64,000 nt of DNA, taken from Struthio camelus. Taxonomy: Eukaryota > Chordata > Aves > Struthioniformes > Struthionidae. The notes beneath the pieces were generated by a model that saw only the letters and a list, made by a program, of their open reading frames with translations, was not told the origin of the DNA and searched no databases. The stretch spans positions 29,571,068-29,635,067 of the forward strand of contig NC_090952.1 of NCBI RefSeq assembly GCF_040807025.1. Direction: 5' to 3'. The position numbers and the translations under genes were made by a program. Each line of letters opens with the position of its first letter. The first letter of the stretch is position 1. Shown here piece by piece: positions 1-64,000 of this stretch.

Positions 1-3819
<3,819 letters not shown>

Positions 3820-6800
3820 AGAAGAACAGAAGACTGAGAACCACACATGTGACCAGTCCCAGTACCCTTCCAGTAGAACTGTAAATGTAGCCAGACTTTA
3901 TTAAGTGCAGACGCAAGTACAACCTACCCATTGTTTTCTATTTAATGTTATGTAAGCACAATGTTTCTGTTCTATCTTAAATTTCCTTCCAGTCCTTGAG
4001 ATTTGGTTTTAGGAAAAGAAATATTAATGGTGCTACAGTTCAACATTTCAAACATTCCATCTTTCGGAGTCCTAAAGAAAAAAGAATTCTACTATAAGTA
4101 TCCTAAATGCCAGACTATTCCTATAGGCCAAATGTAATGACTATAAATTCTTTTATGACCTCTTTTTTAAAACAGATGTTACTGAAAGATTATTCTAATT
4201 TTCTCCTAATAACAGGAGACTACTTGAACTGCAGAAAACAGCAGACTGTCTGCCTGTTTCACTAAAGAACAACTTATTTACCTGGCTAGTAATACTACAC
4301 AGGCTTGAGTATCAAGTAGAACTGTTTTTATAATGGACATGTTTATGAAAAAAAAGATTTAGATATACAGGAAATCAGTGCATTAAGGACACAAGTGATT
4401 TTTGATTTACTGGAGTTTGATCGTACTATTCCTTCAAATTTGGCTTAAAATTTGGAAGGTGTATCAAGTTGTAGGATGTGAATGAATTACTAAAAATGTC
4501 ATAAATTATGATGCGTTACCATCTTAACGTTGTATTATTTTCAGCAGTCAGAAGACTAACTGACTTAAGCGTAAGGCTCAAATGAACTGCATTAGTGGTC
4601 TTCCTAGGATCTATGGCCAACAAGCTCACTATGGTTCTCCAGGGATCACACATCAAATAACCCATACCTCTTTGCCTCTGTAGCTGCAACATCAGCCATT
4701 CTTCATGTCTTCTCTTCCTGGTTTCTACCACCAAAATCTCCCTGGGCAGACCTATCCTCCAGTGGATCACAGGGAACTTCAATAGCATGCACCAGGAGCA
4801 ATGTTAACTGAAAATGATACGTTTCATCAGAATAACCTTTTTTTGTCCTCGTCCCCCCATTCTCCTCCCACCCCCACCCCCCCTCCTCGCCCCGGGCAGG
4901 AAAACTTACTCGTTGTTTGTCTTTTTGTAAGTCATTTTCAAGCTAGTTTTATTTCAGCCCAAGCTAGTTTCTTGCTCTGCACACGGGCCAGAAGTACCCT
5001 GATTAGAGAATCCTTCAGACTACTCACTGTATCTATGTCCTCCCTTTGCTTCCTCTTATGCAACAACAGCTCCTCCAAAGGGGAAGATGGTGGTGACCCA
5101 ACTACAGAACTGGGGCTTAAAACTTACTGGTTTCCAATTCCAGTTATTGTCTGAACTGATGCTAAGTCTTAAATATTCTTTCCACTAACTTTAGGAGGCA
5201 GGGACTGCCTTGTCTAGACTTTTCCTCTCTTTTTAGCCTAATTCTTTCCTATTATGCTAGAGTGGTCCTATCAAGAATCTTGCTTGTTAAAAAGAAGAAC
5301 AGGGAAGCCCCAAATCTCTGATCAGAAGACTTTATCAAATACTGGTGACCATACAAATCCACATAAAAATATTTCGTTGGCCAAATCACATATATCACAA
5401 TGAATTTCCCAGCTCTGCCATAAAGTTCATGAGTATTTTATTGAAGATAGTCCTATAATTTACAGCCAATTCTGTTGGTACTGTTCCATTTTAATGTTTC
5501 ACAGCCAATCAAACATCTCTCAACAGCACAGACAGAACACGGACCATGCGCCCCTGAAAATATGTACAGAGCAGTTTCTGTTAGCTGCATTACTGGGATT
5601 CAGTCTCTGTGTTACAGAGAGGATAGCCTGAGACCACATGCTCTCTTCACCAGATGGCAGCAGTACTCTAACTCTGAATCCTTATGCGCATTTCCTAACG
5701 CAACTATTGGGTTCTACCTTTGAATATCAGAGTGGCCATACGATGTCTGTCCTGCTCAGAGCATTTCTTACTGGGCTTAGGGAAAATGTGCACAGTTAAG
5801 ATGACAGCATATAGGTTCCTCCTAATTGCAAGCATGAGAACAGAATACTTCTGATAATGGAGGTGAGTATTTTATTGCAGTGGGTGAATGCTCTGCAATG
5901 AAGCAGTGCGTAGAGAATGATAGATTTGTAGAAACTTGGATTTATAGTCTTGAAGGTCCTGAAATAGATGGGGCTAGTCCTAGCTGCTCTCATGTTGCTG
6001 CTACTTTCCCAGGTTGCTTATTTCTTGACGATCTCTAGACATCTAAACTGCAGCATGCCTGAGGATGGACCAGTCCGTCCATTTTGTATTTTTACTTTTT
6101 AAAAATAGTTTCTTGTGCCCTTGTGTTTAACAAGGTTTTGCCTTTTAAAAAAAGAAATTAACAGCACGTGTTTGTATCAATCACTGACTAGTATTTACAT
6201 ATCTGTTTTCATATCCTTCATGGAGTTGTGCCATATGAATTGTGTGTGTTGCTGAGAAACGGTCAAGCTATTTCAAGGAGACAAAGTCTGTATTATATTT
6301 AAAGGATCCTGGGTGGGGGAGGTATCTTTTTGAGAGAAGTGGTATTTCTCTTTTCTCTCACAGATTAATTAAGGAAGTTTACATGAATAGTTTTTCCACA
6401 TGACAGCCCTCAGCCCTTTTCTCCCAGTCATCTTTCTCAAGAGACTACAGAGATAATTATGAAATATTGATTTTTTTGTTCTTTTAGGCATATGAGGAAG
6501 CTGTCTGAAGTACAGCTCTTATCACAAAACTTCTGCATTTTTGATCCATGGAGAACCAACGGTCTTTCCCTTTGCACCTAAGGTTCTTTGAGGCTATTTA
6601 TTTCTTCACTAAGTTCAGTTTAACAGTCTTACTTGGGTTAAATTCTCTTAATAGTCACACAGAGACCCTTCTCATGTACCCTGAGAGGCTGTTCAAGCTC
6701 GAACAGCTTACAAGACTTTATATTACTAAAGTCTGGTGTAACTCTGGCTTTGTCATCCCCTTTGCAATCAGTACTCACGCAACAACAAAATCACTGGATC

Positions 6801-7233
6801 CTTTTGTTTTGGCTCCTCACTTGCCTAAAAGGACAGTCCTGTTTTTCCTGCAACTGAATGGCAAAGAATACACAAGCATCTCCCTCCTCCTCTTCCCTGA
6901 CCTCCCCCTCCCCCAGCACGTGGAAAGAGTGAGAACACTGTACTGGGCATAAAGGCTTTGCTATGGAAATATTCGTATCCAAGCTGGGGTAACTCAGTTG
7001 CTCAGACTTTAGTGCCAAGCACCCCATTAACCAAACAGAGAAAACACAAGCCAAATTCTAATACTTGCACTTAATGAGTTCAAATTTAGCTTTCTAGACA
7101 GCGCACTTGTGATTGACTGAACCTGCCAGTGGTTTCGAGTTGGAGAATTAGATCTACTTTTGAAAGAATAGCCATTGATGTGTTACTTTAAATACCAGAC
7201 TACTCAAGAAGTTAAGACTTTACCAGCATTTTA

Positions 7234-7239
7234 AATAAA
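7234..7239 (+). terminator. Candidate poly(A) signal AATAAA
   Basis: AATAAA lies in the presumed ZC4H2 3'UTR and is followed by T-rich sequence. It is the upstream of two candidate signals. Confidence 0.35.
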
Positions 7240-7406
7240 GAAAAGTGCTTTCCTTTATTTTACGGTTTTCTAATTCCAACCTCATGGCTTTTATTTTAGC
7301 ATTTAGGTATTTTAGCAACACCTTGAGTTTCACTGACTTCTGTGTTCTGAGTAGTTTACTCCTGTGCCTAGTGATATCTGTTTAACTTGTATGTACAGTC
7401 CTTTTT

Positions 7407-7412
7407 AATAAA
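7407..7412 (+). terminator. Candidate distal poly(A) signal AATAAA
   Basis: AATAAA is followed within 10-30 bases by T- and GT-rich sequence, a normal downstream element. This is the better candidate for the distal end of ZC4H2. Confidence 0.45.
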
Positions 7413-7430
7413 CATTTGTTTCATGTTAAG

Positions 7431-9444
7431 CTTTCTTCTTGAAGGATATTTTCACATCTGTTACTTGCTTATGTTACCGACAAGCAGCCATATCCTGAAA
7501 GGTAAAACTTAGCTCTTTAATTTTAGATTATGCAATTAGACACACTTCTGTTATATCTTTATAGCAACTTTACGGGGCTAAATATAGGGAAAGGCAAATC
7601 TGTTTTAATGAGCTTTGGAAAGTGGTAAGCAGAAAGGAAAAGAAGGTAGTAAGACCAGGGTTTACCTAGCCAAACTTCTCAGTCATATTTCTGGAACATA
7701 AATTACTGTGTGCTTAAATATCATGATTTCTGCATCTGCGAAAGAGTCACAGAAACAGTGTCTAACTCCCCAAATCAGGTATTTCTACAGTGAAACTCTT
7801 CCCTGCTACTGCTGGCTACTAACACCTGAATTGGACACTTCATGTGAATATAAACACCTAATTTGCCCTTGCAGGTGTCCAGCTGTGAAAAGTCAAATGG
7901 AATCAAAAAATAACAAGGAAATCATTTCCTGCAGTGCTACAACTTTACACGTCTGTGCTGCAGTTCAACCACTGGAAAGCTTCTACTGGAGTATTTATTT
8001 CACTTTGTGACTGATTTGCTGAGCTTCAGCTTGAACTAGTTTCCAGTCAGTACAAACTAATTCAAAATAAGGCACTCTTAAATTAATGCATTCCAAACTC
8101 AGCTTTAAAAAATAAGAGAACAAGTCTTCTTCAGATTGGTTTCAGTTTAAAGAAGTCATACCCAAAACTTACTTTCAGGTGCTATTTTACCAAGGGGCCA
8201 ACAAAAGGGCATATTCTGCACAGTTCCTCACTGCTGAGGACCTCCTGTTCTGTTTTGCTTTCTAAAAGAAGCAAGAGGCACGATTCCCTCTTTGCTTGAA
8301 AGCAGGGGATAGATGTCTTCCAGAGAGTCCAGCTTTGCCATTAAGAGATGGTATCTTCCAATAGTGCTTCCTGGAAGTTACTTCTCTCATTAAAGTGGTG
8401 CCAGAGGAGCTTATGGGAGCACTCCCTTACCCAGCTGTTATCAGGAAAGCTCGCAGATGACGTATGCTGTGAGCAAGGGAGGTAACCTGCTACATGGGAA
8501 CAAAAACAGCTCTGGCAAATAACCTATTGCGTTGGCACACCTGGATTCAGAGGAGAACATCTGTCCCGGACCTCAAAGGCCTCAGACCCTGAGCTTGCTT
8601 AAATATAAAGAGCATGACTAAGCATGTCTTGAAACACACAGAAGCCACAAAACCTAACCATTGCCCTAATCCTCCCTTGTACCATGACAGCCATCCCAAG
8701 ATAAAAGAAAAAAGTGACTTCTATTCATATTTACTACCATCTGAATTGTTCAAGCTTTGAAACATCCTGCACTAATCTCAGCTCATCCAACTGCTCTTTC
8801 CAGTTCCATAATCCTAACCCCAAATATAACTCTAACATAAGTCATAAAGCTAATGCACTCATACCTTCCTGAAAACTAACACTGAAATATCCCCCACAAC
8901 TGACATGAGCCTCCATTTTATTTTCTTGAACTTAGCGAGATCCTGTAGTAAAATGAGCTCCCAAACCCCTGATCTTCCTAACTCTAATATTAAAAAGTAC
9001 AGCATTAAGTTTTGCCTACTAATACATTTCAAGACAAAAGGTTAATAGCTGAAGCCTGCCCCAGCCTTAAACCCACTCCTTCAAGATTTTTACTGTACAA
9101 CAATGAATTGGGCTCCTCGGCCTCTATTCTCACTAAACTTAACTGTAAGTTCCCTCTCTTCCCAGGAGCCAGGAAGAGAATGAAAGATCAGTGATATTTA
9201 CTCATTTGTGATAATCTAAAGATCTTCAGTGTCTTCCAGCACCTAAGTTGTTCTACTTCAGTATTTCCCAATTCTTAACTTTAACCCCAAATCTGACCCT
9301 CAGCTCATCCTGAAAAAATGTATATCTGAGCTAGGGAATTGAGAGGAAGTTAAGTGAAGCACTGAAGCAAAGAGGTACATTAAAAGGTCAAAACAACCCC
9401 CAATTATCATGGCTACAGATTCTAACAGTATTTTTATTTTATTT
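7431..9444. other. Intergenic, no gene seen
   Basis: No coding or RNA gene is recognisable. Between about 8640 and 9310 the plus strand repeatedly shows CCTAACC, CTAATCC and TAACCCC words, which look like a strongly diverged telomere-like or minisatellite repeat. Confidence 0.4.
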
Positions 9445-10860
9445 CATAGAATCATGGAATGGTTGATGTCGGAAGGGACCTCTGCAGATTGTCTAGTCCA
9501 ACCGCCCTGCTCAAAGCGGACTCAGCTGGAGCTGGTTGCTCAGGACCTTGCCCAGTCTCCGGGAAACCTGTTCCAGTGTTCAGTCACCCTTACAGTAAAA
9601 AAGTTTTTTCTTATGTTTAAATGGAATTTCTTGTATTTCAGTTTGTGACCTCTTGTTCTTTCATGGAGTCTGGCTCTGTCTTCTGTACTCCCTGACACCA
9701 GGCATTTATACGCATCGGTAAGATTCCCTCTGAGCCTTCTCTTCTCCAGGCTAAACAGTCCCAGCTCTCTCAGCCTCTCCTCTCCTCCCGTCCTTTAGTC
9801 ATCCTTGTAGCCCTTTGCTAGACTTGCTCCAGTACATTCACGTCTCTCTTTTACTAGGGAGCCGAGAACTGGACACAGTAGTCCAGATGTGGTCTCACCA
9901 GTGCTGAGTATACGGGAAGGATCACCTCCCTCACCTGCTGAAGACATTCCTCCTAATGCAACTCAGGAGGCTGTTGGCCTCCTTTGCCACAGGGCACACT
10001 GCTGGATCATGTTCAACTTGCTTCCACCAGAACCCTCAGGTCCTTTTTTGCCAAACTGCTTTCCAGCCTGTCAGCCTCCAGCTGGTGTATAGGTGTATAG
10101 GATTATTCCTTCCCAGATGCAAGACTTTGCACTTCCCTTTGTTTTGCTTCATCAGATTCCTGTCTACCCATTTCTCTAGCCTGCTGAGGTCTCTTTAGGA
10201 TAGGTCTGATTGCAGCACACCTATCCGGTCTATCAACCACTCCTCCCAGTTTTGTATCATATGTAAACTTGCCAAAGGCACACTACCTTCTATTGTCTAG
10301 ATCATTAATGAAGATGTTAAATAGCACTGGACCCAGTACCAAGCCCTGGGGGACATGGCTGGTGACCAGCTTCCAGCTGGACTTTGTGCCACCAGTCACA
10401 ACCCTTTGAGCCCTGCAGTTCAGCTGCTTTCCAATCCACCTTATGGTCCACTGATCTAGCCCATACGTCATCATCTTATCTATTAGCACGTTATGGGAGA
10501 CAATGTCGAAAGCCTTACTAAAGCCAAGATAAACTGCATCCGCTACTCTCTCCTCATCCACCGAGCCAGTCGTCTCATCATAAAAGGCTATAGGGTTGGC
10601 CAGGCATGATTTTCACGTCATAAATCTATGCTCACTACTCCCAATCACCTTCTTACTCTTCGTATGTTTGGAAAGGGCTTCCAGGATTAATTGCCCCATC
10701 ACCTTCCCAGGGTTTGATGTGAGGCTGACTGGCCTGTAGTTCCCCAGAACCTCCTTTTCGCCCTTCTTGAAAACAGGAATTACATCTGATCTCTTCCAGT
10801 CCTCAGGAACCTCCTCCAATAACCATGACCGAGTAGTGACAGAATTGCCAAGACTGAAAT
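9445..10860 (-). mobile_element. CR1 non-LTR retrotransposon, 5'-truncated and decayed
   Basis: Read on the minus strand, two fragments of the CR1 ORF2 reverse transcriptase are visible. One around 10860-10613 has the DVIPVFKKG and NYRPVSLTS motifs. The other, around 10561-10283, has [30 protein letters not shown] and other RT core motifs. The 3' UTR follows, down to the CR1-type terminus at 9445 (ATTCCATGATTCTATG on the minus strand). Frameshifts and stops separate the fragments, and the FADD active-site region is not intact, so this is a dead copy. CR1 is the dominant interspersed repeat of birds, turtles and crocodilians. Confidence 0.93.
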
Positions 10861-12149
10861 AAAACAGTTCCCACTGAAAACCATTTTTAGACAGCTTGTT
10901 CTTGGTGCAGGCACGATGGAAAAAGGGAAAGGAGAACAAGGGAGCAGTGCTGTACTTTCTGATAAGAAAGCTGATAAGAAAACCATAGTAGAAGCACTAC
11001 TCAATATGAAGAAAGTCTCTTGTTCTTGTTAGCTTCACTCCTTTCCAGCTCTTAGCTTCAGTGCCCTTTGCGTTGTCAACAAACCAAGGCTAAATGCTGC
11101 TATTTTTCTTAACTAGCAGCTTCAGATCTTCTTTGCTCTTCCCTTTTTGCTATACAAGCACATGAGGTGTCCTGTATCAATCTTGCCTTGGTAAGTACAA
11201 TATCTGGCCTTTCTAAATGAGCTTTGCTCCCTCTAAGTTTTGTAGAAAATCTTGCTGCCATAGTCATTTTTCTTGCTCACTACGGTAACCACTTTTCTGT
11301 CTTTCTCCAGTCCCTTCAACAAAAATTGATCCTAAATATTGTCAGCCCACAAAACCAATGACAAACAAAAAAGCATTTAGTTGCTGTGGAAGCATTTTTT
11401 AGTGTGAGGTTCTGAAATATTTTGCTAACAGTTAACTACATCTCACAGCACTGTTTCAAAATTAGCTATGAGTTATGATTTTCATCGCACTGATGAGGCA
11501 GAAACAAAGGTAAATAAAGATCAAGTCACATCCCAGAATCACATGCTCAGGGTCCATGATTCGAAGGCTTTTAATTTTATCCACTAAAGCAAAGAAAGAG
11601 GAAGTATAAAGAGCTCAGGCAACCACTATTTGGAATTGGATTATATAGGAAGAAAGCCCGTGCAGAAAAACTCTTCACTGTATGAACAGAAGTATCCCGG
11701 GACATCAGTAGAAAGATGTAGAACATGGAGGTCATGTCAAGGCAGCTTTCCAAAACAAAGCATGAAAATGACTGTACCTGAGATGAAAGTACAATTCAAA
11801 ATTCATGCAAATTAGACAGATGGCGTAATATCCATCGCAGAACACACTATACACAACAGCAAATCTTATAAAAATGACTATAAATAAACCCTATTGATCA
11901 TATATTTATTACATACCAAATTACAGGGGAACTATAGTGCAGAAGAACAGCAATATAGTAGCTAAGAGCTGAAAGAGTCCTATTCTGATGAAGGAGGATC
12001 TGTATGTAGCCTTGTAGCCAAAATCACACTAAATGACATGAAAGTCTATTACATCTTCGCTAGTGTTAAAGGAGAAAGGTTTATCAGTCTTCCTGAGAAA
12101 TCCATGCCTGGTATTACCTATGCAAAAGAAAAGGAAAAACAAAAAAATG
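10861..12149. other. Intergenic; possible MIR-like relic at 11490-11590
   Basis: No gene is recognisable. At about 11490-11590 a GATGAGG box, an AAGTCACA box, GATTCGAA and a CCACTA box occur in the order seen in the 3' part of MIR/CORE SINEs. The match is weak and may be chance. Confidence 0.3.
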
Positions 12150-13080
12150 TGATCTTACTGGGACTTTCATAGTATGCAAGGTATTAGTACAGACTCTTAA
12201 GGAAAGAATAATTAAAGACGGAGGTAAATGGAAAACAGGATAAAATGAAAAATGAGCTTAACAAAAGTAAATTATCCCAGACTAACCCAATTCATTCTTT
12301 GATAAGAGACCTGATTGTCCAGACAAGGTAAATGCCGTGAATTCCATCTATCTTCATTTCAATAAAACACTTGAAACAGTATCATATGGGGAATTATGAC
12401 ATAAATTGGACAGATAGGACAAGAATTTCTGCTAAATGCTGTGGATCTATTAGCTGAAATGACTGAGGAGGAGAAAGACCTGAACAAACTACTTTATCTC
12501 AGAGGACTTTGAGACAGTTATATCGTGCAACGGTGAAAAAGACAAATGTGACCCCAGAGCATATCTGGCAAGATATTTTCAAGAGAAATAATGAAGTATT
12601 AATGCCATTGTTCAAGGTTCTGTAAGATATCATTTGCATAAAAGTGTACAACTCCAGTCATCCAAGTTCAAGATAGATGAATTTCAACTGGAACAGATTA
12701 ACAGAAGGGCTACTATGACCATAGGAATGGAGATCTTGTGTACGAAAGGAGACTAAAAGCCTGGATTGCTTTACTAACAAAATTGGAAGTTAAGACGTGA
12801 CTGCTCTCTCCAAACACACTAGTGGAATACGTATCAGCGAGAGAAAAGATGGACTTTATCTAAAGGACTATGTCGGTACAAGTACAGACATAAATTTTCA
12901 CTGAAAACTGGAATAATATTTCCACTTGTGAGAGGCCTTCTAATAGCACAAGGGATACAATATGTAACTCCTTTGAAATGATGCTCGACAAATTTATGAA
13001 AGAGATTACAGTATAGCATGCTTTATCCCTGAAATATAGTGGTTTGGATAAGATGACCACAGTGGCTTCTTCCAGCCTTG
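12150..13080 (+). mobile_element. Ancient CR1/L3-type retrotransposon relic
   Basis: This resembles the 3' part of old CR1-type elements on the plus strand. A decayed FSKAFDTVPHG-like stretch lies near 12355-12405. Then come the conserved ATCCAAGTTCAAGAT..GAACAGATTAACAG block (about 12660-12705), the AAGGAGACTAAAAGCCTGG block (about 12748), the GGACTATGTCGGTACAAG block (about 12866), and the terminal GGATAAGATGACCAC...TTCCAGCC signature at about 13048-13078. Many indels and stops show that it is much older than the copy at 9.4-10.9 kb. Confidence 0.7.
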
Positions 13081-14269
13081 TGCTCTTGTGCAGCTAATAC
13101 AGTTCTTTGCCATAGCTAAGATATTAGCTCAGCTTTCCTTTTACAAAGTAGATGCATTTCTTAAGCCACCACTTGAAAACATCCCAAATGTTTCCAAACT
13201 AATTTAGCTAGACTTTGCTGGCAACCCTTTCTGCCACTAATCTGATTTTTTTGATCTTGCGGGTTTTCCCTTAGGGCAGGTTTCATTATATTCTAGAATA
13301 CTTAATGGAAATTACTGTAGTTAAGACAGCAATGCAGTTAATGCAATTTGGGTTAGCAACTGAAACGTGAGGATTTTTAAAGATTTGATCTAAAATTTTC
13401 CACATTTATTGTCAGGCCAGTAAAATTCATTCAACTACTTCCAAGCCTGGAGTTTGTGTGCATTTTAACTGCGCGGAAGAAATGCTGCATGGGAAGAACC
13501 TCGCCCCTCTTGACTCTGAACTCCCTGAGGTCTTAAGAGTGACAGAATCCACTGCTGAAAGGAAAAGCCTGCTTTCTAAGTAAACGAGGTCTGTAAAACA
13601 AGCAATAGTTGCAGAAATTAAAACAGTAGTTTTGAATTTATGAACAAAATGCCCATTTTTTCTTTCTTTTATATGCAGAATAAGAACAGAGTCTGGTGTT
13701 CAAAGTGGGGAGGAAGAGATCTGAGAGAACTGGAGGAGATGGAGAAAAACTTGAGGAGAGAAAGCGAAGGATGTTGGAGGATAGTTTACAGGAACAAGTA
13801 GAGCATAAGCAACTAGCATAAGCAGAGAGCACAACATTTGCACCATGCTTATTTGTAGGCATTTACAGATAATTTCCTCACCATACAGACACCTCTAAAA
13901 GTGACTACAAGGACTGTAAAAAGTTTCAGTGAAATAGGATGAAAGGACTGCAAACAGTCATGTTTTTGTTTTTTTTTAAGAGAGAGACTGACCATTTCAG
14001 AAGAAAAAGAAGGGGAGAGAACTAGAAAGGTCATGGAAATTGTTAGTATCAAAGAATGACACATATGGGGGAGAAAAGGTGACAAGAAAGGGGACAGATG
14101 TATAAAGAAGAATCAGAGCTGAAGGAATCAAATGACCAGTCCCTACAGGGGAAACATTTACAGCGGCAACAGAGGCACAGAAGTTCAAACAGTGTGGCAC
14201 TGTCACTAGAGGAGATGGGGAGTCTGAGGTTTTGAAGGCTCCAGGGATTAGTAGTGTGATGGGTTGTAC
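13081..14269. other. Intergenic, nothing recognised
   Basis: AT-rich sequence with purine-rich stretches around 13680-13760 and 13980-14060. No coding, RNA or known repeat signature is seen. Confidence 0.4.
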
Positions 14270-14425
14270 TTGATTATGTTGCTACCCTATGATACAGACA
14301 AATAACATAAACCACGTTTTGCCGATGAAAAAATGGAAACTCAGGAGGAGTGATTTGAACAAGATCACACAGCAAAGGCAATGTCACTGCACAGACTGAG
14401 GCACAACTCTTTTGACTCCACCTCA
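14270..14425 (+). repeat. MIR-type SINE relic
   Basis: The order of conserved boxes matches the MIR core and 3' region: ACCCTATGA, then GATGAAAAAATGGAAACTCAG, then an AAGATCACACAGCAAAG box, then TTTTGACTCC. MIR relics occur across amniotes. Identification is by eye. Confidence 0.6.
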
Positions 14426-17400
14426 AGTTCTTCCCGGAAATTAATAATATTCTTGTAAATTTTGTGTGGAATTGCTACAAAAATCCAGACTGACGTGGAA
14501 GCAAAATGATATTTGACAACATTCAGGAAAATATAAATAATATTGAAATTCAGTGAACTGAAAATCACTTGTTTAAGCTCAAAGAAGGTGGTGATCAAAC
14601 ATTATTTTATTATACTCCAGTAAGAAAAAGCCCTACTCTAACAGCAGACTTTTTTCAAGCAAGCTCTCTCTCAGTTTGCTTGTTCTTTATCTTGCACTAG
14701 TTTCAGGTTGCCTTTGATAATTCCTCAGTATTACACATAGGATACTCATAACTGCTTGCTCGGATGTTGATTTTTTTTTAAATATACAATAATGTAGAAA
14801 CTTGCAAATCAAATTACTTTGATAAGATATTGTGCTGCTTCTTTCATTCTTCTTCATAATTTACTCCCTCTTAGCGGAAAATAACTTAAAGTCTTTCCTG
14901 CTCATGTACATGCTGGAGATTTTTGACTGACAAAGTGGAGAATACAAAGAAAAACATATCTAAAATCTATGTGACAAGACATCCAGAATAAAATAGTTCC
15001 TCATGAAAAATTTATCTTCTTTGGCTATCCCACATGCTTTATGAGACACCAAATGCAGATACTGGTGTCATCTCTTCTACAGCAAACTAACGGTAGGATT
15101 TATAGATGTGATGGTTACAGATAATTTTGTATTCATTAAATTCATTAAGAATTGTTACTGATTTGAAAAGGATTAGCTCTTGAACTGCAACGTTTAAGGG
15201 TGCCACAACACATGAAAGGGAATAAAGTCCTAAATATTACTAGCCAAACCGCATGGGTTTATGTAAAAAAGAAAAAAATCCTTTCCTTTGCAAAACAAAT
15301 CGTCTTAAAGCTCTCCTTTACAAGAAAGCTCTGTTTGGCACCTGATGCCAGTTTCCCAAGAGGGCTCATTTGTGAGTAAGACTTATCATCCGTACTTTAC
15401 TTTTTTATAAAATAATGCTCTGGAGGAAGAATCAGACATAAAACAGCAAAAGAAAAAACAGACTAAAATAACACCTTTTCTATATCCTTCTTTTTCTCTT
15501 GGAGGAATTAAGTAAGATTAAAAAAAAGTATTTTGATTTATGGCTGATAATATGAATGTGAAGGATTCTTTCAGCAACAGTTAAGAGAGAGAAAGCCTGC
15601 AAAGGGAGGCACAGAATTCAGCAGCAACTGCTTTTCAAAGAAAGGTACAATCAAACTTACTAGTGTTTGCTATGGCTGGGCAGGAGAGCACTTCACACAT
15701 TCTTTACTTTGGAAGCATGGGTCCACTTGTTATCATCTCAGACAAATAACGGACTTCTGTCCACTTTCACAACTAACCACACTGCAGTTTGTCTGCTCGA
15801 CGCTGTAACATACATCAGCAAGCAACAGAGCTGCTTGAAAAATTAATGTTAAATACTTGCAAAATTGTACTTCATTCTGTATTTAAATTTTGTCACAATC
15901 AATGATATCCATGAAACCCTTCCCTGAGATCCTGAAATCAGCATTTTTACCTATTATAAATCACCTCTGGAGGTCCCCTCCAGCTTGCAGCCATGCCAGA
16001 GGACTACTCTGGGTATCTGGTATTATTACAGGGTTAATCCACTGGATGTGTGTATCTTGTTTAGAACCAATGGAAATGCATGATCCAGTAATCAGTGGAG
16101 GTTCATTACAGTGGATTTATGCTAAGGATGACTGAACTAATGCAAATCCATAGCACTAAGCACACCATAAAATAGATCTTCATGACTGCCAGACATCTCT
16201 AGACTGTCTTCATTGTTTCTCACTATTTTCAGTGCAGCTATAACGTTCACCCCTTACATCTGGTGGGTGGAGGTGTTCTCTGGGAGCAGCATTTTTAGAA
16301 CAGTGATGTTATGCTGGGTCTAACCGGTAGCAGTGGAGATACAGCCACCAGTCCCGTCTGCCACACTCTACAGAAGCAGAGACACGACATGTCAGCTCCC
16401 CGGGGTATGTTTGGCCAACGGATCCTGTAGAGAACTGTACGTGTTTTGCTTAGGATATGCAGGAGGAAAGCACAGTGGCAAAAAGCACTTGTGGCATATT
16501 TCATGCCACATGCATATATGGGTCTGCAAAGAAAAAAAGTAGCTATTTCAAACCTTTGACTGCCAGAAAATAGTGTGAGGCCCGATGCTTACTTTGAAAG
16601 TTAATAGTTCTCAGATGCATCCCTGAAAAGTTAAAGTCTGGGCTCTGAAGTTAGAGCAGACATTTAGAGGATGGAGAAAAGAGCAGTGAGGGTCTGCCAT
16701 AGATTATTTGGGAGCTGTTCACGCCATAAGACCATTTTCTTTAATACCACATATAACTACCAAGTTCTAATTAAGCCCTAAGGGTTATCATCATTGCAGC
16801 TATAAGTTAATTAACTTGCAAAGTATGCAAACTTAGTTCTGTTAAAATCAAAGCCCATGAACAGCAGTCATGGATTTGCTGCAGTGGCAGTTAATATTTG
16901 CCTGAATGAGCAACTGCATGTAGAAATGCCTTATCAAAGCTGTCCTGGATCAGTTTAACTTCCGTGACTGATTGAAGTCTCTTTCAAAGAAGCACCACCA
17001 CACTGAAGATACTACTGCATTGCCCTGCAGCTTCACCTTAATCTTATTTCCCAGATAGTAGATTTTTTTGAGGTAGGAACCATCATACAAGATAACTACT
17101 AACTGTAGGTTGCGTAGACAGCAGTATGGATACGAGCATTGAGGAAAGAGGATCACTTTGAGGCCCAGACAAAACTATCCACGTACACATGCCCTTTCTG
17201 AACTAGCGTGCATGATGCTAACCCTCACTAAATCTGCCATGAAAATAAATAAGATATCTAAACAATCCCACTTCTATTTGAGATGGTATAATTTCTCTTT
17301 GTGGATAGGCAAATATTTGCACCTGTATTCTTAAAAGTGGCTGCAGAGTTCAGGTTTTTATCTTGGAGATTCACAACTATTTGGAAATAATGGGTTTTAT

Positions 17401-20400
17401 TCTGGCCTATAGTAAGCACATACAGGGCCTCTGGCGATAGGACCGAATGGTGATCTATGGAAAACAACTATATCCATCTGTGATCACCAAGTCAGAGCCC
17501 TCCATTTATCCAATACAGATGCTAACACTTACCAGTAGAAACAGATCTGTCAGGCATATGTTAGATACCATCTGATTTTAACTGGTGATGTCTATTCTGT
17601 GTACGTTTCAAACACTGACTACGGTTAATTCTTGTAAAGCATCGTAGTACGGTACTCTTCTGTGAAGTTTTTCATATGGCAAACACCAAGAGGATTCTTC
17701 GTGCTGTACAAAACAACAGGATAAATTTAGTCTTTGCTCTGTGGATTTATAGTTTAAATTAGCAGCCAAATAAAAGGTACAGAAACATACAGGAAGACCC
17801 AGTGCTAGCAAATACTTGTTTCAAAACTCAGCAAACAACCACCATCAAATAGACGGTTGTTTCAAAAAAAACTCCAAGAACAGAATAACATTTAGGTTCA
17901 CAACTGCCTTAACTGGCCTCTTCTGGAACGGTACTTTTCAGATGATCATCCTTGTTTGAAAGAAGGGACAGGAGATAATGCAAAACATTTTAAAGAATTC
18001 CTCAATGCTAATTCATTAAAAACAAACAAACAAAGATCTCAATTACTCCCTTTCCTGATTTACTTCACCACAGAAAAGATCTTAAGGTGCTAATAAGGCA
18101 ATAAAAACACCTCTCATTCTCTTTTTAACACCAGTTTTATGATTAGTGGAAGCACTTTTTATTTCTGTGACATTCGGCATCAGTGGGCAACAGGGAGAGA
18201 CAGCAAAGTAAGCGCTTACATTGCATTTGTTATTTCACAGTAAAGTGTCAGTGTTTTCGGCATTTCTGATCTCTAGGACTGTGGCTGCTCCTATGCAGTT
18301 TAACCAACTGGGAACAACCTTCAGCATCTCTAAGAAAACCCATCATTTCTCTCGACAGTCTGCCTACACTGGCACTTTAAGAAAGGCACCAGCTCAGCAA
18401 TTCTGAAGTATCATTTTCAACTCAGGTGCTCTGTAGGCTTCAACACATAGATAAGAATTAGTAGTTTGGACATTAAAAAACAAAAAGAAGAAGAATGAAA
18501 GCAACTTTTAGATGAGATTATAACTGACGTGGATAGCACTATCATCTGAGAGAAAGAGGGGCCTACCAGTTTACTGAATACTTTATACTTCGCCCCATTT
18601 TGTACTACTGTTTGGAATGTGATGCAGCAAGAAGTCTTGCAATCCAGCAGAGGCTTAAATTCACATGTGAATTTGCTCTCTGTGCTGCATGGTCCATGAA
18701 AGTCTGAACAACAGGTCAGCTTCTCCTTGTAAATAAGGAAGGAGCTCAGGTTGGTTCTCTTTAAAGCCCTGGCTTACAATATCTGCTCTAGTAAGTGGGC
18801 TTACTGAAATGAGTAAAATTGACCACAAGATTAAAGGCTGTGAGATTGTGCTCCAAAGAAACAGCAAAGCTTCAGTCCATTTAAAAAATGTGCTGATTGC
18901 TGTACGGAACGGGGGCAAAAAACGCAGAGATATACAAAAGGTTTTATAGAAGCAGTTTATATAACAACCGAGCAGCAGTAGGAAGTAGGGACTCATGCTC
19001 TTCCCTGGCACCACACTTGTAATTCTGTTTTTACCTCCCTTTATAGACAAAAAGGAGCATAAGATAGGGGCTGGGAGATAGGAGAATAATGAAAGTTTAA
19101 TGCCTGTAACATATCTTAAGAATTACTCAAAAACTACCATTCATTTCTGTGGAATAAGTGGGCTCAGGGAGTCAAAGGGGTTAACTGGAACTTACCACTG
19201 TCTATCATTACACATTGAAATGTTACTTCAGAGCTCAGTCCAGAAAGATCTTGCCCTGCTTAATCCCATGCTAATAGTCATTAAAAATCTTTTAAATTTT
19301 ATTAAAGGACATAGAAAAATAAAAAGAAACACAGAAAGAAATATGATTAAAACGCTGAAAAACATAAAGCCCTCATTACAGCGTTACTATTTCCCTTCCT
19401 TTAAAGGGAATTATTTCATAAAGGATTTCTACAGCTTACATTAAGATCAGCACAAAGAAAGACTGTCAGAAAAAAAAAAAAAAGACAGAAAGCGCAGCTT
19501 TTGTCTCTGATACTAACTTTCACTGGACATAGCTGGCAGAGGAACATGGACCAAACACCCAGTCTTATTAGACGCTCCGAGACCTGACATTTGAAAATTG
19601 GATTGGGTGGTTCTGAGCATCATGTTTGGCTTCATGTTCAGTTGTAGGCACATGGTAACACAGTAAGAAGACACAACCGTCTATAAAAAAAGAAACAAAA
19701 AACAGACAAACAAAAAAAACAACTTGCATGATTCAAAAGAGGAGAAATCAGATAGAAAGGAGAGACACAAAAGTCAGGGAGTGATGGCAGAAATAAGAAT
19801 CTTCCATTCTAGGGGGAACATCATATTTTACTACAGCTGGGGCATCATCATGATCTTTTCCAACAGATCGATAAGGTGAATACATTTCTCAGGTTCAGAG
19901 CAATGAAGGCCAAGGAGTGGAAGTGCAGACGGAATTCTGGACTCTAGAAAACAGTCATGAAAAAAGACATGATGTGGAAATTGAAAGTAGTAATCTGCCA
20001 AATTTGCGTCAACCTCCTGTGGAAAGATTTTTTTTTTTTGGAAGGACTCTTAAAAGGAAAATAATTATTTTCAGGACCTGACCGTTCTGCAGTGTCCACT
20101 CCCACTTCCAAATCTTGAAGCAGTTTAGATATTAGACAAGCATTTGAACTACAGAGTCTTGACAAGATGGAGGCACTTCTATGCTTCTGCAGAACATTCA
20201 CAGGGAACTTCTTCAGTGAAAAAACGGATACCGATTGTCTTTCATGTGCACGGGAAAGATCAGGGACTTGGACTCCACTTAGGACTTGAGTTTCATTCAT
20301 ACTCTAACTCTCAAATCTAACTCTAAGTTTAATCATATGCTAGTTTTAGCATGGACAGTAAAAAGGTCAGCTTTACACACACGGCTCTTGCTTCTCCTTT

Positions 20401-21017
20401 AGGAGTGAAAGAACAATGACGTCTATCTCATTCAGCCCTTGGCCTACCACAAGCACAAATTTTGGTAATGCAGCTTCTTAAGAGGATCCTGTTACCAAGA
20501 ACACAGCAGTAATAGATAAAGACAAGCCAGATGAGCAGGGGACATCTGCAATTTTCATCAAGGGAGACGAACAGCGTTTCATCTGGTAATCAGCCCTTTT
20601 CTGCTTTTATATACCATTTAATTCCTGCTTGTTTACTCACCTAGACACATCCTGAGAGTGTGAAGACTACTGCACACATGAAAACTACTGTGCCTAGTTA
20701 TTTTTCATTTAACTAAGATCACAGCCTAGAAGAAATAATTTCCACATCTACTGGAAATGGTCTGAAAACAAGCTTTTATAATAATTATGCATCATGAGAT
20801 GGGGAAATTACTTTTGCGCATGTCATGAGTCGCACTCCATTCTTGGCTACTTCTGCAAAGTTAAAAGAGTTCTAGATCTCTCTGAAAAAAGCAAGCAGAA
20901 TTTGACCACATAACCTTATACACCGCACTGGCCTTGCTAGTTTTCTGCACAAAATTAAACAGGCTAAATAAAACTGGATCTTCACAGGTCTGTTTTATTC
21001 TGCCCCTGAGATTTTTA
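14426..21017. other. Intergenic, nothing recognised
   Basis: AT-rich DNA with short homopolymer tracts (for example A-runs near 19470 and T-runs near 20030). Open frames are short and show no family motif, codon bias or consistent splice context. No RNA gene was recognised. Confidence 0.35.
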
Positions 21018-21092
21018 GGATCACACAATAATTTAGGTGTGGTGGGATCTCTAGAGGTCATGTAGTTCAAACTGATTCTCTGAAATTGCTGC
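21018..21092 (-). mobile_element. CR1 3'-end fragment
   Basis: The plus strand reads GGATCTCTAGAGGTCATGTA then GTTCAAACTGATTCTC. This matches the reverse complement of the usual CR1 3' end (GGACCTCTGGAGGTCATCTA, then GTCCAACC), in the same orientation as the copy at 9445. Only the tail is preserved. Confidence 0.45.
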
Positions 21093-21289
21093 CTTCTGCA
21101 TCCTTATTTCCATCTCTCTCTTTGTAATTAATCTAAAAATACCCAAATCTATATTTTTAGACAAAGGTCATCATTTTTTCTTATTTTAATTCATATTTGT
21201 AAGCTAATAATAAAAACTGAAAAGTCTGAATGAGTGAGCAAGCTTGGTTCTGCCACAGCTCCAAGGAGCTTCTGGTGTGCTACTGCTCA

Positions 21290-22265
21290 GTATTTCCTCA
21301 AAATTCCATATGCACATGCTTAACCCACAATTCTCTCAATCTTTAACTACCTGAAAGAGCAATAGCTTCCCTCTGCTTCTAAACTATTACTTTTTTTTTG
21401 ATACCTCCCCTAGATTCCTTCCGTACTTAGGTGCTTGCCTCAAAGAAAATGACTTAAGTGAACAATTGTATCACCAGGTCCAGCTGCTTCTCTTCAAATA
21501 GTTCCTTCTTTGGTGGATAACCCTGCAAAGCAAAGCAAAAAGACTGCTGAGGTCATGAAGTTATTGTAATTTCAGAGTACTTTTCCAAAGCTTTAACTGT
21601 GACTGATGGAACCACTTCAGGTTACTCAAAAATATATTATTCTATTACTGAAGCCTATACAGTTTCCTTTAGCTTATCTGCTTTGTTTGTTTGTTTGTTT
21701 AAAAAAAAATCCCCCCTTTTCATACACTCCACAATCTGCTGTGCCACAGTTGGACATCTCTACTCCCTTCTGATTTTCACAACACTTCTGGTAATTAAAG
21801 GTAGTAATTAATAGCACCGATTGTCTCATGGACTGGAGTAACGCATTTTTCCTTCTCTTAGGACATTTCTAAAACCCATGCAGCAAGGCTGAGGCTCTCC
21901 ACAGCCCTTCAGCGTTCTTCTTGGCTCTTTCTGAGCCTTTTATTTTCTTAGGCTATTCCTTATCCTGAAATTGTATCTTCATGTTCCCCTTAAGCATTTT
22001 GCACTGTGATATTATGCTGCAACAGCCACATTTAGAAAGTCACATATAGTTTTCAGAACAGTGGCTCAGAGGAAAAGGAAGAAGAAAGAAAGAAAAAAAA
22101 GGTTATCATCTATGCACCCACCCATCACCTTCTTCACCAAAAGGTGCTGAAAATTCTCTTTTCTCTAATAGGGAATCATGCTGGGGGGAAAACACAGATC
22201 ACATGTGATATTTATTAGAAGATCCTTCACAAGTTATTAATGAAAATCAAGTTGTAATTAATAGC
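21290..22265 (-). repeat. Inverted duplication, left arm
   Basis: Read on the minus strand from 22265 down to 21290, this block aligns along most of its length with 39385-40345 on the plus strand. The shared order is: GAGAAAAGAGAATTT, the CTTTCTAAATG box, ATGCTTAAGGGGAACAT, AAAATAAAAGGCTCAG, GAACGCTGAAGGGCT, GCTATTAATTAC, ACCTTTAATTACCA, then a pyrimidine-rich CAG acceptor and an exon-like segment (minus strand from 21522 down), and the motif GAGAGAATTG. A CpG island lies just upstream on the minus strand, as it does for the plus-strand arm, so promoter and body may have been duplicated together. The parent gene was not recognised. Confidence 0.8.
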
Positions 22266-22299
22266 AGGTAACTTACTCACATAACACATCGGGTCAGTG

Positions 22300-22960
22300 G
22301 GAGTTCTGGGGCAGGGTTTGTGACTGGTGAGGGTTTGGAGGCTAGTGGGGACTTTGGGGCCAGACTTGGGGATGCTTTGGGGATCAGGGGTTTGATGGTA
22401 GTACTCAAGGGTGGTGGTGTAGGGACAGGGCTAAGGGCCCGGGAGCTTCGGGGGGCGGGGGAGAGGGAGGGGTTACCTGCTCAACAGCCCTTAGTAACGA
22501 GCTCACTGTTACCGCCCGACACCCCCCCGCCCCTGAACGTCTCCACCACCACGGCCAGCCCTGCATCCACCAGCCCAAGCCGGGCCTCCCCGGGCGGGAC
22601 GTCGCCGAGGCGCCAGCCCCCCCCCGGCCCCGGCAGCTAAACACGCCCCGGCACCGCGCACCGCCAGCCACCGCCTCCGGGGGCCGCCCCGCCCCCTCCA
22701 GGGGCTCCACGCCCCGCATGCGCACGTGACGCCCGCCCCTCCCCCCGGCCGCAGGCCCATCTTTTCCCGCCCCGCCAGGCCTCGTCTCCATGGAAACCGC
22801 CCCCCCTCCCCCCGCCACGACCCGCCCGAAAAGAGGCGACATCTTCGGCCAGTGCCACGCTGCCGCAGGCACCCCACAGCCACCCTGACCGCCGAGGCAT
22901 TGCAAGGTTAAGACAAACGGCTGCCAGGAAAACAGATCTGCGCGGCCGCCACAGCCCTTT
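22300..22960. promoter_or_regulatory. CpG island, probable promoter
   Basis: An abrupt GC- and CpG-rich block in AT-rich surroundings. It carries GC boxes, an NRF1/E-box composite (GCATGCGCACGTGAC, 22716-22730) and an RFX-type X-box (22784-22797). On the minus strand, donor-like sites follow GAGCAG near 22475 and at about 22275-22279, so a leftward transcript with a first exon here is plausible. It sits directly upstream of the inverted-duplication arm at 21.3-22.3 kb. Confidence 0.7.
22784..22797. promoter_or_regulatory. RFX-type X-box
   Basis: GTCTCCATGGAAAC fits the X-box pattern GTnnCCATGGnAAC, the near-palindrome bound by RFX factors. RFX sites are typical of ciliary and MHC class II promoters. 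The site lies inside the CpG island, where it could be functional. Confidence 0.55.
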
Positions 22961-25900
22961 TCATGCAGTCACAAAGGTATTTAGTTATTAATTCCTGTTA
23001 GTGCCAGAGGAAATAAAGCATCTGATTACCTTTGGGCTAAGGCTTATGCAATTTTACAAAAAACAACAAAACAACAAAAATAGCCGTTCTCCCTCCCCCA
23101 AGAGGAAATAACTGAAGTGAAGGACATGGATAATCCCGTTAAAAGAATGGGAAAACAAATGTGTGCTGCGCATGACACTCCAAAGACCCAATTGTTGACT
23201 AGTTAACATTAAAACTCTGAAGTAAATTAGGTGGGCCACAAAGAGGTAACTTTTGTGCCAGAACGTCGACTGTAAGTAAGTAGGCTGCCTCTCCCTGCTG
23301 TAATGGCTTCCAATACCAGCAAAGACATGCAGAAAATATAGCGCAGTATTTACCAGAAGCATTTTCAATACACTGAGAAAGCAATTTGATGTGAGGGTCA
23401 CACAGAGTGTATAACTAGAAGAAATACTCTGCGCAAAGGCTTGAACTGACCAGTCATTCTCAGGGGATGGACCATGTACTTGTTGATTGCAAAGCACGTT
23501 CCAGAGCCTGACATCTCATGTTCTGATCAATGTATCACTGCTTGTGAAATACTGCACAGCACAGTAATACTGAGCTTTGAGGGTGAGCCTTGAATAAGAG
23601 TGGAAAAAGGAATACGCTGAAGACAAATACACTGGAGCCATTTGGAATTAGGCCATTCTTCTAGATTTACTGATTATCTGAGTGCATAAACTCTGGAATT
23701 CTGTACAATTTTTCTTACTAGAAGTCTGATGCATGTCAAAGAAAGGTACAGCACAACTGCAAGTTACTGGTGTTCAACGCTGCATGGTTATGGAGTTAGC
23801 ATTCCCGTTAAGAATTAACGGGAAATTAGCATGGTAAAGTAGGTCCTAATTCAGAAACTGGGCATAAAGGAGCCTGTTCTGCAGTCATGAGTTGAAGTAC
23901 AGCGTTCTTGCCAATAACCTGCTGCAGAGCTTGGCAGCTTTACAGTGGCTTCTATACAACACATAGGAACTGAATACCCAGTAAATGCTATACTCAGACT
24001 GCAGAAGTAGAGATTTGAATGCACAACTTCAAAAACATGCCTGTGATGTACCAGAGATCAGTTCTATCAAAGAAAGCAGGAACTTCAAAATAAAACTAGA
24101 AAGATTTGAGATACTCTCATAGGGTTTGAATGTTCCTCCACACACAGCAAAACCACCTTTAGAGGTGCACATCTCCAAATACGTGTAGTTCTGTCAGCAT
24201 GTGCATTCCTGAGAGGCTAATGATAGATAGCGCTTGTTAAACAGGCATGAAATTGTAATACAGAAGTTTAACAGTTTCAAAGGGATTTATGGCACATATA
24301 CGTTATGAGACACCAAAAAGGAAAAACAGAATACTTTGGAAAAAAAAAAATCCTTAAAGCTTTCAACAATGGCATGCTAATATAGCTTATTTGCACCTTA
24401 ATTCCATCCCTTGGATTCTGAGTACAAGGCTGGATTCAGCAAGCTACTGAAATCTACTCATTAAGGTCAATGTACATCTGGGTGCAGAGTTGATCAGTCA
24501 TCCTGGAGATCAAAGTGAAATTCCAGCTGAACTGATTGGTTAAATAGTTTATTAGAACATCTAGATAATATATAGTACCGTGAAACACTGTTTTATACTA
24601 TTGTGAGGAGTATAGTTCAATTTAGTGTATACTTCTTAAATTGATACTACAGCAGTAAAGGACCACAGGACTTCTAACTTTCTGTTCCTCTGCCCTAATT
24701 ATTATGAGGCTGCTCACTATGCACAAACATGAGCAGACAACTGCAGCTGAAGGAAAGCACAGGTAAGGCTTGAGCTGATAAAGGAAGGAAAGGTCTTTCT
24801 TGAGAACTCTTCTGCCACTTTTCACATCAAACTGATTTGTAACCTCCATGTAATCCACTTTTCAGCTTTGTTGTTTCATATCTAGTCTATCATCACCTAA
24901 AATGATAACATAGTTAGCAGGGGGCAAAGTGAACCATAATGAATGATTAGACATATTTACACAGTAGCCAGACCTCTGGCTTCATGCTGAGATCTCTCCT
25001 TCTATTAGCTTTTTAAAATCTCAACGTCGCCTATACTTGGAAAGTTAGGCAGTCTGTCTCCCCACTGAGACTTGCTCTTAGATATTTCAGCTGCAAATGC
25101 ATTTCCCTTTTCTGCAATATTCCTTTCCTACCTCCCACTTGGAAAACAAGAACTATTCCAGAACCATTCCTTAAAGTGGACACAGTTACACAGAGGAAAT
25201 GGTCAAACTATAAAGAACTTGTAGAACTGTGAACGCAAACTGGGATGCTGAGGGCATCTACTGGAAAGCAGACAAAAGTACGTTATGTATTAGCCAAAAA
25301 CAAGATAAAGATGCACCTGAAATCAGAAATTGTGTTTTAAGATGTTTAGGACACATGAGGGGCAGCAGTGCAGCTTAAGAAATGATGAGGTAGCGCCAAG
25401 CTTGTGGGGAAACACTAGGCAAAATAGAGTCATGGTCAAGACTGTCGTGAACGTGATTTCAGGGGGATTCAATTACAAAATATACAGGAACAACTACAAA
25501 AATACCTGTAGATTTTCTAATATTGAAAGAGAGGCAGCAACTGCCAAAATCTAAATAACAAAACAACACATTTTTTAAATATCCAAGCTCCTGTCAGATG
25601 TAATCCTCCCCTGCATCCCTCACCTTCAAAAAGAAAAAAAAAAAAAAAACAAAAAACCCCCCACCCTTACCATGAATTTGATTCCACCTTTAGACAGCGT
25701 TATCTGTGACAAAGTGGAATTTTCCAGTTGTTCTACAACTTGATGCAAAAGTTTTGGCTAGGCACAGTGACAACACAAAAACAGAAGAAATTACAAACAA
25801 CAAGAATATCTTACTTGTTAACCAGTGACTCGCATAAGTACTGTACGTCACTGTTATTGCTACATGAGCTCTAACTGGGGTAAAATATCACAACGCTACT

Positions 25901-28900
25901 GAGAAAAGCTAACAAAATTACAACTGTGAAAATGCAAGAAAAATTTCCACCTCGATCTGTATCATCAGATTACTTTCATTAGAAATGACAACACTTGTTT
26001 CTTAGTTTGAGTTTTGAACTTTCAAAGTCAGTAATCTGCAGAAACAACACAAAAAACAAAATGTCATGAGGAATTCTCCCAGTCAGTCCAGAAATATTAC
26101 AAGCCATAGTAGGATATGTGCTTTGCTTTCAAAGGGTTGCAACTACATAAAGAGATACTGAGTTTGCCTTTAATCACTGTTTTATTCAGCTAGTTGTTAC
26201 AGTTAGAGGTTGTAAAAACAATACAAATTAATGGGAGAGGGGGCTAGGGAGGAGGTTAAAGGGAGAACAGGCTAAAAGTAAACGTACTAAATATTTCTGC
26301 AAGAAGAACATAACATAAAAATATACAAACATGACAAGTGATTGTAAGTCCTCAAGCTAAACATGTTGATCAAAGAGAACAGCTTACTATTACAGTAACA
26401 AAAAGAGGTGCAAGAAGGTACAATACAATTCTGAGACTTCTTATCTTCTCTGAATTTATAAACACTCACTGTTCTGACAGTAAGGCATAGTAGTAACCCA
26501 TAGTAACACAAAGACACATACCTGAATGGATGATTCTGACATGAAACTTGCGTGGATTAGAACCTCCATATCCCCTGGCTTCACTTTGCACCTGGGAAAG
26601 AAAGAAGCAAAGAAAATCCTTCTCTGTGAACCTTGCTATCTGTTTTAACAAGACTAGCTAAAGTTAAGCTTTGTGTCTGAACTCTAGTTCTCATCACTGA
26701 CAGAATCTACACTAACGCTGACAAACATTCATCTAAACTGTTCTCCCAGTAGAAAACGTTCAGTGACTATCCAAGAAATTTGTGAAAAACTAATCTGCTA
26801 AAACAAAAAGACTTGGCATCACCCTGCATCTCAGAAAGTACCGAAGAACCTCCTGCAATACTCTATAGTAATGAATGCTGCTAAGGTAAAACAAAGTGAG
26901 CAATTCATACTTTGTATGAATTGCATGAAGCGAGCAATGATGTTTGTGGGTGCTTCATCACTGAACCAACTTACTCAGTTCATACTAAACAGAGCACGGT
27001 TCTGATATAAACTGACTCTTCAGAAGAGCAGCAAGTATTAAAACAAAGAGTCATGCTATCAAGTACCAATCACCATGTCTCATAAACATCAGTAAATTCT
27101 ACATGTTATTAGCCCAAAATAAACACAAGAAGAGCACAGAGCACCACCAGTCTTGTCTAAAACTGCCCCAGACTGCAGCAATCTAGTTTGGATCCAGTTT
27201 CTTTACCTCCTTTAGCACAATCGCCTGTGTACAGGCATTTGAGATGTCAGCTGTTCATTTGCCTTCACTGCCTTATGTCCTTGATAAAGTTTTTCTTGAG
27301 TGCATTTTCAGCATTTCTTCCCTTGGGATTCTAGTCTCAAAATCTTTAAAATATTAGCATACATAAAAAATAAAATTGTCTGAAAGAGTGGTAAAGGCAG
27401 CATCTTAAAATTGTAGTCAACTAAATGTATATCAGAAATAACAATACAATTTATATTACTTTCATGTCACAAATAAAGCTCCCCTTTCTCACCATAAATA
27501 TCTTAGAAAACAGCATCTCGCAGAGTGATGGCAAACTCACAATTGCAAGTTTGGCAGATCTTAGAATTCTGACGGCTTCATTGCATATTCTTTTCCCTGG
27601 GTCTGAAGAGCTGCTATGAGGTGGGAGTAACATTACCATTTGACCAACTGTTTTATAGTTACAGAGCCCTCCAAAAATACAAAAGGTACTTGACAAAACT
27701 GAGTCCATCAACAATCAGCAGGAAAAGGTCCCTGACCCATGGTCACAGGTGACCTGACTGTAGAAAACACAGCCTGCCAGCACGCTGCTTGACAGCTGAA
27801 GGAAAAAGGCCAGGTGAAACGGTGATGCACTGCCTGCACAGGCAGCTGGCACATTCATCACACCTCCTCCCCCAGAAGCACTGGCAGGAAGCACTGGCAG
27901 CAGCACAATGGCCTGGGATCACCATATATATGGTGACACTGACACAGCCAGCTGAAGAAGCCCTGTAGGCAGGGGTGCTGGATTCCAGACATGAAGCTGC
28001 TTTTTTTCAGGTGAGCTGTAATGGAACTAAGAACAAGAAGAAAAGCACTTTGCACTGAAACCATTCTTACAGTTCAGCACTTCCTGATGGGTCTGAAACA
28101 AGATCTGAACACAACGCCAGGAGCAGACCCAAGGGCAAGGCATGCTCTAACAAGGTGCAGGAAACAGATACATAGGTTGAATTATATCATATCGACTTGA
28201 CAATGAGAAGTTTTCCCTTCAGTGCTCACACACACATAAAGGCAGTGATGCAAACCAGGTATAGGGCCCAGAGATGAGCAATGGGAAGATGATGATCATT
28301 GTGTATCCTTCCTCACTCACTGGCTGCCAGTTTGCTCAGGTCACACGCTCTGCATTTTTACTACTGATGCAGAAACTCTAAAGCTGACCCCAGGCAGAAC
28401 CAATTCATATAGATCAGGATTTAGTAGTTCATTTGCAGCTTCTTGCAAACAACTATAGTTCTCCCAGGACACCACCAGCACAGTGTAACAGCCACTTGGC
28501 AAGCAGCACTCAAACTAGTAAGTAGCAAGGGAAAGGTGTGCACTCTGCATGGCATTCTCAAGTTTAGCTATCACAAAAGTCCTATCCTGCATGCAGCAAA
28601 TGACAAAAATAAGTTTGGGCAATTCTGTAGCACATGCTGAGAGGGCAGGCTCTTTCAGAAACAGCCTGCCAAGGAACACAATGTAACCTTGCTAAAGCAA
28701 TCCTCCATGAGCCAACTGAAAAGTCAGTTGGAAATAATTCATTTCAGGAAGCATAAAGCATACAGAATTGGAACTTATTTGGCCTCTGTTAACCTCACAT
28801 TGTCCTGGTGTCAAAAGGAGTCATTAGGAAAGCCAAGCATTTGCACCTAGAAAAGCTCACTTCAGCCCAATTTGCTGTCAGTGGGTCAGTTTATATTCAT

Positions 28901-31279
28901 TACTTCTTAGAGCCAGAAGAAGAAAAAAAAAAGTCACTTGAGGACTAAAATTCATACAGTAGATTTCCTATACCAAAAAAATGATGCAACTGAAGAACAT
29001 GTAACAAAACAGCAACCTCAACGTCAAAGACTAAGGAAGGCATTTTAAGCAGAGTCTGGTCCACAGCTGCCCGTACAAGTCAAAACATGCAGCATTGTCT
29101 GACAAAGCCCTAAGACTTCGACAAACCTTCCACCTCTACAACAAAATCCATGCTATTTCTCATGTACTTTGCAAGCATCTTACTCTAGAAATGTAGATAA
29201 TGCCTTTACTTTAGCTTTTTAATTCAAAAAGTTTCATCAAAAACCTAGGCATACCTGCTATCACAGTGTCACTGAGACACAGGCAGCTTGACAGAACCAG
29301 TATTATTTGAAGTGTGAATTGAGGACCCAAAGTCAATGCAACATATGACACACGTGCACCTTTTAACATCTTAGTTCCCTTTTCCACAAACTTCCCGGCA
29401 GCAGCAGGACTGTGAAGCGACAAGGCAATCTGCAAGCAGAAAGGCAGAAAAATCTCCGAATACTAAAAAGCAACCTCCTGCCAAATTCTAGACCAGGAGA
29501 GGCATCTTTCACTTTCCTGAGACATGCACCCAAACTTCTCCCACTGCATCTGATCCTGATTTCTCTCAAGTAATCTCAAACCACAGTATAACTGAACAAA
29601 TCTTGAAATCACTTATGAACCATCATGGTTCCTCCTCTCATCCTCAATATCCTCATAAACGTTCTATTTTCTGTAGCAACGTTTTAGCCTGTCTTCTTTC
29701 TAATCACAAAGTAATCCCACACTCTCTTTCTTCAGCCAGACCTTTTCTTAGCAACCAGTATCACTGCCCTCCTCACTCCTAAGGAATCCATCTCAATCTC
29801 TGCTGCCTGTGATGAGTCTGCTATGTCCCTGTCTGCAGATTCAACTCTTCTCTGTTGGGGATTCACTAGGAATGGGACAGAAAGTGGAATAAGCCTGTGA
29901 CTTTCTAACAGCACCTTCTTGAAGAACCCTGCTTTTTTTTTTTTTTTTCCTACTTCAGGGACCTCCTGCTCTTCTTACAAACACACCATGGAATAACATA
30001 ATCCCTGGACCGATTTCCTACCACATGCCCAAAGGTTCCTTCTCCATCTTCCCCCTTTTACTCTTCTCAATCTTTCATTGCTCTGTTTTTGATCAGCTCC
30101 TCTCTCCTTCTCCTCAGCTTGCACACACAAGCTTGCCACTTTTATTTCTCTACTGCAAAGTCCATAACGGGCAACTCTCCACCCTTTCCTCTCAGACAAT
30201 GTCACATCTTTCTTGTCTCCATTTGGGTACTGTGGCATCAGCCCAAACTCATTCTTCTCACAATCACTAGTCTTCTGGTTTCTGTTCATAACTTCACCAA
30301 GAAAAGAGAGCAGGAAAGAAAGATTTTACCCCATTCCAGTAACTCATGTCAGGACCTCAACTGATACACTAATATCACCCTGACAAATCTGCAGAAACAA
30401 ACAAACAAAACAAATCCTTCCTCACTCCACTTGCAATAAAGAAATAAATCTTGAGAAGATAAAACAGTCTTATAGTAAGTCTCCAGAGGCGAATGTCATC
30501 AAACACAGCAAAACAGTACCAAGGGTAGTACTGCACATCAAGACAAAGCTGTACGTCCAAAGCCTGAAACATGACCCCTCTAACTACCTACACCAAGATG
30601 AGTGGCACAGGTAAAACTCAGAACTCCACACTTCCTTGTCTTACAGGAGCCATTCGTATGCTGATGATTTAATCTAAAATATTTTCAGAAATAGGTAGTT
30701 TTGAGGCTTTTGCTGATATTCCTGTTCCTTACTTTCTGCTCCCCAAAGATTTCCCATCCATCAGAGAACCTTGACATCAGTCTCTTCAGGTACAACAACA
30801 GAAGTTTCACAAAGTAAGCAGGCTACCTTGCAAAGTACAAAGAAAAGCAGCTGTTGAGAACTCTCTGTGTAAGGGAAAGAAATCCATCATTTTCAACTTG
30901 CATAGTTTTCCAGTGACCAAAACAAACAAACAAAAAAAATAGTATCAGGTATTTCAGCACCTACTCCACTCTAAATATCAGAAAGGAGAAAAAAAAAAAT
31001 CACAAGTTAATTTGAGGATCACTTGTAGCCCTTGTATCTAGAAAAAATACAGCGGAGAAATTAGAGGCCAGTAAGACCTATGAGGCCACTGAGACCACAA
31101 CAAAGTATTGGGCAAATAAGGTAGAACCAGTGTTCAGAACACAATATAATCAGCATAAATCATCAATAGCTGGATTAGAAGTTCTCGGAAAGCATTTGTT
31201 TTGAACCCGGTGTTGACTCTTACTAGTAAAGTTCCCTGAATAGCTAAAGTAGAGCAGTAACAGGGAAGGGGAATCCTGT
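22961..31279. other. AT-rich interval, no confident gene
   Basis: No recognised gene, RNA or transposon. Several short minus-strand segments bounded by good splice signals (27602-27493, 26591-26522, 25874-25815, 25738-25671, 23414-23354) can be joined in one open frame; see findings. The inferred peptide matches no family I know. An A-rich simple tract lies at about 25628-25650 and T/A tracts near 29930-29950. Confidence 0.3.
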
Positions 31280-31605
31280 CCCAGCAGTAACCTTTCATAC
31301 CCTGTAAGGGGCCCCAGCCGGACTGACCAGGCGCCCCCAGGGCCAGCCGTAAAACGCCTCGGCACTCCCCACTGCGGCCACCCCGCACCTCCCGCGGCCG
31401 GGTCAGCACGCGGGCCGGCCGCCGGCACAGCGCTGCAGCTCTCCAGCTGGACAGGCAGAAGCACCGAAAGAGGAGTCGCACCGCGCCCGTGCCCCAGCCA
31501 CCGCTGGCGAAGCCCGGGACGCTGGGGCTCTGCTCGCGGAACCTTCCGCTGCTCATCACAGAACCGGAGAGCACGGCTTCACCTTCCACCCGGCGCCGCA
31601 CAACC

Positions 31606-31665
31606 GAGCCGAGCCGAGCCGAGCCGAGCCGAGCCGAGCCGAGCCGAGCCGAGCCGAGCCGAGCC
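31606..31665. repeat. (GAGCC)12 microsatellite
   Basis: Twelve perfect consecutive copies of GAGCC inside a CpG island. A perfect GC-rich pentamer of this length is likely length-polymorphic. It stays open in several frames, which creates spurious Glu-Pro-Ser-Arg-Ala type open frames. Confidence 0.97.
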
Positions 31666-31752
31666 GCCCAGCCCGACCACGGACGCCAGCCGGGCGCCGC
31701 CGCCCAGCGCTTCCGGCGCTGGTGGATGGAGCACGCATGCGCCTGCCGCCCG

Positions 31753-31832
31753 GCCCGCCCACGCTGCGGCCCGCCCACGCTGCGGCCCGCCCACGCTGCG
31801 GCCCGCCCACGCTGCGGCCCGCCCACGCTGCG
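31753..31832. repeat. 16-bp tandem repeat, 5 copies
   Basis: Five perfect copies of GCCCGCCCACGCTGCG, followed by GCCCGATCGG and a 5' splice consensus at 31842. Each unit carries a CCGCCCAC GC-box-like core, so this is a small cluster of candidate Sp/KLF sites just upstream of a potential exon end. Confidence 0.95.
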
Positions 31833-31850
31833 GCCCGATCGGTGAGTGCT

Positions 31851-33460
31851 ACCCCACGTGCCAATGCGTTGTGCTGCAGCAGATGGGCCCAGGCAGCGCA
31901 CTGCAGCCGAGAGGCTCACGCATACACACTGCCTCCAGCCACGATCGCTGCAGCTCCCCTGCTTCTCGGGGCCTGCCAGTTCCGAGAACCACTGCAAACG
32001 GCCGCGCTCCCCACCTCTCCCCGTGGTCACCGACCACAGCACATCCAGTTTTTGCCCACTGATGCCCCTCGGTCTCAAAGAAGGAACGTGCAGCCTCGTG
32101 CACTCGGTCCTGTGTGCAAACACCGCGGAGCAGCATCAGAACTGCACTGCCTGCCCGTCCCCGGAAAACCGGAGAGCAGCACACCGCACACGCAAGAGTC
32201 AGCGCCAGCTCCTGCTGCCCAAGCACAAACCGCGACTGCGGTGGCCCGTGCTACGCACGCGCAGCGAGCCCAGCGCTGGCTCACGGAGGCTCCGCCTCGA
32301 TCGCCAGCCGGCAGAGGCAGCAGCCGCGCTCCGGCACGCGCACTGCCACGTGTGCCGCTCAGGTCCGCGAGCCATCGTCGACCCACGCGCGACCCCGCAG
32401 CGACCGCTCCTGCCCGCTCGTCATCGCAATCGGGGACTGCGAGCGAGAAGAAAGCGCACGCGCAGCGGCTCTCACCACTGCCCCCTTCGACCACTTACTG
32501 CAGCCGAAAGGCTCACGCACGCGCACTGAGGACAGCCCTGCCCACCGGTGCCAGAGCATGGAACGTCCTGAAGCGAAAGCTTCACGCATGCGCACGGCGG
32601 CCAGCTGCGATCCCTGCATCTCGCCAGCGTTTCGAGGAATTGTCCAGGTACTGCAACCGGCCGCGCTTCCCACCACTCCCCGGTGCTTACAGTCCGGCAC
32701 CGCAGCCAGTCTTGCCCCGCTGGTGCTCCCCAGGTTCTCGAAGATGGCCGGTGCTCTTCATGTTGCGCGTGATACATCGCGGAGCCGCACCAAAACTACA
32801 CTGCTCGTCCCAGAAAACCAGAGCAAGAAGCACGGCAACATAAACTGCGCATGCTGGAGCCGGCGGGCTGCAATGCACATGCGTGACCCAGCTTGCCCAA
32901 CCTATCCTGCATCATGGCGGCGGAAACAGCCCTGCGTGCGCACGGCTGCCCTCCCGTGACCAGGCCGGACCGGCGGGGGGGGGGGGGGCTCACGCATGCG
33001 CCGTGAGAGATGGTCGCGCTCTCCCATCCCCGCTGTCGCACAGCGCCGTACCGCAGCGGCAGCCTCACGCATGCCAACTGCCGACCGGCCCTCGATCACA
33101 GCGCCGTACTGCTGACGAGAGGCCCGTGCCAGCGGCAGGTGATAACTGGAACTGCCCCATCCTGCCCGCTCTTGACGGCTCCTCGGGACTGCGGGCGACA
33201 GCGACACGCATGCGCAGACCTGCCGGCCTCTCTCAGCGGGCACTACAGCCCAACGCCGGGCGCATGCGCAGTGACGACGGCTGTGCTGATTTGCTCCCCC
33301 CGGATCGCCGCCCGGGAGGGCAGCCGAAAGGCTCGTTCAGTCGGAGCTCACCGCTGACCTCTGTTGGTCATAGTCATAGATCATATTGGCCATGGTACTG
33401 CAGGCCACCGGATCACGCGTGCGCATTGAAAACTACAGTGCATAATGCTGTCCTCACTCG
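31851..33460. repeat. Field of diverged TACTGCAG-GCATGCGC repeats
   Basis: CpG-rich sequence in which the 76-bp array motifs recur at irregular spacing and in the same order. A (T)ACTGCAG-like word is followed about 10-20 bases later by a (C)GCATGCGCA NRF1-like word. Examples lie near 31899-31920, 32499-32525, 32573-32595, 33050-33075, 33185-33215, 33243-33270 and 33393-33425. Units are not in register and carry indels, so this looks like an older relative of the homogeneous array at 34.7-37.6 kb. A run of 14 G lies at 32975-32988. Long open frames on both strands here are a composition effect. Confidence 0.55.
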
Positions 33461-33498
33461 AGCGCACCTTGCAACGGCAGCGCTCCAAATCTTAACCG

Positions 33499-34745
33499 CT
33501 GTATTTGGGGTTTCCAAAAAGTTTGATCTGTAATGCGTGAGACAAGTGATGTATTAAGACTTTTCCCTTAAAAAAATGATAAAGAGAAAACATGCATAAA
33601 TTTAGTAGCATCTTGCTTAAAACAAAATGCAAAGTTTACCTGTTACAGAGATGGAACCAATGATATCTGAAATAACAGAGAGGATCAGTGAGGAGGTTAT
33701 GTGAGTAATGCCTAATGAATTGGATGAAACAAGGAACCAAAGTGCAATTCAGTGGGCCCTTGATATCACCAGAAACTCTGCAGCAGGAGGTGTTCCAGCT
33801 TCGGCAACTAAGGCAACTAAGGTTACCTCTGTCTCTTGAGGGCAGCACTGAGGACTAAGTAATCCGTTCCTCCCTTGAAGATATTCTTAACTGTATCAGG
33901 CTTAGCCTCGCTTTGGTTGTTTTTGTTTTGTTATCACATATGCATATGTGAAAAGGGAAAGACATACTTACTTTTTGAGTTAATTGCCATGACTGAAGTT
34001 GAAGAGATCAGAAAAATGTGAACAAACTGAACTAATAAAATGGATCCAACTGAAAGCTGTCTGCATCTCTAAACAAGAGAAACCCTGGTGAGAAAGAATT
34101 ACCATTAATGGTAATGTAGGTAGGATAATAAATCACCAATATATAATGCAAGGTCTGCATATGCAACAACAAGTATGGTACATATATTTGTATGCATATG
34201 ATTTATGTATATATGAAGCATTGAATTTTAAGAGCAACAAGACACTAAGTTATCTTAGGTAGATGATAGCGAAGTGACCAGAGCTATGGAATAGGCAGGG
34301 AGAGAAAAAAGTGTCTGAACTGTAAAATTAAGAGAACAATTTCATTAAAGTTCAGTTAGTACAACCCCAGGTTAATTACATCGAAATGCTATTTAGGGAA
34401 ACAGAAAGATAGAAGAAAGATTAAAGCATTGTGAAATAATGACTCCTCATCAATTCCAACTTGGAAAAGTAATGTAACTTTGCTGATATCAGCAGATAGT
34501 GGTGGAAATCACTGGAAAGGAGTGAGGAATGGAGCTGGAACAAAGAGTGTGTTGCTGCTTTCACTAAACTGAAAGAAGTGGCCTAAAATTCCCAAGACAT
34601 AGAAGGCCTTTTGGAGTAACAATTCCTATGTCAGCTACTTCTGTGGGAGTAGCGCTGCGACAAAACAGCAGTGAGGGAAAGGGATAGCAGTAGCAGTGGA
34701 GTCGAGTCCCCTTTGGGGCCAGAAGAAAAAATTCTGCTACTATGA
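33499..34745 (+). repeat. Duplicated block, copy A
   Basis: This aligns colinearly with 40425-41815 on the same strand. Shared words include TTACAGAGATGGAA, GGATGAAACAAGGAA, ATATCACCAGAAACT, GGCAGCACTG, GCTTTGGTTGTTT, AACTGAAAGCTGTCT, CAACCCCAGGTTAAT, AATGGAGCTGGAACAA, CTTTCACTAAACTGAAAG and CCTTTGGGGCCAGA. Neither copy keeps a shared long open frame. The homology ends within a few bases of the first 76-bp unit. It may be a segmental duplication or an unrecognised transposon. A perfect 16-bp palindrome, CACATATGCATATGTG, lies at 33935-33950. Confidence 0.8.
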
Positions 34746-34779
34746 GCGTGGACAAGCCAGTACTGCACCCAGGGAAAGA

Positions 34780-34789
34780 GCGCATGCGC
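34780..34789. promoter_or_regulatory. First NRF1 palindrome of the 76-bp array
   Basis: GCGCATGCGC, flanked by A and G, fits the NRF1 consensus. It is the first of about 35 occurrences at 76-bp spacing; in three units the base pair after the decamer is AG instead of GG. NRF1 binds this palindrome as a dimer at CpG-island promoters, and binding is methylation-sensitive. Confidence 0.85.
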
Positions 34790-35216
34790 GGTGATCCCGC
34801 CCTGCTCCCTGCTGCCCTCGGGTGTCGACAGCGCAGTACTGCAGCCAGGGAGCGAGCGCATGCGCGGTGATCCCGCCGTGCTCCCTGCTGCCCTCGCGTG
34901 TCGACAGAGCAGTACTGCAGCCAGGGAGCGAGCGCATGCGCGGTGATCCCGCCGTGCTCCCTGCTGCCCTCGGGTGTCGACAACGCAGTACTGCAGCCAG
35001 GGAGAGAGCGCATGCGCGGTGATCCCGCCGTGCTCCCTGCTGCCCCCGGGTGTCGACAGTGCAGTACTGCACCCAGGGAGCGAGCGCATGCGCGGTGATC
35101 CCGCCGTGCTCCCTGCTGCCCTCGGGTGTCGACAGCGCAGTACTGCAGCGAGGGAGCGAGCGCATGCGCGGTGATCCCGCCCTGCTCCCTGCTGCCCTCG
35201 CGTGTCGACAACGCAG

Positions 35217-35292
35217 TACTGCACCGGTAAGGCGCCCGCCTGCGCACTGGTTTCCCTGTGCTCCCTGCTGCTCTCGGGTGTCGACAGTGCAG
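35217..35292. repeat. Variant 76-bp unit with 5' splice consensus
   Basis: After GCAGTACTGCAC this unit switches to CGGTAAGGCGCCCGCCTGCG and GTTTCCCTGTGCTCC. It loses the NRF1 decamer but keeps the 76-bp length. The same variant forms the right-hand end of the array at about 37490-37560, so an end-type unit has been copied into the interior. Confidence 0.9.
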
Positions 35293-37560
35293 TACTGCAG
35301 CCAGGGAGCGAGCGCATGCGCGGTGATCCCGCCGTGCTCCCTGCTGCCCTCGGGTGTCGACAGAGCAGTACTGCACCCAGGGAGCGAGCGCATGCGCAGT
35401 GATCCCGCCGTGCTCCCTGCTGCCCTCGGGTGTCGACAGAGCAGTACTGCAGCCAGGGAGCGAGCGCATGCGCGGTGATCCCGCCGTGCTCCCTGCTGCC
35501 CTCGGGTGTCGACAGAGCAGTACTGCACCCAGGGAGCGAGCGCATGCGCGGTGATCCCGCCGTGCTCCCTGCTGCCCTCGGGTGTCGACAACGCAGTACT
35601 GCAGCGAGGGAGCGAGCGCATGCGCGGTGATCCCGCCCTGCTCCCTGCTGCCCTCGGGTGTCGACAAGCCAGTACTGCAGCCAGGGAGCGAGCGCATGCG
35701 CGGTGATCCCGCCGTGCTCCCTGCTGCCCTCGGGTGTCGACAGCGCAGTACTGCAGCGAGGGAGCGAGCGCATGCGCAGTGATCCCGCCGTGCTCCCTGC
35801 TGCCCTCGGGTGTCGACAGAGCAGTACTGCAGCCAGGGAGCGAGCGCATGCGCGGTGATCCCGCCGTGCTCCCTGCTGCCCTCGGGTGTCGACAGCGCAG
35901 TACTGCACCCAGGGAGCGAGCGCATGCGCGGTGATCCCGCCGTGCTCCCTGCTGCTCTCGGGTGTCGACAGAGCAGTACTGCAGCCAGGGAGCGAGCGCA
36001 TGCGCGGTGATCCCGCCGTGCTCCCTGCTGCTCTCGGGTGTCGACAGTGCAGTACTGCAGCGAGGGAGCGAGCGCATGCGCGGTGATCCCGCCGTGCTCC
36101 CTGCTGCCCTCGGGTGTCGACAGCGCAGTACTGCAGCGAGGGAGCGAGCGCATGCGCGGTGATCCCGCCGTGCTCCCTGCTGCCCTCGGGTGTCGACAGA
36201 GCAGTACTGCAGCCAGGGAGCGAGCGCATGCGCGGTGATCCCGTCGTGCTCCCTGATGCCCTCGGGTGTCGACAGAGCAATACTGCACCCAGGGAGCGAG
36301 CGCATGCGCGGTGATCCCGCCGTGCTCCCTGCTGCCCTCGCGTGTCGACAGTGCAGTACTGCAGCCAGGGAGCGAGCGCATGCGCGGTGATCCCGCCCTG
36401 CTCCCTGCTGTCCCCGGGTGTCGACAGCGCAGTACTGCAGCCAGGGAGGGAGCGCATGCGCGGTGATCCCGCCGTACTCCCTGCTGCCCCCGGGTGTCGA
36501 CAGCGCAGTACTGCACCCAGGGAGCGAGCGCATGCGCGGTGATCCCGCCGTGCTCCCTGCTGCCCCCGGGTGTCGACAGCGCAGTACTGCACCCAGGGAG
36601 CGAGCGCATGCGCGGTGATCCCGCCGTGCTCCCTGCTGCCCTCGGGTGTCGACAGAGCAGTACTGCACCCAGGGAGCGAGCGCATGCGCGGTGATCCCGC
36701 CGTGCTCCCTGCTGCCCTCGGGTGTCGACAGAGCAGTACTGCACCCAGGGAGCGAGCGCATGCGCGGTGATCCCGCCCTGCTCCCTGCTGCCCTCGGGTG
36801 TCGACAAGCCAGTACTGCAGCCAGGGAGCGAGCGCATGCGCGGTGATCCCGCCGTGCTCCCTGCTGCCCTCGGGTGTCGACAGAGCAGTACTGCACCCAG
36901 GGAGCGAGCGCATGCGCGGTGATCCCGCCGTGCTCCCTGCTGCCCTCGGGTGTCGACAACGCAGTACTGCAGCGAGGGAGCGAGCGCATGCGCGGTGATC
37001 CCGCCCTGCTCCCTGCTGCCCTCGGGTGTCGACAAGCCAGTACTGCAGCCAGGGAGCGAGCGCATGCGCGGTGATCCCGCCGTGCTCCCTGCTGCCCTCG
37101 GGTGTCGACCGCGCAGTACTGCAGCGAGGGAGCGAGCGCATGCGCGGTGATCCCGCCGTGCTCCCTGCTGCCCTCGGGTGTCGACAGAGCAGTACTGCAC
37201 CCAGGGAGCGAGCGCATGCGCGGTGATCCCGCCCTGCTCCCTGCTGCCCTCGGGTGTCGACAGCGCAGTACTGCAGCCAGGGAGAGAGCGCATGCGCGGT
37301 GATCCCGCCCTGCTCCCTGCTGCCCTCGGGTGTCGACAGCGCAGTACTGCACCCAGGGAGCGAGCGCATGCGCAGTGATCCCGCCGTGCTCCCTGCTGCC
37401 CTCGGGTGCCGACAGAGCAGTACTGCACCCAGGGAGAGAGCGCATGCGCGGTGATCCCGCCGTGCTCCCTGCTGCCCTCGCGTGTCGACAAGCCAGTACT
37501 GCACCGGTAAGGCGCCCGCCTGCGCACTAGTTTCCCTGTGCTCCCTGCTGCCCTCCGGTG

Positions 37561-38680
37561 TCGACACGCCACTTCTGCAGCCGCCGCTGCCCTCGCCGGC
37601 GTACGGAGAATACTGCAGCCAGCCGGCGCGCACCCGCGCAGTGCCGGTCGCCGTGTTCGCCCCTACTCCGCCGTGTGTCGCTAACGGGTAAGCGAAGGGG
37701 CCGTGCTCCTCGCCCCTTCCCCGTGCTCACAGACCCGCAGCGCAGAGTGCTTTTCCGTACTGGTGCTTCCTTCCTGTTGTCGCGGGGACGGGCAGTGCCG
37801 CCTCGGCGCTGCTCCGCGGTGCCCTCACACCGGTGCAGCACCGGAGCCCGCTCGCTGATCCCCGCCGGGCTCTCGGGCACGGACCGAGCAGCCCCGGGGC
37901 GCCCGCCGCTGAGCGCGAGCCCCGCGGTGCCGCGGCGGGGGCGGCGGGCTGCAGCCCCGCGCCGGGAGCACGCGGGGGCGCCGTTCCCCGCCTGGCCTCC
38001 CTCCCGCTCCCCCCCTCCCCTTCCCTCCTTCCCTCCCACTCCCCTCCTCGCCCCTCCCCTCCCCTCCCCTCCCCTCCCGCTCGGGGCGGAGCCGGCGCAT
38101 GCGCGGTGCTCGAGAGCCGGGCCCCCGGCGCTGCCGCGCCCCGTTCGCGATCGGCGCATGTGCGGCGGGCGGCGCATGCGCGGCGGCGGGGAGCAGAATG
38201 GCGGCGCGCAGGGACGGAGTTTTCGCTGGGGCGGCGGCGGGTGAGGGCCGAGGCCGCCCGGAGTCGGGGATCTGGGGGCCCCGGTGAGGTGAGCGCGTCC
38301 CCTCGGGCGGCCTCGGGCGTCGGGCGGTTCCTGCCCGCTGGGGCCGTCGCTGCGTGGAGGCGGAGGTGCGGGGCGAGGTTTGGGGAGGGGGCTCGGGCCT
38401 GGCGCCGGCAGCGCGGCCCAGGGTCTGCCGGGAGCGCGGGTTTGACCGTCCGTTTGCCGCGTGTCGCCCTCAGGGCCCCGGTTCCTCCCCGGCGCGGCCG
38501 GGGCGGGCGCTCGCCCCTGCGGAGGCGGCCGGGAGGAGCGGCGAGGCAGGCGGGCCCCGGAGCGGCGCTGGGCGGACGGCTCCCGTCGCGGCTGGCCTGC
38601 CCGAGGGTGCTGGTAAGTCGCAAGGAAGCTTAAAGCTACCGGACCAAACCGATTTAAGGTCACTTTGAGCCAGGTGCAGT
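37561..38680. promoter_or_regulatory. CpG island promoter with NRF1 sites and candidate plus-strand first exon
   Basis: Extremely GC-rich. Perfect NRF1 decamers lie at 38095-38104 and 38172-38181. The words around the first (GCGCATGCGCGGTG) are identical to those in the 76-bp units. An ATG at 38198, 17 bp after the second site, opens a frame (MAARRDGVFAGAAA) that reaches a 5' splice consensus GTGAGG at 38241. The exon would be 43 nt and end in phase 1, compatible with the exon-like segment at 40080-40162. The left 150 bp hold further diverged 76-bp-type words. A (C)CCCTCCC-rich tract lies at 38010-38080. Long open frames here are composition effects. Confidence 0.65.
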
Positions 38681-39384
38681 TAGCGCAGCGCCGAGAACGT
38701 TTACTTGAGAGTTGTAGCTAGGGAAACGAGAAGGTGGACAGGGGAAAAATACGCCCAGGCACCCTGAGGCCTCCCCCAGTCGCAGGCCCAGACTGTGGGC
38801 CCCAGCCAACCCGGGCACCAACTGACTGTAACCCCTGCTGAGCCTCGCTGAGCCCCGCGCCTTCCTGCACAGCTGCCCCATAGCTGTGGGGTTCCCCAGT
38901 CCAGTGTGTGTCGATGGGTCCTCCGTTGCCTCTTACATCTCCCCAGGCACGCGTATGCTGCACGGGGGTGTGGGTGTCTCCAGCAGTGGCACAGCAGCCT
39001 GATGCCTCTTGTCTGGAAGGTGGGGTCCTTCACAGCTCTTCTGGGCTCTTGGTGAGTTCCCTGCTGCCTCTTCTGGCATTCTGTACAAGCTCGTAGATCC
39101 TTCCTCCTCCTCCAGTGGCTTCTCCTGCAAAGCTGACAGCCACATGCAGCACTGCTGTGCACTCAGTATGCATCTGGGGTGGCACCCCTGCCCTGAGGGC
39201 CCTGCAGATTCCCAACCTTCCTGCATCCAGCTCCCCCAAAAGCCAAGAAACCACCCACAGATCCTGTTCTAACACCCCTACAGACCCCAAAATGCCTCCA
39301 AACCCTGCCACAACATTGTCACTGACTCCAGACTTTCCCCCTCCAAGCCCCATACAGTCCTAAAACCACTCCTAGACCCTGTCC
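38681..39384. other. No gene recognised
   Basis: Moderately GC-rich DNA downstream of the CpG island; if the first exon at 38198-38240 is real, this is intronic. C-rich CCCCTACAGACCCC-like words at 39260-39370 resemble the satellite-like DNA further right, but without clear periodicity. Confidence 0.3.
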
Positions 39385-40345
39385 CCACAGCAGCGAGGTG
39401 TCCTAATTAGAGGGTGTGATCTGTGTCCCCCTTGACTCAGTCCTGCTTTGGAGAAAAGAGAATTTGCAGCACTTCTTGGTGAAGAATGTTGGCAGGTGGG
39501 TGCACAGATGACAAACCGATTTTTCTCTCTCTTTTTCTGAGCCACCTCTCAGAACCCTCTGTGCCTGCAAGAGGACTTTCTAAATGCGGCTGGTCTAGGA
39601 TAATTGTGCTCTGTGCAATGCTTAAGGAGAACATTAACATACAATTGCAGGCTAAGGAATAACCTAAAAAAATAAAAGGCTCAGGAAAAGCCTAAGAGAA
39701 CGCTGAAGGGCTATGGGAAGCCCCCAACCATACTGTAGAAAAAAGTGTGGGTCTTAGGCACGTCCTCAGAGAAGGAGAGATGTGTTACTCCAATCCATGG
39801 GACAATAAGGGGTGCTATTAATTACCACCTTTAATTACCAAAAGCGTTGTGAAAGCAGAAAGGGCTAGAGATGATGCATAGCAGATTATGGACTATATGT
39901 AAAGTTGAAACAACAATCTTCTCTTAAAATAGAAAAACGTTAGTCCTAAGTAATAGATGAATGTAGCTTTGAGTAACGTGAAGAGAAGCGGTTAAGTCAG
40001 TCACCCTGAAAACCTTGGAGAAGTGGTCAAAAATCTGGTACCCTCATGGCCTCATCAGTCTTTTGGGTTTGTTTGGCAGGGTGGCCCGCTGAAGGGGGAC
40101 ACCTTGAAGAGAAGCAGCTAGACGTCATGATGCAGTTGTTCATTTTGGTCATCGCCTCTGAGGTAAGCATCCAAGTACAGGAGGAATAATCTAGGAGATG
40201 TATCAAAAAGGTAACAGGTTTGAAACAGAGGCAGGCAAATTAAGTGCTGTCATTCTTCCATGTAGTTAAAGACTGAGAGAATTGTTGGTTAAGCACGTGT
40301 ATACAAGGGTTTGAGAAAGGATATTGAACGGTACAATAATACTGA
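39385..40345 (+). repeat. Inverted duplication, right arm
   Basis: Colinear on the plus strand with the minus-strand arm at 22265-21290. It includes an exon-like segment at 40080-40162: the acceptor TTTGGCAG ends at 40079 and donor GTAAGC begins at 40163. The segment is open in the frame needed by the candidate first exon at 38198-38240. The corresponding minus-strand segment begins at 21522 and in the same frame meets a stop after nine codons. The function of any product is unknown. Confidence 0.8.
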
Positions 40346-40424
40346 ACCAGAATAAGGTTTCATGGAAGATGGCATAGGTGTGTACTAGGTGATGTGCCTG
40401 CCTGTCTAATAACCTAGCCCTAGT

Positions 40425-41815
40425 TGCTGTATGTTTTGTTACCAAACTGTTTACCCTGTAACGTATGATGCCAAGTGCTGTTATAGCACCTTTCCTTTAA
40501 GGAAAAGAAAAAAGAGAAAAAGAACATGGTAAAGAGAAAAAGAACATGCACAAATGTAAGCGTTTCATTGAAGGTAAAATGCAAGTTTATCTGTTTGTTA
40601 CAGAGATGGAAGCAACGATAGCAAATGCTGACAAAGAGAAAAGATGGACAAGCAGTTTTTTGTGATTAATACCTAATGGACTGGATGAAACAAGGAAGCA
40701 AAAATGGACCCTTAATATCACCAGAAACTGCTACAGAAGGAGGCGTTCCACCATGGGTAACTAAGGTAACTATTATAACAAATAACAAATCCCTGTTATT
40801 TCTGTCTTCCGGGGGCAGCACTGGGGACCAAGTAACCCATTCTTACCCTTTGGATATTGTTAACTGTGTCTGCCTCAGTTTTGCTTTGGTTGTTTCTGTT
40901 TGGTGTTGTTATCTGATATCCGTATACAAAAAGGAAAAGATATAATACTTGTTAGATTAATTGCTATGGCTGAAATTGAACAGACCAGGAAAACGTAAGC
41001 AAGCTGAAGTAATAAAATCAAATGGAACCAACTGAAAGCTGTCTCCATCTCCCAAGAAGAGAAATCCCATTCCTCCTGTTGAGGAAAGATCCCTAGGAAT
41101 AGTCATCAGGATATCAGATCACCAACGTGTAACAGAAGATTATATGTATGCATCTGTATGTGTTACGAAAAGTATGCTGCATACATATATTTTTCTGTGT
41201 GTGACTTTATGTATCTCTGAAAGCTCATATTTTATGAGCTACAAGACAGCAACTTATTATCTTAGGGGAATGATAGTCAAGTGACCAAAGTTCCCGAAGA
41301 GGAAGTGAGAAACAGCAGTGTCTGAATTATAAAATTAAGAGGTGAATTTCAGGAAGGCTCAATTGGTGCAACCCCAGGTTAATGACATGGGAATTGTGTT
41401 TGGGAAAACAGGAAGACAGGTAGGTAGAGGAAATGTTAAAGCTTTGTGGAATTAAGTTTCCTTCTCATCAGTTCCAACTTAGGGCAATTGCAGGATTTAA
41501 ATTCTTGTAGCAGTGTTAATGTAGCTTTACCGGTATCAGCAGACCATGGTGGGAATTACGGGAAAGGAGTCAGGAATGGAGCTGGAACAAGGAACAGGAT
41601 GCTGCTTTCACTAAACTGAAAGAAGCAGCTGTGAAATCTCCATGTCCTCAAATTCCCAGGACAAGGCAAGCCTTTTTCAGTAAGGATTCCCACATCTACT
41701 GATTCCGTGGGAGGAGCACCATTAGAAAACAGTGGTAAGGGAAAGTGGGTGCCAGTAGCAGCATCCCTACATCCCCTCTGGGGCCAGAGCAAAAATTCTC
41801 TGGCTGTGAGAAAGA
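40425..41815 (+). repeat. Duplicated block, copy B
   Basis: Second copy of the block at 33499-34745, on the same strand, with several indels. An open frame at 40676-40945 encodes 89 residues with a hydrophobic C-terminal segment and a lysine-rich tail. The frame is not conserved in copy A, so it is probably not a gene. Confidence 0.8.
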
Positions 41816-43084
41816 CTGTTTAGCAGCAATCCGGGCTGTAACTATCTTTGAGACTTTTACCTTTGATGGCGTAGATACAGTCCAGTCTGCTCAATTCCCT
41901 CTAAACTAGCTAACGTCAGGGAAATGAATAGGCAGCAGAGTATCCTCTGTCCAGGTGGCACAGTGGGCACTGATCTTAACAAGGGGGGAGTTACAGTGCA
42001 AGTGTACCAAGAAGCGGATCATCTTCTGTGCATCTGAATTGAATGAGGGGTAGAGCGCGGTTGTGCCAAAAATGTGGACACAGAAGGCTTCTGAAAGATT
42101 AAGCTCTAGGAGCTTCTTAGTCTAACTTCCCTTTCACAGCAACCCAAGTGTCCTCATGGCTTCCAAAAGGGGAGTTGGGGGAAGCGGTATTTGTGGCTTG
42201 CCTGTGCTCGTTTGCTTTGCTTGTGTGTATATTAGATCTGCTTTTGTGCATATAAACGGGTTTGTCTTATGATTTTCTGCAGAGCTCTGATTTTTTTTTT
42301 TTTTTTTTTGCTTTGCTTTATACTTTCAGAGGATGATGGATTTTACCGTGCCTCCATCAACAAGCGCTGGCTGACAAAGTTATAATGTCCCAGCGGAGAC
42401 TCTTAGGCAAGACGGAGGAGTTCAGACACGCAGCCTGCCAGAAGAACGTCACCTGGGAGGGGTTGCTAGCCTTGAGCTATAGGCGCTGATGCATATGGCT
42501 CATTCTGGCAGACACGGAGGGTTTTTCTTTGGTTGCAGAAATTTTAGCTTGACTGTACACCCTATAGCGGCAGTATTTTTGTGTTTATAAATTGTGTTAA
42601 TCTTAGGTATTCAGAACATCGGGGATCGACTACATGCTGCCATGAAGAACTACAGGCTACGGCTCTCAGACCTTTGTAAGTTACAGCGAGTCAAGAGCGG
42701 CCAGGAGAATCCAAATGCCAGTGGAAAGATTCTCTGCGTGGTCCTGCTGAAGAACTTCGGCTGTAGGAAGGTTGGCTGCATCCTCACTGGACTTGTGAGT
42801 AATAAGCCACAATTCATGGACCAGGAAAGGAGAAGGGGAATAGTCACAAGGTCTGTGTGAAGCCTCACCTGCCTGTTTGGAGCTTTATTTTTGTCTGTTT
42901 ACCTGGAATAAACAGTGAGGCCTAAAATAAGAATTTTTGTCGCTAGATGAGTAACCTGTGACCCCACCTGTCTTTGCCTTGCTTTGCTGCTTAATGTAAT
43001 AACAGTAACTTGGGACCCCAGAATAAAAACTGTTACAGTGCTTAAGGGAGGATCTGATTTGCCCAGGTTAGGGAGCCATAATTA
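41816..43084. other. Gap between duplicated blocks, with exon-like segments
   Basis: Two segments have good acceptors. At 42330 a T-rich tract and CAG precede a frame reading DDGFYRASINKRW before a stop. At about 42607 a TTAG acceptor precedes a segment ending at a GTAAGT donor at 42677. Neither can be assigned to a gene. A T-run lies at about 42292-42310. Nothing else is recognised. Confidence 0.3.
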
Positions 43085-43410
43085 AAGCTTTGGGGAAAAA
43101 AAAAGCTCTAAAACAAGAATCTCCCAGTGACCTTGTGGTTTGATTTATTTGCAGGATAACGTTCCGAGGGCCGGCAACTTGAAGAGGAGCAGCTCAACCC
43201 ATTTTGTTGATTTTGGTGATGCTGTCTTAAGGAAGCATGTAAGTACAGGAGAGGTCTGGGAGAGTTTTCAAACAAGACAGGAAAGAGCAAGGAAGATTTG
43301 AGAGTGTGGAAAAACTAGGTGCTATGAGTACTGAAGTTGTTAAGGGCTGAGAGAATTTGGGGTTAAGCACATGCATATGAAGGTCTGAAAGGGGCTAATG
43401 CATGAGGAAT
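43085..43410 (+). repeat. Third, partial copy of the duplicated exon-like block
   Basis: This aligns with 40010-40345 (plus) and with 21600-21290 (minus) from AGCTTTGG through a pyrimidine-rich GCAG acceptor (ends 43154), an exon-like segment 43155-43238, a GTAAGTACAGG donor, and the GAGAGAATT..GGTTAAGCAC motif. The segment is 84 nt and open in phase 0, but in a frame different from that of 40080-40162. Confidence 0.7.
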
Positions 43411-43719
43411 AGTAAAATACCGTGACTGAACACAAGGTTCCTTCCCAGTCTGGGTCTGTGGGTGCACCCTCGGTCTTGCAGACACAGACACTCTGGAGGT
43501 GTAGGGATACAGGCAAGCAGGCCCACAAGTGGCCTCCACGTGCCTTTCGGTGTGGCTGCGGGTCCTCCACACAGCAGTGCCCAAGTGGACTTTGGGCCCA
43601 GCGGTACACAGAGAGCTCTGCAGCTCAGCAGGTGAGTGGAACTGGAGCGTGTTGAGGGCTGTTCCGGGCTGTCTGGATCCATCTGGTTCCACTCGCTGTC
43701 CCTCTGTCCAGCGCTCCAT

Positions 43720-44515
43720 CTTTTTCTTTCTTTCCCCGTAGCTCTGTCCGATACCCCGTCCCTTTGTTTAGCTACTCAGTGCCCTGCCCAGTTCCCCATC
43801 CCTCTGGTACTCTTTGCATCCCTCTGTCAATATCTTCCTCCCTCCGACTGGCTCCCTATCGCTCTATCCAGCTCTCCATCATCCTTTTCCCCTCTCTGTC
43901 CCACTACCTGCCCGCTGTTCCTCTGTCCAGCTCCCCATCCCTCTGCTGCTCTTGTCTGTCTCTTTGTACCTTTCCAGCCTTCTGTCCCCCTCTCCAGCCT
44001 TCTCTTTCTATTTCTGTCCCTCTGTTCAGCTCCCCATCCATCTATTTGTCTCCCTATCCCTCTTTTCCCCTGTTCCGTCTCACCTCTCTGTCTGACTTCC
44101 CCTCCCTCTTTTTTTTCTCTCCACCTTTCTGGTTGGCTCTTCATCCTTCTCACTCTCTTCCCATTGCTCTGACTGGCTCCCTTTCCCTCTCTTCCAGTCC
44201 CCGTTCCTCTGTCTGGTTCTCCACCCTTCTCTTTTGCTTCCCGTCCCTCTGTCTTCTTCCCCTTCCCTCCTTTCCTCTCTTTATTCTTCTGTCCACTTCT
44301 ACATCCCTCTTTTTCTCTCTTCTGCTCCCTGGTCCTCTGTCCAGCCCTCCACCTGTCTGGCCCTCTGTCCTCTTTTTCTCTTCCTTTGTCCAGGGCCCTG
44401 ACCCTGGGGCTAGGTCTCTATCCTTCTCTTTCTTTTTCCATCTGTCAGCCAAGCTCTCTATCCCTCTTTTCTTCTGTTCTGCTCCTTGTCCCTCTGTCCA
44501 GCTGAAGGTTCATCA
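43720..44515. repeat. Pyrimidine-rich minisatellite
   Basis: The plus strand is almost purine-free and built from imperfect repeats of CCCTCTGTCCAGCTCCCCAT-like words, roughly 25-40 bp apart. The bias produces open frames rich in Ser/Pro/Leu (plus) and Arg/Glu/Gly (minus) that should not be called genes. The tract could adopt triplex (H-DNA) structure. Confidence 0.75.
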
Positions 44516-45969
44516 TTCCTTTGTGTTTTGTCTGGTGTGGAAGGTGTCAAGAGGCAATTGGTGCTCAGCAGAGACGATCAGTAGCAACCAGAGGGTCCCA
44601 TCAATCTGCCTGGTTCAGGTCATGTCAGATACCCCTGCAGTGACTCTGTGCAGAGGCATGGGGCTGCGGATGTGCAGTGGGGGAGCACTAATGGGCCAAA
44701 GATGCTGTGGGGGGATGTGGTAGACATTAGCATGTGGTAGAGATTAGCAGAGGCTCTGAGTATTCGGGTGTTAGGACAGGTGCAGGTAGGGCAGGGTGTG
44801 CTAGGGCAGTCTGGAGCTGCTGTTGTCCGTCTTACACGTCAGCGCAGTCTGCAGTTACTGTGTCTTGTCTGCCTGTGCGCAGACAGGGCTGCTGCGCGGT
44901 GCAGTTGGAGTCGTGATTGTGTCGCTGGCATTGAGCCCTGTTTTCTGACTTTATGCAAACTGTTGTCTTCCCTACATCAGCCTTACTCTGCTCCTCTTCC
45001 AGGAGCCTGTGCTCAGCTCTGCTTTCCAACACGCTGTCACGTCACAGGGATTTCCAGCACGGTCTGTCTGACTTGGGCCACGTGCTAGGCAGCCTGAATG
45101 AGTGAAGCAAAATCCTTCTTCTGTCATTGTCCAGGCCAGAGTCAGTTTCCCATCAGCTCAGTCTCTCCAGGGTTTGGAGCTTTTGGAGGCCTTAGTTTTT
45201 ATCCTGCCTTGGCTGGACAGTGCTTTCTGAGAGTGTCTGTCAGCGGCACAGTTTCCCTGAGGAGGACCATCTACCGAAGGCTGGAGGTGACCGAGTGCCT
45301 GAGCGAGCCTGACTGTATGTGAGGGCTGCCGTGACATCCTTGCGATAAAACGGAGCCTGAGAGAGTGACTGGAGCAGTGTAGAGGGTCAGTCATAATTGT
45401 GGGAACAGTTACGGGCCTTGGACAAGGGAGTAGTTCTAGGAGGGCTGTGCAGTTGCCTGGCCTCTCAGTAACTGTTCTGGCTTCTTTGCAGGTGCTGAAG
45501 CATAGTCTGGCAGTCGAAGGAGCGGTGTCACAGCTGGGAGCTCTGCGGAGATCTGTGGCTGGCCATGAAGGTCGAGCTCTGACTTGCAGCGTGGACGCAG
45601 CTAAGTCTTGGGGCTGCACTGTGTGTGTGCAGGGCTGGGAGGTGGAAGGTGGTTGTCCCCTAGGTGGTTGCTGGAGTCACTGGCTGTGGATGTTTGCCCA
45701 TGGAGCTGAGGGGACCAAAAATATTAATTGTCTGTAATGGAGTTGAATAAGCGCTTGCAATGTTTCAGGTAGGTTCAGTGGAAGTGCAGCTTACTGCAGT
45801 CCTGTGGAGCGATTCTTGCATGTGCTCACATTTGAATGGTGGCTAAGACCAAGCTTATAAACAGCAACTGTAACATGATTCTGATGCATATCTTCCTGTT
45901 CTGCTGTACTTCTAAATGAAGGGGAAACTTCTTAAGCTGTGGGCAAAACTTGCAAGCTCATGTGTACTT
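44516..45969. other. No gene recognised
   Basis: Mixed GC content, no consistent splice-bounded coding frame, no known transposon. Open frames up to about 150 codons show no family motif. Confidence 0.3.
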
Positions 45970-46330
45970 TGGTGTTTCTTGCTTAAAGCTGAGGGTTTGG
46001 AGTTTTTCACTTGAGGTTTATTGTTTAGTTTGTTGTTGAGGGTCTGTCACTCAGGGGCTATGGTTTATTACTTTATTTAGTGGGGCTGTCTTTATCAGTC
46101 AGGGTTTACAGTTCGCTGACTTAGCGATCAGGGCGCAGGATTTAAAATCCAACCTCATCCGTAAATTTTAAAGCAACCACTTGGGTTCCAAGATTTGCAG
46201 TTTGTCACTTAGGGTTCAGGGCTTACGCCTTACTGATAAATGACAAGGGCTGAATCCTTAGATAATAAACTGTAAGCCCCGAAGCCTAAGCAGCAGGCTG
46301 CAAACCCTTCTCTGGGGTTCCTAACCTTCC
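45970..46330. repeat. Diverged AGGGTTT-type repeat
   Basis: Words such as GAGGGTTTGGAG, GAGGTTTATTG, CAGGGTTTACAG and TTAGGGTTCAGGG recur every 35-45 bp with GTCACT/GTCACTTA between some of them. Near 46260-46300 the complementary sense appears (CTGTAAGCCCCGAAGCCTAAG), so part is inverted. It looks like an old minisatellite with a telomere-like core. Confidence 0.4.
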
Positions 46331-46839
46331 CCTGTTCCCAGCGTTCAGCTTTGTGCACTGACCTGAGGTCTGGATTTGATAAGGCGCAGGCCCATCGCAC
46401 TGAGAGTGGTGATGTGACAGGTGAGGTGAGAGCTGTGAAAGTGTCTTGCAGGGCTCTAGTCTGGGGTAGGGCAGTAGTGCAGACAGGCAGGATCAGAGAT
46501 CAAAGATCTTCTCACCTGTCAGAGCTGAATCCTATCCCTGAAGGAAAAAGTAGAGGGGATAGGCTGTCAGCTACTCAGACGCCTGCCACGTCAAGGGCAG
46601 CAGCAGGAGCTGACCCTTCCCCAAAGGACCGACGAACGCCGGTGCAGAGATGACTCTTCAGGTGTCACAGGGTAAGGGGAAGCATGCTGGCACCGAGCTC
46701 CATGGCAAACTCCCTCCCAGGTGTTGTTTCTGTGCAGTAAAACAATAAACAGTTGCTTTATTCTTTGCACTTGTGTCTGTGGTTCCTGCCGTCGCTTTGC
46801 CTGAAGATGATGCTCGGGGGAGGAGGTTACACATTGTGT
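46331..46839. other. No gene recognised
   Basis: No splice-bounded coding frame or known repeat is seen. AATAAA at 46743-46748 is followed by T-rich sequence and could be a plus-strand poly(A) signal, but no gene is attached to it. Confidence 0.25.
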
Positions 46840-47640
46840 CTGGGATTGGGAGCTGGTCCCCACATCCTTTGTACTTGGGGGTCCCTGCGGTTCCCAGGGA
46901 CCCCAGTGCTGTTCAAAGGGCTCGGGGTAACTTCCCTTGCATTGCCTCGACCCTTGGGGCTCTTGGTGGAGTTTTCCATTATCCTGGGGGCAGCCAGGGC
47001 CCCCCCCAGGGCCATGTGAAGTCCCCAGACTGCCCTCAGATTTGCTTTCAGCACTCCGCAATGTCCCTCATGTGTCGGTGGCGGGGGCCTGTGTGCCTGG
47101 TGCTGGGAGACAGTTTTCCTGGGGAAAGGGGGAGCCTGCAGGCACCTTGCCGTCAGCTGCATTGAGCCCTGTGACATGCCTTGTGGCCACTTTAGTGTGC
47201 ACAAAGGCCCTTCACTTGAATTTTGGTTTGCCCAAGAGCCCTGCATTTGCCCTTTGGTGGTCCTCAGGACAGCTCAATTCACGTTTTGGGTTGCTGGCAA
47301 GCCCTCTGTGTGCTTTTCCGCGTGCCCTGGGGCCCGATGTTTGTTTTGCAGCACACTGCAAAGTTCCTTGTCCAGGGATCCAGGACAAGGATCCCTGGAA
47401 AGATCCAGAGGATCTTTATCCCCTGTCCCAGAGTTTTCTGGGTGATTTTTGGTGTGCCCCAGGGTCCTGCCTTTGCCTTTTGGTGCCCCCAGAGTCACTC
47501 TGTTTGCTCTATCATCACCTGGTAATTTTTTTTTTTTTTAACTTCTATTGCACCCAGAGGTCTCGATTTGTTCTCTTGTGCCCTGAATACTCCCTTTTCC
47601 TCTCTGTACCCCCCAGGGCTCTCCCTTCAGCTTTTAGCGA
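46840..47640. repeat. Old diverged monomers related to the right-hand satellite
   Basis: Words typical of the satellite at 50.5-64 kb recur here in loose order: CCCTGCATTTGCCCTTTGG, GTCCTCAGGAC, TTGGTGCCCCCAGAG, GTGCCCCAGGG. Similarity is low and periodicity poor, as expected for the oldest flank of such an array. A T-run lies at 47527-47539. Confidence 0.45.
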
Positions 47641-47739
47641 GCACCTCTCAGGCGCTGGGGTGCCTCTGCTGCCCTGGCAGCCCCAGCTGTCCCTGATGGG
47701 GCTGAGGGTAATTCCCTTCCCCTGGTTCCTGAGGGCTGC

Positions 47740-48535
47740 AGCTGTGGACCCTGGGGCTGGAACAAGCCCCAGGTGGGGCTGGGGGCCACGGCAGGCATGC
47801 GCCGGGGCTGGGGCCGCAGTCGGGAGGAAGCTCGTGCAGGGGCTGGTCTGGGACAACGGAGCTGCCTCTGAGCACCGCCCGCCGGGACCGGCGCTGCGGC
47901 CGCACCGCGGAGGAGGTGAGCGGGGCCGGGGGGTGCGCGCGTCCCGGCAGACGGGAGCATCTCGGGCCAGCGGAAACTGCGCCGGGGATGGCGGTGCACC
48001 AGGGCGGTGGGGAAGAGCAGAGCACCGGGGCCACGGGGAGTGGTCAGGAAGGGGGTGCGCCGGGGCTGGGGGAGAGGTAGGAGGGGGGCCAGGGCTGTGA
48101 TGGGGCGAGGAGCGGAGAGAAAAGGGGGGCGCCAGGGCGAGGGTGGAACGAGGAAGGGGTTGCACCGGGGCTGGAGGAGGAAAGAAAAGGGGCGTCGGGG
48201 CTGCAGTGGTGTGGGGGGAGGGAGGACGGGGGGGCGTCGGGGCTGGCGGGGTTGGTTTATTGCGCGGTGGGAGTGGCGCGGGGGGTCCTGGGTCAGACCG
48301 GGACCGTGTCGGGGGGGACGGGGGAAGGAGAGATCCCAGAGGAAGGCCTGGGAGAGTCGCAGTGGGGGCAGGGGCAGTGTCGGAGCTGACCCGGGGCCGG
48401 TCCGGCGGCGTCGGGGGAATCTCGGGCCGGGGTTGGGGATCGCGGGGCCGCGCTCCGGGCTCGGCGGCGTCCGGGTGTCAGGGGGCGGGAGGGTGGTTGG
48501 GACGGGAAGGAACTGAATCGCCCGAGGGTCAAGCT
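47740..48535. promoter_or_regulatory. CpG island, probable promoter
   Basis: A G-rich, CpG-dense block next to the 61-bp array. On the plus strand a 5' splice consensus (GGAGGTGAGCGG) occurs near 47910-47920. The plus strand is G-rich and the minus strand C-rich, opposite to the satellite further right. No initiating exon of a recognised gene was found. Confidence 0.55.
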
Positions 48536-48540
48536 TCACA

Positions 48541-49235
48541 GAGCGCTGAGGACCGCGGCATGCCGGGAGCAGTAGTCTTCCGGCATGGGGCTTCCGGGCG
48601 GCCATGTTGTTTCGCGGGCCATGCCGGGAGCAGTACTCTTCCGGCATGGGGCTTCCGGGCGGCCATGTTGTTTTGCGGGCCATGCCGGGAGGAGTAGTCT
48701 TCCGGCACGGGGCTTCCGGGCGGCCATGTTGGTTCGCCGTGCATGCCGGGAGGAGTAGTCTTCCGGCACGGGGCTTCCGGGCGGCCATGTTGGTTCGCCG
48801 TGCATGCCGGGAGGAGTAGTCTTCCGGCACGGGGCTTCCGGGCGGCCATGTTGGTTCGCTCTGCCTGCCGGGAGTAGTAGTCTTCCGGCACGGGGCTTCC
48901 GGGAGGCCATGTTGCTTTGCGGGCCATGCCGGGAGGAGTAGTCTTCCGGCACGGGGCTTCCGGGCGGCCATGTTGTTTCGCTCTGCCTGCCGGGAGCAGT
49001 AGTCTTCCGGCACGGGGCTTCCGGGCGGCCATGTTGTTTTGCGGGCCATGCCGGGAGGAGTAGTCTTCCGGCACGGGGCTTCCGGGCGGCCATGTTGTTT
49101 CACTCTGCATGCTGGGAGTAGTAAACTTCCGGCACTGAGCTTCCGGGCGGCCATGTTGCTTCGCTCTGCATGCCGGGAGGAGTAGTCTTCCAGCAGTAGC
49201 TTTCCCGGCGGCCATTTTAATCTACAGGGCATGCT
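48541..49235. repeat. 61-bp tandem array, 11 units, with YY1/ETS/ZNF143-like motifs
   Basis: GCCATGTTG words start at 48601, 48662, 48723, 48784, 48845, 48906, 48967, 49028, 49089 and 49150, with GCCATTTTA at 49211: exactly 61 bp apart, no indels. On the minus strand each unit shows CAACATGGCCGCC (YY1 consensus CAAnATGGCnGC), two CCGGAAG ETS cores (CCCGGAAGC and GCCGGAAGAC), and ACTACTCCTCCCGGCATGC, which resembles the ZNF143 site ACTACAnnTCCCAGCATGC. The last unit is diverged. Open frames of 180-530 codons across it are repeat artefacts. Confidence 0.95.
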
Positions 49236-50519
49236 GGCAGGTGTTACCTTCCCCTGCTGGGCTTTTGGGAGACCATCTTGTGTCTCTCGAGGTGGCCGGA
49301 GGTGCAGCTGTCAGCGGGTTTCCCACCCGCTGGCCACGTTGTGTTCTGTGGCATACCAGGAGCTGTAGTTCCAGGTGCCTGTGCCTTCTCAGCCCTGCAG
49401 CATTGGCCCAGTGTCTCTGTTCCTCACTGGACATTTGCTGCTCCCAGGAGAGCGTCCATGGGTCACCGAGGCAGTGGAATTTCCCTGTCTTTCCCTGGTA
49501 CAGGGCAGGAAGTATTTTTCATCTCTGGTGTGCCCAGACAGGGTTCTCCCCAGGGCCTGGGGATGTCCCTATTGTCCCTGGGGAGGGCAGGGAGAGTGTG
49601 AGGGGCCGTGGGGGCTCCTGATAGTCATAGCTTTGTTCAGGCTTGGGGCCAGGTAGGCAGCAACAACTATGAGGAGTGGTGGCGCTGGGAGGGAATGGTG
49701 CAAAGCTATCCTGTTTTGCAGCACAAGGAAACGCAACCAGCACTGTGGCTGTCCAAGGACCCTAAAAGAGCCGGAGAGACCCTGGAACAGCCGCAGGCAC
49801 CCCACAGCAGCCCCAGGGACTGTGTCACTGCCTCCCAAGGTCACTGTGTTCAGCTACCTTTAACTGGGTGGAAAGAGCCTCCAGGAGCCCTGGGCACAGC
49901 TGCAGAGGATCCCCAGTTGCCTCTACATATTTTCTTTACAAACATGGGATCTCTTGGATGCCTTGCTGCTGCTTCTGTGTTGCTCAGTGTCTAGGTGTGC
50001 TATGTTCGCATCCACCCTCTGTGCTGCCCTCTGCTCTGTTAGAGCTGTTGGCCGGATCAAAAGGGGTGTGCGGCTAAGAGCTAGGCCAGGGGGTCTCAGC
50101 TGCCTGGTGTAGGACAAATAGGAGGGGGAATGGGCAACAGGACATAAAAGTACATGTGGATGAGAAACAGGTGCTTTAGAGGACTAAGATGCAGGGGCAA
50201 CTGACAGGAGTAGAAGTAGCAGGGGAAAAGGGTGATGAGGAAGATGTGTTGTTAGAGGCAGTACAGCGGAGAAGAGAAGGGGAAAAATGCTCCTATGATG
50301 AAATAAAAACTGTCCTGAAGAGATTTGCTTTTTGCCCTTCAGGTTATGACTCTACATGACTTCCTGAGAACTGTTCTGAGCACATGGTGTTGTAGGTCAA
50401 GACTGCCTGGGCAGTGATCCTCAAGTTGTCTGCCAAGACTACGCAACAGCTGACAGCTGCCTGCGGAATGAAAGCAAAGGCCTGCTTCTCAGAGGTAAGA
50501 GGCAGGGTCCAAGTGGAAG
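49236..50519. other. No gene recognised
   Basis: Between the 61-bp array and the satellite flank. Scattered satellite-like words (for example TTTCCCTGGTACAGGGCAGG near 49490) occur, but no clear period, gene, RNA or transposon. Confidence 0.3.
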
Positions 50520-52069
50520 GATTATAGTGAGTTAATGTCCCAGAACCTTCAGTTTTCTGCCTCATCACCCCAGGACTCACCCATTTACTCCCTAGTTCCT
50601 TCAGGACCTATCCATTTGCCTTCAGGTGTGCTCCAAGACACTCCATTTGTTCTCCTGTCCCCTCGGAAGTCTTTGCTGCTTTCTAGTTCCTGCATGATTA
50701 CTCTGCCATTTAGTGTCTGTGGGTCTTCTGGTAGCATCAAGACTCCTATGTTTGTTCTTTTGTCCTATTAAGTCCCCTCTCTCTTTCTTCTGGGTCCCTC
50801 AAAACCCCTCCATTTGCCATTAGTGCATCCCAGAGCCTTTGTTTTTCCCTGTAGTCCTCTCAGGATGCCTCTGTTTGCCCTCTGAGCCCCTTAGGGCCCA
50901 CCTCACTGTCTCTTAGTCCCATCAGCAGCCCTCTGATTGCCACACGCTCCCCTCAGGAACCTTTGTTTGCCTTGAGGGCACTCCAGAACCCTGGGCGCTC
51001 ATGGCACCCTTTCAGTGTGCCCTGAAGCCCTCCTTTTCTATTCATTGCACCACAGAGTCCTCTCTATGCCCTATCCCTATGACCGTTCTGTGTGCCCTCT
51101 ATCCCATCAGGTCCCCTTTCCTTCCAGTCCCCTCAAGACTCCTCCATCTTCCTTTCTTTTACCTCAGAGCTCTCTGTGTTCTCTAGTCTGATCAAAATCA
51201 ATCCATGTGGCATGTAGCCTCAAAACTGCTGGCCTTCATTGTGTTCCAGCATTGCCTAAATGCCCCCAAATCCCACCTGAGCTCCTCCTTGGGAGTTCTG
51301 TTTCTCTCAGATCCCTTTCTGTTCTCCTTCTTTGCCTCTTAGTGCATACTATAGCCCTCCATTTCCTTGCAGCCTGCCTTATGCCTTCTCAATTATCTTC
51401 TACTCCCTTCAGAACCCCCATGTTTGTTCTTCAAAGCACCCCAGAACCCTGTGTTCTCCTGTCGCGCTCCAGGGCCGTTTGCAACCTAGTCCCATCAGAA
51501 CCAGTCCTTTTCCATTTTGGTGCACCCCAGTGCCCACTGTGTGCTGTCTCTTCCCCTCAGGACCCCGGCATCTAATCCCCACAGAATGCCTCCTTTGGCC
51601 CTTGGGCTCCCTAACAACCCCTTCCTGAGCCCTTGATTTGAACTGGAGACATCCTTCTGACATGCCATCCTAGAACCCAATGAATGCCCTCTAATCTTCT
51701 CAAGACTCTTCCATTTTCTAATCTAGTTACCTCAAAACTGCTCCCAAAGCCTTCACTGTGCCCTAGAGGCCTCTCTTTGATGTCTAGTCCCCCTAGGCCT
51801 GCTCCAATCCTCTCAGAAGCCCTCCATTGTGCACCAGAGGCTCTCTTGGGTGTGTAGAGTCCTTAGGAGCCCTCTAGTACCCTCAGAACCCCTCCTGAGG
51901 CCTTTGTAGTGCCCCAGAGCCCTCTTGGGGTCCAGTAGCTCTCTTAGGACCTAATTCCTTCAGTACCCCTCCTTTGGCCTGCGTTGTGCAGGAGCCCTCT
52001 GTTAGCCTTCTAGCTCTCAGGGGACCACTCCAGTCCCATCAGAACCCCTCCTTTTGCCTTCATTGTGCC

Positions 52070-52101
<32 letters not shown>

Positions 52102-53600
52102 CTTTCTAGCCCACTTACAACCTCCCTAGTCTACTCTAGGTGTCTCTTTTGGCCAAAATTGTGTCCCGGAGCCCTCTTTTAGCCCTCCAGATCCCTTAGG
52201 ACCTCTCTTTTCCCCCTCAGGATCCTTTAGGACCTTTGTTCCCAGAGGCTTCCTTTGATCATATAACCCCCTTATGACCCTTCTAGTGAACTCGGTACCC
52301 ATCTTTTGGCCTTTCCTGTGCCCCAGAGAGCTCTATTGACCCTCTAGACCCACTAGAACCTTTCCAGTCACCCCTGAACCCCTCTAGAGGCCTTTATTAT
52401 GCCACAGAGCTGTCTTTTGGCCCTCCTGACCCCTGAGTCTTTTTTTGGCAATGTTAGACCCCTGAGAATCCCTCTAGTGCACTCTGAATGACTCTTCCAA
52501 ACTTCTTTCTGCCCCAGAACAGTCAGGCCCTTTGGACCCCTTAGGACCCCTGTAGTCCCCTTGGAACTGCCCTGTAGGATTTTGTTGTACCCCAGAGTTC
52601 TGTGTTAACCCTCTGGAGCCCTTAGCACCCCTCTAGGCTGCCCTACTCTCCACTTTGGCCTTGAATTTTGACCCACAGACCTCTGTTGGCCCTCTAGTCC
52701 CTTCAGAAACCTTCCAGAGGCATTTGTTACTCAGAACCAGTCCTCGGATGCTTGTTGTGCTCCAGAGCTGTCTTCTGGCCCTCCAGCACCTACAGGAGCC
52801 CGTTTATCTGCTCAGAACCCCTCCTCAGGTCTTCCTTGTTCCCTAGAGTCATTTTTCAGGGACATGGAGGCCCAAGCGGTCCTCTAGTGCGCTCTAGCCT
52901 ACTCTTCCAACATTCTGTCAGCCCTAAAGCTGTATCTTGGCTCCTCAGGCCCCTTAGCACCACTCCAGGGCACTCTGGACCACTCTTTGTGTCTTCCTTG
53001 CTGCCCAGAGCTGTCTGCCAGCCCTCCGCTGGCAAATAGTTCCTTTGGCTAGGAACTGTCTAGTTGCCTCTGAAGCCCTCCTGAGGTCACCCTTGTTCCC
53101 CAGGTTTTCATTTGTTGGCCATCGGGTCTCCTCAGCATCCCTCTAGTGTGTTCTGGGCTACTCTTTTGGCCTGTCTTCTTCCCCGAGGCTGTATGTTGGC
53201 CCTCGAGACCCCTTAGGCCCCCTGGAGTCAACTCACAAACCCTCCGGAGCCCTGGGTTGGCCCTCCAGCCCCCTCAGCAGCCCTCTCTTCTGCTCTGGAG
53301 CCCCCTTTAGGCCACCTTCTTCTCACCACAGACATCTGCTGGCCCCCATAAACCCCTTGAAGGCCCCCTCCAGTGTGCTATGGCCTACTCTTGCCGCCTC
53401 CTTTGGGCCCCAGAGGTGTCTTTTGGACGTCCAGCCCCTTTAGCCCCCCTCTAGTCCCTTCAGAAGCCCTGGGGAGACCTTGGTTTGTCCTGGAGCCCCG
53501 CTGTGGCCCTCCGGCCCTCCTAGCAGCCATCTAGTATACTCGGGACGACTCTTGAACCCAACGCTGTGCCCCAGAGTCCTCTTTAGGCCCTCCAGACCCC
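50520..53600. repeat. Monomeric, diverged ~80-bp satellite flank
   Basis: The plus strand is pyrimidine-rich. It is built from loosely repeated monomers containing CCCTCTAGTCCCCTCAGAACCCCTCC, TTTGCCTTCATTGTGCCCCAGAG and CCTCTTTTGGCCCTCTAGACC boxes. Divergence falls toward the right, where the same boxes become the homogeneous array. A 25-base T-run interrupts it at 52077-52101. No gene is seen. Confidence 0.75.
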
Positions 53601-56600
53601 TTGGGACTGTTCTTGTTCCAAAGAGGCCGCCATGGAGGTCCTCCTTCTTCCCCAGAGTTGTCTTTTGGCTAGGCACACGCCTGGAGGGCCCCCTCTGGTG
53701 CCCTCGGCACTACTCTGGCAGGTTTCCCTGTGCCCCAGAGCTGGATCTTGGCTCCCTAGGCCCCTTCGCACTGCTCTAGAGGGCTCCGCACCACTCTTTG
53801 GCTCTTCCTTGCTGCCCAGAGCTGTCCCTTGCTCGTGCCGAGCCCTCAGGAAAGGTCTAGGTGGCCCAGACCCCCTCCAGAGGTCTTCCTTTTCCCCCAG
53901 AGTCTCCTTTTGTCCTGGCACACGCCTTGAGGGTCCCCTCTGGTGCCCTCGGGACTACTCTGGCAGGTTTCCCTGTGCCCCAGAGCTGTCTTCGGCCCCC
54001 CCACAGCTCTTAGCACTGCTCTCTCCACCTCAGAGCCCCTGGGCAGACCTTTGGGGTGCCCCAGAGCTGTCTTTTGGCTCTCCAGACCCCTTAGGCACTG
54101 TCTAGGTGGCCCAGACCCCTTCCTCAGCTCCTCCTCCTTCCCTAGAGTGGGGTTTTGGGTCATGTGAACCCTTGAGGGCCCCCTCTGGTGCCCTCGGGAC
54201 TACTCTGGCAGGTTTCCCTGTGCCCCAGAGCTGTGTAGGTGCCCCCCACAGCTCTTAGCACTGCTGTCTCCACCTCAGAGCCCCTGGGCAGACCTTTGGC
54301 GTGCCCCAGAGCTGTCTTTTTGCCCCCCAGACGCCTTAGGCACTGTCTAGGTGGCCCAGACCCCTTCCTCAGCTCCTCCTCCTTCCCTAGAGTGGGGTTT
54401 TGGGCCATGTAAACCCTTAAGGGCCCCCTCTGGGGCCCTCGGCACTACTCTGGCAGGTTTCCCTGTGCCCAGAGCTGGATCTTGGCTCCCTAGGCCCCTT
54501 CGCACTGCTCTAGAGTACTCCACACCACTCTCTGGCTCTTCCTTGCTAGCCAGAGCTGGCTCTTGCTCGTGCTGAGCCCTCAGGAACGGTCTAGGTGGCC
54601 CAGACCCCCTCCTCAGCTCCTCCTCCTTCCCCAGAGTCTCTTTGTGGCCATGCAGAGCCCTTAGAAGCCCTCTCGTGACTTCTGAACTACAATTGCAGTA
54701 CTCGTTGTGCCCCAGAGCTGTTTTTTGGCCCCCCAGATCCCTTAGGCACTGTCTAGGTGGCCCAGAGCCCCTCCTGAGCTCCTCTTCCTTCCCCAGAGTG
54801 GCCTTTTGGCTAGGCACACGCCTGGAGGGCCCCCTCTGCTGCCCTCGGGACTACTCTGGCAGGTTTCCCTCTGCCCCAGAGCTGTCTTCGGGCCCCCCAG
54901 AACTCTTAGCACTGCTGTCTCCACCTCAGAGCCCCTGGGCAGACTTTTGGGGTGCCCCACAGCACTCTTTTGGCCCTCCGGACCCCTTAGGCACTGTCTA
55001 GGTGGCCCAGAGCCCCTCCTCAGCTCCTCCTCCTTCCCTAGAGTGGGGTTTTGGGTCATGTAAACCCTTGAGGGCCCCCTCTGGTGCCCTCGGGACTACT
55101 CTGGCAGGTTTCCCTCTGCCCCAGAGCTGTGTAGGTGCCCCCCACAGCTCTTAGCACTGCTGTCTCCACCTCAGAGCCCCTGGGCAGACCTTTGGGGTGC
55201 CCCAGAGCTGTGTTGGGGCCCCCCATAGCTCTTAGCACTGCTCTATCCACCTCAGAGCCCCTGCGGAGACCTTTGGCGTGCCCCAGAGCTGTCTTTTGGC
55301 TCTCCGGACCCCTTAGGCACTGTCTAGGTGGCCCAGACCCCCTCCTCAGCTCCTCCTCCTTCCCCAGAGTGGCCTTTTGGCTAGGCACACGCCTTGAGGG
55401 CCCCCTCTGGTGCCCTCGGGACTACTCTGGCAGGTTTCCCTCTGCCCCAGAGCTGGATCTTGGCTCCCTAGGCCCCTTCGCACCGCTCTAGAGCGCTCCG
55501 CACCACTCTCTGGCTCCTCCTTGCTAGCCAGAGCTGTCCCTTGCTCGTGCTGAGCCCTCGGGAAAGGTCTAGGTGGCCCAGACCCCCTCCAGAGGTCTTC
55601 CTTCTCCCCCAGAGTTGCCTTTTGGCTAGGCACACGCCTTGAGGGCCCCCTCTGGTGCCCTCGGGACTACTCTGGCAGGTTTCCCTGTGCCCCAGAGCTG
55701 TCTTCGGCCCCCCCACAGCTCTTAGCACTGCTCTATCCACCTCAGAGCCCCTGGGGAGACCTTTGGCGTGCCCCACAGCACTCTTTTGGCCCTCTGGACC
55801 CCTTAGGCACTGTCTAGGTGGCCCAGAGCCCCTCCTCAGCTCCTCCTCCTTCCCTAGAGTGGGGTTTTGGGTCATGTAAACCCTTGAGGGCCCCCTCTGG
55901 TGCCCTCGGGACTACTCTGGCAGGTTTCCCTCTGCCCCAGAGCTGTGTAGGTGCCCCCCACAGCTCTTAGCACTGCTGTCTCCACCTCAGAGCCCCTGGG
56001 GAGACCACAGCACTGTTTTGGCCCTCCGGACCCCTTAGGCACTGTCTAGGTGGCCCAGACGCCGTCCTCAGCTCCTCCTCCTTCCCCAGAGTTGTCTTTT
56101 GGCTAGGCACACGCCTGGAGGGCCCCCTCTGGGGCCCTCGGCACTACTCTGGCAGGTGTCCCTGTGCCCCAGAGCTGCATCTTGGCTCCCTAGGCCCCTT
56201 CGCACTGCTCTAGAGGGCTCCGCAGCACTCTTTGGCTCTTCCTTGCTGCCCAGAGCTGTCCCTTGCTCGTGCCGAGCCCTCAGGAAAGGTCTAGGTGGTC
56301 CAGATCCCCTCCAGAGGTCTTCCTTTTCCCCCAGAGTCTCCTTTTGTCCTGGCACATGCCTTGAGGGTCCCCTCTGGTGCCCTCGGGACTACTCTGGCAG
56401 GTTTCCCTGTGCCCCAGAGCTGTCTTCGGCCCCCCCACAGCTCTTAGCACTGCTCTCTCCACCTCAGAGCCCCTGGGCAGACCTTTGGGGTGCCCCAGAG
56501 GTGTCTTTTTGCCCCCCAGACCCCTTAGGCACTGTCTAGGTGGCCCAGACCCCTCCTCAGCTCCTCCCCCTTCCCCAGAATGGGGTTTTGGGCCATGTAA

Positions 56601-59600
56601 ACCCTTAAGGGCCCCCTCTGGGGCCCTCGGCACTACTCTGGCAGGTTTCCCTGTGCCCAGAGCTGGATCTTGGCTCCCTAGGCCCCTTCGCACTGCTCTA
56701 GAGTACTCCACAGCACTCTTTGGCTCTTCCTTGCTAGCCAGAGCTGGCTCTTGCTCGTGCTGAGCCCTCAGGAACGGTCTAGGTGGCCCAGACCCCCTCC
56801 TCAGCTCCTCCTCCTTCCCCAGAGTCTCTTTGTGGCCATGCAGAGCCCTTAGAAGCCCTCTCGTGACTTCTGAACTACAATTGCAGTACTCGTTGTGCCC
56901 CAGAGCTGTTTTTTGGCCCCCCAGATCCCTTAGGCACTGTCTAGGTGGCCCAGATCCCCTCCTGAGCTCCTCCTCCTTCCCCAGAGTGGCCTTTTGGCTA
57001 GGCACACGCCTGGAGGGCCCCCTCTGGTGCCCTCGGGACTACTCTGGCAGGTTTCCCTGTGCCCCAGAGCTGTCTTCGGGCCCCCCAGAACTCTTAGCAC
57101 TGCTGTCTCCACCTCAGAGCCCCTGGGGAGACCTTTGGGGTGCCCCACAGCACTCTTTTGGCCCTCCGGACCCCTTAGGCACTGTCTAGGTGGCCCAGAG
57201 CCCCTCCTCAGCTCCTCCTCCTTCCCTAGAGTGGGGTTTTGGGTCATGTAAACCCTTGAGGGCCCCCTCTGGTGCCCTCGGGACTACTCTGGCAGGTTTC
57301 CCTGTGCCCCAGAGCTGTGTAGGTGCCCCCCACAGCTCTTAGCACTGCTGTCTCCACCTCAGAGCCCCTGGGCAGACCTTTGGGGTGCCCCAGAGCTGTG
57401 TTGGGGCCCCCCATAGCTCTTAGCACTGCTCTATCCACCTCAGAGCCCCTGCGGAGACCTTTGGCGTGCCCCAGAGCTGTCTTTTGGCTCTCCGGACCCC
57501 TTAGGCACTGTCTAGGTGGCCCAGACGCCGTCCTCAGCTCCTCCTCCTTCCCTAGAGTGGCCTTTTGGCTAGGCACACGCCTTGAGGGCCCCCTCTGGTG
57601 CCCTCGGGACTACTCTGGCAGGTTTCCCTCTGCCCCAGAGCTGGATCTTGGCTCCCTAGGCCCCTTCGCAACTCTCTAGAGCACCCCGCAACACTCTTTG
57701 GCTCCTCCTTGCTAGCCAGAGCTGTCTCTTGCTCGTGCTGAGCCCTTAGGAACGGTCTAGGTGGCCCAGACCCCCTCCTCAGCTCCTCCTCCTTCCCCAG
57801 AGTGGTCTTTTGGCTAGGCACACGCCTTGAGGGCCCCCTCTGGGGCCCTCGGCACTACTCTGGCAGGTTTCCCTCTGCCCCAGAGCTGGATCTTGGCTCC
57901 CTAGGCCCCTTCGCACTGCTCTAGAGCACTCCGCAGCACTCTTTGGCTCTTCCTTGCTAGCCAGAGATGTCTCTTGCTCGTGCTGAGCCCTTAGGAACGG
58001 TCTAGGTGGCCCAGACCCCCTCCTGAGCTCCTCCTCCTTCCCCAGAGTCTCTTTGTGGCCATGCAGAGCCCTTAGAAGCCCTCTCGTGACTTCTGAACTA
58101 CAATTGCAGTACTCGTTGTGCCCCAGAGCTGTTTTTTGGCCCCCCAGATCCCTTAGGCACTATCTAGGTGGCCTGGATCCCCTCCTAAGCTCCTCTTCCT
58201 TCCCCAGAGTTGTCTTTTGGCTAGGCACACGCCTGGAGGGCCCCCTCTGGTGCCCCCGGGACTACTCTGGCAGGTTTCCCTCTGCCCCAGAGCTGGATCT
58301 TGGCTCCCTAGGCCCCTTCGCACCGCTCTAGAGCGCTCCGCACCACTCTCTGGCTCCTCCTTGCTAGCCAGAGCTGTCCCTTGCTCGTGCTGAGCCCTCG
58401 GGAAAGGTCTAGGTGGCCCAGACCCCCTCCAGAGGTCTTCCTTCTCCCCCAGAGTTGCCTTTTGGCTAGGCACACGCCTTGAGGGCCCCCTCTGCTGCCC
58501 TCGGGACTACTCTGGCAGGTTTCCCTGTGCCCCAGAACTGTCTTCGGCCCCCCCACAGCTCTTAGCACTGCTCTATCCACCTCCGAGCCCCTGTGGAGAC
58601 CTTTGGGGTGCCCCAGAGCAGTCTTTTGGCCCCCCAGACCCCTTAGGCACTGTCTAGGTGGCCCAGATCCCCTCCTGAGCTCCTCCTCCTTCCCCAGAGT
58701 GGTCTTTTAGCTAGGCACATGCCTTGAGGGCCCCCTCTGCTGCCCTCGGGACTACTCTGGCAGGTTTCCCTCTGCCCCAGAGCTGTCTTCGGGCCCCCCA
58801 GAACTCTTAGCACTGCTGTCTCCACCTCAGAGCCGCTGGGCAGACTTTTGGGGTGCCCCACAGCACTCTTTTGGCCCTCCGGACCCCTTAGGCACTGTCT
58901 AGGTGGCCCAGACCCCCTCCTCAGCTCCTCCTCCTTCCCCAGAGTTGTCTTTTGGCTAGGCACACGCCTTGAGGGCCCCCTCTGGTGCCCTCGGGACTAC
59001 TCTGGCAGGTTTCCCTCTGCCCCAGAGCTGGATCTTGGCTCCCTAGGCCCCTTCGCACTGCTCTAGAGCACTCCGCAGCACTCTTTGGCTCTTCCTTGCT
59101 AGCCAGAGATGTCTCTTGCTCGTGCTGAGCCCTTAGGAACGGTCTAGGTGGCCCAGACCCCCTCCTGAGCTCCTCCTCCTTCCCCAGAGTCTCTTTGTGG
59201 CCATGCAGAGCCCTTAGAAGCCCTCTCGTGACTTCTGAACTACAATTGCAGTACTCGTTGTGCCCCAGAGCTGTTTTTTGGCCCCCCAGATCCCTTAGGC
59301 ACTATCTAGGTGGCCCGGATCCCCTCCTAAGCTCCTCTTCCTTCCCCAGAGTTGTCTTTTGGCTAGGCACACGCCTGGAGGGCCCCCTCTGGTGCCCTCG
59401 GGACTACTCTGGCAGGTTTCCCTCTGCCCCAGAGCTGGATCTTGGCTCCCTAGGCCCCTTCGCACCGCTCTAGAGCGCTCCGCACCACTCTCTGGCTCCT
59501 CCTTGCTAGCCAGAGCTGTCCCTTGCTCGTGCTGAGCCCTCGGGAAAGGTCTAGGTGGCCCAGACCCCCTCCAGAGGTCTTCCTTCTCCCCCAGAGTTGC

Positions 59601-62600
59601 CTTTTGGCTAGGCACACGCCTTGAGGGCCCCCTCTGGTGCCCTCGGGACTACTCTGGCAGGTTTCCCTGTGCCCCAGAGCTGTCTTCGGCCCCCCCACAG
59701 CTCTTAGCACTGCTCTATCCACCTCAGAGCCCCTGCGGAGACCTTTGGCGTGCCCCACAGCACTCTTTTGGCCCTCCGGACCCCTTAGGCACTGTCTAGG
59801 TGGCCCAGACCCCTCCTCAGCTCCTCCTCCTTCCCTAGAGTGGGGTTTTGGGTCATGTAAACCCTTGAGGGCCCCCTCTGGTGCCCTCGGGACTACTCTG
59901 GCAGGTTTCCCTCTGCCCCAGAGCTGTGTAGGTGCCCCCCACAGCTCTTAGCACTGCTCTATCCAGCTCAGAGCCCCTGGGGAGACCACAGCACTGTTTT
60001 GGCCCTCTGGACCCCTTAGGCACTGTCTAGGTGGCCCAGAGCCCCTCCTCAGCTCCTCCTCCTTCCCCAGAGTTGTCTTTTGGCTAGGCACACGCCTTGA
60101 GGGCCCCCTCTGGTGCCCTCGGGACTACTCTGGCAGGTTTCCCTCTGCCCCAGAGCTGGATCTTGGCTCCCTAGGCCCCTTCGCACCGCTCTAGAGCGCT
60201 CTGCACCACTCTCTGGCTCCTCCTTGCTAGCCAGAGCTGTCCCTTGCTCGTGCTGAGCCCTCGGGAAAGGTCTAGGTGGCCCAGACCCCCTCCAGAGGTC
60301 TTCCTTCTCCCCCAGAGTTGCCTTTTGGCTAGGCACACGCCTTGAGGGCCCCCTCTGCTGCCCTCGGGACTACTCTGGCAGGTTTCCCTGTGCCCCAGAG
60401 CTGTCTTCGGCCCCCCCACAGCGCTTAGCACTGCTCTATCCACCTCAGAGCCCCTGGGGAGACCTTTGGGGTGCCCCAGAGGTGTCTTTTTGCCCCCCAG
60501 ACCCCTTAGGCACTGTCTAGGTGGCCCAGATCCCCTCCTGAGCTCCTCCTCCTTCCCCAGAGTGGTCTTTTAGCTAGGCACACGCCTTGAGGGCCCCCTC
60601 TGCTGCCCTCGGGACTACTCTGGCAGGTTTCCCTGTGCCCCAGAGCTGTCTTCGGGCCCCCCAGAACTCTTAGCACTGCTGTCTCCACCTCAGAGCCGCT
60701 GGGCAGACTTTTGGGGTGCCCCACAGCACTCTTTTGGCCCTCCGGACCCCTTAGGCACTGTCTAGGTGGCCCAGACCCCCTCCTCAGCTCCTCCTCCTTC
60801 CCTAGAGTGGGGTTTTGGGTCATGTAAACCCTTGAGGGCCCCCTCTGGTGCCCTTGGGACTACTCTGGCAGGTTTCCCTCTGCCCCAGAGCTGTGTAGGT
60901 GCCCCCCACAGCTCTTAGCACTGCTGTCTCCACCTCAGAGCCCCTGGGCAGACCTTTGGGGTGCCCCAGAGCTGTGTTGGGGCCCCCCATAGCTCTTAGC
61001 ACTGCTCTATCCACCTCAGAGCCCCTGCGGAGACCTTTGGCGTGCCCCAGAGCACTCTTTTGGCTCTCCAGACCCCTTAGGCACTGTCTAGGTGGCCCAG
61101 AGCCCCTCCTCAGCTCCTCCTCCTTCCCTAGAGTGGGGTTTTGGGTCATGTAAACCCTTGAGGGCCCCCTCTGGTGCCCTCGGGACTACTCTGGCAGGTT
61201 TCCCTCTGCCCCAGAGCTGGATCTTGGCTCCCTAGGCCCCTTTGCACTGCTCTAGAGCACTCCGCAGCACTCTTTGGCTCTTCCTTGCTAGCCAGAGATG
61301 TCTCTTGCTCGTGCTGAGCCCTTAGGAACGGTCTAGGTGGCCCAGACCCCCTCCTGAGCTCCTCCTCCTTCCCCAGAGTCTCTTTGTGGCCATGCAGAGC
61401 CCTTAGAAGCCCTCTCGTGACTTCTGAACTACAATTGCAGTACTCGTTGTGCCCCAGAGCTGTTTTTTGGCCCCCCAGATCCCTTAGGCACTATCTAGGT
61501 GGCCCGGATCCCCTCCTAAGCTCCTCTTCCTTCCCCAGAGTTGTCTTTTGGCTAGGCACACGCCTGGAGGGCCCCCTCTGGTGCCCTCGGGACTACTCTG
61601 GCAGGTTTCCCTCTGCCCCAGAGCTGGATCTTGGCTCCCTAGGCCCCTTCGCACCGCTCTAGAGCGCTCCGCACCACTCTCTGGCTCCTCCTTGCTAGCC
61701 AGAGCTGTCCCTTGCTCGTGCTGAGCCCTCGGGAAAGGTCTAGGTGGCCCAGACCCCCTCCAGAGGTCTTCCTTCTCCCCCAGAGTTGCCTTTTGGCTAG
61801 GCACACGCCTTGAGGGCCCCCTCTGGTGCCCTCGGGACTACTCTGGCAGGTTTCCCTGTGCCCCAGAACTGTCTTCGGCCCCCCCACAGCTCTTAGCACT
61901 GCTCTATCCACCTCAGAGCCCCTGCGGAGACCTTTGGGGTGCCCCAGAGGTGTCTTTTTGCCCCCCAGACCCCTTAGGCACTGTCTAGGTGGCCCAGATC
62001 CCCTCCTGAGCTCCTCCTCCTTCCCCAGAGTGGTCTTTTAGCTAGGCACACGCCTTGAGGGCCCCCTCTGCTGCCCTCGGGACTACTCTGGCAGGTTTCC
62101 CTGTGCCCCAGAGCTGTCTTCGGGCCCCCCAGAACTCTTAGCACTGCTGTCTCCACCTCAGAGCCCCTGGGCAGACTTTTGGGGTGCCCCACAGCACTCT
62201 TTTGGCCCTCCGGACCCCTTAGGCACTGTCTAGGTGGCCCAGACCCCCTCCTCAGCTCCTCCTCCTTCCCTAGAGTGGGGTTTTGGGTCATGTAAACCCT
62301 TGAGGGCCCCCTCTGGTGCCCTTGGGACTACTCTGGCAGGTTTCCCTCTGCCCCAGAGCTGTGTAGGTGCCCCCCACAGCTCTTAGCACTGCTGTCTCCA
62401 CCTCAGAGCCCCTGGGGAGACCACAGCACTGTTTTGGCCCTCTGGACCCCTTAGGCACTGTCTAGGTGGCCCGGATCCCCTCCTAAGCTCCTCTTCCTTC
62501 CCCAGAGTTGTCTTTTGGCTAGGCACACGCCTGGAGGGCCCCCTCTGGTGCCCCCGGGACTACTCTGGCAGGTGTCCCTCTGCCCCAGAGCTGGATCTTG

Positions 62601-64000
62601 GCTCCCTAGGCCCCTTCGCACCGCTCTAGAGCGCTCCGCACCACTCTCTGGCTCCTCCTTGCTAGCCAGAGCTGTCCCTTGCTCGTGCTGAGCCCTCGGG
62701 AAAGGTCTAGGTGGCCCAGACCCCCTCCAGAGGTCTTCCTTCTCCCCCAGAGTTGCCTTTTGGCTAGGCAAACGCCTTGAGGGCCCCCTCTGGTGCCCTC
62801 GGGACTACTCTGGCAGGTTTCCCTGTGCCCCAGAACTGTCTTCGGACCCCCCACAGCTCTTAGCACTGCTCTATCCACCTCAGAGCCCCTGGGGAGACCT
62901 TTGGCGTGCCCCACAGCACTCTTTTGGCCCTCCGGACCCCTTAGGCACTGTCTAGGTGGCCCAGACCCCTCCTCAGCTCCTCCTCCTTCCCTAGAGTGGG
63001 GTTTTGGGTCATGTAAACCCTTGAGGGCCCCCTCTGGTGCCCTCGGGACTACTCTGGCAGGTTTCCCTCTGCCCCAGAACTGTCTTCGGACCCCCCACAG
63101 CTCTTAGCACTGCTCTATCCAGCTCAGAGCCCCTGGGGAGACCACAGCACTGTTTTGGCCCTCTGGACCCCTTAGGCACTGTCTAGGTGGCCCAGACGCC
63201 GTCCTCAGCTCCTCCTCCTTCCCCAGAGTTGTCTTTTGGCTAGGCACACGCCTGGAGGGCCCCCTCTGGTGCCCTCGGGACTACTCTGGCAGGTTTCCCT
63301 CTGCCCCAGAGCTGGATCTTGGCTCCCTAGGCCCCTTCGCACCGCTCTAGAGCGCTCCGCACCACTCTCTGGCTCCTCCTTGCTAGCCAGAGCTGTCCCT
63401 TGCTCGTGCTGAGCCCTCGGGAAAGGTCTAGGTGGCCCAGACCCCCTCCAGAGGTCTTCCTTCTCCCCCAGAGTTGCCTTTTGGCTAGGCACACGCCTTG
63501 AGGGCCCCCTCTGGTGCCCTCGGGACTACTCTGGCAGGTTTCCCTGTGCCCCAGAGCTGTCTTCGGCCCCCCCCACAGCTCTTAGCACTGCTCTATCCAC
63601 CTCAGAGCCCCTGGGGAGACCTTTGGGGTGCCCCAGAGGTGTCTTTTTGCCCCCCAGACCCCTTAGGCACTGTCTAGGTGGCCCAGAGCCCCTCCTCAGC
63701 TCCTCCTCCTTCCCTAGAGTGGGGTTTTGGGTCATGCAAACCCTTGAGGGCCCCCTCTGGTGCCCTTGGGACTACTCTGGCAGGTTTCCCTCTGCCCCAG
63801 AGCTGTGTAGGTGCCCCCCACAGCTCTTAGCACTGCTGTCTCCACCTCAGAGCCCCTGGGCAGACCTTTGGGGTGCCCCAGAGCTGTGTTGGGGCCCCCC
63901 ATAGCTCTTAGCACTGCTCTATCCACCTCAGAGCCCCTGCGGAGACCTTTGGCGTGCCCCAGAGCACTCTTTTGGCTCTCCAGACCCCTTAGGCACTGTC
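53601..64000. repeat. Higher-order satellite of ~81-bp monomers (truncated at window end)
   Basis: The box TCTAGGTGGCCCAGA recurs at spacings clustered near 162, 245 and 326 bp (2, 3 and 4 times about 81.5). This shows an ~81-bp monomer arranged in dimers, trimers and tetramers. A rarer box, AATTGCAGTACTCG, starts at 54691, 56879, 58102, 59244 and 61433. The intervals are 2188, 1223, 1142 and 2189 bp, so a ~2.19-kb higher-order unit is present with rearranged versions. Neighbouring units are nearly identical. Repeated 70-240-codon frames on both strands are artefacts. The array continues past 64000. Confidence 0.93.

What the first reader, a model, noticed from the sequence alone, without database searches (positions are those of the whole stretch)
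34745..37560. Array of about 35 perfect NRF1 palindromes at exactly 76-bp spacing
Seen: GCGCATGCGC repeats from 34780 to 37449 on an unbroken 76-bp grid, with two further palindromes (TGTCGACA, GCAGTACTGCA) per unit. Known: this decamer is the NRF1 consensus core, normally present once or twice at CpG-island promoters. Inferred: such a homotypic cluster could titrate NRF1, act as a strong methylation-sensitive promoter or enhancer, or be a hypermutable copy-number switch. The absence of any indel in about 37 units suggests recent homogenisation or a constraint on spacing.
Basis: partly seen in the sequence, partly recalled or inferred. Interest (0 to 1): 0.78.

Follow-up and report, generated by a model that had tools for sequence, protein, structure and literature searches.

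The report
Chromosome-end promoter with repeated NRF1 sites
A tandem array of 35 perfect NRF1-type sites turns out to be one copy of a CpG-rich, promoter-like block that sits near dozens of chromosome ends in this (probably bird) genome, facing outward, much like the promoters that make telomeric RNA in humans.

Summary
The array is real: 37 units of exactly 76 bp (34758-37569), 35 with a perfect GCGCATGCGC. It abuts a CpG island (37570-38700) with three more NRF1-type sites, one inexact here. The finding lies outside the window: array and island are one copy of a subtelomeric block. I tabulated 47 island copies, all 47 pointing to the nearer contig end, on 31 ends (one lies 3.5 Mb inside a contig); a second promoter-like array (61 bp, YY1/ETS-like motifs, 48559-49215) follows 9-11 kb further out; together they mark 36 ends (capped lists, so lower bounds). 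CpG obs/exp (0.89 against 0.20 in the adjoining satellite) and no excess of CpG transitions suggest an unmethylated germline state. GC skew switches as expected for outward transcription. Best reading: a homotypic NRF1 promoter array driving telomere-ward, probably noncoding, transcription, working like human 61-29-37 TERRA promoters, spread by exchange between chromosome ends. NRF1 binding, transcription and TERRA output are inferred. Against a strict TERRA label: 12 to 280 kb separate the 61-bp array from telomere-type repeats where both were found. Titration and spacing constraint are not supported.

The parts
34758..37569 (+). 37 x 76-bp tandem array; 35 units carry GCGCATGCGC
35214..35289 (+). 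unit 7, variant cassette without the NRF1 palindrome, shared with unit 37 thirty units away
37494..37569 (+). unit 37, variant cassette at the promoter edge of the array; contains GGTAAG
37609..37680 (+). diverged single relic of the same unit inside the CpG island
   Evidence: nhmmer E 0.013
37570..38700 (+). CpG island, promoter-like; GC skew -0.45 in 38001-38150, +0.32 in 38151-38300
38095..38104 (.). NRF1-type decamer, exact in 26 of 27 aligned copies
38154..38163 (.). NRF1-type site with one mismatch here; exact in 16 of 20 aligned copies
38172..38181 (.). NRF1-type decamer, exact in 26 of 28 aligned copies
38198..38287 (+). ATGGCGGC (YY1-like, name recalled) opening a 29-codon frame, kept at 29 codons in 23 of 28 copies with amino-acid changes
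45200..47000 (.). spacer segment, 96-100% identical, full length at 39 of the 40 main places listed
47750..48558 (+). second CpG-rich stretch with positive GC skew (to +0.63)
48559..49215 (.). 61-bp tandem array, 10.8 copies: GCCATGTTG x10, CTTCCGG x20 (YY1/ETS-like), ZNF143-like motif (names recalled)
53639..64000 (.). 81/245-bp satellite family, CpG-depleted; continues through the next 60 kb of the contig

Best explanation
The array is the homotypic upstream element of a subtelomeric CpG-island promoter. SHOWN: 76-bp array, CpG island, spacer and 61-bp array form a block copied to at least 36 chromosome ends, with the array centromere-ward and the island telomere-ward; copies are exchanged between chromosomes, and array length varies. 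INDICATED by base composition and substitution pattern: array and island are unmethylated in the germline. INFERRED: NRF1 (whose binding methylation blocks) occupies the repeated sites, keeps the island open and starts Pol II transcription towards the telomere near 38.15-38.2 kb, producing a subtelomeric, probably noncoding RNA through the spacer and perhaps the satellite; a second YY1/ETS-type tandem promoter 10 kb further out may do the same nearer the telomere. Open chromatin at a tandem repeat in an exchanging chromosome end would itself promote unequal exchange, explaining expansion and homogeneity. It works like human 61-29-37 TERRA promoters; whether its RNA reaches (TTAGGG)n is open.
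For: Copies and orientation: 47 of 47 island copies outward on 31 ends (one of the 47, on C6, lies 3.5 Mb inside); 37 of 38 61-bp arrays outward (from; contig lengths). The one not outward (C38) faces telomere-type repeats about 19 kb away, and a spacer copy 2.9 Mb inside C5 faces such repeats about 20 kb away. C1 start: telomere-type CCCTAA repeats at 7.5 kb, satellite at about 21-44 kb, 61-bp array at 47.7 kb, island at 58.9 kb, 76-bp array to 61.0 kb. CpG obs/exp 0.89 array, 0.86 61-bp array, 0.20 satellite; CpG transition types 2 at 18 CpG positions, other transition types 9 at 58 positions. CpGs in the NRF1 core vary less than other CpGs: 7/763 v 79/1690, 22/185 v 85/320, 4/188 v 45/586 in three unit subfamilies. 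GC skew. Precedent: NRF1 sites in the 29-bp repeat of human TERRA promoters, methylation sensitive (PMC6600276; abstract, introduction and section 2.5 read); 37 of 46 human ends have 61-29-37 promoters (PMC12242772, passages).
Against: No expression, ChIP or methylation data. Common orientation follows automatically from exchange between ends, so it does not by itself show function. 12 to 280 kb lie between the 61-bp array and telomere-type repeats where both were found. NRF1 preference is not uniform: the exact decamer is kept in 137 of 154 units of subfamily A but 15 of 37 in B and 18 of 47 in C; in C the core as a whole is no better conserved than the rest (7.2% v 6.5%) and the exact decamer ranks 45 of 62 windows; it ranks 3 of 47 only if the central base is ignored, a choice made afterwards. 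In A, windows starting at 46-51 are better conserved. Between subfamily consensuses 0 of 9, 0 of 17 and 0 of 16 differences fall in the core, P 0.24, 0.05 and 0.07. Units are not independent. In the island, 9%, 36% and 11% of 10-mers are as conserved as the three sites. A 29-codon frame at the start is kept in 23 of 28 copies, which suits a coding or uORF-bearing transcript as well.
Confidence: 0.56

Rival explanations
1. The island is the promoter of an ordinary multicopy subtelomeric gene (protein-coding or lncRNA) that rode along in the duplicon; facing the telomere has no telomeric role.
For: Housekeeping-type promoter (NRF1 sites plus ATGGCGGC); ATG kept in 27 of 28 copies and a 29-codon frame in 23 of 28; GTGAGG-type donor words recur; the 45.2-47.0 kb segment is 96-100% identical at the listed places, more than the island (77-97%); C41 and C40 hold 9 and 4 island copies in tandem.
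Against: No Pfam domain at or above cut-off in six frames of 38-53 kb (one hit of 13.9 bits, cut-off 29.8) and no PDB match at E 0.01 in the three forward frames of 38.0-48.5 kb; short exons could be missed.
Confidence: 0.28
2. A neutral GC-rich minisatellite: tandem expansion and biased gene conversion in an unmethylated, recombination-prone chromosome end; the NRF1 match is incidental.
For: Homogeneous array with a diverged edge unit, lag-18 duplication, length differences between ends, exchange between chromosomes (between C1 and C11, 9 of 10 300-bp bins over 40.5-43.5 kb have no substitution), decay of the decamer in subfamilies B and C.
Against: Two unrelated tandem arrays in the block both consist of promoter motifs; CpGs in the NRF1 core vary less than other CpGs in all three subfamilies; the neighbouring satellite is also tandem but CpG-depleted.
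Confidence: 0.2
3. Boundary element: array units act as CTCF/NRF1 insulators shielding the chromosome from subtelomeric heterochromatin.
For: A CTCF-like match of 12.4 bits or more (recalled matrix) lies in 26 of 36 units; subtelomeric CTCF sites start TERRA in human cells (PMC5727389, abstract in a search listing).
Against: The matrix is recalled; the site has C where A is strongly preferred; about 7e-5 of positions in random 70% G+C sequence score 12 or more; two single sites elsewhere in the window score higher (15.7 at 5644, 15.5 at 33352).
Confidence: 0.08
4. NRF1 sink that titrates the factor.
For: 438 exact subtype-A units genome-wide.
Against: The genome has 4069 perfect decamers in all, so these add little; no evidence of a dosage effect.
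Confidence: 0.03

Closest known systems
Human 61-29-37 TERRA promoters (Type I)
   Same: Subtelomeric, CpG-rich, tandemly repeated, NRF1 sites in the units of one repeat, present at most chromosome ends, transcribing towards the telomere (PMC6600276, PMC12242772)
   Different: 76-bp and 61-bp units with other motifs; 12 to 280 kb from telomere-type repeats where measured; 35 perfect NRF1 palindromes in this copy; RNA not shown. The shared number 61 is treated as coincidence; the human letters were not compared.
PO41 subtelomeric repeat transcripts of chicken and quail (PMC4301066)
   Same: Transcribed subtelomeric tandem repeat in birds
   Different: PO41 is the transcribed repeat itself; the paper holds no occurrence of CpG or CTCF, and the one promoter passage seen names no CpG island or NRF1
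Human subtelomeric duplicons
   Same: Segmental blocks shared by many chromosome ends (PMC2323237 seen in a search listing only); exchange in fixed orientation is recalled
   Different: Here the block carries two tandem promoter-like arrays
CTCF-binding macrosatellite DXZ4
   Same: Tandem repeat bound by a regulatory protein (PMC3491370, abstract in a search listing)
   Different: X-linked locus; much longer units (recalled)

Membership tests
61-29-37-type TERRA promoter | located in subtelomeres of many chromosomes | tested here: met
   36 distinct contig ends, C38 not counted
61-29-37-type TERRA promoter | CpG-rich tandem repeat with NRF1 sites | tested here: met
61-29-37-type TERRA promoter | faces the telomere | tested here: met
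   47 of 47 island copies and 37 of 38 61-bp arrays face the nearer contig end; a duplicon exchanged between ends would do so anyway
61-29-37-type TERRA promoter | within a few kb of (TTAGGG)n (distance recalled) | tested here: not met
   61-bp array to telomere-type repeat: about 12 kb on C208, 19 on C38, 23 on C27, 27 on C40, 30 on C23, 31 on C19, 66 on C7, 120 on C15, 282 on C21, about 40 on C1
61-29-37-type TERRA promoter | homology to the human repeats | not tested
   human letters not at hand
61-29-37-type TERRA promoter | RNA containing UUAGGG from this start | not testable with these tools
   no RNA data
61-29-37-type TERRA promoter | CTCF binding | tested here: inconclusive
   recalled matrix, 12.4 bits or more in 26 of 36 units
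NRF1-driven CpG-island promoter | NRF1 core motif above chance | tested here: met
   35 against 0.1 expected
NRF1-driven CpG-island promoter | unmethylated CpG island | tested here: inconclusive
   indirect only: CpG obs/exp 0.89, no CpG transition excess
NRF1-driven CpG-island promoter | NRF1 occupancy | not testable with these tools
   needs CUT&RUN
Minisatellite / VNTR | tandem units of variable number | tested here: met
   matches span about 1.4 kb at C1 start to about 6.2 kb at C4 end; between individuals untested
Subtelomeric duplicon | shared, oriented block at several ends with recent exchange | tested here: met

The most novel reading that the evidence does not exclude
This lineage evolved, independently of primates, a genome-wide telomere-facing promoter system in which NRF1 is recruited by long homotypic arrays to transcribe chromosome ends into telomere-associated RNA, linking NRF1 (metabolic) signalling to telomeres; array length would tune output end by end.
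Probability: 0.32. Interest if true: 0.87.

Novelty: new variant of a known kind. Interest (0 to 1): 0.74.

Why it matters
NRF1 control of telomere transcription is documented in human cells at the 61-29-37 repeats. An NRF1 array of a different repeat in the same position and orientation at dozens of ends of a distant vertebrate would suggest convergent recruitment of NRF1 to chromosome ends, and would give a natural series of arrays of different length to test dose, methylation and exchange. It also gives a clean contrast, within one chromosome end, between tandem repeats that keep CpG (the promoter-like arrays) and one that lost it (the satellite).

Tried and rejected
Rejected: assembly artefact (island copies with different array lengths and 77-97% identity on many contigs). 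Rejected: the CpG-rich region 31250-33520 as an older part of the same array; its matches to the unit are weak (best E 0.09) and it has only two short matches elsewhere. Rejected: a protein encoded by the array; three open minus-strand frames of 928-1032 aa run through because the unit has no stop on that strand. Rejected: fixed 76-bp spacing as a constraint. Led nowhere: Pfam in six frames of 4.7-34.7 kb and 38-53 kb found one reverse transcriptase and one hit below cut-off; bases 1-4701, 34700-38000 and 53001-64000 were not scanned. Rfam at gathering cut-offs found nothing, so the ARAGORN tRNA-Arg at 32254-32343 is doubted. GTAAG/GTGAG donor-like words recur across copies but no second exon was found. 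The conservation test of NRF1 sites in the island was not decisive. No paper on TERRA promoters in birds was seen in the listings; two listed papers that mention both birds and telomeric repeat-containing RNA (PMC7757076, PMC9693754) were not opened, and preprints and most subscription journals are not in that library.

The decamer at 38095 is exact in 26 of 27 copies, not all. C1 and C11 are not free of differences over 3 kb; one of ten bins has some.
Full report
Observation. The array exists as described: 37 head-to-tail units of 76 bp, 34758-37569, no indel. Thirty-five units hold GCGCATGCGC; units 7 and 37 carry a variant cassette. The 35 canonical units are 95% identical pairwise; 57 of 76 columns do not vary among them; a 300-bp exact match 18 units apart exceeds all 100 unit-order shuffles. 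So the array was homogenised by recent internal duplication.

Immediate anatomy. The array abuts a CpG island (37570-38700; 77% G+C and CpG obs/exp 0.98 for 37583-38700) that holds a diverged relic of the same unit (37609-37680, E 0.013), two exact NRF1-type decamers (38095, 38172) and one near-match (38154) just before ATGGCGGC at 38198. GC skew is -0.45 in 38001-38150 and +0.32 in 38151-38300, the pattern expected of a start site reading to the right (expectation recalled). Ten kb to the right is a second CpG-rich array of 61-bp units with GCCATGTTG (10 copies) and CTTCCGG (20 copies), YY1- and ETS-like by recalled names, preceded by DNA with positive GC skew. From 53.6 kb on lies an 81/245-bp satellite family; arrays of period 70-420, mainly 245, cover 95-100% of each of the next six 10-kb stretches of the contig. 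No protein domain at cut-off was found apart from a reverse transcriptase at about 10.3-10.8 kb, and no PDB match in the three forward frames of 38.0-48.5 kb.

The wider genome changes the picture. The window is C11:29571068-29635067 of a 1.45-Gb genome, and C11 is 29763035 long, so the array is about 155 kb from the contig end. A search with 37100-38300 returned 208 matching pieces, not all listed; the longest piece at most ends is 77-97% identical. The 216-bp core promoter gives 42 pieces. Both searches score a limited number of candidates, so counts are lower bounds. I tabulated 47 island copies: 40 (two short split pieces left out) and 7 more; 38 of the 48 pieces of the 61-bp array search (left out: 8 secondary pieces beside a listed one, and the unplaced contigs C120 and C208); and 29 of the 42 pieces of the spacer search (left out: two short C1 pieces and 11 further tandem copies on C40 and C41). 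The unplaced C125 was left out of the first. Result: 47 of 47, 37 of 38 and 29 of 29 point to the nearer contig end; 31 distinct ends have both island and 61-bp array, 36 have at least one (37 with C38). Start coordinates of island and 61-bp array are 9.0-11.2 kb apart at the 32 places where both were placed. The copy that seemed wrongly oriented (C38:371950) faces telomere-type repeats at 391860 on that contig, and a spacer copy 2.9 Mb inside C5 faces telomere-type repeats at 2886343; the copy 3.5 Mb inside C6 is unexplained. An exact-pattern search shows a 76-bp array also at the end of C2.

Distances. On C1 the order from the tip is N (7.5 kb), CCCTAA-type repeats, other DNA, satellite at about 21-44 kb, 61-bp array (47.7-48.7 kb), island (58.9 kb), 76-bp array (to 61.0 kb). 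A pattern made from the C1 telomere junction has 21 matches; where it lies beyond a listed 61-bp array the gap is about 12 kb (C208), 19 (C38), 23 (C27), 27 (C40), 30 (C23), 31 (C19), 66 (C7), 120 (C15) and 282 kb (C21). The last 5 kb of C11 hold neither TTAGGG nor CCCTAA, so that contig end is probably incomplete.

Exchange between chromosomes. C1 and C11 share 36131-53778 in two pieces at about 97%; 9 of 10 300-bp bins over 40.5-43.5 kb have no substitution, and the largest differences lie in the 61-bp array and at the satellite edge. The segment 45.2-47.0 kb is 96-100% identical at the 40 main places listed, 39 of them over the full 1801 bases (C1 covers 1770), although islands and arrays differ by up to 23%. 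Either this segment is homogenised more often or it is constrained; I cannot tell which. The region left of the block, 31250-33520, has only two short matches elsewhere, and 24000-26000 has partial relatives at 66-79% (with two short pieces at 86 and 92%) on a few contigs.

Methylation and NRF1. CpG obs/exp is 0.89 in the array, 0.86 in the 61-bp array, 0.15-0.31 in flanks outside the CpG-rich stretches, 0.20 in the satellite. Among 22 substitution types in the array, CpG transitions are 2 at 18 CpG positions, other transitions 9 at 58 positions. This is what an unmethylated germline state gives. Across 28 places the units fall into three subfamilies (grouping by eye). NRF1-core columns diverge less than the rest in A (1.3% v 3.9%, 154 units) and B (9.8% v 21.0%, 37 units) but not in C (7.2% v 6.5%, 47 units), where the central base is variable; CpGs in the core vary less than other CpGs in all three. 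The exact decamer is kept in 137 of 154, 15 of 37 and 18 of 47 units. Units with many gaps and units resembling the variant cassette were dropped before these counts, and columns 1-2 and 75-76 were left out. Because units are copies of each other, the Fisher values are too optimistic. Between subfamily consensuses no difference falls in the core, but that is not significant (P 0.24, 0.05, 0.07). In the island the three sites are exact in 26 of 27, 16 of 20 and 26 of 28 copies, which 9%, 36% and 11% of 10-mers there match or better. I read this as moderate, not decisive, support for NRF1 being the reason the array stays as it is.

Transcript. The ATG at 38198 is kept in 27 of 28 copies and opens a 29-codon frame in 23 of 28 (GTG in one of them), with amino-acid changes; five copies have 7, 19, 31, 80 and 80 codons. 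This is compatible with a short upstream frame, a first coding exon, or chance retention in young copies.

Mechanism proposed. Repeated NRF1 sites keep the island unmethylated and drive telomere-ward transcription; open repetitive chromatin in an exchanging chromosome end favours unequal exchange, so the array expands and is homogenised. The closest known system is the human 61-29-37 TERRA promoter, whose 29-bp repeat has NRF1 sites and is repressed by methylation (PMC6600276; abstract, introduction and section 2.5 read), and which marks 37 of 46 human ends (PMC12242772, passages). It works like such a promoter; it is not shown to be one. The uniform orientation is an expected result of exchange between ends and is not itself evidence of function.

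Verdict. New variant of a known kind; high interest because it makes convergent NRF1 control of chromosome-end transcription testable.

Noticed in passing
window 31250-33520: A separate CpG-rich region (obs/exp 0.95) with (CCGAG)n, a 16-bp repeat and several ACGCATGCGC words; only two short matches elsewhere in the genome; perhaps another promoter.
   Followed up: partly
window 22001-23000: Small CpG-rich stretch (58.6% G+C, CpG obs/exp 0.63) with one NRF1-like near-match at 22714.
   Followed up: no
C40:70.23-70.35 Mb and C41:89.71-89.90 Mb: The block is tandemly repeated (4 and 9 island copies) near the ends of two large contigs that may be sex chromosomes (inference from size and numbering).
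   Followed up: partly
C5:2886343 and C38:391860: Telomere-type repeats inside contigs with the block facing them about 20 kb away: assembly misjoins or chromosome fusions.
   Followed up: partly
C1:27404635-27578308: Ten perfect GCGCATGCGC at 18-22 kb steps, suggesting a large tandem repeat elsewhere on C1.
   Followed up: no
window 45200-47000: Spacer segment far more homogeneous between chromosome ends than the island and arrays beside it.
   Followed up: partly
window 38198-38287: 29-codon frame at the island's ATG, kept at that length in 23 of 28 copies.
   Followed up: partly
window 33570-34735: 1.2-kb stretch left of the array matches C1:55376-56655 at 68%, probably an interspersed repeat.
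   Followed up: no
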